Assembly (NCBI RefSeq): GCF_000820845.2
Contig: NZ_CBXV010000003.1
Coordinates: 124,001 to 188,000, forward strand
Length of the DNA stretch: 64,000 nucleotides
From: Pyrinomonas methylaliphatogenes
Lineage (GTDB): Bacteria > Acidobacteriota > Blastocatellia > Pyrinomonadales > Pyrinomonadaceae
Direction: 5' to 3'
The first letter of the stretch is position 1; each line of letters begins with the position of its first letter. Under the pieces are notes generated by a model that was given only the letters and a program-made list of their open reading frames with translations, did no database searches and was not told the DNA's origin. Made by a program: the position numbers and the translations under genes. This document shows, piece by piece, positions 1 to 64,000 of the stretch.

Positions 1-1415
1 GCGACCCGCCCGCCAATCCCCGCGTCGATCTCATCGAAGACGAGCGTTCCAGAACCCGCAGCGCAACATACGGTCAACAAAGCCAGCATCAGACGCGAGA
101 GCTCGCCGCCGGAAGCGACCTCCCCCAGCGCGCGCGCCGGCTCGCCCGGATTGGCGGCGAGCAGGAATTCCGCGCGATCCGCTCCGAACGCCGAATAATA
201 CCCCTCTGCCCCAGGCTCGGCCGTTCGCAGCTCGACTTGAAACCGCGCGTGCTCCATCGCCAGCGCGCCGAGTTCGCGGGCGACGCGCTGGGCTAAGCGC
301 GGCGCCGCGCCGCGCCGCGTCGCGCTCAACTGCGCAGCGGCCTCAGCATAACGCGCCTCTACCGCCTCCAACTCGCGCTGTAGATCTTCTCGCCTTCGGT
401 CCGTTTCGATGAGCGATGCGCGCCTTTGTCGAAGCTGCGCGGCAACCTCTGCGAGCTCGTCGAGCGACACCCCGTGACGTCGCTTCAACCGCTCGAGCGA
501 TGCCAAGCGCTCCTCGAGCGCCGCCAAACGTTCCGGCGAGAAATCGAGCGCCGCCAATCTGTCGCGAATCGTCTCGGCAGCCTCCGCGATCAGAGCCGAT
601 GCCTGCTCCAGGTCACCTAAAACGGCGGCCAAACGCGCGTCCAAGTGGCGCACGCGCTCCAGCCGCCGCCGCGCCGCCCCAAGCAGCGCCAACGCGCTGC
701 GATCCCCCTCGTAAAGCTCAAGATAGGTCTCCGCCCCGAGCGTTTGTAGTTCCTCGGCGGCGACAAGCAGAGCGCGCTCCGCTTCAAGTTCCCGCTCCTC
801 GCCAGCGCGCGGCGCGACCCGCTCTATCTCGGCCAGTTGGAACTCTATGAACTCCCGCTCGCGTTCACGCTCCCGCCGATCCCGCTCCAGATCATCCAAA
901 GCCTGTCGGATCTCGCGCCGTCGCGTATATAAAGAGGCGATCGCGCGACGTAGATCATCGCTGTCGGCAAAGGCGTCCAATAGCTCCGTATGCGTGCGCA
1001 GCGATTGTAAGGTCTGCTGCTCGCCCTGCCCATAGATCTCGGCGAGCAGCGGTTGCAGACGACGAACGAGCGCCAGCGAAGCGCTCTGCCCATTGATCAA
1101 GACCCGACTGCGACCGCCTGCCTGGATCTCGCGTCTGATGAGTAATTCATCATCCCATTCGATCTGCTCCTCGGCGAGCGCGCGAGCGATCGCCTCAGAT
1201 TCGCTTACGGCGAAAACCCCTTCGACGACCGCCAGCCGGGCTCCGGCGCGCACGACGCCCGTTTCGGCCCGCCCGCCGAGCAGTAAGCCGAGCGCATCGA
1301 CGATGATCGATTTTCCAGCGCCCGTCTCACCCGTCAGGAGATTGAGTCCGTCGCCGAGCTTGAGCTCGAGGTCGCGGATGATCGCGAAGTCGGCGATGTG
1401 AAGGGACTTTAACAT
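1..1415 (-). CDS. recN: DNA repair protein RecN, 3' end cut by the window edge
   Basis: SMC-like ATPase of double-strand-break repair, acting in the cytoplasm with RecA. About 471 N-terminal residues are visible. The Walker A motif GETGAGKS lies at residues 29-36, and the Walker B region GTLVFDEIDAG at about 456-466 is in the same frame next to the edge. The Arg/Glu-rich coiled-coil arms lie between. RecN is usually 550-570 aa, so roughly 80-100 C-terminal residues lie outside the window. The ATG at 1413-1415 begins MLKSLHIADFAI, the usual RecN start. ssb diverges from it across a 202-bp gap. No break is visible in the frame. Confidence 0.93.
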   Translation of the reverse strand, partial: MLKSLHIADFAIIRDLELKLGDGLNLLTGETGAGKSIIVDALGLLLGGRAETGVVRAGARLAVVEGVFAVSESEAIARALAEEQIEWDDELLIRREIQAGGRSRVLINGQSASLALVRRLQPLLAEIYGQGEQQTLQSLRTHTELLDAFADSDDLRRAIASLYTRRREIRQALDDLERDRREREREREFIEFQLAEIERVAPRAGEERELEAERALLVAAEELQTLGAETYLELYEGDRSALALLGAARRRLERVRHLDARLAAVLGDLEQASALIAEAAETIRDRLAALDFSPERLAALEERLASLERLKRRHGVSLDELAEVAAQLRQRRASLIETDRRREDLQRELEAVEARYAEAAAQLSATRRGAAPRLAQRVARELGALAMEHARFQVELRTAEPGAEGYYSAFGADRAEFLLAANPGEPARALGEVASGGELSRLMLALLTVCCAAGSGTLVFDEIDAGIGGRV

Positions 1416-1557
1416 GAAAGGTTCCGTTAATTGAGAATTTACATTTAAACCCTTACTTCAAGATCCCTTTGCGACTCCCCGAGTCGATCCTTCACGGCGA
1501 TTATTAGGTCTCGAGCCGTAAATTATAAACGAAGAAGGGGCCTTCTATGGAGCCCAC

Positions 1558-1587
1558 TTGACCGCGCGCCATAAGCCCGGTTACTAT
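1558..1587 (+). promoter_or_regulatory. Possible promoter of ssb
   Basis: TTGACC at 1558-1563 and TACTAT at 1582-1587 are separated by 18 bases and lie 30 bases before the ssb start. The -35 matches the sigma-70 consensus at five of six positions and the -10 at four of six. This is inference from pattern only. The A+T-rich stretch around 1520-1530 is an alternative. Confidence 0.3.
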
Positions 1588-1617
1588 CCCGCATCGACTT
1601 TGAAAGGGGAGCGTTCT

Positions 1618-2034
1618 ATGTCCTTCAATAAGATCATCATCGTCGGCAATTTGGGGCGCGACCCCGAGTTGCGCTACACGCCGCAGGGGACGCCCGTCTG
1701 TAATTTTACGGTCGCGACCAACGAGCGGCGGCGCAACCCGGCTGGCGACCCTCAGGATATCACCACATGGTTTCGCGTCACCCTCTGGGGTCGGCAGGCC
1801 GAAACGGCAGCCAAATATCTGACCAAGGGGCGCCCTGTCTACGTCGAAGGCCGCCTGCGGGTCGAAGAGTGGACCGACCGCGAGGGGCGCGCCCGTTACA
1901 CGCTCGAGGTCCAAGCCACAGACCTGCAGTTTATCGGCAGCCGCCCCGAGGAGGAGCCCTTCCCCCGCGCGGCGGAAGACGCCGCCGAGGGCGAAGAAGG
2001 CGAAGCGATCGCGGACGAAGATATCCCCTTCTAG
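1618..2034 (+). CDS. ssb: Single-stranded DNA-binding protein SSB
   Basis: Binds single-stranded DNA in replication, recombination and repair. The 138-aa product begins [20 protein letters not shown] and has the full N-terminal OB fold (about residues 1-105, with [13 protein letters not shown] in the middle). An acidic linker follows, ending in DEDIPF, the tail that docks partner proteins. The start at 1618 is chosen because GAAAGGGGAG lies just upstream; an upstream in-frame ATG at 1558 would add 20 residues without homology. It is the only plus-strand gene in the first 39 kb. Its TAG stop interlocks with the accA stop, and a 26-bp palindrome starts right after it. Confidence 0.96.
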
Positions 2035-2855
2035 CTCGATGTCGGCGCGCCGACATCGAGCCATACCCCGAGCGCCCGCAACCGCTCGTAACGACGCGCC
2101 ACGCGCGTCGCCGCGTCGAGCCGCGCCTGCTCTTCGAGCGCCTCTTCGAGCGCCTCGGCCAACAGATGGGCCGTTTCGTCGGCCGAACGGTGCGCCCCTC
2201 CGGCGGGCTCCGCGACGATGCGATCGATTATCCGGAAGCTTAACAGATCCTGCGCCGTCAGCCGCAACGCCTCGGCCGCACGCGGCGCCTCCGCGGCGTC
2301 CTTCCAAAGGATCGCCGCACACCCCTCGGGCGAGATCACCGAATAGATGGCGTTCTCCAACATGAGCACATAATCGCCCACGCCTATCCCCAAAGCCCCG
2401 CCCGATCCGCCTTCGCCGATCACCGCGACGACTAAGGGGACGCGCAGACGGGCCATCTCGCGCAGATTGACGGCGATCGCCTCGGCCTGCCCGCGCTCCT
2501 CCGCATCCACCCCCGGGTACGCCCCCGGCGTGTCGATCAACGAGACGACGGGACGCCCGAACTTCTCCGCGAGCCTCATCGCGCGCAAAGCCTTCCGGTA
2601 CCCCTCGGGCTTGCTCATCCCGAAATTTCGCCGCCGTCGCTCATCCGTGTCGCGCCCCTTCTGTTGGGCGATGACCATGACGGGTCTTCCGCGGAAAAGG
2701 GCCGGCCCGCACAGGAGCGCTGGATCATCGGCAAATCGCCGATCGCCATGCAGCTCCGTAAACCCCTCAAACATGCGCGCGATCAGGTCGCACGCTTGGG
2801 GTCGCTCCGGATGGCGCGCCAACTGCACACGCGTAAACGCACTCGTCTCCATCAT
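2031..2855 (-). CDS. accA: Acetyl-CoA carboxylase carboxyltransferase subunit alpha (short form)
   Basis: Carboxyltransferase subunit that, with AccD, moves the carboxyl group from biotin to acetyl-CoA to make malonyl-CoA for fatty acid synthesis. The 274-aa product has QLARHPERP (11-19), ELHGDR (34-39), IDTPGAYPG (107-115) and GEGGSGGA (147-154), all AccA hallmarks. E. coli AccA has about 60 extra N-terminal helical residues before QLARHP. Here the frame above the start is only shadow of dnaE and shows no such helix. The start is the first ATG of ATGATG, overlapping the dnaE stop, so translation is probably coupled. The stop interlocks with that of ssb. Confidence 0.93.
2035..2060. terminator. 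26-bp perfect palindrome after ssb, inside the accA 3' end
   Basis: Two 13-base arms, CTCGATGTCGGCG and its exact complement CGCCGACATCGAG, abut with no spacer. The element starts one base after the ssb stop and encodes part of the last nine codons of accA (LDVGAPTSS). The RNA would form a strong G+C-rich hairpin on either strand. No U-run follows on the plus strand, so whether it terminates transcription intrinsically is inferred. Confidence 0.6.
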
Positions 2856-5800
2856 CTCCCATTGGCCGCACGCCATTCTAAACGGCAGCCCAAACGCTCC
2901 AGCTCGCGCTCCAACTCCACTCCCCCGCGCACGCGCACGGGCGTGCGCGCCAGAACGCGCGCGCGACCATCGACCTCCATCTCTATTAATACCTCGCACT
3001 CGCCCTTATGTCCATGTAACACGCGCAGCAGCTCTTCGAGCCAGCCCCCCGGCGGCAAATCCGGCAGACGGCAGATGAGCGCGCGCGCCAAACGCTTCGG
3101 CGCCTCATCCAACCTCTCCAGCTCGTCGACGATGAGCGTCGCTCCGCTCTCCTCCCCCGTCTCGAGGCGCCCGCGCGCCAGAACCGCCACATCGTTCGCC
3201 AAAAGCGCCCGAAAGCGCGCGTACCACTCAGGCCACAACACGCAACGCAAACGCCCCGACTGATCCTCCAACCGAAAAAGCGCAAAGCGCTCGCCGCGCT
3301 TCGTCGTGCGCACCTGCAGTTCAGTGATGATCCCACAGATGCTAGCCACCCCCTCGCGCGTCGCCGCCTCGGCGATGCTGACGCAGCCGAGCGATGACGG
3401 ATCGTATCCATCCAACGGATGGCCCGTCACGTAGAAACCGAGCGCCTCCTTCTCCGCCGCGAGCAACTGCGCGGGCGACCACGCTTCTGCCGGCAATAGC
3501 TCCTCCTCGTGCTCCGCCTCGCCGAACAGACCGCTCTGCCCCGTCTCCGAGGCCCGCTGCGCGCGCGCCGCAACGGCCAACGCGCGCTCGATCGTCGCCA
3601 TCAAGCGCGCGCGCCGCTCATGGGCCGAGCCCGAAGGGGCCAAACAGTCGAGCGCGCCCGCGCCGATCAAACTCTCGAGCGTCCGTCGATTGAGCGAACG
3701 CACCCGCGAGGCGAAATCGAAGAGCGAACGGAAGGGACCACGCGCGCGCGCCTCGATGATCGCCTCGACGCTCGCCTGCCCGAGCCCTTTGATCGCCGCC
3801 AGACCGTAGCGTATAGCCCGGTCGCGCAGAGGCGTAAAGCCGGCCCCGCTTTCGTTAACGTCCGGCGGCAAGAGCCTGATCCCTTGCTCGCGCAACTCCT
3901 TCGCATATTTGAGGACCTTGGCCGTGTCTTCAGCCTCGTTCGAGAGGACCGCCGCGTAGAAATGCTCCGGATAGTGCGCCTTCAGATAGGCCGTTTGAAA
4001 CGCCAGATAGGCATAGGCGACCGAGTGGCTGCGATTGAAGCCATAATCGGCGAATTGGGCCATGAGCTGGAAGATCTGCTCCGCTTTGGCCTCGGGAATG
4101 CCGCGCGCGATGCAGCCGCGCACGAACTTCTCGCGATGGCGCGCCATCTCTTCGCGCTTCTTCTTCCCCATGGCGCGCCTCATCAGATCGGCCTCGCCCA
4201 AGCTGTAACCGGCCAGCTGCTGCGCAAGCTGCATGATCTGCTCCTGATAGACGATGATGCCGTAAGTGTTCGCCAAAATCCCCTTCATCTGCGGAACGAT
4301 GTAGCGCACGGCCCGTTCGCCGTGGTGGCGCGCGATGAAATCCTCGACCATGCCGCCGTCGAGCGGCCCCGGGCGATAAAGGGCGTTGAGCGCAGCCAGA
4401 TCCTCCAGGTTCTTCGGCTTAAGGCGGCGGCAGATCTCCTGCATGCCGGGCGATTCGAACTGGAAGATGGCCTCGGTCCGCCCTTCGGCAAACAGCCGCA
4501 TCGTGGCGGGATCGTCCGTCGGGATGCGACTCCAGTCGATCTCGATATTAAGCGATTGCTTTATACTCTTTATGCAATCGCTTATAATCGTCAGCGTCGT
4601 CAGCGCCAGAAAGTCCATCTTCAAGATCCCGGTCCGCTCCAGATCCGCCATCGCATACTGCGTCGTCCGCTCCCCGCGCGGGCTGACCGCCACCGGCACA
4701 AGCTCCTCCAGCGGGCGCGGCGCGATCACCACTCCAGCCGCGTGAACCGATGAATGGCGCGCGCAGCCCTCGAGCCGCTGCGCCAGATCGATCAGCTCGC
4801 GCACGCGCGCATCGCTTTCGACCGCCTCGCGCAGTTCCGGCACCTGCTCGAGCGCCTGCGCGATCGAAACGTTGCGCCCGCGCACCGGCGGCGGGATCAT
4901 CTTGGCGATCCGTTCGACCTCCGCATAGGGCATCTCCAAAGCGCGCCCGACATCCTTGACGACGGCGCGCGAGGCGAGCGTCCCGAAGGTTATGATCTGG
5001 CAGACCGAATCGTGCCCGTAGACTTGTGCCACGTGCTCGATGACGCGCTCGCGCCCGCGCACGCAAAAGTCTATGTCTATGTCGGGCATCGTGACCCGTT
5101 CCGGGTTCAAAAAACGCTCGAAGAGCAGATCGTACTGCAGCGGATCGACATCCGTGATCTCCAGACAATAGGCGACCAAAGATCCAGCTGCCGACCCGCG
5201 CCCCGGCCCCACTGGGATGGCGTTCTCTCGCGCGTAGCGCACGAAATCCCAGACGATGAGAAAATAGCTGGCAAACCCCATCTGCCGGATGATCGCCACT
5301 TCGCGCGATAGGCGCTCCTGATACTCGGCCAGCGTGTGCCGCAACTCGCCGCGCGCAATCAGCGGCTCCCACACCGTCCGGCGGCGACGCTCATAACCGT
5401 CCCGCACGACCTCCTCGAAATACTCCTCGACGCTCCGCCCATCCGGCACGGGATAGAGGGGAACGTGGTTTATCCCCTGCGGCAGCTCAAGCTCACACCG
5501 CTCGGCGATGCGCAGGCTGTTCTCCAGCGCCTCGGGCAGCTCCCCGCCCCAGATGGCCCACATCTCTTCAGGGCTGCGGACGTAAAAGTCCTGCGCTCCG
5601 TAGCGCAAGCGGTGCGGGTCGTTGACGGTCTTCCCCGACCCTATGCAAAGCAGTATGTCGTGCGCCCGCGCGTCCTCCGGGCGCAGATAGTGCGCGTCAT
5701 TGGTCGCCACAAGCGGCAGGCGCGTCCGCCGCGCCAGCTCGACGATCCGACGGTTCGCCTCGCGCTGCAACTCCATCTCGTGCTCTTGAACCTCCAAGTA

Positions 5801-6307
5801 GAAGTTGCCGCGCCCCAGTATCTCTTCGAACTCGTGCGCCGCCAGACGCGCCTCCTCTTCCTTGTCTTGCAGCAACAGCGCGGGGACGACCCCCGATAGA
5901 CAGGCCGAGAGGCCGATCAACCCGCCGCTATAGCGGGCGAGCAACTCGCGATCGATTCGCGGCTTGCGATAAAACCCTTCCGTGTACGCGCGCGAAACCA
6001 ACCGCACGAGGTTGTGATACCCCTCCAAGTCCTTCGCCAAAAGGACCATGTGATGGAGCTTCTCGCCCGGCTGCGGCGCGCGGCGGTCGCCGCGCGTATA
6101 GTAGACCTCGCAGCCTATGATCGGCTTGATGCCGTGCTCGCGCATCGTGTGGTAGAAGGAGATCGCGCCGAACAGGTTGCCGTGGTCCGTGATGGCGCAA
6201 GCCCGCATCCCCAGTTCGGCGATGCGCCGGGCGAGCGGTTTGATCTGATTGGCCGCGTCCAGCAGACTATAATCGGTGTGCAGATGCAGGTGGACGAAAT
6301 CGCGCAT
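2852..6307 (-). CDS. dnaE: DNA polymerase III subunit alpha
   Basis: Catalytic subunit of the replicative polymerase; 1151 aa, normal for DnaE. An N-terminal PHP domain ([12 protein letters not shown], then [10 protein letters not shown]) is followed by the PolC-type palm and fingers, with [10 protein letters not shown] at about 367-376 and the metal-binding PDIDIDF at about 408-414. KMDFLAL supplies the third aspartate. The tail holds the helix-hairpin-helix region ([12 protein letters not shown]) and an OB fold near residues 975-1050. The start at 6307 is chosen because GGAGG lies nine bases upstream; a longer start at 6334 lacks this. No 3'-5' exonuclease domain is present. accA follows by stop/start overlap. 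Confidence 0.97.
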
Positions 6308-6466
6308 CTTGGGATGCCTCCGAAAGAGCGCCACACTATATCACGAGGCGCGCGAAGAGCGCGACTCAAGATCTAGTGGGAGCGCCTCTCGGTCCCCCCC
6401 AAAAGCGCGGACGACTTGAATTTGGCCGAAGGATCGGAGAATAAGCTTGAAGGTTTTCACATGACA

Positions 6467-8011
6467 CTATTCCCACTCGATCGTGCTCGGCGGCTTCGAG
6501 CTTATGTCGTAAACGACGCGATTGATCCCTCGCACCTCGGCCACCAAGCGCCGGCTGATCTCCGCGAGAACCTCGTGCGGCAATCGCGCCCAATCGGCCG
6601 TCATCCCGTCGACGCTCGTCACCGCGCGCACGGCCAACACGCGCTCATAAGTCCTCTCATCGCCCATAACCCCCACGGTCGAAACGGGCAGCAGGACGGC
6701 GAACGCCTGCCATAACTCGTCGTATAGCCCGGCGCGGCGAATCTCCTCCTCGAGAATGCGATCGGCCGCGCGCAGAATCCGCACGCGCTCCTCCGTCACC
6801 TCGCCGATGATCCGCACAGCTAGCCCAGGTCCGGGAAAAGGGTGCCGCCCTAAAAGCTCCTCCGGCAGACCAAGCTCCCGCCCGACGGCCCGCACCTCAT
6901 CTTTAAAGAGTTCCCTTAAGGGTTCGAGCAAACGCAAGTTCAAACGCTCCGGCAGACCGCCAACGTTATGGTGCGTCTTGATCACCGCCGACGGGCCGCG
7001 CACCGAAACCGATTCGATCACGTCCGGATAGAGCGTCCCCTGGACCAGAAACTCCGCCCCGCCGATCCGCCGCGCCTCCTCCTCGAAGATCTCGATAAAT
7101 AGGTGGCCGATCAGACGGCGCTTTAACTCCGGATCTATAACCCCTTGCAGTCTCTCCAGAAATCTATCGCCAGCGGCCACCGTTCGCAGATTTAACCTTA
7201 AGCGATTCTTGAACCAATCCTCGACCCGCTCCCGCTCCCCATCGCGTAAAAGCCCAGTATCGACGAAGATACAGGTCTGCCGCTCACCTATCGCTTGATG
7301 GACGAGCGCGGCCGCAACGGCCGAATCGACCCCGCCAGAAAGAGCGCAGATCGCCCGCCCGCGCTCGCCTACCGCCTCCCTGATCCGCTCCACCTGCGCG
7401 CCGATCACTGCCGCCGGCGACCAATCGGCGCGCGCTTGACAGATGTCGATGACGAAGTTGCGCAGCAGATCGCGCCCGTGCGCCGTGTGCGCCACCTCGG
7501 GATGGAACTGGACGCCGAATAAGCAATTGCTTAAATCCTCGATCGCATTAAGCGCTTCATCCGTCGTCGCCGTCACCCGCCCCCCAGGCGGCACGCGCCG
7601 CACCCTGTCCCCATGGCTCATCCAAACGTCGAACTCCCGCGGAAGCCCCTTAAATAAAGGGCTGTCATCCGCTACGACCCGCAATCGCGCCCGCCCGTAC
7701 TCGCGCGCCGGCGCCGCCTCAACCTCCCCGCCTAACTCCTCGACCATCACCTGCAGCCCATAACATATCCCGAGCACAGGGACCCTCAACTCTTGCCACC
7801 CTTTGGGCGGGCGCGGTGATTCCGCGCGATAGACCGAAGCCGGGCCGCCCGAAAAGATCAGCCCCTTCGGCGCGCGCGCGGCGATCTCCTCTATCTTCGC
7901 GCTGTACGGCAATATCTCGCAGTACACGCCCAATTCGCGCACGCGCCGCGCGATCAACTGCGTGTACTGCGACCCAAAATCCAATATGATCACCGTGTCA
8001 TGTCGCACCAT
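6467..8011 (-). CDS. guaA: GMP synthase (glutamine-hydrolysing)
   Basis: Converts XMP to GMP using ATP and glutamine-derived ammonia, the last step of de novo GMP synthesis. 514 aa, full length. The N-terminal class I glutamine amidotransferase has Cys83 in GICYGLQ and His170/Glu172 in FHPEV. The ATP-pyrophosphatase domain has the PP-loop SGGVDS at 225-230. The C-terminal dimerisation domain ends with [11 protein letters not shown], the family's usual terminus. The start ATG follows AAGAGAAG. It lies between pssA and dnaE with modest gaps (90 bp upstream, 159 bp downstream), so it may have its own promoter. Confidence 0.97.
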
Positions 8012-8101
8012 CTTCTCTTGCTTGAAACCGATCTCCCTTCGCTATTTGTCCCCTTCCTTTCTGTTCCCTTCTATTATCGGACGCTAATCAACGGCCCCGC
8101 C

Positions 8102-8962
8102 TCAGTCTGATTCGCCGCGCGCCGCAACCCGCTCCCCTCCCACGCGCCGCCGTAAACCGCTCGCCAAACGCGCGCTTACCCCCCACAGCGCATACCCTAA
8201 TGCCGCCCCCAGCAAAATGTAGCGCGAATAGAACCAGATCAAAGCGCTCGCCGCCGCCAGCGTCAAGATCAACACGCGCGCGCTCAGACGCCTCACGCCC
8301 GCCCCCTTGAAACTCGGATAGCGTATCGTGCTCACCATCAGCCCCGCCAACGCCGCCAATAGCCCCATCAACAACCATCCAAGAGTCCGCGCACTCTCAG
8401 GCTCGTACACGACAAAAGGGCTCGGCGTGAAATGGACCAACGCAGCGATCACCCCGGCTGCCGCCGGGATCGGGAGCCCGACAAAGCTGCGCCGGTCAGG
8501 CCGCCCCTCGCCCGCACGCATCGCCTGTACGTTGAATCGCGCCAAACGAAAAGCCCCACAGACCAAATAGATGAAAGAGAAGAACCACCCCCATTTGTAC
8601 CCGTCGCTCCCCTCGGCGAAGGCCGCCCCATACCCCCAGGTGTAGGCTAAGACCGCTGGCGCGATCCCGAAAGTCAACACGTCAGCCATCGAATCGAGCT
8701 GAATCCCAATCTGCGTCGTCGTCCGCGTCATGCGCGCGATCCGCCCATCCAAAGCGTCAAATAAGACGGCCCACCCTATCGCCCGCGCCGCATTGTCGAA
8801 CTGCTCGACCGCCCGTCGTAACTCCTCTCCCCCCTCGCCGATCGCCCGAAAGCCGCGCAAAGAGTTGATAACGGCGAAATACCCCAACCATATGTTCGCC
8901 GCCGTAAATATCGAAGGGATCAAATATAACCCCTTGCGCAGCCCGCGCCGCTCCTCGCTCAT
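8102..8962 (-). CDS. pssA: CDP-diacylglycerol--serine O-phosphatidyltransferase
   Basis: Integral membrane enzyme joining CDP-diacylglycerol and L-serine to give phosphatidylserine, the substrate of the upstream psd product. 286 aa. The CDP-alcohol phosphatidyltransferase motif DG-x2-AR-x8-G-x3-D-x3-D is complete (D72, G73, A76, R77, G86, D90, D94). Several hydrophobic segments follow. The ATG at 8960-8962 shares a base with the psd TGA stop, indicating coupling; a GTG one codon earlier is possible. psd-pssA pairing is the standard arrangement for phosphatidylethanolamine synthesis. Confidence 0.94.
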   Translation of the reverse strand: MSEERRGLRKGLYLIPSIFTAANIWLGYFAVINSLRGFRAIGEGGEELRRAVEQFDNAARAIGWAVLFDALDGRIARMTRTTTQIGIQLDSMADVLTFGIAPAVLAYTWGYGAAFAEGSDGYKWGWFFSFIYLVCGAFRLARFNVQAMRAGEGRPDRRSFVGLPIPAAAGVIAALVHFTPSPFVVYEPESARTLGWLLMGLLAALAGLMVSTIRYPSFKGAGVRRLSARVLILTLAAASALIWFYSRYILLGAALGYALWGVSARLASGLRRRVGGERVAARGESD

Positions 8963-9564
8963 CACTTCAACCTCCCGATGACCGTCTCCCCGCCGCGCAC
9001 GCGCGCGCCGACGCTGATCTCAATTTCGACCGCCGCTGGAAGAACAAGCTCCGTGCGCGACCCGAAACGGATCAACCCGATCCGCTCGCCCCGCTCGACT
9101 CGATCGCCAGCCCGCTTCCAACAGACGATCCGCCGCGCCACCACCCCGGCGATCTGCTTGCAAACAACGCGCACCCCCTCGCCTTCGATCGTCAGCCTGT
9201 TCTGCTCGTTCGCCTCGCTCGCCTCGTCGCGCGTCGCGATCATAAATCGCCCCGGCCTGTAGCTGACATCCGTCACCACCCCGGCGATCGGCGCGCGATT
9301 GATGTGCACATCGAAGAGCGAAAGGAAGATGCTCACCACCGTCCCATCCGCCCCCCGCTCGACCTTCACCACCTTCCCGTCCGCCGGAGCGACGATCACC
9401 CCAGCCTCGCGCGGCGGATGGCGCTCCGGATCGCGGAAGAAAAAGGCCATCGCCCCGCTCAACACGAGACAGACCCCGCCCGCCAATCCCATCCCCAACC
9501 AGATCAGTGCCGCCCCCGCCATTAATGGCGCGATGACAAAAGGAACTCCCTCTCTCGCTATCAT
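8962..9564 (-). CDS. psd: Phosphatidylserine decarboxylase, short archaeal/Bacillus-type form
   Basis: Decarboxylates phosphatidylserine to phosphatidylethanolamine. 200 aa from the chosen start MIAREGVPF. Two N-terminal membrane segments are followed by FFFRDPERHPP, the VHINRAP motif and the self-cleavage site IRFGSRTEL. Cleavage between Gly168 and Ser169 would make the pyruvoyl group. An in-frame GTG at 9633 would add 23 basic residues and overlap the upstream gene. I prefer 9564 because the added residues do not look like the family. No Shine-Dalgarno touches this ATG directly, but AGAAGG lies beyond a hairpin that would bring it close. Confidence 0.92.
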   Translation of the reverse strand: MIAREGVPFVIAPLMAGAALIWLGMGLAGGVCLVLSGAMAFFFRDPERHPPREAGVIVAPADGKVVKVERGADGTVVSIFLSLFDVHINRAPIAGVVTDVSYRPGRFMIATRDEASEANEQNRLTIEGEGVRVVCKQIAGVVARRIVCWKRAGDRVERGERIGLIRFGSRTELVLPAAVEIEISVGARVRGGETVIGRLK

Positions 9565-9570
9565 ACCGAA

Positions 9571-9594
9571 ACGGGGGCCCGTTTGCGCCCCCGT
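9571..9594 (-). promoter_or_regulatory. Hairpin between a Shine-Dalgarno and the psd start codon
   Basis: ACGGGGGC and GCCCCCGT form a perfect 8-bp stem with an 8-base loop. Upstream on the mRNA is AGAAGG (9595-9600), and downstream are six bases and then the psd ATG. Unfolded, the ribosome site would be 30 bases from the start; folded, it would be about six. This suggests structure-aided initiation, though a simple mRNA stem with another purpose cannot be excluded. Confidence 0.4.
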
Positions 9595-9622
9595 CCTTCT
9601 CCACCTCCCTGTTTTGCGCTCT

Positions 9623-9859
9623 TCAGTGCGCACGCTCCTGCGCCTTCTGATAGCGCAAGATGATCGCGTGCATCTGATCCTTGATCGCTAGCTTCTTCTT
9701 CTTCAACGTGATCTCCTCAAGCTGCTCCTCGTCGCTCGGGAACGGCAAGGCCGCCAGCTCGCTCAAACGCTCCTCATAGCGCCTGTGCTCGCGCGCTAAC
9801 TCGCGAAACTCCGGATCGATCCGCATCAACTCCTCCCGCAGACGTTCCGTCTTGTCCAT
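9623..9859 (-). CDS. DUF465 (YdcH-like) small helical protein
   Basis: 78-aa highly charged helical protein beginning MDKTERLREEL and rich in Glu, Arg and Lys, with KKKKLAIKDQMHAII near the C-terminus. That pattern (an L-x-x-E-x-x-LKKKKLxLKDxM core) is typical of the DUF465/YdcH family, whose role is unknown. The start is fixed by GAGGAGG six bases before the ATG. It immediately precedes psd and is probably co-transcribed with it. No membrane segment or signal peptide is seen. Confidence 0.85.
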   Translation of the reverse strand: MDKTERLREELMRIDPEFRELAREHRRYEERLSELAALPFPSDEEQLEEITLKKKKLAIKDQMHAIILRYQKAQERAH

Positions 9860-10027
9860 CAGCAGCCTCCTCGTCTGTTTGATTGACCCTCTGCGGCGAT
9901 GGTAGCCCAAAGCGCGCAATCTAATCAAGCCCCTCCCCTCTCCGCACGGATGGCCCTCCGATAACGAAATGTTTCTGCGAAAAATCGAGGCCCTTTCGTC
10001 TCCACCAACCCATCAGAATGTTCGCCC

Positions 10028-10468
10028 TCAAGGGATTATGTTTCCGCACATCAGCAGCGCATCCTCGACCGGCCCGCTGTAATAATCGCGCCGTCGCCCA
10101 ACCACCTTGAGCCCGAACCGCTCATACAGCCGCCGCGCCGCCGTGTTCGAAGCCCTCACCTCCAAAACCACCCGACGCGCTCCGCGCTCGGCGGCCCGCC
10201 CCAGCAGCGCGCTAAACAACGCATGCCCCACGCCGCGCTGACGCCACCGCCCCCCAACGGCGAAGTTCAACACTTCGACTTCATCGGCCACAACGCGCCC
10301 GACGATGAACCCACAAACCTCCCCTCCCTCACGCGCGACCAGGAAGACCACCCCAGACCGGCTCGCCTCCTGCCTCAGCGCGCGCTCCCCCCAGCGACTT
10401 ACCCCGGCTTCGCGCTCTATCTGCCCAATCGCCTCCCAATCCCCTTCCCGCACCGCATCGATCAACAT
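10028..10468 (-). CDS. rimI: Ribosomal protein S18 alanine N-acetyltransferase-like GNAT enzyme
   Basis: GNAT-fold acetyltransferase, 146 aa. The acetyl-CoA-binding motif A, RWRQRGVGHAL at 74-84, is clear, followed by VLEVRASNTAARRLYERFGL (101-120), the usual RimI motif B region. RimI acetylates the N-terminal alanine of ribosomal protein S18. The position directly after tsaB, sharing TGATG with its stop, is the common tsaB-rimI arrangement and supports the name. The specificity for S18 is inferred from context. Confidence 0.88.
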   Translation of the reverse strand: MLIDAVREGDWEAIGQIEREAGVSRWGERALRQEASRSGVVFLVAREGGEVCGFIVGRVVADEVEVLNFAVGGRWRQRGVGHALFSALLGRAAERGARRVVLEVRASNTAARRLYERFGLKVVGRRRDYYSGPVEDALLMCGNIIP

Positions 10469-11166
10469 CAACGTCCCCACTTCAACTCCGCATCGGCTGG
10501 CCGCACGTAAAGAGGGCGTAGCGCCACCCCCACCCGCGCTAAACGCGCGACGGCAGATGCTAGCTCCGGCACGCCCTCGGCCAATGTCCACGCTCCCGTC
10601 TCCCCTCTCCTCCCCTCGCGCCACCTCAACCCGCGCTCAGCGGCCGCCTGCGCCAATTCCTGTCTCAACGCGCGCGCCCCCTCGCCGGCCCACACTAACC
10701 CTTCGGGCCAACTCTCGCGCTCGAGCAACGCCGACGGCGTCAAATAGACCGGATCGCCCATCTCCTCTACAGCCTCCCGGCCGACCCTCAATAGCTGACA
10801 GAAGAGTTCACGACGCCCCGCCGGCAGCACGACGCAAACATGATCGCCTGGTCCACCCTCCGCATACGCCACCGCCCATAACGTCGGCACACCGACCGCC
10901 GGACGCCCAGAGGCGCGCGCCAACGCCCGCACCGTCGCCAACCCCGCCCGTAACCCCGTAAAACTCCCTGGACCGATCGCCGCCGCGAAAAGGTCCACTC
11001 CACTTAGATCGATTCGGCCCGCGCGCAATACTTCATCGATCGCTACAAGTAACGTCGCCGAAGCCTCGCGCTCGCCCAACACTTTGCGCGCACAGACATC
11101 CTCATCTCTGACCAAAGCGACGCTTCCGCGCCGCGTCGCAGTCTCGATCGCCAAAATCAAGCTCAT
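10468..11166 (-). CDS. tsaB: tRNA threonylcarbamoyladenosine biosynthesis protein TsaB
   Basis: Partner of TsaD in adding the threonylcarbamoyl group to A37 of ANN-decoding tRNAs. 232 aa, of the ASKHA/actin-like fold. The N-terminus MSLILAIETATRRGSVAL and the GPGSFTGLRAGLA loop are diagnostic. It starts two bases after the galK stop and ends overlapping rimI, so it is probably translated from the same mRNA as galT-galK. The C-terminal half is Arg/Glu-rich and less conserved, as in other TsaB proteins. Confidence 0.93.
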   Translation of the reverse strand: MSLILAIETATRRGSVALVRDEDVCARKVLGEREASATLLVAIDEVLRAGRIDLSGVDLFAAAIGPGSFTGLRAGLATVRALARASGRPAVGVPTLWAVAYAEGGPGDHVCVVLPAGRRELFCQLLRVGREAVEEMGDPVYLTPSALLERESWPEGLVWAGEGARALRQELAQAAAERGLRWREGRRGETGAWTLAEGVPELASAVARLARVGVALRPLYVRPADAELKWGR

Positions 11167-11168
11167 CG

Positions 11169-12332
11169 TTAAAGCGCCTCTCGTCGTACTCCATCGCTCG
11201 CTTCCACAAGATAAACGCGCGCAGCGCGCCCAGTCCGTCGCTCATACTCGGCGCGGACGTAAGCGCTGAAATCCGCGACCGCATCCCCGCGCACGAGAAC
11301 CACCGTGCTTCCGCCGAACCCTCCGCCCGTCATGCGGGCGCCCCATACGCCATCGTGCGCGCGCGCGATCTCCACCATCAAATCCAACTCCTCGCAGCTT
11401 ACCTCGTAATCATCGCGCAAAGAGTCGTGCGAAAGGTTCATCAAGTGGCCGAACGCCTCGACCTCCCCACGCTCGAGCGCCGCCGCCGCCGCCAACGTCC
11501 GCGCGTTCTCCGCCACCACGTGACGACATCGCCGCCTGATGGGCTCCGGCAGACGCGCCTCGTATCTCCTGAACTCATCCATCCCGACATCGCGCAGCGC
11601 ATGTACCCCGGGCAAATGTCGCCTCAGCAGCTCGACGCCGCGCTCGCATTCCGCGCGCCGTAAGTTGTACTCGGTCCCGGCAAGCTCGTGCTTTACGCCC
11701 GTGTCGCAGATTACCACCGCCGCCCGCTCGATCCGAAAAGGGATGTATCTCACCTCCAAAGATCGGCAGTCGATCAACATCGCATGCCCGGCCCGCCCCA
11801 AAGCGACCGTCAACTGGTCCATTATCCCGCACAGGTTCCCCACGTACTCGTGTTCGACCCATTGCCCAATGCGCGCGAGCTCCTCTTTCCCGATCTCATG
11901 ATCGTTCAACTGGGCTAAGGCGAAGCCAACCCCTACCTCTAATGCCGCCGACGAAGAGAGCCCCGCCCCGATCGGAATTTCCGACCCGATCACAAGATCC
12001 GCCCCTTGCAACCCTCCACATCGCTCGTCCAATGCGCGCGCCATCCCCTCGATATAATCGGACCATCCACCGCGCCGCGCCCGCCCTCGCTCGTTTAGAT
12101 CGAGCTCCCCCTCCTCGGCGAAATCCAGCGAGTGAACGCGTATGCGCCTATCGGGCCGCGCGCGCCCCCCAATCCACGTTCGCCGCTCGATCGCCATCGG
12201 CAACACGAACCCTTCATTGTAGTCCGTATGCTCGCCGATCAGATTAACGCGCCCCGGCGCGCTAAATAATAAGGGCTCTTCACCATAAAGAGCCCTAAAC
12301 TTCGCGATCACTGACCGTCCGTCATGCGACAT
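11169..12332 (-). CDS. galK: Galactokinase
   Basis: Phosphorylates alpha-D-galactose to galactose-1-phosphate, the first committed Leloir step. 387 aa. The galactokinase signature GRVNLIGEHTDY and the GHMP ATP-binding loop IPIGAGLSSSAALE are intact, with MTGGGFGGS near the C-terminus. The start MSHDGRS at 12332 is favoured because GGAG lies seven bases upstream; an in-frame ATG at 12350 would overlap galT. It follows galT by four bases and precedes tsaB by two. The EHTD sugar-binding signature separates it from the GHMP kinase at 20.2-21.7 kb. Confidence 0.95.
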   Translation of the reverse strand: MSHDGRSVIAKFRALYGEEPLLFSAPGRVNLIGEHTDYNEGFVLPMAIERRTWIGGRARPDRRIRVHSLDFAEEGELDLNERGRARRGGWSDYIEGMARALDERCGGLQGADLVIGSEIPIGAGLSSSAALEVGVGFALAQLNDHEIGKEELARIGQWVEHEYVGNLCGIMDQLTVALGRAGHAMLIDCRSLEVRYIPFRIERAAVVICDTGVKHELAGTEYNLRRAECERGVELLRRHLPGVHALRDVGMDEFRRYEARLPEPIRRRCRHVVAENARTLAAAAALERGEVEAFGHLMNLSHDSLRDDYEVSCEELDLMVEIARAHDGVWGARMTGGGFGGSTVVLVRGDAVADFSAYVRAEYERRTGRAARVYLVEASDGVRREAL

Positions 12333-12336
12333 CGGC

Positions 12337-13326
12337 TCACTCCGACCCATCGAACGCTTCGATCCGCGCGCGTAACTCAGCCGCCTTCTCCTCCGCTAAC
12401 GTGTCGTTGATGAACATGCCCGCCCCGATCTCGCTCCCCGCCAGATACTTCAACTTGTCCGCCGCACGCATCGGCGGATAGAACTCTATGTGAAAATCGT
12501 AGTAGCTGTAGTCGCCCCCATCGCTCGGACGCCCATGAAGCGCCATCACGTACGGGAAAGAGCGCGCAAATAGTCGGTCAAATCCGACCAACAACCGCTT
12601 CAATACCCGCGCCAACTCGCATCGCTCCTCCGCGCTCAAATCCGTCAACGCCTCAACATGACGCTTCGCGTAGATGTGCGTCTCGTATGGCCAACGCGCA
12701 AAAAATGGGATGCATGCAACGAAACGCTCCCCCTCCAAAACTACCCGTCGCCCGTCACGCAACTCCTCGGCGACGATGTCGGCGATCAGATTCCGCCCGG
12801 TCCGCTCGCGATGCGCTCGCGCTCGTTCGAGCTCCCGCGCGATGATCGGCGGAATGAACGGATAACCGTAGATCTGCCCGTGCGGATGATGGAGCGTAAC
12901 CCCGATCTCCTCGCCTTTGTTCTCGAAGATGTAAACGTAGCGCACGTAGTCGAGCCCATCCAACTCCGCAAACCGATCCGCCCAAACCCGAATCAGTCGC
13001 TCGATCTGGACGATCGATCCCTCGGCCAGCGTCGTCGTGTGCCGCGGCGTGTACAACACGACCTCGCAAACGCCTTGCGCCGGACGCACACGATAAAGCT
13101 CCGACCCCTCGACCGCCGGCGCTGGCGGCTCGCGCCGCAAACTCGGAAACTTGTTCTCGAAGACGACGATCTCGTAATCCGGCGCCGGCACCTCCGTCCT
13201 AAAACCGCCCTCACGCGTCGGACAGAGCGGACAAAAATCCGGCGGCGGTAAGAACGTTCGCTCCTGCCTGTGCGTCGCCGTCGCCACCCACTCGCCAAGA
13301 AGCGGGTTCCACCTCAGCTCTGACAC
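12337..13326 (-). CDS. galT: Galactose-1-phosphate uridylyltransferase (copy 1)
   Basis: Exchanges UMP between UDP-glucose and galactose-1-phosphate. 329 aa, histidine-triad superfamily. Cys32 and Cys35 in CPLC are zinc ligands, and the active site HHPHGQIYG places the UMP-accepting histidine at about residue 149. A second conserved block is DFHIEFYPP. The start is a GTG (MSELRW) preceded by GAGGAGAGG. The start lies inside the 3' end of the 36-codon gene upstream, so the two are probably coupled. It is directly followed by galK. Confidence 0.93.
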   Translation of the reverse strand: MSELRWNPLLGEWVATATHRQERTFLPPPDFCPLCPTREGGFRTEVPAPDYEIVVFENKFPSLRREPPAPAVEGSELYRVRPAQGVCEVVLYTPRHTTTLAEGSIVQIERLIRVWADRFAELDGLDYVRYVYIFENKGEEIGVTLHHPHGQIYGYPFIPPIIARELERARAHRERTGRNLIADIVAEELRDGRRVVLEGERFVACIPFFARWPYETHIYAKRHVEALTDLSAEERCELARVLKRLLVGFDRLFARSFPYVMALHGRPSDGGDYSYYDFHIEFYPPMRAADKLKYLAGSEIGAGMFINDTLAEEKAAELRARIEAFDGSE

Positions 13327-13424
13327 GCCCTCTCCTCTTCGCCTCCCCTCTTCTCCTCTTCGTCCGCGAAACTGTAGAAGATCAAGTAGCGCCCGTCCTC
13401 TAGTCGCACCCTCTCCTTCCTCAT
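13314..13424 (-). CDS. 36-codon small protein upstream of galT
   Basis: A short gene reading MRKERVRLEDGRYLIFYSF, then a charged tail rich in Glu and Arg, stopping 13 bases inside galT. The ribosome site AGGAGG five bases before the ATG is among the best in the window, which argues that it is translated. The last codons carry the galT Shine-Dalgarno. The aromatic GRYLIFYSF core looks like a short beta element and not random sequence. Function unknown. It could be a small protein in its own right or a device to couple galT translation to the permease gene above. Confidence 0.7.
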   Translation of the reverse strand: MRKERVRLEDGRYLIFYSFADEEEKRGGEEERACQS

Positions 13425-13433
13425 GGGAACCTC

Positions 13434-14372
13434 CTAACCCTTGCGCCCGCGCAAAAGCTGGTCCGCCACCACCCCGATCAAAATCACCGCCCCCATCACC
13501 GCGAAGTTGAGCGAGCTCGGAATGCCCAGCAGATTCACCAGATTCTGCAGCACCTGCAATAACGCCGTCCCCACCAGTATCCCAACCACAGACCCTTCGC
13601 CCCCGCGCAAGCTACACCCGCCCAGCACCGCTGCCGCAATCGCATATAGCTCAAAAAAATTTCCGTGCGACGAGGGCGAGATCGAGTTCGTGTAGAAGGC
13701 GAAGATGATCCCCGCCAACCCGGCCAGAAAGCCGGAGATCACATAGGCGCTTGCGATTATCAGACGCGTGTCGATCCCCGAGTACCGCGCCGCCTCCTCG
13801 TTCCGCCCTACCGCAAACAGATACCGCCCGTAGACCGACCGGTGTAGCACAACCCACATCACCGCGCTCAGCGCAATCAGAAGCACAAACGGCGTCGGAA
13901 CGCCCCATACCTCCCCCGTCGCCAACTCGTGTAGCCACTCGAAACCTTTCGCGCTCCCAAACCCCTTCGTCTCGTCCTGCGCGATAAAACGCGCTAGCCC
14001 GCGATAGAACAGCAACCCGCAAAGCGTCACGATGAAAGCCTGTATCCGCCAATACGCGATCAAAAAGCCGTGGATCGCCCCCAGCCCCGCCCCAATCGCT
14101 AAAGCGACCACCACCACAAAGGCCGGCGGCCACCTCCATTCCACCAGCATGATCGATAACAACACGCCTAATAACGCTAATATCGAGCCGACCGATAGAT
14201 CTATCCCGCCCGTGATGATCACCACGCCAAGCCCCAAACTGAGTATCCCGAACGCCCCAATCAGCCGACTCATGTTCTGTAAATTGGTCGGCGTCAAAAA
14301 GCGCGGATTGATCGCCGCCACGATCGCACACAACACCACTAAAAGAACGAATGTTCCCAGCTCCTTCTTCAT
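13434..14372 (-). CDS. Sugar ABC transporter permease, RbsC/MglC type (CUT2 family)
   Basis: Integral inner-membrane permease of 312 aa with eight to ten hydrophobic segments. The conserved ITGGIDLSVGSILAL block at about 54-68 and the late LGGCSLRGGEGSVVGILVG loop are typical of ribose/galactose/arabinose permeases. It forms the channel with the RbsA-type ATPase at 15.5-17.1 kb and the binding proteins at 17.1-19.1 kb. galM is inserted between the ATPase and this gene. Only one permease gene is present, consistent with a homodimer. The substrate is inferred from the operon to be galactose and/or arabinose. Confidence 0.92.
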   Translation of the reverse strand: MKKELGTFVLLVVLCAIVAAINPRFLTPTNLQNMSRLIGAFGILSLGLGVVIITGGIDLSVGSILALLGVLLSIMLVEWRWPPAFVVVVALAIGAGLGAIHGFLIAYWRIQAFIVTLCGLLFYRGLARFIAQDETKGFGSAKGFEWLHELATGEVWGVPTPFVLLIALSAVMWVVLHRSVYGRYLFAVGRNEEAARYSGIDTRLIIASAYVISGFLAGLAGIIFAFYTNSISPSSHGNFFELYAIAAAVLGGCSLRGGEGSVVGILVGTALLQVLQNLVNLLGIPSSLNFAVMGAVILIGVVADQLLRGRKG

Positions 14373-14393
14373 CTCTCACTCTCGCCTGAATTC

Positions 14394-15509
14394 TTACTTT
14401 CGCACAGAGAACTTGTAAACGGTCGTCTGCCTGTACCGCTGGCCCGGACGAAGCACCGTCGAAGGGAAGTTCGGCTTGTTCGGAGAATCGGGGAAATGCT
14501 GCGCCTCCAAACAGAAAGCGCCGCGCCGCTGATACGCCTGGCCGCCCTTGCCGCGCACGCCGTCAAGAAAATTGCCCGTGTAAAACTGTATCCCCGGCTC
14601 AGTCGTATAGACCTCTAAAACGCGCCCGCTCCTCGGCTCGACGACCCGCGCCGCCAAGCGAAGCGTGCCGCTCCTTCCGTTTAGCACGAAATTGTGGTCG
14701 TAGCCGCGCCCGAACTCCAACTGCTCATCCCGCGCCTCGATCCGCGCCCCGATCCTCATCGGGCGCCGAAAATCGAACGGCGTCCCCTCGACGCTCCGCA
14801 ACTCCCCAGTCGGTATCAGCCCGCGATCGACCGGCGTGAAACGGTCCGCCGCAATCATCACCTCATGGCCGAGAACGTCGCCATGCCCCGCCCCGGCGAG
14901 ATTGAAATAAGCGTGGTTCGTCAGGTTGATGACCGTCGCTTTGTCGGTCGTCGCTTCGTAGTCGATCACCAATCCGCCATCGGCCCTCAACCTATAAGTC
15001 ACGTTGACCGTCAAATTCCCCGGATACCCTTCTTCGCCATCCCGACTCACATAGCTCAGCCGCAGCCCGACCTCCCCCTTCCCCTTGATCTCTTCGGCCC
15101 GCCAGACCTTCTTGTCGAATCCTTCAATCCCACCGTGTAAATGGTTCTCACCGTCGTTCTGCGCCAACTTGTACTCAACCCCATCCAAAGTGAATCGCCC
15201 GCGGGCGATCCGATTGGCATAGCGCCCGATGATCCCCCCGAAATACGCCCGATCGCTCAAATACTCGGCCAAACTGTCGTAACCTAAGACGATATCCTCC
15301 ACGCGCCCGCTCCTATCGGGGACCCGCACCGCGACGATGCGCCCACCGTAATTTGTGATCTCGACCTCCACGCGCCCGTTCTTGAGCGTGTAAAGATCGA
15401 CCTCACTCCCATCAGCCGTCCGCCCGAACGACCTCTTCGTCAACTCTTGCGCCGCCACGCTCCCTCCGCCAATCAGCATCGCTAAAAGGATCGTTACAAG
15501 CCTCCTCAT
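14394..15509 (-). CDS. galM: Exported aldose 1-epimerase (galactose mutarotase)
   Basis: Interconverts alpha and beta anomers of aldoses, giving alpha-galactose for GalK. 371 aa with an N-terminal signal peptide (MRRLVTILLAMLIGGGSVAAQ), so it acts in the periplasm. Family landmarks are GRYANRI, NHLHGG (His125), LTNHAYFNLAG (His199), GYDHNFVL and the catalytic glutamate in TEPGIQFYTGN near the end. It is placed between the ATPase and permease genes of the sugar transporter, with gaps of only about 20 bp. A periplasmic mutarotase ahead of import fits a role in presenting the right anomer. Confidence 0.93.
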   Translation of the reverse strand: MRRLVTILLAMLIGGGSVAAQELTKRSFGRTADGSEVDLYTLKNGRVEVEITNYGGRIVAVRVPDRSGRVEDIVLGYDSLAEYLSDRAYFGGIIGRYANRIARGRFTLDGVEYKLAQNDGENHLHGGIEGFDKKVWRAEEIKGKGEVGLRLSYVSRDGEEGYPGNLTVNVTYRLRADGGLVIDYEATTDKATVINLTNHAYFNLAGAGHGDVLGHEVMIAADRFTPVDRGLIPTGELRSVEGTPFDFRRPMRIGARIEARDEQLEFGRGYDHNFVLNGRSGTLRLAARVVEPRSGRVLEVYTTEPGIQFYTGNFLDGVRGKGGQAYQRRGAFCLEAQHFPDSPNKPNFPSTVLRPGQRYRQTTVYKFSVRK

Positions 15510-15532
15510 CCGTCATCGCCCCCTATTCACTC

Positions 15533-17101
15533 CTAGTTCGCTTGCCCGACAGCTAACCTCATGATCGCTTCCTCGCAACACTCGTCGCGTCCCAAAACTC
15601 CCATCAACCGCCCCTCGTGCATCACCGCGACGCGGTCGCTGACGTTCAGGATCTCCTCCATCTCCGAAGAGATCATCAGAATCGCGACGCCCGATTCGGC
15701 CAACTGCCGCATCAACTCGTAAATCTCCGCCTTCGCCCCAACATCAATCCCCCGCGTCGGCTCGTCAAAGATCAGCACGCGCGGCTCCAGCGCCAGCCAC
15801 TTCGCCAACACGACCTTCTGCTGGTTCCCGCCGCTCAAAGCGCTCACCCACGTCTCTACGGATGGCGCTTTGACGTTCAACCGGCGACAGATCTCCGTCG
15901 CTGAATGCCGCTCGCGCGCCAACGCGATCAACCCGGCTCGCGCATAACGCTCTACCGCCGGCAAGGTCACGTTCTCGCGAATCGTCGCTTCGAGAATCAA
16001 CCCCGTCCGCCGCCTATCTTCGGGCACCAAATAGATCCCGTGCCGTATGGCATCCCGCGGCGAACGGATCGCGATCTCCTCGCCCGCAAGCCGCACACGC
16101 ACGCCATCCTGTGCGGCGCCGATGCCGAAGATCGCCTCCGCCACATCGGTCCGCCCAGCTCCCACTAACCCGGCAAGACCGAGGATCTCCCCCTTGCCGA
16201 TCTCAAACGAAACCCGCTCGCGCGGATAACGCGCCGTGCGCAGATCCTTCACGACGAAATACCCCGGCTCGATCTTGACCCTCGGATGCTGATAGTAGTT
16301 CTCCAGCTCGCGCCCAACCATCATCCGCACCATGCGCTCGTGCGTGATCTCATCCCGCTCTAAAACCCCAACCCGTTCGCCGTCGCGTAAAACGATGACC
16401 CGGTCCGCGATCCGCTCAACTTCATTCAAACGATGCGAAATGTAGATGATCGCCACCCCCTGCCGGCGCAACTCCAGAACCACCTCGAGCAGCCGCTCCG
16501 TCTCCTGCAACGTCAAGCTCGAGGTCGGCTCGTCCATGATCAAGATGCGCGCCTTGAGCGATAGCGCCTTGGCGATCTCCACCATCTGCCGCTGCGCAAT
16601 CGTCAACTCGCTGAGCGGCGTCGTGCTCCTAATCCCCACCCCTAAACGGCGCAGATGCTCCTCCGTCTCCTCCTGCATGCGCTTGCGATCGAGCAGACGC
16701 AAGAAACCGCCGCGCACCGGTTCGCGCCCTAGAAAGACGTTGCCCGCTACATCTAAATTGTCGAGCACGTTCAACTCTTGATGGATGAAGCTGATCCCAT
16801 ACCGAATCGCGTCCGAAGCCGAACGCATCACAACCGCTTTGCCGTCGATCAGAATCTCGCCCGCATCCGGCGCGAGGATGCCGCCCAAGATCTTCATCAA
16901 TGTCGATTTGCCCGCCCCGTTCTCGCCAATCAGCGCGATCACCTGCCCCGCTTGGAGCGTCAAATCAACACCCTTGAGCGCATGCACCCCGCCGAAACGC
17001 TTCTCTATCCCGCGCATCTGCAACACCGGCACCGCCTCGGGCCTTACATCCACTTCCCGCGCCGCTCGTTGCGCCTCAACCCTCCGCACCGAAACGCTCA
17101 T
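15533..17101 (-). CDS. Sugar ABC transporter ATP-binding protein, RbsA/MglA type
   Basis: 522 aa with two fused nucleotide-binding domains, as in ribose/galactose/xylose importers. The first has Walker A GENGAGKST (59-67), LSELTIAQRQMVEIAKAL and LIMDEPTSSL. The second has the degenerate Walker A GLVGAGRT normal for CUT2 ATPases, then LSGGNQQKVVLAKWL and LIFDEPTRGIDVG. The first ATG overlaps the TGA of the binding-protein gene (ATGA), so translation is coupled. It powers the permease at 13.4-14.4 kb. Confidence 0.95.
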   Translation of the reverse strand: MSVSVRRVEAQRAAREVDVRPEAVPVLQMRGIEKRFGGVHALKGVDLTLQAGQVIALIGENGAGKSTLMKILGGILAPDAGEILIDGKAVVMRSASDAIRYGISFIHQELNVLDNLDVAGNVFLGREPVRGGFLRLLDRKRMQEETEEHLRRLGVGIRSTTPLSELTIAQRQMVEIAKALSLKARILIMDEPTSSLTLQETERLLEVVLELRRQGVAIIYISHRLNEVERIADRVIVLRDGERVGVLERDEITHERMVRMMVGRELENYYQHPRVKIEPGYFVVKDLRTARYPRERVSFEIGKGEILGLAGLVGAGRTDVAEAIFGIGAAQDGVRVRLAGEEIAIRSPRDAIRHGIYLVPEDRRRTGLILEATIRENVTLPAVERYARAGLIALARERHSATEICRRLNVKAPSVETWVSALSGGNQQKVVLAKWLALEPRVLIFDEPTRGIDVGAKAEIYELMRQLAESGVAILMISSEMEEILNVSDRVAVMHEGRLMGVLGRDECCEEAIMRLAVGQAN

Positions 17102-18066
17102 CGTTGCTCGCTCCGTCCGCGCAGTTGATTGATTCTTTTGATGAACTCCTCAACGTTCTCCCGCTTGACCACCAACGTCGGAATGAAGACCTGCTTGCTC
17201 GCCGGTATCACCCCACGATTCCCATTCAATACCTCGCGCATCAACCGGATCGCCTGATACCCAAACTCATATGGCTGCTGCACCACCGTCGCATAGATCG
17301 CCCCGTCACGTACCCCAGCCAACGTCTCGTCCTCCTCATCGAAACAGACGATCTTCACCTGCCCAACCTTCCCAGCCTCACGCACCGCATTCAATATCGC
17401 CGGCCCATTGTAGCTCCATAACCCCACTAACCCCTTCACGTCAGGATACCTCACCAACGTGTCCGCAACGTTCGACTTCGCTCGTACGCGGTCTGTATCG
17501 TCCGTCCGCACGTCTATGATCTCGATGTTCGATCCACGCAATACCTCCTTAATGCCCTGCAAACGCTCCTGCGCATTGCGCGCATCGAGCTTCCCCACGA
17601 AGATCATGATGCGACCGCCATTTGGCAACGCCTCCTTGATCAACTCTCCAGCCTGCCGCCCAGCCGCCACATTGTCCGTCCCCACATAACAGGCCCGATC
17701 GCTCCGCGGCGCATCCGAATCCTGCGTGAAGACCAAAACCTGCCGCGCCACCTCGTTGATCATCTGCGTCTGGTTCTCCGGATCCACAGGACTGATCGCT
17801 ATCCCATCCACACCCTTCGCCAATAGATCGTCCACTATCCGCTTCTGCTCCGCCGCCGTCCCGTCCGACGGAATCCGAAACTCCACCGTCACATCGTCAA
17901 ACTCCTCATCGGCTCGCTCACACCCGCGCCGCGCGATCGTCCAAAAATCAGACGCATTGTTCGTCACAAAGGCTAAATGCTTGACGTTCGATCGCCTCCG
18001 CGCGCACGCGAAGAATGTTAGCGCCATACACAAACAAATCGCCATCCAAAGAATCTTGCTCCTCAT
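17098..18066 (-). CDS. Sugar-binding lipoprotein of the CUT2 transporter (copy 1, intact)
   Basis: 322-aa periplasmic binding protein type 1 (ribose/galactose-binding fold). The N-terminus MRSKILWMAICLCMALTFFAC has a lipoprotein-type signal with Cys at about 21. GVDGIAISPVDPENQTQMI and CYVGTDNVAAGRQAGEL are typical of the family. The start at 18066 follows GAGGTGAAGG; an upstream TTG at 18084 is unlikely. It is almost identical in DNA to the damaged copy upstream, except for 17495-17596 and the signal peptide. The stop overlaps the ATPase start. Confidence 0.92.
   Translation of the reverse strand: MRSKILWMAICLCMALTFFACARRRSNVKHLAFVTNNASDFWTIARRGCERADEEFDDVTVEFRIPSDGTAAEQKRIVDDLLAKGVDGIAISPVDPENQTQMINEVARQVLVFTQDSDAPRSDRACYVGTDNVAAGRQAGELIKEALPNGGRIMIFVGKLDARNAQERLQGIKEVLRGSNIEIIDVRTDDTDRVRAKSNVADTLVRYPDVKGLVGLWSYNGPAILNAVREAGKVGQVKIVCFDEEDETLAGVRDGAIYATVVQQPYEFGYQAIRLMREVLNGNRGVIPASKQVFIPTLVVKRENVEEFIKRINQLRGRSEQR
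17112..17985. repeat. Long direct repeat, unit 1 (binding-protein gene)
   Basis: An 874-bp stretch matches 18150-19022 in the same orientation. By eye the two are identical except for one missing T in the second unit (near 18263) and the island 17495-17596 versus 18532-18633, where many bases differ. The offset is 1038 before the deletion and 1037 after it. Sharp edges of identity point to gene conversion or a recent tandem duplication. Confidence 0.9.
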
Positions 18067-18144
18067 CCGTCCTTCACCTCTCAATCTCGAATTTCACCCC
18101 GCTTGAACGCCCCCCTCTGCACCGCAGGGTCCGCGCATTATAAT

Positions 18145-19106
18145 CTAATTCCGTCCGCGCAGTTGATTGATTCTTTTGATGAACTCCTCAACGTTCTCCC
18201 GCTTGACCACCAACGTCGGAATGAAGACCTGCTTGCTCGCCGGTATCACCCCACGATTCCCATCAATACCTCGCGCATCAACCGGATCGCCTGATACCCA
18301 AACTCATATGGCTGCTGCACCACCGTCGCATAGATCGCCCCGTCACGTACCCCAGCCAACGTCTCGTCCTCCTCATCGAAACAGACGATCTTCACCTGCC
18401 CAACCTTCCCAGCCTCACGCACCGCATTCAATATCGCCGGCCCATTGTAGCTCCATAACCCCACTAACCCCTTCACGTCAGGATACCTCACCAACGTGTC
18501 CGCAACGTTCGACTTCGCTCGTACGCGGTCTCGATCATCGGTGCGAACATCGACGATCTCAACCCGAGAACCGCTCAAACTCTCCTCGATCCCGCGCAAT
18601 CTCTCGCGCGCGTTGCGTGTCTCCAATCGACCGACGAAGATCATGATGCGACCGCCATTTGGCAACGCCTCCTTGATCAACTCTCCAGCCTGCCGCCCAG
18701 CCGCCACATTGTCCGTCCCCACATAACAGGCCCGATCGCTCCGCGGCGCATCCGAATCCTGCGTGAAGACCAAAACCTGCCGCGCCACCTCGTTGATCAT
18801 CTGCGTCTGGTTCTCCGGATCCACAGGACTGATCGCTATCCCATCCACACCCTTCGCCAATAGATCGTCCACTATCCGCTTCTGCTCCGCCGCCGTCCCG
18901 TCCGACGGAATCCGAAACTCCACCGTCACATCGTCAAACTCCTCATCGGCTCGCTCACACCCGCGCCGCGCGATCGTCCAAAAATCAGACGCATTGTTCG
19001 TCACAAAGGCTAAATGCTTGACCCTCCGACCAACCACACAACCGCCGAGCGATAGAAGGATCGCCAGTAGAATCGTTCGCCGGATGGCCCGTTTCGCGAT
19101 GCGCAT
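18145..19106 (-). pseudogene. Second sugar-binding lipoprotein gene, frameshifted near the 3' end
   Basis: Paralogue of the gene at 17.1-18.1 kb with its own lipoprotein signal (MRIAKRAIRRTILLAILLSL then GGC). The frame stays open to 18246, ending REVLMGIVG. One T is missing near 18263 relative to copy 1, so the natural C-terminus (through INQLRGRN, stop at 18145) is read out of frame and about 35 residues are lost. Residues in the divergent island (LETRNARERLRGIEESL) keep protein sense, so the gene was functional before the slip. The truncated product may be unstable. A base-calling error is the alternative. Confidence 0.8.
18150..19022. repeat. Long direct repeat, unit 2 (binding-protein gene)
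   Basis: Second unit of the repeat matching 17112-17985. It carries the one-base deletion near 18263 and the divergent island 18532-18633. Outside the unit the two genes do not resemble each other, including their signal peptides. Confidence 0.9.
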
Positions 19107-19155
19107 GCCAGAGAAGGATCCGTTTGTAGAGCTTACCCCGCCCCGATGCGCTAAA

Positions 19156-20139
19156 TCATGAATCATAACCGCGCGGATGCGCAAGCTTCCACTCGTATGC
19201 CGTGCGAATGATCGTCTCCAGATCCCCATAACGCGGGCGCCAACCGAGAACCGTCCGCGCCCGCGTCGCATCGGCCACCAAACGCGACGGATCGCCCGGA
19301 CGCCGTCCCTCGAACCTCACCTCGATCCGCTTGCCCGTCACGCGCCGCGCCGTCTCGATCACCTCGAGCACCGAATAGCCTTGCCCGTTGCCGAGATTGA
19401 AAGCATCGCTCGCGCCGCCCCGCCGCAAATAGTCGAGCGCGAGGATATGCGCCTCGCCTAAATCAGCAACGTGAATGTAATCGCGGATGCATGTGCCGTC
19501 GGGCGTCGGATAGTCGTTGCCATAGACGGCGACGTAAGGGAGCTGGCCTTCGGCGGCGGCGAGCACGTTCGGAATCAGATGAGTCTCCGGCTCGTGCACC
19601 TCACCGCAGCGACGGGTCGCGCCCGCCGCGTTGAAATAACGGAGCGCGACGAACCGAAAACCATACGCCCGATCATAGGCGCGCATGATCTGCTCCATCA
19701 TCAGCTTGGACCAGCCGTAAGGATTGGTCGGCTGCTGCGGATGGTCTTCCGGGATCGGCACCTGCACGGGTTCGCCATACGTCGCACAGGTCGAAGAGAA
19801 GACCATCCGCTTGACGCCCTCGGCCAGCAGCGCATCGAGCAGCCGGAGCCCTTGCGCGACGTTGTTGCGAAAATAGCGCGCCGGATCCTCGACCGATTCG
19901 CCGACATAAGCGAGCGCCGCGAAATGTATGCACGACTCGACCCCGTGCTCACGCACGATGCGCCGGACGAGATCCTCATCGCCTATCTCGCCATGATAGA
20001 AAGGCACCTCCGCAGGCACCGCCCCGCGATGCCCCCGCGCCAGATCGTCGAGCACGATGACGCGCTCGCCGCGCTCGCACAGCAACTCCACCGTCGCGCT
20101 GCCGATATATCCAGCTCCGCCCGTCACGAGTATCGACAT
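19156..20139 (-). CDS. galE: UDP-glucose 4-epimerase
   Basis: Interconverts UDP-galactose and UDP-glucose with bound NAD; related enzymes also act on UDP-arabinose/UDP-xylose. 327 aa, extended SDR fold. The NAD motif TGGAGYIGS is at the N-terminus, the catalytic Ser/Thr-Tyr-Lys set lies in [10 protein letters not shown] and NPYGWSK, and [11 protein letters not shown] and LGWRP follow. The start [10 protein letters not shown] at 20139 is the family's usual one; an upstream ATG would add eight residues. It is flanked by the arabinokinase-like gene and the transporter genes, so it could serve both a galactose and a pentose branch. Confidence 0.94.
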
Positions 20140-20178
20140 CCCTTCACCACTCCCTTTCCGCATCTTCGAGTAGAACCC

Positions 20179-21669
20179 TCAGCTCGCACGCAAACGCAGC
20201 ACGCCAAACGCCGCCGCCCCCGGCGATGAACCGGCGAAGACCTGCGGCGCATGCCCCGTCCGCGCGGCGAACCGTTCGGCGATCGCCTGAATCGCTCGCT
20301 CCGCCTCGCGCCGACCGAGCACCGCAACCGTCCCGCCTGAACCTCCGCCCGTGATCTTCGCGCCATACAGGCCAGCGACTGGTCCAGCCTCCCGCACCAA
20401 CTCAACCAACAGATCCGTCCCCGCCGACCCTAACCCGCACGCCCCATAGCTCGCGTGCGACTGATACATCAACTCGCCGAGTAACCCTAACTTCCGCTCG
20501 CTCGACGCTCCGCCGAGCAGCTCCGCAAAAGCGCGCACCCGGAAATGTTCATAGACGGCATGCGCCGCAGGCGCGCGCACCGCATACTCCCGCTCCGGCT
20601 CGACGCGCGTCACCGGATCGCTCGTCCCCCAATAACGCTCAAGAAACTCCGCCCCAACGATTCGCTCCGGAAGATGCTTCGAGAAATGCTGCTCGAACTC
20701 CGATGGCGCGAGATTCGCTAAATACCCCCGCCAACGGCGATCCTCTATCCGGACCAGTCCCGGCCGTTCCGTCCGCTCGACCCGCAACCCGGCCAACTCG
20801 GCGATGATCCGGTAGCCCATGAATGTTCCGACGCGCACGCTCGTGTAATCGCTCCCGCCGACCGAATGGCGCTCGCCCGAATCTATTCCCCAAAAACCAA
20901 GCTCCTCCGGTATGGGCAACGCGCCTTCGATCTTCGCCGGTTGACAAAGGAGCGCAAGCAGCTTCCACGCTTCGCCACAGGCGACCGTCACCTGATCCAT
21001 CGCCCCGCATGGCGCGCCGACGATGACGTTCTCCACCAGCTGGCACAAAAGGGCGAGTTCGAGCGCATCGAGGTCAAGATCGAAAGCCGCGGCGAAGGCC
21101 ATCATCGCCGCCACTTCCAACGCCGCCGAAGAACTGACGCCCTTTCCCTCAGGCACACGCGACCAGATGAACAGACGCGCCCCGTGATCTATCGCCGCGC
21201 CGCGCTCGCGCATCAACGCGAGCGGTACGCCGGCGACATAGGCCGCCCAGTGATCCTCAGGCGAACGCGCGAAGTAGGCGCGCGCCGTCGCATAATCGAC
21301 AGGTTCGCCATCGCGCACAATCTCGTCCAAATGGACCGTCGCCTCCGACCATGCCCCCGCCGAACGCGCGCTCACGATGCGCAACGCGCGCTCACGATCG
21401 CGCTGCACCGCGACGAAGGTCGCTTCCGCAAGCGGCAACTCCAGCACGAGCGAGCCCGAATAATCGGCAATCCCGCCCATCACATCGAGCCGCCCCGGCG
21501 CGCGCGCGACGAAAACATCTTCGCCCGCCCTGAAGAAGCGGGCGCTGGAACGCTCGAACGCGTCGAGCGCCGCGATGAATTCCAACGCATCGGCCCGCGC
21601 CTCACCCCCGACTATCGCGTAACGTGACTCTCCCGATCCCCCCATAGATGCCCGAACCCCAATCGCCAC
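20179..21669 (-). CDS. GHMP sugar kinase resembling the kinase half of plant L-arabinokinase
   Basis: 496 aa, longer than GalK. The sugar-site motif is APGRLDVMGGIADYSG (57-72), not the GalK GEHTDY form. From memory of the plant ARA1 C-terminal domain, this motif and also PEGKGVSSSAALEVA (173-187), VENVIVGAPCGAMDQ, FWGIDSGERHSVGG, SDPVTRVE and GAKITGGGSGGT match it very closely. The predicted reaction is ATP plus L-arabinose (or galactose) to the sugar 1-phosphate. Asp225 in AMDQ is the likely base. The start is a GTG eight bases after the upstream stop; an ATG at 21645 is an alternative. It lies between GH51/GH43-galT2 and galE, which supports a pentose role. Specificity is inferred. Confidence 0.8.
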   Translation of the reverse strand: MAIGVRASMGGSGESRYAIVGGEARADALEFIAALDAFERSSARFFRAGEDVFVARAPGRLDVMGGIADYSGSLVLELPLAEATFVAVQRDRERALRIVSARSAGAWSEATVHLDEIVRDGEPVDYATARAYFARSPEDHWAAYVAGVPLALMRERGAAIDHGARLFIWSRVPEGKGVSSSAALEVAAMMAFAAAFDLDLDALELALLCQLVENVIVGAPCGAMDQVTVACGEAWKLLALLCQPAKIEGALPIPEELGFWGIDSGERHSVGGSDYTSVRVGTFMGYRIIAELAGLRVERTERPGLVRIEDRRWRGYLANLAPSEFEQHFSKHLPERIVGAEFLERYWGTSDPVTRVEPEREYAVRAPAAHAVYEHFRVRAFAELLGGASSERKLGLLGELMYQSHASYGACGLGSAGTDLLVELVREAGPVAGLYGAKITGGGSGGTVAVLGRREAERAIQAIAERFAARTGHAPQVFAGSSPGAAAFGVLRLRAS

Positions 21670-21677
21670 GATCCAAC

Positions 21678-22712
21678 TCAGGCGTTTGCAGTCGCCCCAT
21701 CCAACAACCCGCGCCGCACAAGCGCCCGTTGAAGCAATGGCTCGATCTCAGCCCTGATCCCCGCATTCGCATATCCGACCCAAGCGACATCCGCTTCGAC
21801 CGCGAGCGGCGCATCGAGCGAACGACCATCAGGTCCAACGACGATCACGCCCGCCTCGCGCGCGATCAACTCCGTGCACAGATCATACGGATGGCAACAG
21901 ATCCCTAAGGCGAGACCGCGCCGGCTGAGCTCGCGCTCCATCAACGGGCGCAAGTCCGCGATGAAACGATCGTGTCCTGCGATCAACTCGTAAAGCTGCC
22001 CGCCGGTCGAAGGATATTGATCCTCAAAACAGTGCGCCTTGCCCCACTGGACCGGCCCGAGCGCCCCTTGCACGACCTCTTCATCGATCGCCGCCAGCTC
22101 GTCGCGCGCGCCCGGAAAGAAGCGCGCGATGTAGGCGTAACCGTGCCGAATCGTCGTCGCCCGCGACGGACCAAGGCGCAAAGGCACGCGCTCTCCCGTC
22201 AGACGGTTCAAACGCTCGGCGCGCATCCCCTCGCCGCGCACAGCCCATAACACATCGCATAGATGCTGCTTGAGCGTCGGGATCTCCGTCTGCACGGCGA
22301 GCACGATGTCGCGTAAGCAGGTCTCATCTCCCAGATTCGGCGCAACGCCCGTGAGCACCCACGCGCTCCGCTTCTGATACATCAAAGAGCGCGTCCCATC
22401 AACGGGATCGACGATGACGCGCCACTTCGCCTCCGCCTCGGTCGCCCCGCGCGGCAACACGACCCTTCCGCCTTCGATCCCCTCGGCGATCAAAATCAGC
22501 GGCGCAGCCCGCGCGATCTCCGCAAAACCCGCGATGAGCTCCGCTTCGCTGACGCGGTCGATCGCGTAGATCGTGTCGCCCGCCATCTCGTCCGTTTCAA
22601 CCTGCGACAAATCCTCCACAGCAGCCCGCTCACACGCAGCGAGCGTCTGATCGCGCACGCGCTCGTGCAATCTTCTGATCGGTTCAAGCAGCTTCTTCGC
22701 TTCGTCAATCAT
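21678..22712 (-). CDS. Inositol monophosphatase-family phosphatase
   Basis: 344 aa with the metal-binding DPVDGTRS motif at 102-109, an upstream acidic site (AEGIE near 76-80) and a downstream aspartate ([15 protein letters not shown]). These are the three metal-site regions of the IMPase/FBPase superfamily. It is longer than typical IMPases (about 265 aa) and has a modified active-site surround, so the substrate is not predictable from motifs. Between galT2 and the arabinokinase-like gene it may dephosphorylate a sugar phosphate, for example to limit sugar-1-phosphate build-up. That is inference. No signal peptide is seen. Confidence 0.75.
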
Positions 22713-22783
22713 GCTACGGGTTCGTCATTCTCCCTCTCGATCTATCTCGGCGCCATCGATCAGAGTCCCAGCGCTCGAACCTT

Positions 22784-23815
22784 TCACGACCTCGCCCTCT
22801 TGTAATGGACGTTCGATAGTGCGCGCAGCTCCGCCGCCTTCTCCTCCGGCGCCGTGTCGCTCAAAAAATTGCCTCCGCCGATCTCCGGCCCGGCCAAGTA
22901 CTTGAGCAAGTGCGGTTGTCGGAGCGGCGGATGGATCTCGATGTGAAAGTGAAAAGCGCGATAGTCGCCCCCGTCGGTCGGCGCCTGATGCAACACCAAA
23001 ACGTACGGAAAGGGCATCCGCCACAGATTATCGTACCGCACTAGGATCTCGCGCAGCGCGGCGGCGAAATCCCCCACCTCGCCATCGCGCAAATCGCTGA
23101 CGGACGCGCACCGCCGCTTCGGCGCAACATAGGTCTCATAGGCATAGCGCGCAAAGTAGGGGATGAAGACGATCGCCCCCTCGTTCTCGTAGATGATGCG
23201 CCGCCCATCCTCCTGCTCGGCGCGAATCACCTCCTCGAACAGCCCACGCCCACGCTCGCGCCAGTACCGCTCGCTCGCCCGCACCTCCTGCTCGATCGTC
23301 TTGAAGACAAAGTTGGTCGCATAGATCTGCCCGTGCGGATGCGGATTCGACACGCCCACCACCTCGCCCTTGTTCTCGAAGATCAACACATGCTCAACGC
23401 CAGCGAGCGCGCCAAGCTCGCGATACTGCTCCTGCCAGACGACAAGCAAACGCTCCACCGCACGCTGATCAAGCTCGGCCAGCCCAACGTTGTGCTTCGG
23501 ACTGTAGCAGACCACCCGCGCAATGCCGCGCGCCGCCCGATTCCGATAGAAACCGACCGGCGGAGGCTCCACTGCGGGAGCGTCCACAGCGACGCACGGA
23601 AAGTCGTTCTCAAACACAAAGGTGTCGACGTAGTGCGGGTTGCGCACGCCGCTGGCGCGCACGTTGCCCGGACAAAGATAACAATCCGCAACGTACGCGG
23701 GCAATTCAACCGCTTGCTCGGCTACCGTCTCGCCTTGCCACGGACGGCTCTGGCGGTGCGCGGCGACGATCACCCACTCCTCGCGTAACGGATGCCAACG
23801 CTCCTCCCAAACCAT
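22784..23815 (-). CDS. GalT-family nucleotidylyltransferase (copy 2)
   Basis: 343 aa, histidine-triad superfamily. Cys45 and Cys48 in CYLC are the zinc pair, and [10 protein letters not shown] places the nucleotidyl-accepting histidine near 161. [10 protein letters not shown] is the second conserved block. It clearly differs from copy 1 (the active site is preceded by VVGVSN, not IGVTLH), so it is an old paralogue and not a recent duplicate. It sits directly below the arabinofuranosidase genes and above the arabinokinase-like kinase. It may use arabinose-1-phosphate, or be a second galactose enzyme. I leave the symbol empty for that reason. Confidence 0.85.
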
Positions 23816-23842
23816 ACTCTCTACCTGATCTCAGCTTTCAAC

Positions 23843-23938
23843 GGGACCAAGCTCGTCATCCCTCGACGCGAAAGCGATCATCTCCAACGAGCGCGATCCC
23901 ATAATTTCAAAGGCGCCAAACTCGTCACCCCTCGACGC
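23843..23938. repeat. Imperfect 27-bp direct repeat at the GH43 3' end
   Basis: Positions 23843-23869 and 23912-23938 share CTCGTCA(T/C)CCCTCGACGC with a few differences to the left. The second unit covers the GH43 stop codon and its last residues (PSGVEG). A partial tandem duplication or a dispersed short repeat is possible. Confidence 0.5.
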
Positions 23939-25004
23939 CGGAAGGCACGGGCAATCGGACCTGCGTCGGCAACGGCTCGCCGAACTCCGGTAACCCTTCG
24001 CGGCTCCAACCGAAAGGCTGCGCGCGCGGCGCACGCCTGTTGCTGCAACCTTGCCTCGGCGCCGAGTTCGCATGATACAAGATCCAATCCTCGCGTCCGT
24101 CGGGCGATTTGAAGAAGGAGTTGTGGCCCGGCGCGTAGACGCCGTTTTTCGGCGACTGGCGAAAGACCGGCGCCGGGTGCTTCTTCCATGAACGCGGATC
24201 GAGCAAGTTCGCCTCCGTCGAGGTCATGAGCATCCCCAAACAGTACTGATCGGTCCAGCAAGCGCTCGCCGAATAGATGATGAAAATCCTTTCGCCGCGC
24301 CGTAACGCTTCCGGCCCCTCGTTGACGAAGATGCGCGGCGGTTCGCCGCGTTCGCGCCAATTTTCGACTTCGCCCACTCGCTCCCAATCATAGATCGGCT
24401 CCGAGATCTTCACGCGCCGCCCATCGACCGTCCACGGATCCTTCAAACGCGCGATGTAAAGATTCTGCTGCCCGTTCACCGCGCCTTCCCAACCGGACCA
24501 GACGAGATAAAGCTGCCCGCGATGCTCGAAGACCGTCCCATCTATCGCCCAACGATCATCCGGATCGGCGACTTTGCCCTTCAGCTCCCACGTCCCATCG
24601 AGCGGATCTGAGGCGCCGCTTTCCAGAACCCACAGGCGATGGTTCTCGTTCCGTCCATCGTCAGCCGCGAAATAGACGTACCACTTGCCGCACAAACGGT
24701 GGATCTCCGGCGCCCAGATCTGCTTCGAATATGGTCCGGTCGCGGGCGGTCGCCAGATCGTCCGCCGCTCGGCATGTGCGAGATCCACAGGATTGCGCGT
24801 CTTCCACAGGTCTATCCGGTCGCCGAGCGTGTGCGTGTAGTAGTAGAAGCCCTCATGGTACGTGATCCATGGGTCCGGACCGGAAGGGAGAAGAGGGTTC
24901 TGAAAAGTCCGGCGTGGCGACGCAAGCCGCATGTCCGCTTGCGACAAAGCGACCCCCGCCAAACCTTGCGCCAATAACCCGGAAAACCTTCGCCTCGTAA
25001 GCAT
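23925..25004 (-). CDS. Tat-exported GH43 glycosidase, probable alpha-L-arabinofuranosidase
   Basis: 359 aa from MLTRRRFSGLLAQGL, a twin-arginine signal, so folded export to the periplasm or beyond is expected. It has the five-bladed-propeller GH43 pattern: Asp44 in SGPDPWI (general base), Asp155 in AIDGTVF (pKa modulator), Glu229 in FVNEGPEAL (acid) and APGHNSFF. QIWAPEIH is also typical. GH43 members of this type usually release L-arabinose from arabinan or arabinoxylan side chains. It follows the GH51 gene, so the two probably act together. The sequence before the Tat start is shadow. Confidence 0.88.
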   Translation of the reverse strand: MLTRRRFSGLLAQGLAGVALSQADMRLASPRRTFQNPLLPSGPDPWITYHEGFYYYTHTLGDRIDLWKTRNPVDLAHAERRTIWRPPATGPYSKQIWAPEIHRLCGKWYVYFAADDGRNENHRLWVLESGASDPLDGTWELKGKVADPDDRWAIDGTVFEHRGQLYLVWSGWEGAVNGQQNLYIARLKDPWTVDGRRVKISEPIYDWERVGEVENWRERGEPPRIFVNEGPEALRRGERIFIIYSASACWTDQYCLGMLMTSTEANLLDPRSWKKHPAPVFRQSPKNGVYAPGHNSFFKSPDGREDWILYHANSAPRQGCSNRRAPRAQPFGWSREGLPEFGEPLPTQVRLPVPSGVEG

Positions 25005-25104
25005 GCAAGAAACTTTCGATCCCGCACATACGGCTGAGGATGCGCCCGCGCGACTCGCCCCCTCGCCACACAGCCTCACTCACACTCGCGGCGCTGCGCC
25101 CCGT

Positions 25105-26784
25105 TTAAGTTAAAGACAACTGCAACCGCGTCACCGAAGCCGGACGAAAATCGTAGACCAAGACCCCGTTCGCGCCGACCTCCACCGCCTCATCGCGCGG
25201 CTCAACCGCGCGCGGATTCTCGAACGTGTTGTGCGCGTGCACATCGTCTGCGACAAGCACGCGCGCTTGCGCTCGCGCGATGCGCGCCCCGCGCACGGCG
25301 ATCTCGGTCGCGCGCGATTCAGCGAGATGCGGATTGACGACCGTCAACGTCAGGAGTTTATCGCGAAGCGAAGCCGAACCCGATAACCCCCAGAAGCGGG
25401 CCGGCTGCCCGTTGCGCCTGTAAGTGAGCGATGGCGCGGCGAAAACGGTCCGCACCGCTTGCGCCCCCATGTGCGGCATGAACATCTCGAAAACGTGATA
25501 GGTCGGCGTCAACAGGAAACGATCCTCGCGCGTGAGAAAGAGCGACTGGAGACAGTTGACGAGTTGCGCGATGTTGGCCATCACCACCTTGTCCGCGTGG
25601 CGATTGAAGGTGTCGAGCGTCAGCGCCGCGACGAGCGCGTCGCGCATCGTCGATTGCTGGCCCAGCAAGTGAGTCGGATCTATCTCCGTCCCGCTGCGAT
25701 ACCACGTCCCCCATTCATCGACCACCAATTTGACGCGATGCCGGCGATCATATTCGCCCATCACCGCCCAGTGACGATCGATGAGCGATTCGATCCGATC
25801 GGCTTCGCGCAACAGCTCATAGTACTGCTCTTCGTCGAATTTGATGGCATCGCCTTTGCCCGCGCGCCAATCCGTGGTCCGCCCGCCCGAAACGTTCCAC
25901 GAGTAATGGTGCAACCCCCAACCGTAGATGCGGTCGAACATCCATTCGCCCTTCTCGCGCGTCCGCGCGAAGAAACCGCGCGTCCAGTTGAGATCGTCGC
26001 TGTTCGCCCCTGAAGCGATGAATTTGAGATCGACGCCGTAGCTCGGCACGGCGGCGGTGAAACGGCGAAACTCCATCGCATACTCCTCGGGCGTCAGGTT
26101 CCCGCCGCATCCCCACGACTCGTTCCCGATCCCCCAGAAGCGCACGCGGAACGGCTCGCGACTGGGCACGGGGCCGCTCGCGCGAAGCTCGGCCAAAGTC
26201 GTCGTCCCGGCGGGCGCGTTGCAATATTCGACCCACTCGTAAAAGGCCTGCGCCCCGAGCCCGCGCACGTTGACCGCCAAATAAGGCTCGGCGCCAACCA
26301 ACCGGCAGAAGCGCATGAATTCGTTCGTGCCGAACTGGTTCGGCTCGAATCGTTGCGGCGCATCGGCGGGCGCGCGCATGTCCGGATCATCCACCCAAAA
26401 GTTGGTCCGGCGCGGGCGCCGTTCGCGCGCTCCCACGCCATCGCGCCAATCGTAGCTATCGGCGAAACAACCGCCAGGGTAACGGATGACCGGTGGTTTG
26501 ATGCGCTTTAGCGCTTCGACGAGCGCCGCGCGAATCCCATCGATGTTCGGCACGCTGGATCGCTCCCCAACCCAAATGCCGCCATAGATGACGCCGCCTA
26601 GATGCTCCGTGAAATGGCCGTAGATGTCCGGGTTGATCGTCGCGATCGCTTCATCGATGAGCACCTCGATGCGCGCATCTGTGGCGCGTGTCGATTGGGC
26701 CAGCACGCGCATCGGATCAACTAAGTAGATCGCACCGCATGCTCCAACGCCCTTTAGAAAGGATCGTCTCGTCACATGTTCCAT
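25105..26784 (-). CDS. Tat-exported GH51 alpha-L-arabinofuranosidase
   Basis: 559 aa. The N-terminus MEHVTRRSFLKGVGACG is a twin-arginine signal, unusual because many GH51 enzymes are cytoplasmic. IYGHFTEHLGG, RYPGGCFADSYDW, the acid/base Glu222 in WGIGNESWG and the nucleophile Glu357 in VDEWGTW define the GH51 retaining mechanism. It cleaves terminal alpha-L-arabinofuranosyl groups. A C-terminal beta-sandwich follows the TIM barrel. The start is supported by CGGAG seven bases upstream. GH43, galT2 and the arabinokinase-like gene follow. Confidence 0.94.
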   Translation of the reverse strand: MEHVTRRSFLKGVGACGAIYLVDPMRVLAQSTRATDARIEVLIDEAIATINPDIYGHFTEHLGGVIYGGIWVGERSSVPNIDGIRAALVEALKRIKPPVIRYPGGCFADSYDWRDGVGARERRPRRTNFWVDDPDMRAPADAPQRFEPNQFGTNEFMRFCRLVGAEPYLAVNVRGLGAQAFYEWVEYCNAPAGTTTLAELRASGPVPSREPFRVRFWGIGNESWGCGGNLTPEEYAMEFRRFTAAVPSYGVDLKFIASGANSDDLNWTRGFFARTREKGEWMFDRIYGWGLHHYSWNVSGGRTTDWRAGKGDAIKFDEEQYYELLREADRIESLIDRHWAVMGEYDRRHRVKLVVDEWGTWYRSGTEIDPTHLLGQQSTMRDALVAALTLDTFNRHADKVVMANIAQLVNCLQSLFLTREDRFLLTPTYHVFEMFMPHMGAQAVRTVFAAPSLTYRRNGQPARFWGLSGSASLRDKLLTLTVVNPHLAESRATEIAVRGARIARAQARVLVADDVHAHNTFENPRAVEPRDEAVEVGANGVLVYDFRPASVTRLQLSLT

Positions 26785-26835
26785 AGGATGGCTCCGCAGA
26801 CCTCCGAAAAATATTTCGTAAAGCTCTCAAAGCTT

Positions 26836-28185
26836 TCAACGCTTCGGCACCCGCACGCTGATCGCCTCCCAATCGTTCTCCGAAGAGCCAAAGCCATATA
26901 GCATCACGCGAAAATTTCGCGGCAGTGAACGAATGGGTCGCTTCAAACCGACTTGCCCGTTGAGCAAGAAACTGATCTCATCCCCCACGCGCATGATCCC
27001 CAAACGCGGATTCTTTACGCGCGTCGCAAGGTTGTTGTTATCGAGCCGCTCGAACTTCCCGTTCGTGATATCCCAAGCCTCGAAGATGCCATCGCTGCGC
27101 AGAATCCACTCGATGCGATTATCCGCGCGCCCGTCGAAAAGAACCGCCAAGATGGCGTACCCCACAGGGAAACTGTCTTCGCCCGGATTGGGCATCCGAG
27201 GACCAACGCGCGCAAGCGTCGCTTCGACCAAGAAACTGTCGGCGCTCCACATCATCCGACTCCGCACGCCCGAGCGCGACCCGCCCGCCCCGCGCATGCG
27301 CAACTGGCCGTTCTTGATCTCAACCTTCCCGCCACTTGCGCCCTCGAACGTATAGACCTCCCACTTCGCCTCATCGAGATGATCGCCGGCGAATTCATCG
27401 GTCCATACCTCAACCTCCGCCGCGCTAGCCGCGCCCGATTGGACCGGCGCAACCGCTTGGGCGGATGACCCCTGCGTGATCACGCGCACCTCATCCCAAT
27501 CGTTCTCCGATGCGCCAAAACCATAAAGCATCACGCGGAATTCGTTGGGCAGCCCCTTGATGCTCCGCTGCAGTTTGACTTGATCGTTCACCAGAAAGAA
27601 GAGATCATCGCCACGCCGCCCGATGCTCAGCTTCGGATGCGGATCGCTCACTTTCAACTGGCCATCGTCGATCCGTTCGAGTTTTCCTCCTTTCGCTTCC
27701 CAAGCTTCGAGCGCCCCATCGCTGCGCACGATCCATTCGATCCGCTCGCGCCCCGCCCCATCGAAGAGCAACGCGAGAATGGCGTTGGCCCAAGATTGCG
27801 GCGCGCTCGCGCCAACGCCGGCAACCTTCGCCTCGACGATGAACCTGCTGCCCGAAAAAACGGGCACGCTGCGCACCCCGGCGCGAGCGCCTTCCGCATA
27901 ACGCTGACGCAAGATGCCGTCCCTCAACTCCGAGCGACCTTCGCCGCGCCCCTCGATGACGAACGGCTCCCACTTCTTCGCGTCGAGCGCCGCCCCGCTG
28001 AAATCATCGCGCCACTCCGCTAAAGCTGGCCCCGGAGCGTTGCCCGCCTGCTGCGCCCTCGCGATAGAAGCGAAGGCGAGGACAAGCGAGAAAAGCAAAG
28101 CGAAGATCGAACTCAACTGGCGATCAGCGCAACCTGAAAGCAAAGGGAAGAAAAGCTTCTTTGACTTTACACGCGGAGATGACAT
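26836..28185 (-). CDS. Exported protein with two concanavalin/LamG-like repeats
   Basis: 449 aa with an N-terminal hydrophobic signal ending near ARAQQ. Two repeats of about 185 residues (about 57-237 and 259-448) share the order W-x-D-(D/E)-F-x-G, KWE, an IEWI(V/L)RSDG block and FRVMLYGFG(A/S)SENDW. The predicted fold is a beta jelly roll like those of DUF1080 or carbohydrate-binding modules. I do not recognise a catalytic site. Position between the TPR gene and GH51 suggests a surface or periplasmic polysaccharide-binding role, which is inference. The start follows AAGGGGTGAG, overlapping the TPR stop. Confidence 0.75.
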   Translation of the reverse strand: MSSPRVKSKKLFFPLLSGCADRQLSSIFALLFSLVLAFASIARAQQAGNAPGPALAEWRDDFSGAALDAKKWEPFVIEGRGEGRSELRDGILRQRYAEGARAGVRSVPVFSGSRFIVEAKVAGVGASAPQSWANAILALLFDGAGRERIEWIVRSDGALEAWEAKGGKLERIDDGQLKVSDPHPKLSIGRRGDDLFFLVNDQVKLQRSIKGLPNEFRVMLYGFGASENDWDEVRVITQGSSAQAVAPVQSGAASAAEVEVWTDEFAGDHLDEAKWEVYTFEGASGGKVEIKNGQLRMRGAGGSRSGVRSRMMWSADSFLVEATLARVGPRMPNPGEDSFPVGYAILAVLFDGRADNRIEWILRSDGIFEAWDITNGKFERLDNNNLATRVKNPRLGIMRVGDEISFLLNGQVGLKRPIRSLPRNFRVMLYGFGSSENDWEAISVRVPKR

Positions 28186-28200
28186 CCGACTCTCACCCCT

Positions 28201-29850
28201 TCAGAAACGCACGTTCGCCAAACGCTGCACGATTTCGCGCCGCTCGCGCTGCTCCTGCTCCTTCTGCCGCTCGCTCAAGAGCTTGAACTTCTGCAGGACC
28301 GCTCGCGCCTCCTCGGTCCTCTTCAAACGCGCATAGGCGCGCCCCAACTGATAATAGGCTTCGGCGCGATCTGGCTCGATCTCCACCGCGCGCTCCAACG
28401 CCTCTGCCGCTTCCGCCCAACGCTCCTCGCGCATGTAGAGCTTCCCTAAAGCCAATCTCGCCGGCGCAAAAGACCGGTCCAGTTCGATCGCGCGCTTTAG
28501 ATGCTCCTCGACGCGCCGCGGCTCGGCGTTCTGCTTGAGCAGCGTATCGGCAAGCAAGTAGTGGACGATCGCCAAATGATCGTTCAAAGCCAAGGTCTTT
28601 TCGAAGAGTTTGACCGCTTCGGCATACTGGCCCACCTCGACGCGCGTCAACGCCAGATAAGCGAGCGCCGGAACGAAACCCGGCTCGCACTCGAGCGCGC
28701 GCTCGAAAGCCTGCGCCGCTTCCGCGTTCTTGTTCAACTTGAAGTTGGCCATCCCAAACGCGAACCACAGACGCGCCGACCGCGGGAATCTCTGCAAAGC
28801 CTCGTTCAATCGAATCAATGCCGCGCCCGGAGCCTGCGTGTCCGTCAGCAACATCGCGTAGCGGAACCAGTAGGCTTCTACCTGCGGCGCGCGCGCGATC
28901 GCCAGCCGCATCGCCGGTATCGCGTTCTCCGGATGACCGCTTCGCTCGTACACTTCGGCCAACAGGGCGTAGATCGGCGCTTGATCGAACCCGCGCGCAA
29001 CCGCTGTTTCCAAAGTGCGCCCAGCTTTCTGCACGTCGTTGAGCCCGAGATAGGCTTGCGCTAGCCACAAGATGGCTTCGACGTTCTTCGGCTCAAGACG
29101 CACGGCGCGCTCCAACTCGTTCGCCGCCTCGGCGAACAGCTCCGCTTCGAGCAGAGCCTTGCCGAGCGATGCCGACTCCTCAGCGTTATCAGACGCAAAG
29201 CGGGCCGCGTACTCCTGATACGCCGCCGCCGCCCGCTCGCGCTCGCCTAACCGCAACCCGATGATGACAAGCGCCCGCCCTATCGCCCCATCTGGTGCCA
29301 GTCTATACGCGCGCTCGAACAGCCCGCGCGCCTGCTCTAAACTCGCTCGCGTCCCTTCTGTAAAACGTATCTGTGCCAAATTGATGAGCGCGGCAACACG
29401 CTCGGCATCCAATTTCAACGCCGCTTCGAACTCAACTGCCGCCTCTTGTGAACGCCCGCGCTTGTAAAGAACTACGCCGTAATTGGTCCGCGCCGCCGCC
29501 GAAGTCGGCGCAAGCTGCGCCGCGCGCGCAAAATGGCGCTCGGCCTCCGCCAAATCCCCTAACCGATCGGCGATTACGCCAAGATAAGTGTGCGCCGTAA
29601 CGTCATCCGGGCGCGCCTCCAAAACCTTCATAAAAAAAGAACGGGCAACGCCGAACTCCCCGCGCTCTAAAGCAGCTCGTCCTTCCGCTATCAACCGCGA
29701 AGTCTGATCAACGTTGCCCGTCTGCAGATGCGCGCTGAGATCAGGCAGGAAGAGGAAAAGGGCGATGCAGGAGATGAGCGCGCCCCTCAAGCGAAATGAA
29801 CCGAACGCTCGTGCTGGTCCAACCATCGCGCTCGTCCCCCGCTTCGCCAT
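28201..29850 (-). CDS. Exported tetratricopeptide-repeat protein
   Basis: 549 aa. A hydrophobic segment near residues 20-42 (GALISCIALFLFLPDLSA) is a signal peptide or anchor. The rest is about fourteen TPR units, recognised by spaced patterns such as AxxxLGxxxxxxGDLAEAERHFARA and AxxxxxLGRAYARLKRTEEA. TPRs are protein-protein scaffolds. It starts three bases after the stop of the TonB receptor gene, so the pair is co-translated. A role akin to SusD-like partner proteins is a guess. An ATG at 29826 would also keep the signal. Confidence 0.87.
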   Translation of the reverse strand: MAKRGTSAMVGPARAFGSFRLRGALISCIALFLFLPDLSAHLQTGNVDQTSRLIAEGRAALERGEFGVARSFFMKVLEARPDDVTAHTYLGVIADRLGDLAEAERHFARAAQLAPTSAAARTNYGVVLYKRGRSQEAAVEFEAALKLDAERVAALINLAQIRFTEGTRASLEQARGLFERAYRLAPDGAIGRALVIIGLRLGERERAAAAYQEYAARFASDNAEESASLGKALLEAELFAEAANELERAVRLEPKNVEAILWLAQAYLGLNDVQKAGRTLETAVARGFDQAPIYALLAEVYERSGHPENAIPAMRLAIARAPQVEAYWFRYAMLLTDTQAPGAALIRLNEALQRFPRSARLWFAFGMANFKLNKNAEAAQAFERALECEPGFVPALAYLALTRVEVGQYAEAVKLFEKTLALNDHLAIVHYLLADTLLKQNAEPRRVEEHLKRAIELDRSFAPARLALGKLYMREERWAEAAEALERAVEIEPDRAEAYYQLGRAYARLKRTEEARAVLQKFKLLSERQKEQEQRERREIVQRLANVRF

Positions 29851-29853
29851 CCG

Positions 29854-32800
29854 TCAAAAGACGAGCCGCGCGCCGACCTGTATGCGACGCGGCTGGAAGA
29901 TGTCGCCGTTGCGACCCGAGATGCCGAAGTTTACATCGTCAAGGTTCATGTTCGGCAAGGCGAATCGCCCGCGGTTGAAGAGATTGAAGAATTCCGCGCG
30001 GATCTCGAAATAGGTCTTCTCCGTCACGCGCGTCTTCTTCATGATGCTGAAGTCTTCGGTGAAGAAAGGCTGACCGCGCAAGTTGTTGTAAGTCGGCGCA
30101 GCAGTCCCGAAGAACCGCAGCGGATTCGCATAATAGGCCGCATAGGCCGGATTGACCGTCACGCCGTCGAGCGTGAACGGCGGCGCCGCGCGATAGTCGG
30201 GCGGGCGCGAGAAGGCCGCCGGGTTCAAGTAACGATAGTTGATGCCCCCCGCCGGCGTGTTCGTGTAAAACGGCTGCCCCGTTAAATTCGGGCGCAAGTT
30301 GCCGCCGACGCCCAAGATGTCGAGGAAATCGCGCTGCCCGCCGGCAATGAACGGCGTGAGCGCCGGACCGCTTCGGTAACGATGCACGCCCGCGATCTGG
30401 AACCCGCCGACCAGACGATCAATCCACCCGCCGCGGTTCAAGAACCGCTTCCCTCGCCCGAAGGGAAGTTCGATGATGTAGTTGAAGACGAGCGAATGCG
30501 GGAAGCTGTTTGGCGAAACCGCCCGCAGAGATCGCCGATCGTAAGGGTTCTGCACGACGCCGCTCAACGGCGTTTCGCCGAAGAGGTTCTCCGCCGCATC
30601 CGTAATCAACTTCGAATAGGTGTAGGAGATACCGAAGAGGAAGCCTTGCGCGAAACGTCGCTGTAGATCTACCTTCCCAGCGTTGTACCAGCTCTGCCCC
30701 TCGCTCTCCATACGGTTGTTGATCACCCGGTACTGCGGGAAAGGACGCAGCGCCTGTGCGACCGTCCCAGCCAATGTGCCCGATTGGTTAGCAAATCCCG
30801 GATAAACGGCGTTAGGATCGGTCGGCAGATTGAAACCGAGGCTCTGCGCGTAAGCCCGCTCGAGCGGCGTCAAATCGGTCAATCTCTTGGTCAAGATCGG
30901 ATAGCCTAACTTCAATGCGTTGAGCGGAATGACATTGACCGGCGCAAAGGCCGACCGCAACCGCGTCCCGTGATGGCCGTTGTAACTGACCGAAAGGACC
31001 AGCTTGAAAGGCAGTTGCCGTTGCAGGTCCAAGCTGTACTGCGCCGTGCGCCCGGCCCGGTAATTCTTGGTGAAGTAGTCTATGTCGTTCCGGTCCAGTT
31101 GCCCAACCGCCTGATCTCCCGGATCGGCGATCGGAAGCTTCGGATACGTCTCGAGCCTGATCCCGGGCGTCCCATCACCCCGCACCCATGAATCGAGGCC
31201 GAAGTTGATGTTCACCTGTCCGGGGTTGTAACCGAGCAGCCCCGTGTTGCCGAAATCGTTGTAGAGGATCGGCGCGTAGTAGAGCCCATAGCCGCCGCGA
31301 ATCACCGTCTTGCTGTCGATCGCGTAGGCGAAGCCGAAGCGCGGCCCGATCTCTGAGTGGTCAGGTTTGATCAATCCGCGATAGTCGGACTGAACCCCGC
31401 CTTGACCTGCCGCACCGGCGATCGCACCAAGACGCCCGCCCGCCGCCGGATTGCGCTTGTCCGGATCGAAGCCGCGATACCGGTCATGCGCCTCCGTGCG
31501 CGGATAATCCAGATCGTAGCGGATGCCGATGTTGAGCGTCAGTTTCGGCGTCACCTTGATGTCGTCCTGGAAGAAGACCGATGGCATGAAGAAACGCCAT
31601 CCCGGATCGACCGTCTGCAAGCTGTTGAAAGAGAATTCGGGGGCGCCGACAATCAGACTCGCAATCGGCCATCCCTGATTGAAATCGTTCGTATTGGCCG
31701 TCTGATTGCTCCGGAAATTCAAATTCCCTCCGATGTCGAACTTCTGCGAGACGTTGAGCTGTTGGATGCGCACGTCCGCCCCGAATTTCAACGTATGACG
31801 GCCCCGCACGTAACTGACGGCATCGCTGATCTCCGTTGTGTTATCGGCCGTGCGATTGTCAAAGTATGTCGAACCGCCGGGCTGATAAGCGCGCGGATCG
31901 GGACTGGTTACAGGATCGCCGTAAAGCGGGAAACCGATGAGCGGCAACCCCAGATTCTGCGTCGTTCCCGGCGGCATCCCCAAACTCTCAGCCGTTATCC
32001 CGCGCTGGAAACTCGGACCGATCTGCAGGTGATTCCGCAGACTCGAATAGTTGCGGTTCTCTACGTCCGTCCGGTTGAACGCCAGATTGAAATGGTTGAG
32101 CAACGTCGGCGTTAACGTCCAATCGTGCTGCAACCGCGCGTAGTAGGAACGGAACTGCTGCTGCCACACGCCTTGCGCGACGAACGGTGGCGGAAAACGC
32201 GGGAAGCCCCCTTTGATGCTCGGCAACTTACGGAAGATATAGCTGAAGTTGAGCTGTTGCCGGTCGGTCAAAGTGTGCGTGATCTTGGTCACGTAGTAGT
32301 TAGTGATAGCTTCGGCCGTGCTGCTCGCCAAGTAGTTGTGATAAACGGTCGAGCCCAGCGGCCCAGTCGTGTTCGGCAACGGGAAGAGATTAACGAAGTT
32401 CTGCCCGATGCGGCTGATCAAAGCGCCGCCATCGTAAAGATCGAGCCGGTTGCCCGGAATGGGCACGCGCTGCCCCGGCGGACGGCGCGGATCGTAAATC
32501 TGGACCGGCCCGCCGAAGAACTGTAGAACGTAAGGATCGGTCAGAAGCTCCGAAAAATCGCCCCGCCGCATCTTCGCCGTCGGGACGCTCACAAAGACGT
32601 TCTCGCTCTGTGAGGTGCGATACCCGCCGTAGTTGAAGAAGAAGAAGGTGCGGTTCTTGCCGCTCCAGTACGCCTTTCCGCCCTCACCGAAACGCGGCAG
32701 GTAGACCGGTCCACCGATGCTGAACCCGTAATCGAACTGCCGATCGCGCGGCTTGGGAAGCCCCTGCAAACGGTTCAGATCGATGTTCGCGTTGAGCGCT

Positions 32801-33609
32801 TCGTTCCGATGAAAGAGATAAGCCTCGCCGTGGAAATCGTTGCTCCCGGTCTTGATCGTGAAGTTCACGATCCCGCCCGAAGATTTGCCGTACTCCGCCG
32901 AATAGTTGTTCGTCGTGATCGTGAACTCCTGAAAGGCGTTCGGGCCGGGCGCGACTTCGGAAAAATATGTGCCGTTCTCCGCTCGCCGCGTGCCCGCCCC
33001 GTCGATCAAGATGTCCGTTCCGAGCGCCTGTCCGCCGCCGACCCGAAAGCGCGTCGCGTTCGTCCCCGTGCTGCCCGCCGCATCCTCGCCCGGCGTCACG
33101 CTGCTATCGAGAAAGATGAACGCGAGCGGCGTCCGCCCGCCTGATTCCGCCGCCACGAGCAACGGTAACTCCCGCACCTGCCGCTCCGTCACGTTGAGCT
33201 GCTGCGCGGGACTGTCCGTCTGCAATAACGATGCCTCCGCCGATACGGAGACGGTTTCGCCAAGCTGGCCCACCTCTAACTTGACATCGGCACGCCGCGT
33301 CACCTGCACGGCGACTTGTATCCGATCGATCGTCGCCGTCTTGAACCCCGGCGCTTCGACCGACAAGCGATATGGTCCAGCGCGTAATTCCGACAAAATG
33401 TAGCTCCCTTCTGCCGTGGTTCTCGTCTCGCGCGTCTCGCCCGTCTCCAAATTGGTCACCGTCACTTTGGCGTTGGCGACGACCGCACCTTGCGGATCGG
33501 TCACCGTGCCGGTGATCGCCCCGCGGTCGCTTTGCGCCGACGCAAGCGAAAAACAGCTTAGAACGGCGGCGAGAACCGACGCGAGCCCTAAAAGAGTGCG
33601 GGTTCTCAT
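29854..33609 (-). CDS. TonB-dependent receptor with CarboxypepD_reg domain (receptor 1)
   Basis: 1251-aa outer-membrane receptor. A signal peptide (MRTRTLLGLASVLAAVLSCF onward) is followed by the carboxypeptidase-regulatory-like domain (GAITGTVTDPQGAVVANAKV, to about residue 110), a plug (GGIVNFTIKTGSNDFHG) and a long beta barrel ending in Phe. GGAGG five bases before the ATG at 33609 fixes the start. It heads the arabinan/galactose locus and probably imports oligosaccharides, by analogy with SusC-like receptors. Acidobacteria carry many such proteins. Substrate inferred from neighbours. Confidence 0.93.
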   Translation of the reverse strand: MRTRTLLGLASVLAAVLSCFSLASAQSDRGAITGTVTDPQGAVVANAKVTVTNLETGETRETRTTAEGSYILSELRAGPYRLSVEAPGFKTATIDRIQVAVQVTRRADVKLEVGQLGETVSVSAEASLLQTDSPAQQLNVTERQVRELPLLVAAESGGRTPLAFIFLDSSVTPGEDAAGSTGTNATRFRVGGGQALGTDILIDGAGTRRAENGTYFSEVAPGPNAFQEFTITTNNYSAEYGKSSGGIVNFTIKTGSNDFHGEAYLFHRNEALNANIDLNRLQGLPKPRDRQFDYGFSIGGPVYLPRFGEGGKAYWSGKNRTFFFFNYGGYRTSQSENVFVSVPTAKMRRGDFSELLTDPYVLQFFGGPVQIYDPRRPPGQRVPIPGNRLDLYDGGALISRIGQNFVNLFPLPNTTGPLGSTVYHNYLASSTAEAITNYYVTKITHTLTDRQQLNFSYIFRKLPSIKGGFPRFPPPFVAQGVWQQQFRSYYARLQHDWTLTPTLLNHFNLAFNRTDVENRNYSSLRNHLQIGPSFQRGITAESLGMPPGTTQNLGLPLIGFPLYGDPVTSPDPRAYQPGGSTYFDNRTADNTTEISDAVSYVRGRHTLKFGADVRIQQLNVSQKFDIGGNLNFRSNQTANTNDFNQGWPIASLIVGAPEFSFNSLQTVDPGWRFFMPSVFFQDDIKVTPKLTLNIGIRYDLDYPRTEAHDRYRGFDPDKRNPAAGGRLGAIAGAAGQGGVQSDYRGLIKPDHSEIGPRFGFAYAIDSKTVIRGGYGLYYAPILYNDFGNTGLLGYNPGQVNINFGLDSWVRGDGTPGIRLETYPKLPIADPGDQAVGQLDRNDIDYFTKNYRAGRTAQYSLDLQRQLPFKLVLSVSYNGHHGTRLRSAFAPVNVIPLNALKLGYPILTKRLTDLTPLERAYAQSLGFNLPTDPNAVYPGFANQSGTLAGTVAQALRPFPQYRVINNRMESEGQSWYNAGKVDLQRRFAQGFLFGISYTYSKLITDAAENLFGETPLSGVVQNPYDRRSLRAVSPNSFPHSLVFNYIIELPFGRGKRFLNRGGWIDRLVGGFQIAGVHRYRSGPALTPFIAGGQRDFLDILGVGGNLRPNLTGQPFYTNTPAGGINYRYLNPAAFSRPPDYRAAPPFTLDGVTVNPAYAAYYANPLRFFGTAAPTYNNLRGQPFFTEDFSIMKKTRVTEKTYFEIRAEFFNLFNRGRFALPNMNLDDVNFGISGRNGDIFQPRRIQVGARLVF

Positions 33610-33736
33610 CTTCCCCTCCAAAGAATTTGGGTCGAAACTACACTGGAGACCTCGGACCTTCGCCTCGTTGGCGCGCAATCGCCCGCCTCAAAGCCTGCAA
33701 GCCTTTTAACGGCGCAAACGATCAATAAGCGTGCTC

Positions 33737-33764
33737 ATTTTAGCCAAAAACGAACAGCTGTCAA
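33737..33764 (-). promoter_or_regulatory. Near-consensus sigma-70 promoter of TonB receptor 1
   Basis: On the minus strand TTGACA (33759-33764), 16 bases, then TAAAAT (33737-33742). The -35 is perfect and the -10 has five of six matches. Transcription would begin near 33730 and give a 5' leader of about 120 bases. This may drive the whole 33.6-to-11 kb gene string. Confidence 0.65.
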
Positions 33765-33880
33765 GCATTTTTTCATCGAAAGCCTCGACCGCTTTCACCC
33801 CACAGAGGCCTTCAAAGAGACCTCGCTTTCGGCCTCTTTCCGCCAAGCGGCGGATCTCAAAGGATCGCGCTTTGAGATTC

Positions 33881-33947
33881 GTTACCGCAACGATCCAAAC
33901 GCCTTAATACGCTCCGGGCTGGAAGTTTGCGTAAAGGTTACCGCAAA
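33881..33947. promoter_or_regulatory. Repeated GTTACCGCAA boxes and a 22-bp near-palindrome
   Basis: GTTACCGCAA occurs at 33881-33890 and 33937-33946. The second lies in an inverted repeat, TTTGCG (33926-33931) with CGCAAA (33942-33947). They lie between the lacI-type gene and the receptor 1 promoter, about 120-210 bp upstream of it. They are candidate operators for the adjacent LacI-family regulator, from position and symmetry only. The rest of the 33610-33990 gap holds the receptor promoter and leader and nothing else I can name. Confidence 0.4.
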
Positions 33948-33990
33948 GACTCGCCCCTGTCAACGACTTTTTGTTCTCTCAATAACCGAA

Positions 33991-35085
33991 TCAGTTCAGA
34001 TCCTCGGCGAAAAGGCTCAAGTTGCTGCGAAAGATGATGTGCGGGGTCAACCTGATGCGCGGCGGGGGATGCACGCCTTCGGTCAAATATCTATACAGCG
34101 CTTCGAAGGCGATCTTGCCCTGCGTTTTGGGTCGCTGGTGAATCGTCGCCACGATCTTACCCGATTGGATAAGCGGCACCATCTCCGGAAATAGGTCTGT
34201 AGTGATGAGCGCTACGCGGTCCTCCTGATCGACATCTTCCAGTGCCCGAATCACCCCCAACGAGTTGGCCGTGCTTACGTAGATCGCTTTGAGTTTCGGA
34301 TCTTGGCGCACCAAACTCACGGTCGCTTGATAGGCTAGCTCCTCGTCATCCCGCGCTTCTATTACTTCAGTCAGTCGCAAACGATCGCCCGATAGCTTTA
34401 AGCCATATTTGAAGCCCCGCAACTTGTCCGCATGATCGACCGTCAGTAGATCACCGGTGATAACGGCAGCAGATCCTTCCTGAGAGACCACCTTATGAAA
34501 TAGCTCGCCCGCGATCGCGCCGCTCGTGAAATGATCGACCGAAACGGTCGTCAACCGCTCTGTTCCTGGAGCGTCGGTCGAGACATATACAACCGGTATC
34601 TTCAATTCGCTGGCCCGTCGAAGCATCTCTCGCAACTCCGCCGGATGGCCGGGCGCCATGATGATGCCTCTCACTCCCTCCGTTAAAGCTTGCTCGAGCA
34701 CGACCGTTTCCCCTTCACCCAGTTTCGGATGCGACTTGAAACTTAATGAAACGGCCATGTCGAAAGGCTTTGCGGCCTCCTCGATCCCGCTGCGGATCTT
34801 ATCCCAGAAGAGCGCTATCTCTGCGGGCAAGTGGATCGAGATGCGAAGCGCTTTGGGCTTCTTGAGGTATCTGGCCGCCAAGTTCGGCTGGTAACCGAGC
34901 GCCTCAGCGATGCGCAAGATGCGTTCTCTCGTGGCTTGACTGATGCGCCCCCGGTTGTGTAACGCCCGGTCCACAGTCGCAATCGAAACGCCCGAAGCCT
35001 CAGCGATATCTTTGACACCAACCGATCTTTGTCTACGATGCTCAAGGCGATCGCCGTCGGGATGAACTCTCTTCTGCGATGACAT
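33991..35085 (-). CDS. LacI-family transcriptional regulator
   Basis: 364-aa DNA-binding regulator. The helix-turn-helix VKDIAEASGVSIATVDRALH (about 24-43) is followed by the hinge region and a sugar-binding domain of the periplasmic-binding-protein fold (VRGIIMAPGHPAELREML, LRGFKYGL, VALITTDLF). It sits between GH172 and receptor 1 and is the only regulator in the sugar locus, so it likely senses a locus sugar. Its first codons are contained in a 24-bp repeat that also occurs 66 bp upstream. The N-terminus before the helix-turn-helix is about 20 residues longer than usual. Confidence 0.92.
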   Translation of the reverse strand: MSSQKRVHPDGDRLEHRRQRSVGVKDIAEASGVSIATVDRALHNRGRISQATRERILRIAEALGYQPNLAARYLKKPKALRISIHLPAEIALFWDKIRSGIEEAAKPFDMAVSLSFKSHPKLGEGETVVLEQALTEGVRGIIMAPGHPAELREMLRRASELKIPVVYVSTDAPGTERLTTVSVDHFTSGAIAGELFHKVVSQEGSAAVITGDLLTVDHADKLRGFKYGLKLSGDRLRLTEVIEARDDEELAYQATVSLVRQDPKLKAIYVSTANSLGVIRALEDVDQEDRVALITTDLFPEMVPLIQSGKIVATIHQRPKTQGKIAFEALYRYLTEGVHPPPRIRLTPHIIFRSNLSLFAEDLN

Positions 35086-35150
35086 AGCTCCCTCGCCCGA
35101 CTAACTGTAGTGACGTGACAATGACAGATGAACTCTCTTCTGCGATGACA
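35061..35150. repeat. 24-bp direct repeat spanning the lacI-type start codon, with a possible 16-residue leader ORF
   Basis: 35061-35084 and 35127-35150 are identical (contain AACTCTCTTCTGCGATGACA). On the minus strand the downstream unit holds all but the first base of the regulator ATG and its first codons (SSQKRVH). The upstream unit begins the same words after a GTG at 35149-35151 and runs to a TAG at 35101-35103, giving a 16-residue reading frame. It may be a leader peptide or leftover duplication. Confidence 0.5.
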
Positions 35151-35231
35151 CGGTTCCATCTAGAAGCGATCTCTAAAGAGCCCCCGAGTCGATGAAACGA
35201 CATAGCTTAATAAAATGATAACGAATTCGAC

Positions 35232-35247
35232 GATAGCGCGCTATCGA
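35232..35247. promoter_or_regulatory. 16-bp perfect palindrome, candidate LacI-type operator
   Basis: CGATAGCGCGCTATCG is fully self-complementary with a central CG, the usual layout of LacI-family operators. It lies about 150 bp upstream of the regulator start and 130 bp past the GH172 stop. A stem at the end of the GH172 message is an alternative, but no T-run follows. Confidence 0.4.
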
Positions 35248-35376
35248 ACAAGGTCCGACCAGATCTCGAACGGTGAGAAGAAGATCGCGCGCCTGCGGCC
35301 AGTGGGACGAGGCGCCCTCTAAGCCATTCATATGCCGCATTCAGCGTGATGACCAACGTCACTTGCGTTGGATTAA

Positions 35377-36471
35377 TCATCTGATCGGGACGACGTTCCA
35401 GCGATCGATTGGCAATCGTTCGGCGACTGGCGGAAGCGGCGGAAAACGTTTGTGCGGCTCGGTCTGATACCAATACGCGACCGATGAATAATCGTCACTG
35501 CGATCGTTGGCATGTCCGTGTTCGATAGTTACGCGCAACGATCTATCGAAAGTGATCGGATCCTCTATGTGAAAGCGGTACATCGAGTGGCGTCCCGTAT
35601 AATCGGCATTCCCCTTGCGCGAGTAGCCAAAATACGGGAAGTTATACTCGCGATTGAGCAGATTGAAGTTCCAGGCACCGCAAAAATAATCTTCAAGCCC
35701 GGTGCCGTTCAACGTCGGTTTCGCGTCGCCGTCGATGAAGATCATGTCATCGCCTTCGCCCCACCAGTCGGTCGCTAACCCTTGAATATGTAACACGACG
35801 CCGACATACTGCCCCCGCCCCGCAGCGTCCAAGATCAAATAGTTCTGCGCTCCATCAAGATTGGGCCGGCCATCGGTCGCCTTCGTGATCTGACGATTCC
35901 ACCACGCATGAAAACGGCCTTGCCGCTCGGTCGCCAACGCCTCAGCCGATCCCGGCGCGTATGATTCGTAATCTATCTGGTAGTAGAAAGCCTTGACCGG
36001 TTGCGCCCCTTGATTTTCGATCTCGATGCGCGCGCGCCGTGAGAACGGCATCGGGAAGAAGCAGTTGAGCGCGCGGTCGGCGACCGCGAGCGGCACGCTG
36101 GCCCAGTAATATGGCTCGCCAAAACCGAGGCCGAAGAAATCCCCGATCGGAGCCTCGATGCTCGGGTCGGTTTCGTCATCCCAATAAGCGCGCAATACGA
36201 TGCGGCGCAAATAGTACCTCTCATCCGAGGCAATCGTCATCCAGATATGCGTGATCGTTCCCGATCCTCGGATATCAGCGAGAACGACGCGCTGGCCCGG
36301 CCCGATGTTCTCTAAAAAATCGTGATTGCCGCCAGTTCGATCATAACTCGAAACGCGCAACCTCTTGACCCCTTCGCGTAAATTAGCGAGGTTGCGCAGA
36401 AGGCCAACCTGCCCGCGAACGGGTACGACCGCACCCAATAGAACCATCAACCAAACAGCCCCAATCCTCAT
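35377..36471 (-). CDS. Exported DUF2961/GH172-family protein
   Basis: 364 aa with a signal peptide (MRIGAVWLMVLLGAVVPVRG). The family motifs SSYDRTGGNHDF near the N-terminus, LNGTGLEDYFCGAWNF and YRFHIEDPITFDRSLRVTIEHGHAND are clear. The glutamate of GTGLEDYF is the expected catalytic residue. DUF2961 enzymes are now classed as GH172 and include difructose-anhydride hydrolases and D-arabinofuranosidases. It follows the 961-aa putative glycosidase by about 50 bp. The exact sugar is unknown, but an arabinofuranose or fructofuranose substrate fits the locus. Confidence 0.88.
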   Translation of the reverse strand: MRIGAVWLMVLLGAVVPVRGQVGLLRNLANLREGVKRLRVSSYDRTGGNHDFLENIGPGQRVVLADIRGSGTITHIWMTIASDERYYLRRIVLRAYWDDETDPSIEAPIGDFFGLGFGEPYYWASVPLAVADRALNCFFPMPFSRRARIEIENQGAQPVKAFYYQIDYESYAPGSAEALATERQGRFHAWWNRQITKATDGRPNLDGAQNYLILDAAGRGQYVGVVLHIQGLATDWWGEGDDMIFIDGDAKPTLNGTGLEDYFCGAWNFNLLNREYNFPYFGYSRKGNADYTGRHSMYRFHIEDPITFDRSLRVTIEHGHANDRSDDYSSVAYWYQTEPHKRFPPLPPVAERLPIDRWNVVPIR

Positions 36472-36519
36472 CTTCAGCCTCCTTTAACGGCGACGACAAA
36501 CTATGGGCCAATGCTCGCA

Positions 36520-39405
36520 CTAATCGCCTATCGTTTCTACCGAGTCCGTATACTCCGCCTCCACGTTGTCGAAGAAAAGACCTTGAAACTGTCCGGGACG
36601 GAGCGTGAGCGGTAACCACAGTTCCACACTATGTTCCCGGTCCGGCGCGATCTGCGATAGGTCGACGTACCAACCAACAAATGAAGGCCCATGAACCCGT
36701 ACCGAACTGTAGGCCCTCTTCAACTCAAGCGGTCTTCCGTCGAGCTTCAGACTCACCACCATCTCGTCTTTCGGCTCGGCCATCTGCACGAACAGGAGCA
36801 AGCGTTCGGGCACGAGCCATGTCGTCTCAAGATCCTCTCTCGTCCACCGAATCGGCCACCTCGCCCGGCGCCGCGCCAACTGCTCGAAGACGCGACCGGG
36901 GATCGTAAAGGATCCGACCATGTGCGCGCCACAAGCATCCATGCCGACCTCTTTTAACTCGATCTGCCGCGAAAACGCTGCGCCGCGAAAGCGCACCGGA
37001 ACGGCGACGAAACGCCCTCGTTGAGCGAATCTCATCTTCTCGCCGTTGACCATGACTTCGCGAACTGGCGAGCCCTCTTCCGGCAAGCGTACCAGAAGCT
37101 CGACGGAACTCCCCACCTCGCCGCGAACGCCCGTGATCACGAGCCTCCCTTGGGAGAAGCGCGCTTCGCCCGGCGCACCGAAAAGCAAAGTTTCTCGGCT
37201 TCGCTCATCCGCCGGCGCGATCTCAAGGACGCGCGCGCTTGTTCCGGCTAGCTCCAGTTCGACCGCGTCGCCATAGTCCCACACGCCACTTCCCGGCTTA
37301 CCCACCAACATGCCCGCAAGCGGTTCGAGTTCGCGGAGCAAGTACCGTCCGCGCTCGCTCAAGCCTAGCGACTCATCGAGCCGAAGAGTGATGGACGTCC
37401 GTTTGTAGTTGGGATTGAAAAGGAAGATGAAGCCGTGATCTTTGTCGATGGCCGCCGTCCCATCCACTCGACCGATCATCGGTGGGCCTGTGATGCTTCG
37501 CGTATGGCGCAACGTTTCCTTATTTTCTTCCGTCCAATCCAACCACCGGCGGAACCATCTCTTATCTTCTTCGGAAAAATGCTCATACTCCTCCGCGTCG
37601 CGCCCCGGAATCATGTTGACGACGTTATTCCAGCCAGCCGTCCCGATCGAGGAGAGCAGTGAATACTTCCACCCGAGGTAGTCCCAATCGCGCCGCCTAT
37701 ATGCGTCGGGGACGAACTCTGCGACCTCGATCGTTCGTCCATCCGCAAGCGTGCGCTTCACGTTACGACTGCGCTCCGTCTGGTGCGTGATGTAACCGGG
37801 CAACACCTCCGTCGGAGCGAACATGAAGTTCCGGTACCAGTAGGCGACGTACCGCTGCCGATTGGCCGAAACGCGATCGAAATGTAGATCGGGGAAAGGC
37901 GTGAAACTTTCCGGTTGCTCATCATTGCCGGTCGGGTGCGGATATGTCCCCGCCAACCAAGACCACGGACCGTAGAGATGGTAGGACTGCCGACCATCGA
38001 TGACGATCCCGGGCAGCGCCCGCCGCAAACGCTCCATCACGCGCCGCCAACCCCACCACTGCGCATAGGAACTGCTGCCCGGATAGGTCATGAAGGTGTA
38101 GTCGAAAGAATAACCGCCGATGCCAGTGCGTTTAGCAAACGTCACCAGCATATCGACCAGGTGATCTTGAAACTCGCGCGAAGCGAGGGTGGCCGCCTTC
38201 GCTTCCGCATTCCGCCCGCCGGCGGGGACGATCCATTCGGGATTACCGACAAACGGCAACGACGGATAGACGTAAGCGAGCAACCGGATCCCTTTCGAAC
38301 GCGCGTAAGCGATCATCTCCTGCACTTCGGGCGGGATCGGACCAGAGCGCACATCCCACTCGCCGCGCCGTATCTTCTGCCCGAGACCGAGCCAGAGCAC
38401 GTATTCCCACTTCCAATCGTCTACGCTATCCTCGCGCCTCGCAAGGTTTGAATCAGATGGCGCAAACAGTAGGTGAGTGATGCCGAGATCAGCCGCTGTG
38501 TCGATCACGCGCTTGTACTCCTCTCTACCTTGCGGCGTGGCGATGTCGATCTGGTAATCGTTGAGCGTCCAGCCGACCAACACCCGTGATGGACGCTTCG
38601 GTGGATCGATCAAAAAAGCGCGGACGCATGCTGTGAACGCTTCGACCTCAGCTACATCGTACCCGTCAACGCCAGACCCCGGCGGAGGAAGTCTCCACTC
38701 TGGTACCATCGCTCTCGGCAGATGCCGACCGCTCAGCGAGTAAATGCCGAAACAGCCGCGATCGGAGACGAATTCCCCGTAACTTCTCTGCCAATCCATC
38801 TCAGGTTCGTAAGAAAGGTTAACTGTGCGTCCTTGGCGATGGACCGTCAGATACGGGTTCTGCACGACCAAGAGAGCTCCGCGCCCCCCAGGGAAGCGAA
38901 GGAACGCGCCGTACTCGCGCGTCGGCAAACGGGGAGTTCCGCCCAAATGCGGCGTGTAGGTCCCGGGAACGAGCAACTCCGAAATCTCATCTTGGAAAGC
39001 AAGCCGAAAGAGTTCAATGCGGCTCACATGAAATCGGTTTGAAGGGACTCTCTTGAGAACGATCCTTTTGCTGACGAAATGCCAGCCAGGCTCCACCTCA
39101 TAGATGACATCGAGACCGAACGCGGAACCGGCGTAGTGGTAAACGGCCCTATTGGAAGTAGCTTCGATCCTTCGCAGCTCGAGTTCCGTGCTGCGGAAAA
39201 TTTCACCGTTGACGGAGATCAAACTCCCATCTTCGAGCAAGCGCAACGTAACGCCTGACTTTAGATCCGTAATGGCGCTCATGCCGCGCTCATTAAGTCC
39301 CACACCGATCAAGCCGTTGGAGATCGCAACTCGCCTCTCCACGGCAAAGGCGATAGCGTGGCTTAAATGAAAAACCAGGATGACCAATAAAAATCTAACG
39401 AGCAT
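36520..39405 (-). CDS. Large exported putative glycoside hydrolase, not assigned
   Basis: 961 aa from MLVRFLLVILVFHLSH, a signal peptide; GGGGAGG six bases before this ATG fixes the start. An N-terminal beta-sandwich (about 25-270) leads to a TIM-barrel-like region (GWTLNDYQIDIATPQGR, LGITHLLFAPSDSN). Two candidate catalytic aspartates, GGYSFDYTFMTYPG and GIVIDGRQSYH, resemble the clan GH-D layout of alpha-galactosidases. Two or more C-terminal beta domains follow. I cannot name the family. It is next to GH172 and the regulator, so a galactan or arabinogalactan target is plausible. Confidence 0.7.
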   Translation of the reverse strand: MLVRFLLVILVFHLSHAIAFAVERRVAISNGLIGVGLNERGMSAITDLKSGVTLRLLEDGSLISVNGEIFRSTELELRRIEATSNRAVYHYAGSAFGLDVIYEVEPGWHFVSKRIVLKRVPSNRFHVSRIELFRLAFQDEISELLVPGTYTPHLGGTPRLPTREYGAFLRFPGGRGALLVVQNPYLTVHRQGRTVNLSYEPEMDWQRSYGEFVSDRGCFGIYSLSGRHLPRAMVPEWRLPPPGSGVDGYDVAEVEAFTACVRAFLIDPPKRPSRVLVGWTLNDYQIDIATPQGREEYKRVIDTAADLGITHLLFAPSDSNLARREDSVDDWKWEYVLWLGLGQKIRRGEWDVRSGPIPPEVQEMIAYARSKGIRLLAYVYPSLPFVGNPEWIVPAGGRNAEAKAATLASREFQDHLVDMLVTFAKRTGIGGYSFDYTFMTYPGSSSYAQWWGWRRVMERLRRALPGIVIDGRQSYHLYGPWSWLAGTYPHPTGNDEQPESFTPFPDLHFDRVSANRQRYVAYWYRNFMFAPTEVLPGYITHQTERSRNVKRTLADGRTIEVAEFVPDAYRRRDWDYLGWKYSLLSSIGTAGWNNVVNMIPGRDAEEYEHFSEEDKRWFRRWLDWTEENKETLRHTRSITGPPMIGRVDGTAAIDKDHGFIFLFNPNYKRTSITLRLDESLGLSERGRYLLRELEPLAGMLVGKPGSGVWDYGDAVELELAGTSARVLEIAPADERSRETLLFGAPGEARFSQGRLVITGVRGEVGSSVELLVRLPEEGSPVREVMVNGEKMRFAQRGRFVAVPVRFRGAAFSRQIELKEVGMDACGAHMVGSFTIPGRVFEQLARRRARWPIRWTREDLETTWLVPERLLLFVQMAEPKDEMVVSLKLDGRPLELKRAYSSVRVHGPSFVGWYVDLSQIAPDREHSVELWLPLTLRPGQFQGLFFDNVEAEYTDSVETIGD

Positions 39406-39494
39406 GATATCCTCCCCGTTACCAAGCCAATTGCGGAAAAGCAGTGATCCGCAGTTTGGCTGAAGAGCCAAAGTTGTACAATAAGGCGAAGTTA

Positions 39495-39523
39495 TTGACG
39501 CGACAATAGCACTGTGATATCTT
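39495..39523 (+). promoter_or_regulatory. Possible promoter of TonB receptor 2
   Basis: TTGACG (39495-39500), 17 bases, then TATCTT (39518-39523), pointing toward the receptor gene at 39767. The -35 has five of six matches and the -10 four of six. The leader would be about 240 bases. Confidence 0.35.
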
Positions 39524-39660
39524 GCGCCTCCGATTGAGGAGCTGGCCTCGAAACATTTTGGATCGACATGCTCGTCCTGCCGAATGGCAGGCGAAATGTT
39601 CTCAGTCTGGATTCTAAATCCAGGCTAGTTCACGGCGCATGAGATCTCCCGCGAAGCGCT

Positions 39661-39676
39661 TTGTCGGTTACGACAA
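39661..39676. promoter_or_regulatory. Inverted repeat TTGTCG-GTTA-CGACAA in the receptor 2 leader
   Basis: Perfect 6-bp arms with a four-base centre, about 90 bp before the receptor 2 start. GTTACGACAA resembles the GTTACCGCAA boxes before receptor 1 (eight of ten). A shared LacI-type regulator is possible. A small RNA stem is the alternative. The remaining 39406-39766 gap shows only the promoter above. Confidence 0.35.
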
Positions 39677-39766
39677 CAAGGGACATCGATCTTCTTTTCA
39701 GCACGCTTAACCTCTTGACTTAAGAGACGATCCACTAAACCGCCCTTCGGAAGAGGAGGCCACACC

Positions 39767-42700
39767 ATGATGAACCTTTCGGGCACGCTTAAATTTCAAC
39801 TAGCAGAGCATCGCTATCTGCTCGGCGTTTTGTTGCTCACCGCGATCGCTTTCATAGTTCAGGCATCGAGCACACCGGCGATGGCGCAGGCGACAGCAAG
39901 CAGCTCGCTCGCCGGAACCGTCAAAGATATCAAAGAGGCCGTCATCCCGGGAGCAACCGTCACCGCTACCAACGTCGCGACCGGACTGACCCGTACCACC
40001 ACGACGAACGAAGAGGGAGCATATCGGATCGAACTTCTGCCCGCAGGAATCTACACGGTCAAAGTGACGGCCCCAGGCTTCGCGGAAGCGGTAGCGGAAA
40101 GGGTCGAATTGCTCGTCGGCAAGACTAACACCCTTGATTGGACCTTATCGCCCAGCGCCCGCTCAGAGACGGTCACCGTCACGAGCGATGTCCCGCTGTT
40201 GGATCAGCAAAAGACTGACGTCAGTCTCAATATCACGCCTAATGACGTACAAGATCTTCCGCTCAACGGCCGCGATCTTGGCAATCTCGCCTATCTCGCC
40301 CCCGGAGCCAAACCCGTTGACGCTTATGACCCGACCAAAAGGCGCATCGCCGTCTTCGGCATCAACGGTTCTTCGGGACGCAACGTCAACGTCACCGTCA
40401 ACGGGATCGATAACAAAGACAACACCGTCGGTGGACCGGTCATGCAATTCCCTCTGGAAGCCATTCAGGAGTTCGTCATCAGCACGCAGCGTTTTTCTGC
40501 GGCTAATGGGCGGAGCGAAGGCGCCGCGGTTAATGTCGTGACGAAATCGGGAGGGAAAGAGTATCACGGCTCAGCCTTCTTTTTCGTGCGCGACCGCAAG
40601 TTGAACGCGGCTGAAGTGACCCCTCCGGCAGTTAGCACCAAGCAGAAACCGCCGTTCAACCGCAAGCAGTGGGGCGGATCCATCGGTGGACCGCTTTATC
40701 TGCCGCGTTTCGGTGAAGGTGGCCCGACACACTGGACGCTCGGACGCAAGACCTTCTTCTTCTTCGCCATCGAAAGACAGTCCGAGGAAACCTCAATCCC
40801 TGTCGCCAGCGACGCTTTAGCCGAGCTGAATCTGGTCACATCCCTCGGCGCCAAACCGGCCCCCGTCATCCCGACTCCCTATCACGACTGGCGCGTCAAC
40901 GCGCGCATCGATCACACGTTCAACGCCAAGCACAGCATGTTCGTCAGCTTCAGCGAACAATCCAACCTCGGGCTGAACGATCAGTCGGGACAGAGGAACG
41001 ATCTCACTCAAGGCAACTTTACGAAGAACAAGCTGTTGCTCGGCAGCTTTACGCTCAACTCGACCTTCACCAGTCAGGTAGTCAATGCTCTGACGATCGG
41101 CTATCAATACTGGAATAACCTGATCGACTCGGAACAGAAGGTACCCACTTTCGTCTTCCCCACCGGCATATCTTTCGGCACGAACACCAACGTTCCGCAG
41201 CAGTCTTATCAAGCGAAGTATCAGTTCAAAGACGATCTTTCAATCGTCCACGGCAACCACACCTTCCGCGTTGGATTCGACTACGTGTGGGAACCGAAAT
41301 TAGGAGGATTTTTTGAGTTCAATCCGACGCTCGAGCTGGATTTTCTCGACCTACCGAGCGTGATCCTCTCCAACAAGACGAAATATCCACAAGGCTTTGC
41401 GACGCCCGGCGCCGTCATCGGCATGTCCGCCACGGCCGGCAACCCGTATTTCGACTTGCCAGGCGGGGCGAAGATGTTCGGCGTCTATTTCCAAGATGAC
41501 TGGCGTGTGACGCGCCGGTTGACGCTCAACCTCGGCCTTCGCTGGGACAAAGATTTCAATCTGATCGGAACGAAAGCGCAAGCGAAAAGCCGCACGTACC
41601 TCTTCCTTAAAGCGATCAACCACCCGGCCGCTAGAGCTCTGCCGCACGATGACAATCACGGTTTTAGCCCGCGCGTTGGCTTCGCTTGGGATCTTTTCGG
41701 GACCGGACGACACATCGTCCGCGGCGGTTACGGTATCTACTTCGGCCAAACCTTCCTTAACATCCCGCTCTTCATGATCCAACAATCGAACCCGACTATC
41801 TTCGCTACCGTTTTCGCTATCAGCAGCGCGGGCCCAGGTGACCCGACCGCCGACATCGTTCCCGGAACTGGGATCAGGCTTTCGGCTTGGCGTTTCGGCA
41901 TCGATCCGCTCCCCATCATTCCACCGCCGCCAACCAACCTTACGCCTGGCAGCACCGGGCGCATCATGGACCCGGATTATCGCAACCCATACACGCAGCA
42001 GTGGAACATAGGTTACGCTTGGCAACCCAACTCCTACTCAGTGATCGAAGTCGATTACACGCATGTGCTCGGCTTGCATGAGTCGAAGACGCTCAACATC
42101 AACCCGCAACTACGCTTCATCAATGAATCGGCGGCGCGACCGCTCGATGCCGCTTTCACCGCAGCCGGATTGCCTCTATTGGGTCGCATCGATCTAGAAG
42201 CTTCTGTCGGACGCTCCCGCTACGACGGATTGAACGTCGCCTACCGACGTCGCCTTCACCGGAACTTCACTTTGAACGCCAGCTACACGCTCTCCAAAGC
42301 GACCGCATATAACGGCAACGCGGCGGCGTTTCGCAATCGCCCCTTTAATCCCTTCAACTACTTCGCCCCTTATGAATACGGCCCGACGCCGAACGATTCG
42401 CGCCATCGCTTCGCTGCAAGCGGAGTCATCAATCTGCCAGCCGGTTTCCAACTGGCCCCGATCATACAACTCGAATCGGCACGCCCCTACACAGCGGGAT
42501 ACGGCGCGCTCGATGTGCTCGGTGTCGGCAGCGGGCGAGGCACGTCGCACGTCATCGTCTTCAACGATCGCCCGACCGATCTGTTCGCAACTTTCAACGC
42601 TTTCGGCACAGCAACTAAAAGCTATCGCGATTGTCTGCGAGCCGGACAGTGCTCGATCTTGCCGTTCGACAATCTGCGCGGGCAACCCTTCTTCCAACTC

Positions 42701-42922
42701 GACCTGCGCGTAGCTAAGAACTTCAAATTCAAGGAAAGGTCCACTCTAACCTTGATCTTTCAGGCTTTTGACCTGACCAATCGGGCAAATTTCGGCAACA
42801 ACTATGGGGGAGACATACGCAATCTGAGCACCTTCATGAAACCAGTTGGGTTCATCACTCCAACCGGAGTGATCATCCCACACAGCTTCTCCGGTGAAGT
42901 CGGAGTGAAGGTCTCATTCTGA
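39767..42922 (+). CDS. TonB-dependent receptor with CarboxypepD_reg domain (receptor 2)
   Basis: 1051-aa outer-membrane receptor. A signal region near residues 18-42 ends at TPAMAQA. The regulatory-like domain (SSLAGTVKDIKEAVIPGATV) runs to about 130. The plug has DLPLNGRDLGNL and GAAVNVVTKSGGKEYHG, and the barrel ends in Phe (GEVGVKVSF). GAGGAGG lies seven bases before the ATG. It is divergent from the glycosidase gene at 36.5-39.4 kb. Import substrate unknown; proximity to the sugar locus suggests glycans. Receptor 3 follows in the same direction after about 125 bp. Confidence 0.93.
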   Translation: MMNLSGTLKFQLAEHRYLLGVLLLTAIAFIVQASSTPAMAQATASSSLAGTVKDIKEAVIPGATVTATNVATGLTRTTTTNEEGAYRIELLPAGIYTVKVTAPGFAEAVAERVELLVGKTNTLDWTLSPSARSETVTVTSDVPLLDQQKTDVSLNITPNDVQDLPLNGRDLGNLAYLAPGAKPVDAYDPTKRRIAVFGINGSSGRNVNVTVNGIDNKDNTVGGPVMQFPLEAIQEFVISTQRFSAANGRSEGAAVNVVTKSGGKEYHGSAFFFVRDRKLNAAEVTPPAVSTKQKPPFNRKQWGGSIGGPLYLPRFGEGGPTHWTLGRKTFFFFAIERQSEETSIPVASDALAELNLVTSLGAKPAPVIPTPYHDWRVNARIDHTFNAKHSMFVSFSEQSNLGLNDQSGQRNDLTQGNFTKNKLLLGSFTLNSTFTSQVVNALTIGYQYWNNLIDSEQKVPTFVFPTGISFGTNTNVPQQSYQAKYQFKDDLSIVHGNHTFRVGFDYVWEPKLGGFFEFNPTLELDFLDLPSVILSNKTKYPQGFATPGAVIGMSATAGNPYFDLPGGAKMFGVYFQDDWRVTRRLTLNLGLRWDKDFNLIGTKAQAKSRTYLFLKAINHPAARALPHDDNHGFSPRVGFAWDLFGTGRHIVRGGYGIYFGQTFLNIPLFMIQQSNPTIFATVFAISSAGPGDPTADIVPGTGIRLSAWRFGIDPLPIIPPPPTNLTPGSTGRIMDPDYRNPYTQQWNIGYAWQPNSYSVIEVDYTHVLGLHESKTLNINPQLRFINESAARPLDAAFTAAGLPLLGRIDLEASVGRSRYDGLNVAYRRRLHRNFTLNASYTLSKATAYNGNAAAFRNRPFNPFNYFAPYEYGPTPNDSRHRFAASGVINLPAGFQLAPIIQLESARPYTAGYGALDVLGVGSGRGTSHVIVFNDRPTDLFATFNAFGTATKSYRDCLRAGQCSILPFDNLRGQPFFQLDLRVAKNFKFKERSTLTLIFQAFDLTNRANFGNNYGGDIRNLSTFMKPVGFITPTGVIIPHSFSGEVGVKVSF

Positions 42923-43048
42923 ACCGCTGTAAACAGAGGCGACTCTCTCAAGTAGCCCTGAAGCTAGCTGCAGGGTGGCAAGCGATTGACAGTCTGAGCG
43001 AGATCAACTACAAACCATTTGCCTGCTAGCTTTCCGGGCACGAGCGTG

Positions 43049-45943
43049 ATGGGCACGCAACAGGCTTCGCCGATGAGAAACAAGGCGCAGGCGCGCCGGA
43101 CGAGCGCGATCACCTTGAAGCTGCTCGCGCTCATGGTCATCTGGCCTGCGCCCTTAACGATACGACAGATCTCGGCAACGCAAGCTTCGCTCATCGGCAG
43201 CGTTCGCGAGCCGACCGGCGCGCCCGTCGCTGACGCGCGCATCATCGCGCGTCACCTTTCGGCCGGGCAGGAACGGAGCGTGTCGAGCGACGCCGAGGGG
43301 AACTACAGATTCTCTTCGCTACCCGTCGGCGAATACGAAGTTCGCGCCGAAGCCAAAGGCTTCGCCACATATATCAATCGTTCGATCACTCTGCACGTCG
43401 GCAGCGCGACGCGCCTAGACATAGTTCTGCAACCTCTCGCGATCAGCGCCGAGGTCACCGTCACGGAACGAGCCTCACCGCTCGACCCGACACAAACAGC
43501 GACGACGACCACGATCGAACCCGAACAGATTGAAGAACTCCCAATTAACGATCGCAACTACTTGCAATTCGTCCTCCTCGCCCCCGGAGTCGTCGCAGCC
43601 AATCCAGCGGGAAGCGCGCTGCCCTATGACGGCTTCAGTTTCGGCGGCTTGAGACCTCATAGCAACGCCATCTCGATCGACGGACTAGATAACACGGATG
43701 AGACGACCGGCGAAGCGCGCGTGGCGCTATCGCCGGAGATCGTGCGCGAGTTCCAAGTAGTCAACAACGGCGTGTCGGCTGAATTCGGCGGCTTCGCCGG
43801 AGGAAGCATCAACGTTGTGACGAAGACGGGGACGAATCAATTCCACGGAGATCTGTTCACCTTCCTCCAACACGAACGTTTGAATGCGCGCGAACCATTT
43901 GCGGAAAACGGGGCGCGTCCGCGCTTTCGTCGCTTCCAACCCGGATTCTCCTTGGGCGGTCCGCTCAGGCGCGATCGCCTCTTCTTCTACATGGCCGCGG
44001 AGCAAGAACGCCTCGCGGGCGAAGATGTATCGGATGTCGCTCAAACGGTGCAAGCCAGGTTCAATGCTATACTGGCCGACGATAGACGTTTAGCGAAGAT
44101 ACTTCCATTCAGCGAACGCTTCCCGACAGGGCGGCGCGAGACAGAAGCCGCAGGCAAGCTGACGTGGCTCATCACCCCCATGCACACGCTTCATCTCCGT
44201 TATGCTTACACTCTGGACCGGTCGCGCGCCGCCACATTCAACGCGGATCTACCCACTGACCGGACGGCGCGCGGCGATCGTTCGACGCTGGACCATCAAG
44301 CGACGGCCAACTTGATCTCGACTCTTTCAGCGTCGCTGGTCAACGAACTGCGCTTGCAGTGGAGTCGGCGGCGCGCGTCAATCGCCGAAGACGCGCGCGA
44401 GGCAGGTTTCGAAATCGTCGGGATAGCGCGCGCGGGACGCCCCCTTGGGACGCTTGGCAGCCGACGTGAAGACCGGCAACAAATGATCGAGACCGTCACC
44501 CTAGGGCGCTCGCGCCATGAATGGAAGGCAGGAGCAAGCATCAATCACGTCTCTTTGCGAAGCGCGCTGGATGATGGCTTCGGCGGATACTTCATCTTCC
44601 GCACGTTGGACGATCTATTGGCCGGACGCCCCGCCGTGTGGCGCCAGGCGTTTGGCGACCCGCATACCGAACTGGCTGTGTTAAGCTTCGGCGCTTTCGC
44701 GCTGGACCAGTGGCGCCCATCTTCCCATCTCACTCTGAATCTGGGCGCGCGCTACGATATGGAACGCCTGCCGACTCCATTTCGCACCACACGCGGTGGC
44801 ATCAGTCCGCGCCTCGGTCTGGTCTGGAACATTTCGGACCGCACGCTCGTAAGGACCAGCTTCGGGATCTTTCGCGACCGGCTGCCGCTCGCTTTCGTCA
44901 ACCGCGCGCGGCAACTCGATGGCCGACACGCTTTCGTGCAGATCGCGGAAGATTCCGACGCCGCGCGCATCTACGGCGCGATAGGTTTATCGGCGGCTTC
45001 CGCTCCCTTCGCCGAAATCAGACCGTCCATCTACCGCCCCGATCCGCGATTTGTCATGCCGTATAGCCTGCAAACCGGTTTCGGCATCGAGCGCATGGTC
45101 GCTGCGGATACCACGTTGCGCGCCGATTACCTGTTCGTCCGCGGACTTCACCTGCCGCGGACGCGCAACGTCAACCTTTTGCCACCCGTGATCTTTACCG
45201 CGGACTTGACCGCGCCGCTCGGAGTGTTCGAACCCACTCCGCAGCAGGCGGGGCGCCCGGTCTTCAGTCGAGCGCGCCTTGATCCGCGCTATGATGCCAT
45301 CTATCAACTGGAAGACAGCGCCAGTTCCCGTTATCATGGATTGACGCTCGCGCTCAATCGCAGGTTCAGCGACGAATTCGCGTGTCTCGTCTCCTACACT
45401 CTGGCGCGCGCCACCGACGACGCTTCGGATTTCGATGAGCAACCGCCCAATCCTTTCGATTTGCGGAGCGACTGGTCCAGTTCACGTGAAGATCTGCGCC
45501 ACCGCCTCGCCGTGAGCGCGCTCTTCGATCTGCCGTTTGCCGAAGAGAAGGAAAGCGGTTGGCCGATGAAGATTTTCAAACACGTCGAAGTCGCCCCCAT
45601 CGCGACGTTCAGCAGCGGGCGACGCGCCAATCCGCTCACAGGAAGCGACGAAGAGCGAAGCCTCGCCTTCCCGCCTAGTTCGCGCCCGCTGGGGGCGCGG
45701 CGCAACTCGCTGCGCGCGCCCGCGAATTTCAACGTCGATCTGCGGGTTATCCGTTACTTCCCTTTCGGCCCGACGCGCCGCTTCGATCTCGTGGCCGAGT
45801 TCTTCAACCTCTTCAACCATCCGAACGCGCTCACGGTCAATCCCTTTTACGGCTCAAGCAAAAGTCCATTGCCGAGCTTCGCTTCACCAGTTCTATTCTC
45901 AACCTCACGCCAAATCAGATTATCTCTCGATTTGGAATTCTAA
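43049..45943 (+). CDS. TonB-dependent receptor with CarboxypepD_reg domain (receptor 3)
   Basis: About 964-aa outer-membrane receptor. After a basic N-terminus a hydrophobic signal (LKLLALMVIWPAPLTI) is followed by the regulatory-like domain (SLIGSVREPTGAPVADARI), a plug (EELPINDRNYLQFVLLAPG, GGSINVVTKTGTNQFHG) and a barrel ending in Phe (LSLDLEF). The start is uncertain: ATGs at 43049 and 43073 and a TTG at 43019 are in frame, and none has a strong ribosome site. It shares layout but little sequence with receptor 2. Likely cotranscribed with it. Confidence 0.9.
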   Translation: MGTQQASPMRNKAQARRTSAITLKLLALMVIWPAPLTIRQISATQASLIGSVREPTGAPVADARIIARHLSAGQERSVSSDAEGNYRFSSLPVGEYEVRAEAKGFATYINRSITLHVGSATRLDIVLQPLAISAEVTVTERASPLDPTQTATTTTIEPEQIEELPINDRNYLQFVLLAPGVVAANPAGSALPYDGFSFGGLRPHSNAISIDGLDNTDETTGEARVALSPEIVREFQVVNNGVSAEFGGFAGGSINVVTKTGTNQFHGDLFTFLQHERLNAREPFAENGARPRFRRFQPGFSLGGPLRRDRLFFYMAAEQERLAGEDVSDVAQTVQARFNAILADDRRLAKILPFSERFPTGRRETEAAGKLTWLITPMHTLHLRYAYTLDRSRAATFNADLPTDRTARGDRSTLDHQATANLISTLSASLVNELRLQWSRRRASIAEDAREAGFEIVGIARAGRPLGTLGSRREDRQQMIETVTLGRSRHEWKAGASINHVSLRSALDDGFGGYFIFRTLDDLLAGRPAVWRQAFGDPHTELAVLSFGAFALDQWRPSSHLTLNLGARYDMERLPTPFRTTRGGISPRLGLVWNISDRTLVRTSFGIFRDRLPLAFVNRARQLDGRHAFVQIAEDSDAARIYGAIGLSAASAPFAEIRPSIYRPDPRFVMPYSLQTGFGIERMVAADTTLRADYLFVRGLHLPRTRNVNLLPPVIFTADLTAPLGVFEPTPQQAGRPVFSRARLDPRYDAIYQLEDSASSRYHGLTLALNRRFSDEFACLVSYTLARATDDASDFDEQPPNPFDLRSDWSSSREDLRHRLAVSALFDLPFAEEKESGWPMKIFKHVEVAPIATFSSGRRANPLTGSDEERSLAFPPSSRPLGARRNSLRAPANFNVDLRVIRYFPFGPTRRFDLVAEFFNLFNHPNALTVNPFYGSSKSPLPSFASPVLFSTSRQIRLSLDLEF

Positions 45944-46229
45944 GCTGATAGCGGATGACAAATGTAAGGATCTGCAGTTGCCCAATCGATTTTTCGTTTT
46001 AGCCTGTTAGCTTGGCGGTTCTGAAAACCGTATCAGAACAAGCAAGTAAAGCCGCCTCCAGCACGGTCGCCCTCATCTGCAATACAAGCTCAATTCTCTT
46101 GCGACCTGCAATCAACTACAAGGTTGGCCCTCCTCGAGCGTATGCGCTCCGCTCTTTTGCGGTATCCTAGACACCGAACTATTATTTCGACCTAACGCTA
46201 GGGATCAGCCTCGATGAGGCAGCAGCTGG

Positions 46230-46934
46230 ATGACGATGAAAGTGAGGCGACTTCGATCTTGGGCGCTGGCCTTGAGCCCGACTTTAGCATATAACTTCGG
46301 GCTCACCTTAATTACGGCGTTATTGGCACGGACCTCGATTGCCGGGACCGATCCCCGCACTCTGACGTCCGTTCTGCTGGGATGTGTTCTAGCGGTAGAA
46401 CTCGGGATGCTCGGTGGCGTCTTGGCTTGGCTGCGGGCTCGAGGCGAAGGGCTTGGAAGTTTGGGCTGGGGCAAGCCGACCCGTCCACGAGCGTTGGTTG
46501 TTGGATTGGTGATAGCTCTGGTTTACTCGGGATTCACCTTAGCTTCTCCCGCCTTTGGATCTTCCGCTCTGGAGCTGAGCCTCTTTAAGGTTTGGGGTGC
46601 CCTAGTAGGGGTGATAGGAGGTGCGGTGGAAGAGATTGTCTTTCGCGGCTTTGTCACTGAACAGCTTCGGGAAGTCGGCCTCGGCCCCTTTGGGCAGGTG
46701 GCGGGCGCAGCGGTGCTTTTCGGCCTAATCCACGGCGGTCTGGGATTACTAATGGGCAAGTGGTTTCTGCTACCGGGCATCATCTTAACAACTCTGCTAG
46801 GACTGGCCCTAGGCTGGATCTACTTAGACGGCGACCGCAGCTTGACTGGGCCAGTCCTTAGCCATGCGCTCATTAACCTGCTTATTGAACCTTGGCTCTT
46901 GCTAGGATTCGTAAATCTCAGTCTACGCCGCTGA
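46230..46934 (+). CDS. CPBP-family intramembrane metalloprotease
   Basis: 234 aa, five to seven membrane segments. The CPBP/CaaX-protease motifs are present: EEIVFRG (Glu134, Glu135, Arg139), FGLIHGG (His168) and LSHALINLL near the end. Members are intramembrane proteases, some linked to bacteriocin immunity or prenyl-protein processing. The gene stands alone between receptor 3 and the ABC genes, so no partner can be named. Its base use is less C-rich than the sugar locus. A 28-bp copy of its 3' end lies 65 bp downstream. Confidence 0.85.
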   Translation: MTMKVRRLRSWALALSPTLAYNFGLTLITALLARTSIAGTDPRTLTSVLLGCVLAVELGMLGGVLAWLRARGEGLGSLGWGKPTRPRALVVGLVIALVYSGFTLASPAFGSSALELSLFKVWGALVGVIGGAVEEIVFRGFVTEQLREVGLGPFGQVAGAAVLFGLIHGGLGLLMGKWFLLPGIILTTLLGLALGWIYLDGDRSLTGPVLSHALINLLIEPWLLLGFVNLSLRR

Positions 46935-47000
46935 CATCGCTGAAGTTATCGCTTGGGTGCTCGCCAAGCAGGTTCGTAAACTTCATTCTACACCGCTGAC
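46908..47000. repeat. Imperfect 28-bp direct repeat at the protease 3' end
   Basis: 46908-46935 and 46973-47000 match at 24 of 28 positions (TTCGTAAA and CCGCTGAC at the ends). The first unit encodes the end of the protease and includes its stop. The rest of 46935-47247 shows no gene I can support. Confidence 0.45.
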
Positions 47001-47247
47001 GGCGATGGTCGCAGCCGCAACAATCTTTTACTGTTTGCTTTATAATTTCAGCTGCGAACGCCGTTCCTTACCTTTGCCCACGCCATCAAATACTAACGCC
47101 TCCGGGAGCGCTGCAATTCCCTTATGATTCGGGTTTAGCGAAGCCGACCGTTCCGCAGGTCCATTTGCCACCGCTTTTGGAAAGGAGTAGCGCTGCGCCC
47201 TTCCCAAGTCCTTGAGGCCCGCCTTACGCTACCGGAAGTCCGGTAGA

Positions 47248-48981
47248 TTAACCTTCTAATTTGAACTTAGTTGCTGCGAGCTTGTAGAGCCGGCGCCAGA
47301 CCAATCGGTTGATCAACACCACCATCAGAATCATCGTCAGCGTTGAGACCAACAGAAGATCGAAGTTCCCTTCGTCGGTCGCCCGACTGATGGTCGCGCC
47401 CAACCCCGTGGTCATGAGCGTCTCGCCTTTGAAGCGGAAATACTCGGCGACGATGCTCGCGTTCCATGCCCCACCGGCCGCCGTCACCAACCCTGTAACC
47501 AGGTAAGGAAAGATCGCCGGCAAGATCAGCAATCGCCACCGCTCAACTCTGCCGAAGCCGAAGAGCGTCGCTACTTCTAGAAGATCATTGGGAATGGCCA
47601 CAGCGCCGGCGATGACGTTGAAGAGGATGTACCACTGCGTGCCGAGAAGCATCAGGGCGACGGCCCCGATATTGATCCCGCCACCCCAACGAATCAACGC
47701 CAACAAGACGACGGGGAAAAGAGCTGTCGCCGGGATCGAGGCGGCGATCTGCGCAAGCGGCTGCGCGAAGCGCGCCACTCGCGGGCGCAACCCGATCCAA
47801 ACGCCGACTGGCACAGTCCACAAGACGCCGATCGCAAGCGCCGCTGCGACGCGCGAAAGAGTCGCGGCGGCGCTTCGCACAAGTAACTTCGCTTCAACTG
47901 CTGTCAGCGTAGAGAGAGTCAGGGCGGCGCGCCACACGCCGTACAAGATCAGCGCGATGATGAGCGCCAAGAATAGATCTTCAACGCGCCGCGCAACCGC
48001 GCTTCGTTCCGCCTTCGAAGATGCCGCACGCGCCTTCGCCCTCCGCGCGAAGAATAGATCTACGCGCTCGCCGACAGGGCGGAGAACATTTCGGTTCAAC
48101 TGGGCCAGCGCGCGCGAGCTGCGCAGTAGATCGAGCACCGCCGAGCGCGGCGCCGTCGCGCTTTCGACCTGCTCGAACTTGAATTTATCGGCCCAGGCGA
48201 TGAGCGGACGCCATAGCAACTGATCGAGCAGCACGATCGTGCCGATCATGGTCGCCAGTCCCCAGAGAATCGCGCGCGTATCGCCAGCGTCAGCCGCCGT
48301 CTGCAAATACGCGCCCAGTCCCGGCAAGCGAAAGTCGCGTCCGCCAAGCACAAACATCTCGCACGCCATCAGGAAGAACCAGCCGCCAGCGACCGACATC
48401 ATCGAATTCCAGATGAGACCGATGGCGGCATACGGCAGTTCGAGTTCCACCAAACGTTGCCAGCGGTTGAAGCGATACACGGTCGCCGCTTCGCGCAGTT
48501 CGCGCGGGATGCTCTTGAGCGAGGCGTAGAAACTAAAGGCGAGATTCCACACTTGCCCGGTGAAGATCAGGATGATCGAGCCGAGTTCGACGCCGAGCTG
48601 GCGAGTCGGGAAGAGCGCGACCATCGCGAGCATCACGCCGGGCAGGAAGCTGAGGACCGGAATCGATTGCAATACGTCGAGCAGCGGGATCATGATGCGC
48701 TCGGCGCGAGCGTGATAAGCCGCAACGTAACCATAGACGAGAGCGAAAAGAAGGCTCAGAAGATAAGCTACGGCTAGTCGCAACAGCGAATATCCGGCAT
48801 ACGCAGGCAGGGCGCGCGGCGCGAGCGAGATCTCAACATGCTCGCCGACTGGCTTCAACCATGAAAGCGCCGCCGCCGTCACGCCGTAGATGAGCGCGAC
48901 CACAGCGCCGAAGATCGCTAAATCGATCAGGCGCGAACCGCGCTTTTCCGGAACAAGCATTCTAATTGCGCCGTGAAGCAT
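47248..48981 (-). CDS. Fused double-permease ABC transporter subunit, NitT/TauT-like
   Basis: 577 aa in two related permease halves (about 20-270 and 330-570). Each half carries the binding-protein-dependent permease EAA loop: ELREAATVYRFNRWQRLVELELP in the first, cut here to LREAATVYRF, and LLEVATLFGFGRVERWRLLILP in the second. Fused permeases of this kind accompany ATPases with the AAA-associated C-terminal domain, as in the gene upstream. Together they form an importer whose substrate I cannot tell; family members take nitrate, sulfonates or related ions. No binding-protein gene is adjacent. The start is uncertain (48981 or 48960). Confidence 0.88.
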   Translation of the reverse strand: MLHGAIRMLVPEKRGSRLIDLAIFGAVVALIYGVTAAALSWLKPVGEHVEISLAPRALPAYAGYSLLRLAVAYLLSLLFALVYGYVAAYHARAERIMIPLLDVLQSIPVLSFLPGVMLAMVALFPTRQLGVELGSIILIFTGQVWNLAFSFYASLKSIPRELREAATVYRFNRWQRLVELELPYAAIGLIWNSMMSVAGGWFFLMACEMFVLGGRDFRLPGLGAYLQTAADAGDTRAILWGLATMIGTIVLLDQLLWRPLIAWADKFKFEQVESATAPRSAVLDLLRSSRALAQLNRNVLRPVGERVDLFFARRAKARAASSKAERSAVARRVEDLFLALIIALILYGVWRAALTLSTLTAVEAKLLVRSAAATLSRVAAALAIGVLWTVPVGVWIGLRPRVARFAQPLAQIAASIPATALFPVVLLALIRWGGGINIGAVALMLLGTQWYILFNVIAGAVAIPNDLLEVATLFGFGRVERWRLLILPAIFPYLVTGLVTAAGGAWNASIVAEYFRFKGETLMTTGLGATISRATDEGNFDLLLVSTLTMILMVVLINRLVWRRLYKLAATKFKLEG

Positions 48982-49000
48982 GGGAGAGTCGGCTAGTCGC

Positions 49001-50338
49001 TCAAGATTCGGTCAGGAAGAGACGACCGCTCTGCGCATCGTAATCGAAGATCTCGGCATAACGTCCCCAGTGAATCGCTGTCGCCAGTTGGCGTTGGGCC
49101 TCCTCTTCCGAAAAGTGCTCGTCGAGCAGATCTTGGAAGAAATCGTCCGGAAGCGCTCGATCCGCTTTCGCACGTAGCGCGCTTTCGATCTGGCGAAGCA
49201 AGGGGACGTGCGCGAGCGCCGCCTGACGGAAGAGCCGCTTCCGCTCCAAAATATCGGCTTCGGCAAAGGCGCGCCCCTGCGGCGTGATCTCGATGTCACC
49301 CTCATGAACGCGGACGTATTCCAGCAAAGTCGCCGCCTCGACGATCGGCAACAGATCATCAACCTCCATCGCCAACTCATCAGCGAGATGATAAAGGTCA
49401 TCGCGTCCGCCACGGTCGAGTAAGATTTCGAGCAATCCAGCGATCCCACCGGGGCGCGCGTGTGGCAACATCACCGGCCTCGGTTTGGCAGGCACCGCCG
49501 CCGGCGCCATCTCCTCTACCTTCAGATCAGGTTGCGTCAGGACTTTGTAAATGTGATCGACCAGCGCGATGAACCCTTCCGTCTTTCGGTTGCGCGGTTG
49601 GGCCAGCTCAATGCGGATGTCAGCGCGAATGCGCGCCGGATTGCGCCCGAGCACAACGACGCGATCAGCCAAGAGCACAGCCTCTTCGATGTTGTGTGTG
49701 ACGATGAAGATGGCGCGCGTCGGCATCTTTCGCTCAAACCAAAGTTCGAGAAGCTCGCCGCGCAGGTTCTCCGCCGTCAACACGTCGAGCGCTGAAAATG
49801 GCTCATCCATGAAGAGCACTTCGGGTTCGACGACCAGCGCGCGTGCCACTCCGACGCGCTGCTTCATGCCGCCGGATAGCTCTTTCGGATAGGCGGTCTC
49901 GAAACCATCAAGACCAACCGTGTCGAGGATCCTCAACGCGCGCTTGCGCCGCTCGATCGCGCTTACGCCGCGCGCGAGAAGCGGCGCTTCGACGTTTTCA
50001 AGCACCGTCAACCACGGAAAAAGAGCGAAACTCTGAAAAACGACGGCGACGTTCGGGCGCTGTCCGTCGAGCGGACGCCCGTGCCAGAAGATCGCGCCGG
50101 CGGAAGGCGGCGCAAGTCCCGTGAGCATGCGCAGCAGAGTCGATTTGCCGGAGCCGGATGGTCCGAGAAGCGCCAATATCTGATCGGGATAGATCCGTAG
50201 ATCGGTCGGCGCGATCACCTGTATGCGCCGCCCGTCCGGCTGCGCGTAGAACTTCTCCACAGCGCGCGCCTCGATGATCGCTTCCGGCGCCATTTCATTC
50301 GCGCGCCGTAAAACCAGCCCTTGAACTTGCTCTGCCAT
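49001..50338 (-). CDS. ABC transporter ATPase with AAA-associated C-terminal domain
   Basis: 445 aa. The ATPase domain (about 20-270) has Walker A GPSGSGKST (59-67), the signature LSGGMKQRVGVARAL and Walker B VLFMDEPFSALD. A helical AAA-associated C-terminal domain (about 300-440) contains LYHLADELAMEVDDLLPIVE and DFFQDLLDEHFSEEEAQRQL. NitT/TauT-type ATPases with this tail pair with fused permeases like the next gene, 20 bp downstream. The tail may sense an intracellular signal. Transport substrate unknown. Confidence 0.9.
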   Translation of the reverse strand: MAEQVQGLVLRRANEMAPEAIIEARAVEKFYAQPDGRRIQVIAPTDLRIYPDQILALLGPSGSGKSTLLRMLTGLAPPSAGAIFWHGRPLDGQRPNVAVVFQSFALFPWLTVLENVEAPLLARGVSAIERRKRALRILDTVGLDGFETAYPKELSGGMKQRVGVARALVVEPEVLFMDEPFSALDVLTAENLRGELLELWFERKMPTRAIFIVTHNIEEAVLLADRVVVLGRNPARIRADIRIELAQPRNRKTEGFIALVDHIYKVLTQPDLKVEEMAPAAVPAKPRPVMLPHARPGGIAGLLEILLDRGGRDDLYHLADELAMEVDDLLPIVEAATLLEYVRVHEGDIEITPQGRAFAEADILERKRLFRQAALAHVPLLRQIESALRAKADRALPDDFFQDLLDEHFSEEEAQRQLATAIHWGRYAEIFDYDAQSGRLFLTES

Positions 50339-50522
50339 CTTTGGTTGAATTTATCGGTTGAGATTATCGCGCTAGCGAATATCGCGTCAATTACGCAAAT
50401 CCAACTCCGATGGACAGCCTCCTCATCGCAACTCATGTTTTAATGCTTAATCTGAATCCTCTCTCTCGTAAACGGTTGATAGAGAAGAGACTTACGCTAT
50501 GCGTTGCACTTCACTCGATACG

Positions 50523-50552
50523 CTGAGTAAAATTACTCAGCATGCTGAGTAA
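50523..50552. promoter_or_regulatory. Palindrome plus third half-site over an ATPase start codon
   Basis: CTGAGTAA (50523-50530), AA, then TTACTCAG (50533-50540) is a near-perfect palindrome one base before the ATG at 50542. A third CTGAGTAA lies at 50545-50552 inside the gene. It could be an operator for self-control or an RNA stem hiding the start. Confidence 0.5.
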
Positions 50553-51762
50553 TTCGTCGACCGGATTCCAGCGTCCATACGCCGCCGAACTAAGGCGGCG
50601 ACTGGCAGAGCCGCGTCGTTTCATTCAAGTCGTCATCGGCCCTCGCCAAGTTGGGAAGACAACGCTCGTCGCGCAAGTGACGCATGAGCTGGGGCTGCCT
50701 GTAACTTGGGCGAGCGCCGATGAACCGACGCTACGCGGGCCAGGCTGGATCGCCCAGCAGTGGGAACGCGCGCGATCAACGCTCAGCAAGGAAGGCGCGG
50801 TTCTCGTCATCGACGAAGCGCAGAAAGCGGTCGACTGGGCCGAGGCCATCAAACGCCTCTGGGACGAAGATACGCGCGCCGCCGTGCCGCTCAAAGTCGT
50901 CCTTTCGGGCTCTGCGCCGTTGCTCATCCAGCGAGGTTTATCGGAAAGTCTGGCTGGACGCTTCGAGACGCTCTACCTGCCGCACTGGTCCTACGATGAG
51001 ATGCGCCAGGCTTTCGGCTTCAACTGTGAGCAGTACATCTTCTACGGCGGTTATCCGGGCGCGGCTCCGCTCATCGGAGAGCATGAGAGATGGGTGCGTT
51101 ACATCCGCGATGCGCTCATCGAGACGACAATCGCGCGCGACGTGCTGCTGCTGGCGCGCATAGATAAACCGGCTCTGCTCAGGCGGTTGTTCGAGCTTGG
51201 GTGTCTTTATTCGGGACAAGTGCTTTCTTACACGAAGATGCTCGGCCAGTTGCAGGACGCGGGCAACACGACTACGCTGGCGCATTACTTGGAGTTGCTC
51301 GCTGCTGCAGGGATGTTGATGGGGCTGCAAAAGTATGCGGGACAAGCCGTCCGCTCCCGTGCCTCGAGCCCGAAACTACAAGCGCTCAACACGGCGCTCA
51401 TCACCGCGCAGATGGGGATGAGGATGGAAGAGGCGCTGGAAGATCGCGAGACGTGGGGGCGGCTTGTAGAATCGGCGGTGGGAGCCCATCTGGCTAACGC
51501 GGCGTTGGCGGGCCGATGCGAGTTGTATTACTGGCGCGAGCGCCATCACGAGGTCGATTTCGTCGTTCGCGCGAGGCGTCAGCTGACGGCGATCGAAGTG
51601 AAGAGCGGCAGGCGAAAAGACGCATTACCGGGGATGGAGGCCTTCTGCGCCGCTTTCAACCCGCAACGCGCGCTTCTTGTCGGCGGCGACGGCATTCCGC
51701 TCGAAGAGTTCTTGGCGCGCCCGGTCGAGCACTGGCTCGCACGTCGGCAGGATTCAGCATGA
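50542..51762 (+). CDS. AAA_14/DUF4143-family ATPase
   Basis: 406 aa. The N-terminal P-loop domain has GPRQVGKTT (33-41) and Walker B VLVIDEAQK (87-95). The C-terminal DUF4143 region ends with a PD-(D/E)xK-like pattern (EVDFVV then IEVKSG), common in this family. These ATPases are frequent in bacteria and archaea, often in variable numbers, and have no firm function. No Shine-Dalgarno is visible; a palindrome touches the start codon. The gene is alone, divergent from the ABC pair. Confidence 0.88.
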   Translation: MLSNSSTGFQRPYAAELRRRLAEPRRFIQVVIGPRQVGKTTLVAQVTHELGLPVTWASADEPTLRGPGWIAQQWERARSTLSKEGAVLVIDEAQKAVDWAEAIKRLWDEDTRAAVPLKVVLSGSAPLLIQRGLSESLAGRFETLYLPHWSYDEMRQAFGFNCEQYIFYGGYPGAAPLIGEHERWVRYIRDALIETTIARDVLLLARIDKPALLRRLFELGCLYSGQVLSYTKMLGQLQDAGNTTTLAHYLELLAAAGMLMGLQKYAGQAVRSRASSPKLQALNTALITAQMGMRMEEALEDRETWGRLVESAVGAHLANAALAGRCELYYWRERHHEVDFVVRARRQLTAIEVKSGRRKDALPGMEAFCAAFNPQRALLVGGDGIPLEEFLARPVEHWLARRQDSA

Positions 51763-51926
51763 GGTAATTACCGTTTTGATTCAAGATATATCTAAAACCC
51801 ATAAGGTTAAGTACCACGTTGAATGGCCCAACAATCAAAAATAGTGCCCCCTTCCTCAACGAGAGGTTCACAATGTTATGAGGCTCAAACACATGAGCCG
51901 ACGCACAGAAGCCCCGTATGTGTATA

Positions 51927-51980
51927 AGCGGTTGGTGTTGATCTTGAAGTAGTTCTTCCCGAAGATCAATACCAACCGCT
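51927..51980. repeat. Large 19-bp-arm hairpin between convergent genes
   Basis: AGCGGTTGGTGTTGATCTT (51927-51945) pairs with 51962-51980 with one G-T wobble; the loop is 16 bases. It lies between the AAA ATPase (plus) and receptor 4 (minus). No T-run follows on either strand. It may end transcription or be a dispersed repeat. The rest of 51763-52082 shows a weak 5-bp stem at 52045-52059 followed by ATTATTTT, possibly a terminator, and no gene. Confidence 0.5.
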
Positions 51981-52082
51981 CGGGTCACCCGCTCTCACGC
52001 TATGAGTGAATTATCACGTTCTGAACGTTGACTTCAGACGCGACCGGGAACGGCTCCCGATTATTTTCGGGTCACTTATCGC

Positions 52083-54623
52083 CTATTTTCGCCCCAAGAA
52101 CCTGATGCGAGAAGTCAAAACGCGATGCTGTGTGCCGCTGAACTCCATAAAGTGCGGCGAATCGATGTTGCTATTGATCACCGTCGGATTCCTTCGCCCC
52201 GTAATATTGTTCATCCCAACGCGCAAAGCCAAGCGATACTTCAGCAGATCGAAACGCCATTCGACGTGGGCGTTTAGACTGAAATAGTCGGGCAACCGAT
52301 GCGCATTTGGCGCGCCGACAACCTGCTGCTCTTGGTTGATGAAACTGTACGGGAATCCAGTATGCCAATCAGCTGAATAGGCCAAATCGAAGCTTTTCCT
52401 AAGCGGCGCTACCCCCCAAAGCAGGAATCGATGCGGAACCTCCCATGGTAACGGCCCGCTCGCTTGTTGACTGAAGACCGGATTATCGATATCAAAATCG
52501 AACACAGCGTTCGATCGCGCGCGCATGTAAGAGTATGAAGCGAAGAGTGGATAACCGTTCTTGAAGGTCCGCCGCAAAACCACCTGTAGCCCAGCGAAAC
52601 GATCGCGCCGGTCATTGGTCAAAGCGAAAGCGACCCTCGATTGAGCGAGATCTCGCTGAACGTAAACCAATTGATCGCGTCCCCGACGCGCGATGAATTC
52701 GACCGTCAGATAAAAAGAGGCCGGAAGTTCGCGTTCGATTCCGGCGCTCCAATTCAGAAAACGCGGGGCTTTGAGGATGGGCTCACCGACGCTGAATGAG
52801 CTCACCACTGTCCGCACGCTGCCATCTCGCCTGTAGAAAACGTCCGTGCGCTCACCCTCTAACGGGCGCGTGACCAACGCCAGATTGGTCGCGTCGCGAA
52901 AATCCCCGACGCCGAACGACAATTTGGTCTTGCCGTTTTCGCCGAGCGCATAAGCGAATGCGATGCGCGGCGAAAACGTCAACTGATGGATGATCGAATC
53001 GCGGTCTAACCTCACGCCCAGTTCGGCGGTCAGACGTCTAGTTATGGACCAGCGATCTTGCAGGAAGGCCCCGCGCGCGAAATTATCCTTCGAGAGAAGC
53101 CCTCCGCCAGCAAACGCGCTCGTGCGAGCGAGAGTCCCATCGGCTCGCACGACGATTATGGGTCGGCGCATGACCGTTCGTTCATAAGCGATCGAGTTGA
53201 GCTCAACGCCCGTTTTGAATTCGTGCCGACCGGCCCAGTCGATCGTTGGCAACGTGAGATTCGCGATTACTTGCGCACGGCGCGCCCGATCCGCGCTCTG
53301 GCGAAAGAAATTCCCGCTCGCCCCCTCGGGACTCAGGCGATATGGCGAATCGCCCTGCGGCGCCTCATCGTCGCGGTACCAACTTATGCCGAAGCCGAAT
53401 TCAGCGAACAATCCATTTGACCTATAGGTCTGCCCTTTCAGAGCTAATAGATATGCCGAGTTGCGCCGATCGACGGTCGCCTCAAGCGGCGTCAAAAGCG
53501 ATAAGCCATCGTGTTTCGAACGAAAGCGATTGACGAGGAAGGTCGCCGTCAGTATGTTCCTCTCGTTCAGGTTTATCTGCGATTTGGTAAGCCCGCTCCA
53601 GCGCCACGCGCGAGCGCGATCGGCGCCTACGGGGAGTTCATCGACAACGTTCTGCACATACTCGCCATCCCCAGCCTCGTAGAACCAAGCCCTGCCACGT
53701 CGGATCGGTCCCGAGATGGTCCAGCGCGGGGTCCAGTTGTTCACATGCAACCCCTTGTTAGTCTGCACCCCAGGGATGAAATTGGTCGCAGAGAAACGAT
53801 AACGATCATCTCCCATTCCGGTCGCAAGCTCGAGCACGCCGCTGCTCCCTTGACCGTACTGCACGGAATAGCGACTCGTCTGTAGTTCGATCGACCGGAT
53901 CGCATCGGTGCTGACGTGCATCTCCAGCAGACCTGTCACCGGATGCATAATGTTGAATCCATCCAGATTGCTTTGCACTTGATAAGCATCAGAGCCGTTC
54001 ACATGAACGCGCCCCACCGCGTCTTGTAAGATCTCTGGGAAGAATGGCAGCGCGTTCCGCACGTCGTGCGTCGATGGGTATGGAAGCGAAAGGATTTCTC
54101 GGCTGGTGAGCACAGCGCTCTTCTCCGTCCGTTCAGCTTGGATGCCAGCTGGGGATTCGTAAACGTTGACCGTTTCGGTGAACTCCTGCTGATGGTAAAG
54201 CGTCACCTGCACGCTCTCCGTATCAGAGGCTATCTTCAATTCGGTCACGTAGAACCCCGGCTTTTCGATGCGAAGCTGATACTCTTTAGCTTCAAGCCCG
54301 GTGAATTCGCCTTGCCCCGCCTCGTCAGTTGCCCGTACGATACGCCCCCTACCCGCCTCCACTAAGCTAAGCTTAGCAGCCAAGACAGGGATCCCATTCT
54401 CGTCCGTGACCGTGACCCTTAACCTTCGCGATCCGTCTCTCTGACTCGGTTGAACTGACGAACGTTCGCCCGCGATCCGCCCTAAGCGATTCTCAATGCA
54501 TCGCCCAATCTCGAACCCGGTATGAGCGGCAACCGCAAAACTTTCCGAACATAAAAAAGAGAGCGCCAAAAGGGCGGAAACCCCATCCGTGATCCTAATG
54601 AATCGTTGGCCCGGCAAGTTCAT
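52083..54623 (-). CDS. TonB-dependent receptor-like protein (receptor 4)
   Basis: 846-aa outer-membrane protein. A signal peptide (about 1-32) is followed by about 40 residues of linker and the regulatory-like domain (RLRVTVTDENGIPVLAAKLS, about 67-150). The plug has LSLPYPSTHDVRNALPFFPE and NLDGFNIMHPVTG, then a barrel with aromatic girdles. Ends with RIRFLGRK, not the usual terminal Phe, so recognition by the BAM machinery may differ. It is smaller than receptors 1-3 and shares plug features with receptor 5. Substrate unknown. Confidence 0.87.
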   Translation of the reverse strand: MNLPGQRFIRITDGVSALLALSFLCSESFAVAAHTGFEIGRCIENRLGRIAGERSSVQPSQRDGSRRLRVTVTDENGIPVLAAKLSLVEAGRGRIVRATDEAGQGEFTGLEAKEYQLRIEKPGFYVTELKIASDTESVQVTLYHQQEFTETVNVYESPAGIQAERTEKSAVLTSREILSLPYPSTHDVRNALPFFPEILQDAVGRVHVNGSDAYQVQSNLDGFNIMHPVTGLLEMHVSTDAIRSIELQTSRYSVQYGQGSSGVLELATGMGDDRYRFSATNFIPGVQTNKGLHVNNWTPRWTISGPIRRGRAWFYEAGDGEYVQNVVDELPVGADRARAWRWSGLTKSQINLNERNILTATFLVNRFRSKHDGLSLLTPLEATVDRRNSAYLLALKGQTYRSNGLFAEFGFGISWYRDDEAPQGDSPYRLSPEGASGNFFRQSADRARRAQVIANLTLPTIDWAGRHEFKTGVELNSIAYERTVMRRPIIVVRADGTLARTSAFAGGGLLSKDNFARGAFLQDRWSITRRLTAELGVRLDRDSIIHQLTFSPRIAFAYALGENGKTKLSFGVGDFRDATNLALVTRPLEGERTDVFYRRDGSVRTVVSSFSVGEPILKAPRFLNWSAGIERELPASFYLTVEFIARRGRDQLVYVQRDLAQSRVAFALTNDRRDRFAGLQVVLRRTFKNGYPLFASYSYMRARSNAVFDFDIDNPVFSQQASGPLPWEVPHRFLLWGVAPLRKSFDLAYSADWHTGFPYSFINQEQQVVGAPNAHRLPDYFSLNAHVEWRFDLLKYRLALRVGMNNITGRRNPTVINSNIDSPHFMEFSGTQHRVLTSRIRFLGRK

Positions 54624-54758
54624 GGCGGGTCCCCGTACTCTCAGCGAAAGGCTAACGTAAGTCCGGACGATGCGATCCAGTGGTCAAGTCGCACTCTCGG
54701 ATAAAGATTATACGGAATGAAGATAAATGGAAGATTAATCCGAAATAGTCGCATCGCG

Positions 54759-55565
54759 TCAATCGCCTCGACTCGAACCTCTTTTGGATTTGAAACGCCG
54801 ACCAATGATCGCCTTGATGAGCAGATGATCCGTACTGCTGGTCGCGCCGATGCCGACGCCGAAATTCAGTTCCCAGCGCGGCGAGACGTTAAGATCCGCA
54901 ACGCCGAAGAATTGCTGCTGCTGATCGCGCAATGGATCGAACTCGAAGAGCGGCCCCATCGAGCCGTAATACTCGACGCCGATTGCCACTTCCTTTATAA
55001 GATCGTAGCTGATCTTCGCATTCGGTGAGAATTCGAACCCGCGCCTCGCGTTGGGCCCATGTAAAGCTTTTTCCAAAGTCGGATTGAAAGATAAATACCA
55101 ACGCCCGAGCTCCCTATCGATTATCGGACGCAACTCGAGCGTCCACGTGTCTGCAGAATACCGCCGCCGCTGATAGCCAAACTCCGCCGATAGGCTCACC
55201 CCGACCGGCCATCCCCACCGCTTAGGAACCATCACGCGCGGCCTGACGTGACTGCCGACGATGTGCCACCCGTTGCCCGAACGCGCGCTGGTGAAGAAAT
55301 AGAAACCGGTCTCGAACCATGAAGTGAACCCGTGCGTGATCTCGACCGTCTCGTGCCAAGCATGTTCGGTAGGCAATACACCGTACTCATCCACGGCCTT
55401 CGATCCGCTTACGGTGAAGTTCGAATGCAACTCGACCATCGTCTCGCCAGCAGGCACCGTCTCCGACCCGTAAACCTGGATCTCATAATTCTCCTGCCCA
55501 CGGGCGTTCGGCGTCGCCAAGCTCAACCCGAAGATGCACAAAACGAAGAAGAAATAGACCTTCAT
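54759..55565 (-). CDS. Predicted outer-membrane beta-barrel protein
   Basis: 268 aa from MKVYFFFVLCIFGLSLATPN, a signal peptide. The rest alternates short polar turns and amphipathic strands rich in Trp, Tyr and Phe (WYLSFNPTLEKAL, WELNFGVGIGATSS), typical of an outer-membrane barrel. I do not recognise a family. The start at 55565 has GAGG seven bases upstream; a TTG two codons earlier is unlikely. It is 37 bp downstream of the VIT-family gene and probably in its operon, so metal export or sensing is a possible theme. Confidence 0.72.
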   Translation of the reverse strand: MKVYFFFVLCIFGLSLATPNARGQENYEIQVYGSETVPAGETMVELHSNFTVSGSKAVDEYGVLPTEHAWHETVEITHGFTSWFETGFYFFTSARSGNGWHIVGSHVRPRVMVPKRWGWPVGVSLSAEFGYQRRRYSADTWTLELRPIIDRELGRWYLSFNPTLEKALHGPNARRGFEFSPNAKISYDLIKEVAIGVEYYGSMGPLFEFDPLRDQQQQFFGVADLNVSPRWELNFGVGIGATSSTDHLLIKAIIGRRFKSKRGSSRGD

Positions 55566-55602
55566 CGTCAATCCTCGCGCGAACTAGTCGATAGGCTCTT
55601 CG

Positions 55603-56106
55603 TCAAAACCCAACGCCAATCGATCCAAGCCATAAACCGACGGCGAAAACAACGCCCCCTCCGACGATCACCTGCACGATCGTCCTCGCCAACGGGGTCT
55701 TCATGTAGTGGAAACGTATGTAAGCGATCGTCAGTAATTCAATAATCACGACGACATAAGCGATGTATAAAGCCAACCTGATATCTCTGATCAAGAAAGG
55801 CAACGTGTGCAGCATGCCGCCCACTGCCGTCGCTACCCCCGTGATCAAGCCCCGCACCACAGGGCTGCCCCGCCCCGTCACGCGACCGTCATCGGAAAGA
55901 GCTTCGGCCAACCCCATGCTAATGCCAGCGCCGATGGAAGCGGCTAATCCGACGAAGAAAGCTTTGTGTGGATCAGATGTAAGTTCGGCGGTCGCAAACA
56001 GCGGCGCTAAAGTCGAAACCGAACCATCCATCAAACCTAAGAGGGCCGGCTGCACCTTCTGCAGCACGAACCTTGTATCGTGGCCTGCCCATTCTACCTG
56101 CCTCAT
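55603..56106 (-). CDS. VIT/CCC1-family membrane protein
   Basis: 167 aa, five hydrophobic segments. [19 protein letters not shown] and [21 protein letters not shown] are the hallmark first and second helices of the vacuolar-iron-transporter family, which moves Fe2+ or Mn2+. It lacks the rubrerythrin-like N-terminal domain that some bacterial relatives carry, and the cytoplasmic metal-binding insert also seems short. Whether it exports iron is unknown. It is followed by an outer-membrane barrel gene. Confidence 0.8.
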
Positions 56107-56133
56107 CGCTCAGCCAACCTCGAATGCGGGTCA

Positions 56134-56163
56134 AGGATAGCGCAGCGCCACTTCCGCCGTCAA
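56134..56163 (-). promoter_or_regulatory. Possible promoter of the VIT-family operon
   Basis: On the minus strand TTGACG (56158-56163), 18 bases, then TATCCT (56134-56139), giving a leader of about 20 bases to the ATG at 56106. The remaining 56164-56492 stretch is A+T-rich near 56170-56215 and shows no gene I can support. Confidence 0.4.
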
Positions 56164-56492
56164 ACTAACTCCTTTATTTTCATATATTTAGAATTAAAGT
56201 TCGTTTTCATTTTCAATTCGTCGCTGCCGTCAAGAAGAAGCGGCCCGTGGATCCAGTCGATGGACTATCAACAGCTCGATGAATCGCGAACAGACATATC
56301 CAGCTATTGATTTTCGGGGGCGGATGCGCTCTTCAAGCGCATCGGGCACGAGCGGGCCATGCCGCGTTACGGACAGATGAAATATTGGCCCATATTTTGG
56401 CGAATGGACGGCACAACCTTTATGCGCGCTCTACACCACGAACCGAAACGCAAGACACGGAAGGTGTCTCTGCGTGCATCCTGAAAAGGATG

Positions 56493-56512
56493 CCCCCGAA
56501 TTCATTCGGGGG
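56493..56512 (-). terminator. Terminator-like hairpin after the RND pump gene
   Basis: CCCCCGAAT and ATTCGGGGG form a 9-bp inverted repeat around TC, six bases past the pump's stop codon. On the minus strand it is followed by a short T-run (CATCCTTTTC). A reasonable intrinsic terminator. Confidence 0.6.
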
Positions 56513-56518
56513 AGGACG

Positions 56519-59500
56519 TCACGCGGATCTACGATTGATTAATAAATAGAGGGCGGGCAAGACTAGTAGGATTAGCATGGGAGCGGTAACCATGCCGCCG
56601 ACGACTACTCGCGCTAAGGGGCGCTGCGTTTCCGATCCAATCCTGGTTGCCGTTGCCGCTGGCAGCAGACCGATGGCAGCCGATAATGCCGTCATTAGGA
56701 CGGGTCGCATTCGCAACTCTGCCCCTTTCTTAACTGCTTCTGCTAAGGCCAGTCCACCCCGGCGTAGATCCTCAATATATGAGATCAATATCACGCCATC
56801 GAGAACAGCGACGCCGAACAACGAGATGAAACCAACGGCTGCGGAGATGCTGAAATTGGTTCCCGTCACAAAGAGCGAGATGACACCTCCGACGAGAGCC
56901 AATGGAAGTGCGCTGAGGACCAATAACACATTGCGCAGATTGTGGAAGTGGATGTAAAGGAGCGTGAAGATAATAGCTAAGCTTACAGGCACAGTGACTT
57001 TTAGTCGTGCCAGCGCTTCTTGTAGCTCTTGAAATTCGCCGGCCCACTCGTAGCGATACCCATCCGGCAGGTGAATCTGTTGAGATATTTTGCTTTCAGC
57101 TTCCGCGATGGTACTCTGTAGATCGCGGCCACGCACGCTAAATTTGATCGGGATATATCTTGCGTTCTTTTCGCGATAGATGAATGAGGCTCCAGTGTAT
57201 TCGTTTATTTCCGCGACGTCGCGCAAAGGGACGAACGATCCATCAGGCGTGCTAACAGGTATTTCCGAGATAGCTTCAACAGTATTGCGGTAAGGCGGCA
57301 AGAAACGCACAACGACGTCAAAGCGCTTCTCCCCATCTAGCACCTGCGTAACGGCTTGTCCTCCGATCGCAGCTTGTACCACCCCGTTGATATCGCTTGG
57401 CAGTAAACCGTAACGAGCGGCGCGCTCGCGATCGATTCGAATCAACAGATTAGGTTGGCCTAGTTCGGTCAAGATGCCCAGATCGGTGATGCCAGGGACC
57501 GATTTCATCACCATGGCAATTTGGCGGCTCAACCGGTCCAACTCTTCTAGGTTATCGCCAAAAAGCTTAATTGAATTTTCGCCTTTCACCCCAGACATCG
57601 CTTCCTCGACGTTGTCTTCAATAGCTTGGCTGAAGTTGTAAGTCACGCCGGGAAAAAGCTCTCGCAAGCGCGTTTCCAGAGCGCTTACTAACTTCTCCTT
57701 TGTCATGCCAGGTCGCCACTGATCGCGCGGTTTGAGATCGACGAAGAACTCGCAATTGAAATAACTAGTCGGATCCGTTCCGTCATCCGGCCGTCCGAGT
57801 TGGCTAACAACGGTTGTCACCTCTGGCTCTTCTTTGAAAACCCTACGCATTTTGTCGACCAATTGATTGGCATAAGTGAAAGATATGGTGCTTGGCATTG
57901 TGGCGCGCACCCATAGGTTTCCTTCTTCGAGTTTCGGCATGAATTCGCCACCAAGCGATGAGAGAACGACCAATGCCCCGCAAAGAATTACAATTGAGAA
58001 CGCCAAAGTGAGTTCCGCGTGTTCAAGGGCGCTATTTAGGGCGGTCGAATAAACTCGGCGAATGCCGCGCACAATCGCTGTCTCCTTCTCTTCCTCAATT
58101 TTGAGAAGCGAGCTTGAGGCAGCAGGGGCAAAGAAGAAAGCCATCACCAAAGCACCGGTTAGCGCCAATCCATATGTCACCGCCATCGGTCCGAAAATCT
58201 TTCCCTCAACTCCTCTCATAGTGAAGAGGGGGATAAAAGCGGCAACAATGATGCTTGTTGAGAAGAAGATAGCTGATCCAACCTCGCGTGCCGCTTCAGT
58301 GATAATCATGTCTTTAGCCAGCGATGATTTCGCTCTCTCGGCGAGATGTCGACAGATATTTTCCACCATGACAACTGAGGCATCGACTATGATGCCGAAA
58401 TCGATCGCTCCCATTGAAATAAGGTTGGCTGAATCCCCGCGGAGAGTCATGATGATGAAAGTGAATAGCAAGGTGAGCGGTATAGTTAATGCTACGATGA
58501 GCGAGGCTCGCAGTTGACCAAGGAAAGCTATGATGATTAGAGAAACGAATATCATCCCCGTGACAAGAGTATGCGTGACCGTGCTCGTGGTTATGTTGAT
58601 TAGCTTAGTTCGATCGTAATAGGGGACTATCTTTACCCCTTTAGGCAAGATTCGCGAGTTGAGTTCAGCCACCTTTTCGCGCACACGTTCCAAGGTCGGC
58701 AACGACTTTTCACCTGGACGCATTAAAACGATCCCTTCGACGATGTTCGAATCCTCATCTCGACCGACGCGACCGAGCGGAACCTTCTCTCCAACACTGA
58801 TCCTACCAAGTTGCTTAAGATATAGCGGGGTTCCATTCTTCGACACAATCATCACGTTTTCGATATCATGTTCATCTTTGAAAAGCCCTATCCCCCTCAC
58901 GTTAAAGCTTTGGTGCCCTACCTCCAAATAGTTAGCCCCCACATTCGCGTTGCTATTTGCTATGGCATTCATGACTTGCGTGATCGACACGCCATACTGA
59001 ATCAGCTTGCGCGGATCAAGATCGACGTGGAATTCCTTCGTCGGACCTCCAAATCCCACGACATCAATAACGCCGGGTACTTGTTTGAACTGTCTTTCAA
59101 GAGTCCAATCCTGAATTACCTTCAGGTCCATCAAACTGTACCTCTGATCACCTATCAATTGATACCGATAAATCTCTCCAATAGCCGATTCGGGAGAGAG
59201 TTGCGGTTGCACGCCTGGCGGAAGCGAGGCCTGTTGTATGCGGTTCAATACCTCTTGACGGTCTACCGTGTAGTCTGTTCCAAAATCAAAGTAACACTTT
59301 ATATCCGTAAGCCCGAAAAGGGAGATCGAGCGAATGACGCTCAACCCAGGCATCCCATTAAGTTGGGTTTCAAGCGGTAGGGTGACCTGCCTTTCCATCT
59401 CTTCCGCCGACCACCCCGGATTTTGCGCGATGACCTCGATCGTTGGCGGCGCGGGGTCAGGATAAGCTTCTATATCCAGATGTTTGAAAGCAAATAGTCC

Positions 59501-59578
59501 GCCAACGATCAGGGCTATAACTAAGGTGAAGATCAGCAACCTCTCTCTCAAAGAGAATTCAACTATCTTATTGATCAT
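56519..59578 (-). CDS. CusA/CzcA-type RND efflux pump
   Basis: 1019-aa inner-membrane pump of the heavy-metal RND family. The N-terminal LRERLLIFTLVIALIVGG helix, SAEEMERQVTLPLE, the proton-relay helix AIDFGIIVDASVVMVEN and the late GVAVLDGVILISYIEDL fit CusA/CzcA. It normally works with a periplasmic adaptor and an outer-membrane channel; neither gene is adjacent here. The DNA is noticeably richer in A+T than the sugar locus, suggesting transfer or a different history. It starts next to an A+T-rich divergent region shared with the methyltransferase gene. Metal not predictable. Confidence 0.92.
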   Translation of the reverse strand: MINKIVEFSLRERLLIFTLVIALIVGGLFAFKHLDIEAYPDPAPPTIEVIAQNPGWSAEEMERQVTLPLETQLNGMPGLSVIRSISLFGLTDIKCYFDFGTDYTVDRQEVLNRIQQASLPPGVQPQLSPESAIGEIYRYQLIGDQRYSLMDLKVIQDWTLERQFKQVPGVIDVVGFGGPTKEFHVDLDPRKLIQYGVSITQVMNAIANSNANVGANYLEVGHQSFNVRGIGLFKDEHDIENVMIVSKNGTPLYLKQLGRISVGEKVPLGRVGRDEDSNIVEGIVLMRPGEKSLPTLERVREKVAELNSRILPKGVKIVPYYDRTKLINITTSTVTHTLVTGMIFVSLIIIAFLGQLRASLIVALTIPLTLLFTFIIMTLRGDSANLISMGAIDFGIIVDASVVMVENICRHLAERAKSSLAKDMIITEAAREVGSAIFFSTSIIVAAFIPLFTMRGVEGKIFGPMAVTYGLALTGALVMAFFFAPAASSSLLKIEEEKETAIVRGIRRVYSTALNSALEHAELTLAFSIVILCGALVVLSSLGGEFMPKLEEGNLWVRATMPSTISFTYANQLVDKMRRVFKEEPEVTTVVSQLGRPDDGTDPTSYFNCEFFVDLKPRDQWRPGMTKEKLVSALETRLRELFPGVTYNFSQAIEDNVEEAMSGVKGENSIKLFGDNLEELDRLSRQIAMVMKSVPGITDLGILTELGQPNLLIRIDRERAARYGLLPSDINGVVQAAIGGQAVTQVLDGEKRFDVVVRFLPPYRNTVEAISEIPVSTPDGSFVPLRDVAEINEYTGASFIYREKNARYIPIKFSVRGRDLQSTIAEAESKISQQIHLPDGYRYEWAGEFQELQEALARLKVTVPVSLAIIFTLLYIHFHNLRNVLLVLSALPLALVGGVISLFVTGTNFSISAAVGFISLFGVAVLDGVILISYIEDLRRGGLALAEAVKKGAELRMRPVLMTALSAAIGLLPAATATRIGSETQRPLARVVVGGMVTAPMLILLVLPALYLLINRRSA

Positions 59579-59591
59579 TGACCGTTAGCCA

Positions 59592-59616
59592 CCTAGGATA
59601 CTAGGGTTTTATTTTA
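59592..59616 (-). promoter_or_regulatory. Possible pump promoter element with operator-like repeat
   Basis: TAAAAT on the minus strand (59611-59616) lies just upstream of CCTAG-GATA-CTAGG (59592-59605), which would cover the start of transcription. No clear -35 is seen. A metal-sensing repressor site is one reading. The rest of 59617-59936 is A+T-rich, with no gene seen. Confidence 0.3.
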
Positions 59617-59936
59617 GTCTCAGCTAAAGATAGCAGGGAGAAGATTAGAGATAGATTAAAACGAGATTAGTTCCTTTTTTAGTTTCCGAGTTAGTGAGGA
59701 CTGTTAACATGATTGGATGTAGTACCATCGGCAACTGCCGCGTTTGAGGAAGTTGTAGCATTCTTATTGAGGCCTTAGTTAAGGGTTAGTTCGACATTAG
59801 TGGATTCGCAAACTTTAATACAAGCCTGACCACCAATAGTGAACAAAGAACGAGTTTTCAGAACGGCCCAGTCCTGAAGTTCTGTCTGGGAGATTTAGTG
59901 ACAAGTGGATAGTAGAGTTTAAGAGGAAAACGAAAG

Positions 59937-60689
59937 ATGAATTCAGAGGACTATAAACTGTTGCACGATCTTGAGAATGATTTTTGGTGGTTCGTCGGCA
60001 TGCGCGCCATTACGGCATCACTGCTAGATCAGATCTTTTCTCCGCGACATAACGGATTGATTCTAGATGCAGGCTGCGGCACGGGTGGCAACCTACAGTG
60101 GTTAGCTCGTTACAGATCATCAGTTGTCGGTCTAGATCTTTCGGACGATGCGCTTCGTTTCTGCCGCGAGAGCAACCGAAACGATCTGATCCAAGCCTCG
60201 GTCGCGGATCTGCCTTTCGCTGACGAAACCTTCGATCTTGTAACAAGTTTCGATGTCCTTGTGCAATTAAAAGAAGATGATGCGGAAAAAGCGGTGCGCG
60301 AGATGCATCGCGTGCTGCGCGGAGGTGGCGTCGCGTTTGTGCGCGTCGCTGCTTTCGAATGGATGCGCAGCGGCCATGATGTGGCTTTGGGAACGCAGAA
60401 GCGTTACCGGCTCGACGAATTGACCCGTTTAATGGAGCGAGCTGGCTTCGAGATCGCGCGCGCCACTTACGCCAACGCCCTTCTTCTTCCCGTCGCGGCG
60501 GTACGGCGGCTCATCCTGAAACGAATTGGGCTCGCCGATGCCGGCTCCGACGTGAAGCCGCTCTGCGCGCGATGGCAATGGCTGAATCGCCCTCTGACGC
60601 GCGTGCTCGCGGCGGAAGCGCACCTGTTGCGTCGCACAGACCTCCGGTTCGGCCTTTCGGCCATCTGCATTGCGCGCAAGAAGCATTGA
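59937..60689 (+). CDS. Class I SAM-dependent methyltransferase
   Basis: 250 aa. Motif I is LILDAGCGTGGNLQWL, motif II VVGLDLSDDAL, followed by VADLPFADETFDLVTSFDVL and HRVLRGGGVAFVRV. This is the UbiE/methyltransferase-11 type. The C-terminal third (LLPVAAVRRLILKRIGL) looks partly amphipathic and may touch membranes. The substrate is unknown; such enzymes often sit in cell-surface glycan or lipid loci. The ATG follows GAGGAAAACGAAAG. It is alone, next to gene debris with an aminotransferase fragment, so it may be left over from a larger surface-sugar cluster. Confidence 0.85.
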   Translation: MNSEDYKLLHDLENDFWWFVGMRAITASLLDQIFSPRHNGLILDAGCGTGGNLQWLARYRSSVVGLDLSDDALRFCRESNRNDLIQASVADLPFADETFDLVTSFDVLVQLKEDDAEKAVREMHRVLRGGGVAFVRVAAFEWMRSGHDVALGTQKRYRLDELTRLMERAGFEIARATYANALLLPVAAVRRLILKRIGLADAGSDVKPLCARWQWLNRPLTRVLAAEAHLLRRTDLRFGLSAICIARKKH

Positions 60690-60813
60690 TCGTGGCGCTG
60701 CAACAGCGAGCACCGATTTCTACTCGGAGATGACCAACCTTTGGCTGGCCAACGCGGCTTGCGACATCAGAAGCTCGTGCATCTTGGCGATGAACTAGGC
60801 CGACGCTCTCGCT

Positions 60814-60910
60814 TCACAAGCTTGTTTCTCATGTTTTGTTTGCGACGTGCCAAGAAATGAAAGCCGCGCTCCAAGTCGCCTCACAAGCTTGTTTCTCATG
60901 TTTTGTTTGC
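60814..60910. repeat. 30-bp perfect direct repeat, two units
   Basis: 60814-60843 and 60881-60910 are identical (contain ACAAGCTTGTTTCTCATG), with 37 bases between them. The core CAAGCTTG is palindromic. Too few units for a CRISPR array. The surrounding 60690-61043 shows no gene. Confidence 0.6.
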
Positions 60911-61043
60911 TTGGCGTGTTGGCTCAATGAAGATCGCTGCGCGCGCAATTGACCGAACGTTTCGTCGCGGCGGGGGCAGCGTTGGGGGACTCATAAGTTT
61001 ACCGGCTCATACGGCGAAGCGTGAGACGGGACTGCGCCGAAAC

Positions 61044-61440
61044 TCACAGGTTTCTGCTCTTTTCGAAATCGAGCACGGCGGCGATGACGGCATGCGTCTC
61101 TTCTTCCGTGAGGTGCGGATGGAGAGGCAAAGAAAGCAGTTCGCCCGCTACCTCTTCGGCGATGGGAAGCGACGAACGAGCGCCGGACGCAAAGAGCGGT
61201 TGCCGATGGAGCAAAAAGGGATAGTGGATCAGGGTCGAGATTCGGCGCCCGTCGAGGTGCGCGCGCAATCGGTCGCGCGCTGCATGCCGCACGACGTAGA
61301 GATGGTAAACCCCATCAGCATTCGTCATTGTCGATAGCTCGACGTTCGTCTCCGTGTTCTTCAACGCGACGGTCGCCCCTGGTATCAGTGCGCTGTTCGG
61401 ATCAATCACGCGCCCCCCCCCAGGGCTAACAGATTTGCCC
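61044..61440 (-). pseudogene. Chimeric remnant: TonB-receptor N-terminus joined to a DegT-type aminotransferase C-terminus
   Basis: One open frame without a credible start. The first part (RVIDPNSALIPGATVALKNT, then TMTNADG) is the regulatory-like domain of a TonB receptor. From about residue VYHLYVVRH it becomes the C-terminus of a DegT/DnrJ/EryC1/StrS sugar aminotransferase (STLIHYP, SLPIAEEVAGELLSLPLHPHLTEEE), ending at a natural stop at 61044. The join is near 61300-61310. Upstream are nine G residues and then an in-frame stop. Both parent genes are otherwise missing, so this looks like a deletion junction at a shared word. Confidence 0.7.
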
Positions 61441-61511
61441 TAAGAACAACGGCAGAGTATATTTCCCTTACTCCGATTTCGACGATGCTGCATGTGCGGC
61501 AAGGTTACTAG

Positions 61512-61578
61512 GAAGTTATCTCAAAAATGGCAGAAGCTGAGGTGAACTTAGCGGTAAACGGTATTATGAGATAGCTTC
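61512..61578. mobile_element. 67-bp MITE-like inverted-repeat element
   Basis: GAAGTTATCTCA (61512-61523) and TGAGATAGCTTC (61567-61578) are inverted with 11 of 12 matching. Such ends resemble those of IS5-like elements. The 43-base centre has no coding sense. Target duplication is not clear. Confidence 0.35.
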
Positions 61579-61627
61579 TACTGATACTCTAAGCTGATAC
61601 TACTTCTCCGCATGGAGAGAACGAGCA

Positions 61628-64000
61628 ATGAATCCCTCTTTCAAAATGCTACTAACCATCCTTCGTCTCTCCTCTCTCTTGAATGTCCTCATGATAGCCT
61701 CCTTAATCGCAAACGGCACCGTGCAACAGAAGGCGTCGATGCTAGCGCAAACGTCGCGCCTTATCTTGACGATCACCGATGAGCGCGACCAGCCAGTAAT
61801 CGGTGCTCGATGCGCGCTTCTGACTGCGGATGAGAGACGAACGCTCGTCGAAGCTGTCAGCGATGATCAAGGTCATGCCTCATTCACGGATCTTAAGCCT
61901 GGCGTCTACACATTGCGTGTTGTTCGAGAAGGGTTCGCGCCACTAGTGCTGAAAGAAGTCGCGATCGAATCGGCAACAGAAACATCTCTTAGTGTCAGTT
62001 TATCTATCGCCCCACTCGCCGCTAACGTAACCGTGAACGCAAGTAACACGCTTTCGACAGAGATCGAGGCAGGCGCTACCATCACCAACACGCTCATGAA
62101 GCGCGAGGAACTGCGCTTTCTGCCGATCTCCGCCCAAAGGGTTTTCGACGCTTTGCCGCTCACACCGGGCGTTATCAGATCCCCCAAAGGCGAGCTGAGC
62201 ATCAAAGGCGCACAAGAGTCACAAAGCGCGCTCATCGTCAATGGCGTTCACGCCAACGATCCGGCAACAGGCAACTTTCGTCTTAATCTGCCCCTCGACT
62301 CAGTTGAAGAGGTGCAAGTCTTTCAACATCCTTACACCGTAGAATACGGGCGCTTCATTGGCGGCATCACACAAGTTATAACGAAACGCGGCGGCGAGAG
62401 TTTCCACTGGGAGCTTAATGATTTTCTCCCTGACTTTCGATTCAAAGGTGGCAAGCTGGTCGGCGTCGCCGAAGATGCTCCCCGTTTGACCCTGAACGGT
62501 CCAATCATCAAAGACAAGCTCTTTTTTGCGCAATCTGCCTCCTATACTATTGCAAAGAATCCGGTGCGCGGATTAACTTTTCCCGACAACGAAACGAAGA
62601 TCGAATCGCAAAGCTATTTTTCGCAATTCGACTTGATCATTAACTCGAAACATACGCAAACAATCACCATCGGTTATTTCCCGGAACATGATCAGTTTCT
62701 GACGCTGAACTTTTTCCGCCCGCGTCCGGTCACTCCCAATTACAAGCAAAGGGATTTCTCCACCGCCTTGCGCGATAATTACGCATTGTTCAACGGACTA
62801 CTCGAATCAACGGTTTCCTACAAGAGATTCAACGCCGAAGTCTGGGGGCAAGGTCAAGCTGATCACGATTTCTTCCCAATTGGTGAATCTGGTAATTACT
62901 TCGCCCAACAGAAACGCCATGCTTTGAGCTTTGAGTTCTTCGAAGTATACCAAGCGCCACCGCTACGAAGACCTTGGAACACGCTCCACGAGTTGAAATT
63001 TGGCTTCGACTTTATCCGCGTCAGCGCCCATACCGATTACCACGCCAATCCGGTCAACATCTTCCGCGGCGATGGAACGTTGGCCGAACGCATCGTTTTT
63101 GATAACCGACATGCCAAACCGATTAGTGTCGCCAACTACGAATACAGTGGCTTTATTCAGGACCGCTTGCATTTGCGTGCCAATCTTAGCTTGGATCTTG
63201 GGCTGCGCTATGAGAATCAACGCATCAACGTGCAAACCAATCTCGCGCCGCGAGCGGGCTTCGCTTGGGCACCGTTCAAAGATGGGAAGACTGTAGTGCG
63301 CGGTGGGATTGGGGTCTTCTTCGACAAAGTGCCACTAAATATCCGCAGCTTCTCCTTCTATCCGGGGCGCTTGGTTACCCGTTATACAACCGATGGACAT
63401 ACGATCCTCGATCGTCGTTACTACAGAAACGTGCTCGTCAACACCAAACCAATCGAGCCTTTTGATTTACGCAGACGAGATCCCGACGCTGGCTTTGTCC
63501 CGGAGAATTTAACATGGAACCTCGAGCTGGCGCGCCAAGTCTCCACGCGCTTGTTGTTGCGCATAAACTACCTGCACAGCGCGACGGAGAGCATTTATAT
63601 CCTCAATCCTGAAACCGATTTCAGAGGGCAAACGGCCATCGTGCTCCGTTCAGCAGGCGAAGCTCAGTATCGGGCGTTTGAAATTATGGCCCGTTTTAAG
63701 TTGCGACGGAATGATTTGTTCTACGTCTCCTACGTCCGTTCGCGCGCCCGCGGCGATCTCAACGACTTCAACTCTTATTTTGGCGATGTCGGCGCTCCCA
63801 TCATCCGTCAGAACCAGTACTCGAATCTTCCGTTCGACGTGCCGCACCGTTTGCTTGCCTGGGGAACGCTTTCGTTGCCCCATCGCATCACAATTGCCCC
63901 GATCATTGAATGGCGTACGGGTTTCCCTTATTCAAGGCTCGATGCTGAACAGCGCTTTGTCGGTCTACGCAATAACGACACGACGCGCTTCCCACCCTTC
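61628..64000 (+). CDS. TonB-dependent receptor with CarboxypepD_reg domain (receptor 5), 3' end cut
   Basis: 791 residues are visible and the gene runs off the right edge. From MNPSFKMLLTILRLSSLLNV, a signal peptide, it goes to the regulatory-like domain (LILTITDERDQPVIGARCAL, about 45-130). The plug has REELRFLPISAQRVFDALPL, LIVNGVHANDPATG and GGITQVITKRGGESFHW, followed by barrel strands. GGAGAG precedes the ATG. Plug and barrel words (PFDVPHRLLAWG, TGFPYS) echo receptor 4 (PWEVPHRFLLWG, TGFPYS), so these two are a subgroup. Substrate unknown. Confidence 0.92.
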   Translation, partial: MNPSFKMLLTILRLSSLLNVLMIASLIANGTVQQKASMLAQTSRLILTITDERDQPVIGARCALLTADERRTLVEAVSDDQGHASFTDLKPGVYTLRVVREGFAPLVLKEVAIESATETSLSVSLSIAPLAANVTVNASNTLSTEIEAGATITNTLMKREELRFLPISAQRVFDALPLTPGVIRSPKGELSIKGAQESQSALIVNGVHANDPATGNFRLNLPLDSVEEVQVFQHPYTVEYGRFIGGITQVITKRGGESFHWELNDFLPDFRFKGGKLVGVAEDAPRLTLNGPIIKDKLFFAQSASYTIAKNPVRGLTFPDNETKIESQSYFSQFDLIINSKHTQTITIGYFPEHDQFLTLNFFRPRPVTPNYKQRDFSTALRDNYALFNGLLESTVSYKRFNAEVWGQGQADHDFFPIGESGNYFAQQKRHALSFEFFEVYQAPPLRRPWNTLHELKFGFDFIRVSAHTDYHANPVNIFRGDGTLAERIVFDNRHAKPISVANYEYSGFIQDRLHLRANLSLDLGLRYENQRINVQTNLAPRAGFAWAPFKDGKTVVRGGIGVFFDKVPLNIRSFSFYPGRLVTRYTTDGHTILDRRYYRNVLVNTKPIEPFDLRRRDPDAGFVPENLTWNLELARQVSTRLLLRINYLHSATESIYILNPETDFRGQTAIVLRSAGEAQYRAFEIMARFKLRRNDLFYVSYVRSRARGDLNDFNSYFGDVGAPIIRQNQYSNLPFDVPHRLLAWGTLSLPHRITIAPIIEWRTGFPYSRLDAEQRFVGLRNNDTTRFPPF

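Follow-up and report, generated by a model that had tools for sequence, protein, structure and literature searches.

A putative secreted retaining glycosidase of unassigned family, with a predicted clan GH-D-like fold, encoded beside a GH172 gene in Pyrinomonas methylaliphatogenes

Among described enzymes, the closest systems to the protein considered here are those of family GH36 in clan GH-D. A nucleophile at the C-terminus of barrel strand 4 is a superfamily rule (PMC1249566), and in the GH36 enzyme TmGalA D327 and D387 have a spacing of 60 (PMC6089974). Side chains of arabinogalactan bear alpha-Galp-(1-3)- and beta-L-Arap-(1-3)-L-Araf; enzymes acting on either cap are found in GH36 (PMC10688797).

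We analysed a stretch of 64,000 nucleotides from P. methylaliphatogenes (the window), whose features of interest are collected in Table 1. We think it moderately probable that the 961-amino-acid protein encoded there is an exo-acting retaining glycoside hydrolase of clan GH-D-like type, probably secreted, for arabinose/galactose-rich plant glycans; this estimate concerns what type of enzyme it is and which broad class of substrate it acts on. The initial annotation had proposed an open reading frame of 961 residues without naming its strand. Translation gives 961 codons and a stop on the minus strand, while stops interrupt the corresponding frame on the plus strand, and GGGGAGG lies just 5' of the ATG. 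Homologues in other genomes, 43-52% identical, make the frame more than a chance one: 31 clear members of a conserved family with a patchy distribution were counted, and the 28 that were aligned are 44-52% identical to the query. The alignment omits three members, one cut and holding N (G170), one split (G695) and one a short partial match (G701). The N-terminus reads by eye like the signal peptide first annotated, and from its sequence the protein is probably secreted. The GC3 of the gene is 0.68, compared with 0.69-0.79 for the genes at 11172-33678; since these ranges nearly touch, the lower value only hints at a later arrival. The upstream hairpin (39455-39472) was considered as a LacI operator and rejected, as there is one perfect copy and the two matches in total at up to three mismatches compare with 1.81 expected by chance.

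Table 1. Features of the gene, its predicted protein and its surroundings (positions in the window)
Feature	Position	Strand	Basis
Protein under study, 961 aa, putative secreted retaining glycosidase, unassigned family among Pfam/NCBIfam/PDB sequences	36520-39405	-	Translation, homologues, AlphaFold, structure search
Signal-peptide-like N-terminus, residues 1-21 (MLVRFLLVILVFHLSHAIAFA)	39343-39405	-	Read by eye; helix 2-19 in AlphaFold model
N-terminal beta-sandwich, residues ~26-223	38737-39330	-	AlphaFold strands; also matches cellobiose phosphorylase sandwich
(beta/alpha)8 barrel, residues ~270-600	37606-38598	-	AlphaFold, structure searches
First C-terminal beta domain, residues ~648-732, last part in GH36 structural match	37210-37464	-	AlphaFold, VIA
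Further C-terminal beta domains, residues ~740-946	36568-37188	-	AlphaFold
Asp435 codon, predicted nucleophile	38101-38103	-	Directly after barrel strand 4 (431-434, both models); 28/28
Asp495 codon (motif DEQPES), predicted acid/base	37921-37923	-	After barrel strand 6; 28/28
DUF2961 (GH172) gene, downstream	35377-36471	-	Pfam E 7e-89; 51 bases past stop of 961-aa frame
LacI-family regulator; homologue (53%) adjoins family member in G362	33991-35085	-	Pfam, BLAST
Two outer-membrane beta-barrel carriers bearing carboxypeptidase-regulatory-like domains, in divergent orientation to gene	39767-45943	+	Pfam
Third outer-membrane beta-barrel carrier	29854-33678	-	Pfam
GH51-type alpha-L-arabinofuranosidase	25105-26784	-	PF06964 4e-45
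GH43; good PDB matches including secreted alpha-L-arabinofuranosidase (3akf), beta-xylosidases	23925-25079	-	Pfam, PDB
Leloir and uptake genes: galK, galT, sugar permease, galM, ABC ATPase, two binding proteins, galE, GHMP kinase, second galT	11169-23815	-	
344-aa frame without NCBIfam match, inside Leloir/uptake block	21678-22712	-	

Two AlphaFold models (pTM 0.81 and 0.79) both give the beta-sandwich, barrel and several C-terminal beta domains that had been described from the sequence, the last together spanning residues ~635-946. This order of domains is that of clan GH-D and GH36. In Foldseek searches against the PDB, the GH36 structure 2yfn ranks first for both models (4.3e-18 and 3.3e-19), so that the earlier suggestion of a branch near clan GH-D gains support from the predicted structures. 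By VIA, GH36 chains including SpAga, AgaA and AgaSK match with Z of 15-16 and an rmsd of 4.2-4.6 A over ~545-566 residues, covering the sandwich, the barrel and the first C-terminal domain at 9-13% identity. In structure searches against the PDB, GH101, NagBb and GH97 follow close behind GH36.

The two aspartates that had been singled out as well placed fall after strands 4 and 6 of the modelled barrel. Asp435, directly after strand 4, would stand where clan GH-D has its nucleophile, a likeness of position only, and in a profile alignment (hhalign) it coincides with the aspartate of KWD in an uncharacterised Melibiase-like family (A5). The loop that carries Asp495 has a pLDDT below 50 in both models, and strand 6 is there reduced to two residues (488-489). 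Neither aspartate is lost in homologues: both are invariant in 28/28 aligned members, as are 17 further acidic residues in the region 265-640. The predicted fold and the position of the putative nucleophile are supported at the level of models; Asp495 is a candidate acid/base. The sequence differs from GH36: two residues before the predicted nucleophile, position 433 is serine in 23 members, alanine in four and cysteine in one, never lysine, and the DDGW motif occurs in 0/28. With both the motif and the lysine missing, galactose need not be the sugar.

The gene directly downstream is the GH172 neighbour that the initial annotation had named, and the wider locus contains galE, galM, galK, two galT and a GHMP kinase near GH43, GH51 and GH172 genes, a context that favours our best reading. 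Outer-membrane barrel and carboxypeptidase-regulatory-like domains each occur in three of 25 frames in the Pfam tally. No galactosidase family is found among the 25 of 41 Pfam families listed for the 25 window frames scanned. On another contig the genome encodes a protein of the Melibiase family (50.9 bits), and the window locus therefore need not supply a galactosidase.

The catalytic roles, retention, the substrate and the location of the protein we infer from these observations. In a retaining double displacement, Asp435 would attack the anomeric carbon and Asp495 would donate and then accept a proton. Tentatively, we suggest that the cap sugar is an alpha-D-galactopyranosyl residue or the configurationally equivalent beta-L-arabinopyranosyl residue on arabinogalactan-type side chains. 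Once this cap is removed, the GH51, GH43 and GH172 enzymes would gain access to arabinofuranosyl residues, and the released sugar might enter the Leloir pathway encoded at this locus.

The surroundings of other family members bear on this choice of sugar. A Pfam search was made with 40 proteins from other genomes, 35 of them near clear members, three beside a remnant (G382) and two being L035 and L036, which are distant relatives; most of the frames around members elsewhere were compared by BLAST with the window's proteins only. GH127 adjoins a member in 5/12 genomes and lies within 8 kb in a sixth. It is the commonest glycosidase partner seen. A GH51 gene is found near the member in G054, and a fucosidase-type gene near one member. 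Surroundings were compared for 21 other members: homologues of the window's galactose genes stand beside one of them and GH172 beside none. In G362 a sodium-solute symporter, galK, galT and a LacI homologue are near the family member.

We regard it as somewhat unlikely that the GH-D-like fold and mechanism serve another sugar (arabinofuranosyl, fucosyl, glucosyl or uronosyl) or an endo-acting enzyme. The GH36 galactose-recognition motifs are missing in all 28 aligned members, GH127 is of beta-L-arabinofuranosidase type, a fucosidase-type gene is seen once, and the endo-acting GH101 enzymes stand high in Foldseek, all of which agree with such a change. However, two loci, that of the window and that of G362, link the family to galK and galT, and the top structural matches are galactosidases, although these are weak guides to specificity.

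Does the protein belong to a family that already exists? In Pfam its top line reaches 11.7 bits against a cut-off of 31.1; an AP-endonuclease/xylose-isomerase barrel, at 11.7 bits, was rejected on this ground. NCBIfam gives no match and the PDB sequence search nothing meaningful; 1izm, at an E-value of only 0.24, was also discarded. Melibiase (PF02065) matches none of 13 family members including the query, and the Pfam models of GH27, GH31 and GH97 match neither the protein nor the family members tested. The 28-sequence profile finds no PDB match at E-values up to 10, and hhalign gives it non-significant scores against one GH36 segment (1.8%) and the genome's own Melibiase-family protein (0.6%). 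Thus neither sequence similarity (PF02065, PDB GH36 chains) nor the pair of motifs KxD and DDGW places it in GH36. No strong match to a known GH family came from Pfam, NCBIfam or the PDB sequences with the protein itself, or from Pfam and the PDB with family members or profiles as queries, and in these searches the protein is as unplaceable as it had first been judged. A search of plasmid records found no relatives, and the titles and abstract openings listed in a search of the literature, mostly outside subscription journals, describe no such family.

A very divergent member of GH36 (or of GH27, GH31 or GH97), to be placed by CAZy in one of its present families, would explain the domain order, the best fold match and a profile link through the A5 family. 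Against it stand the lack of any Pfam match at cut-off, of any NCBIfam match and of any PDB match with the profile, and the low identity of the structural alignments, and we consider this explanation doubtful. An alpha-galactosidase-like fold with no match in the families searched by sequence instead points to a likely undescribed family. It is possible, though we say so with reserve, that the protein founds a new GH family, within clan GH-D or next to it, whose specificity would be new to the clan and directed at a cap sugar of arabinose-rich plant glycans, and which has been seen to date in one bacterial phylum. Within the query's own class, the family occurs in one of 162 genomes, the query's own; a contig scan for close relatives that reached past the window's phylum gave 27 pattern matches, one of which was confirmed. 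GH36 includes transferases and its motifs are altered here, but neither carboxylate varies in the 28 aligned members, nor does a dense set of barrel residues, the locus is degradative and the start is signal-like, so that a catalytically dead or non-hydrolytic relative (a binding protein or a raffinose-synthase-type transglycosidase) is very improbable.

If the new-family reading is true, clan GH-D would gain a family with altered sugar-recognition residues, and annotators could name genes that Pfam and NCBIfam models leave unnamed. As a target the protein could be expressed, with two catalytic residues predicted and few candidate substrates to try.

How does the protein compare with known systems? 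GH172 (DUF2961) is related to it as an adjacent gene only; its fold, of jelly-roll type, is unrelated. One profile relative is the uncharacterised L035 protein of G188 (709 amino acids; hhalign 99.8%, E 1.5e-27, 23% identity over 611 columns). Its DE pair falls on D495-E496 of the query, while the alignment near D435 is loose; its length leaves no room for the additional C-terminal domains, and it has no Pfam or PDB match of its own. The query family (A3) aligns with A5 (L036, L073-L078 and L080-L083; n = 11) over the barrel and C-terminal domain (97.2%, E 4e-11), and by BLAST over the C-terminal part only (24-31% identity). Unlike the query family, A5 retains DDGW and KWD in 11/11, and among PDB chains it matches alpha-galactosidases (2xn0, 3e-9).

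The GH101 endo-alpha-N-acetylgalactosaminidases appear in Foldseek (E 3e-17 to 1e-13; 8-10% identity), at ranks 3, 6 and 9 with the first model, but none is among the best 50 VIA entries listed, and an rmsd of ~20 A over the chain means that only parts fit. The alpha-N-acetylgalactosaminidase NagBb of Bifidobacterium bifidum takes VIA ranks 2-3 with the first model (Z 16.1-16.2; rmsd ~8 A), and its Z drops to 14.7 with the second. GH97 (SusB, an alpha-galactosidase and the beta-L-arabinopyranosidase 5xfm) has a similar three-part fold (Z ~13-14.5; Foldseek E ~1e-13 to 1e-15) at an rmsd of 6-7 A, larger than that of GH36. From GH36 itself the query differs in having ~200 extra C-terminal residues with beta domains, in lacking a sequence-level match, and in the absence from all 28 aligned members of the DDGW and KxD that PDB chains of GH36 carry. 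With AgaSK, SpAga, AgaA and TmGalA it shares the order of sandwich, barrel and beta domain and an aspartate after strand 4, with Asp495 as a candidate counterpart after strand 6, and the spacing of D435 and D495 equals that in TmGalA.

Translation returns the 961 codons that the initial annotation had given for the putative glycosidase, and the N-terminus, judged by eye, does resemble the signal peptide proposed there. Its reported GH172 neighbor is present (DUF2961). Next come genes for a LacI regulator, a carrier of the outer membrane, a TPR protein and a protein of 449 amino acids that fits no clear family, then GH51, GH43 and a series of galactose genes and sugar-uptake genes extending to position 11169, the whole row lying on one strand. 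A perfect hairpin, with one perfect copy in the window, separates the glycosidase gene from a divergent carrier. Two tandem sugar-binding proteins (88% identity across 283 residues) are, on their sequences, a duplication. The GalK-like kinase, close to a second galT, scores below the cut-off of the galactokinase models; it is similar to plant L-arabinokinase, a likeness hinting at a Leloir-like L-arabinose route.

Features of the glycosidase locus in window coordinates
Feature	Position	Strand	Remarks
Glycosidase ORF	36520-39405	-	961 residues by translation
DUF2961/GH172 gene	51 bases downstream of the glycosidase ORF	-	Pfam 7e-89
Two further outer-membrane carriers	39767-45943		divergent from the glycosidase gene
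Hairpin	39455-39472		TTTGGCTGAAGAGCCAAA
Tandem sugar-binding proteins	17098-19271	-	
GalK-like GHMP kinase, 496 aa	20179-21669	-	E 1.5e-179 to PDB 9ulx "AbGHMP"

Like the initial annotation, sequence searches of Pfam, NCBIfam and the PDB could not place the protein in a family. Pfam returned a single line below threshold (AP_endonuc_2 at 11.7 bits, the cut-off being 31.1), NCBIfam returned nothing, and the PDB sequence search gave one meaningless line (E 0.24). Thirteen members including the query, scanned singly, produced only four scattered lines (best E 0.04-0.3), and neither a 13-row nor a 28-row family profile matched a PDB chain (E limits of 1 and 10, respectively).

Two AlphaFold models, one from 12 sequences (mean pLDDT 77.0, pTM 0.81) and one from 28 with the signal removed (76.2, 0.79), both contain the beta-sandwich, the TIM-like barrel and the C-terminal beta domains previously described, with barrel strands starting near residues 273, 311, 374, 431, 468, 488, 536 and 593; strand 6 (near 488) is only two residues long in both. 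The suggested placement near clan GH-D agrees with the structural comparisons. In Foldseek against the PDB, the GH36 alpha-galactosidase 2yfn ranks first for both models (4.3e-18 and 3.3e-19); GH101 chains are interleaved at ranks 3, 6 and 9 and GH97 appears from rank 18 with the first model, while with the second, rows 1-22 are all alpha-galactosidase or FpGalactosaminidase chains, followed by GH101 and GH97. In VIA, a structure-comparison listing in which models without a clear match typically reach a best Z of 7-8, many GH36 chains score Z 15-16 (rmsd 4.2-4.6 Å, approximately 545-566 residues, identity 9-13%), the match spanning residues 20-733. NagBb is level with GH36 for the first model (Z 16.1-16.2) but at an rmsd of approximately 8 Å; FpGalactosaminidase (Z approximately 15, rmsd approximately 8 Å) and GH97 (Z 13-14.5, rmsd 6-7 Å) were also listed, and cellobiose phosphorylases match only the sandwich (Z 14-15).

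Are there related branches? The weak C-terminal matches led to 11 Melibiase-like proteins (L036 7929-10514, L073-L078 and L080-L083), an uncharacterised family with DDGW and KWD in all 11. The member that was scanned scores only 22.9 bits to Pfam Melibiase, and a PDB search with the family's profile retrieves chains of alpha-galactosidases (top match 3e-9); this is possibly another undescribed GH-D branch. A distant protein (L035 5742-7868, 709 amino acids) with neither Pfam nor PDB match aligns to the family by hhalign (99.8% probability, 611 columns), its DE pair falling on D495-E496, and by this alignment is a third related branch.

A genome-contig scan found one relative, in a Terriglobia MAG (51% identity). 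In the phylum sample, 16 of 396 whole genomes have a match: 13 clear (own genome included), one fragment pair (G382) and two distant (G188, G240). Matches occur in 1/162 genomes of the query's class (its own), in 11/193 of the class to which G362 and G054 belong, in 27/142 of the class of G072 (16 clear, 11 weak C-terminal) and in 3/15 of the order of G203, one of them distant. Without overlaps there are 31 clear members, query and MAG counted, a few truncated by contig ends; 28 were aligned (four rows partial), with 44-52% identity to the query. A maximum-likelihood tree groups the query, the MAG and seven members from G362's class (support 100/100), the query being a long branch whose exact placement is unsure. 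This grouping and the single carrier in its class suggest that the gene was acquired from outside that class. G382 retains the sandwich part (query 2-254) and, in a separate ORF, the last 60 residues (L034 10201-11088; L015/L018); the barrel was not matched there, and the locus is apparently a decayed copy. In G593 (L049 6235-10560, minus strand), the gene is continuous in one frame with approximately 490 upstream codons, the beginning of which (VTGASGYVGG) resembles a nucleotide-sugar epimerase, either a fusion or an assembly error.

Of the 31 clear members, 22 had their surroundings covered, a number that counts the window and the MAG; some stretches were just a few kilobases long. G362 has a sodium-solute symporter, galK, galT, a carrier, LacI (53% identity to the window's) and the family gene. 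It is the only one of the 21 other members adjoined by homologues of the window's galactose genes; a GH51 homologue also adjoins one, and GH172 none. GH127 is a more frequent partner: it adjoins the gene in G072, G216, G272 and G364, is near it with GH51 in G054, and lies within 8 kb in G583, which also has a symporter-like gene. Among 12 gene-bearing genomes (1 to 13 GH127 matches each), a copy adjoins the gene in five and lies within 8 kb in one more; four of these six are one genus, so that we count three lineages as independent cases. G569 has a fucosidase-type gene nearby, and G203 a GH2-type gene approximately 5 kb away.

What might the substrate be? The locus contains a complete Leloir set and arabinofuranosidase-type genes, and no recognised galactosidase was found in it (25 of 41 Pfam families listed, 25 ORFs; GH genes checked singly). 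According to PMC10688797, the side chains of arabinogalactan bear alpha-D-Galp-(1-3)-L-Araf as well as beta-L-Arap-(1-3)-L-Araf, and enzymes for both caps are included in GH36. In the simplest role, the enzyme would strip one of these caps, alpha-D-Galp or beta-L-Arap, from the side chains. We hold these particular sugars only tentatively; others may be the target, because the recognition residues are changed and because of the GH127 partners. That it is a GH-D-like enzyme of an unassigned family acting on arabinose- and galactose-rich plant glycans is somewhat favored, and the fold and clan-like mechanism themselves are quite likely.

The initial annotation had called two aspartates well placed. 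According to PMC1249566, the nucleophile of the superfamily lies at the C-terminal end of the fourth barrel strand; in the models, D435 occupies this position and is the predicted nucleophile. Aligning the family with the Melibiase-like proteins (hhalign 97.2%, E 4e-11) places D435 over the D of KWD. D495, the predicted acid/base, follows strand 6 within a loop (491-512) badly predicted in both models. Their spacing of 60 residues equals that of D327 (nucleophile) and D387 (acid/base) in TmGalA, as given in PMC6089974. Both are kept in 28/28 rows, so loss in homologues was not seen; 17 of the 19 invariant acidic residues at 265-640 are other positions, and the choice of this pair is therefore based on strand position.

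GH36 membership nevertheless fails the sequence tests that were applied. Two positions ahead of the nucleophile, all 28 rows have S, A or C and never K; DDGW is found in 0/28 members versus 11/11 of the Melibiase-like proteins; and hhalign was not significant against one GH36 segment or the genome's own Melibiase-family protein (50.9 bits, on a different contig). The initial annotation was correct in what it described, and its interpretation stands. Unassigned families of well-known superfamilies regularly turn up, and such a family is a credible assignment for this protein, the best reading being that it works like GH36.
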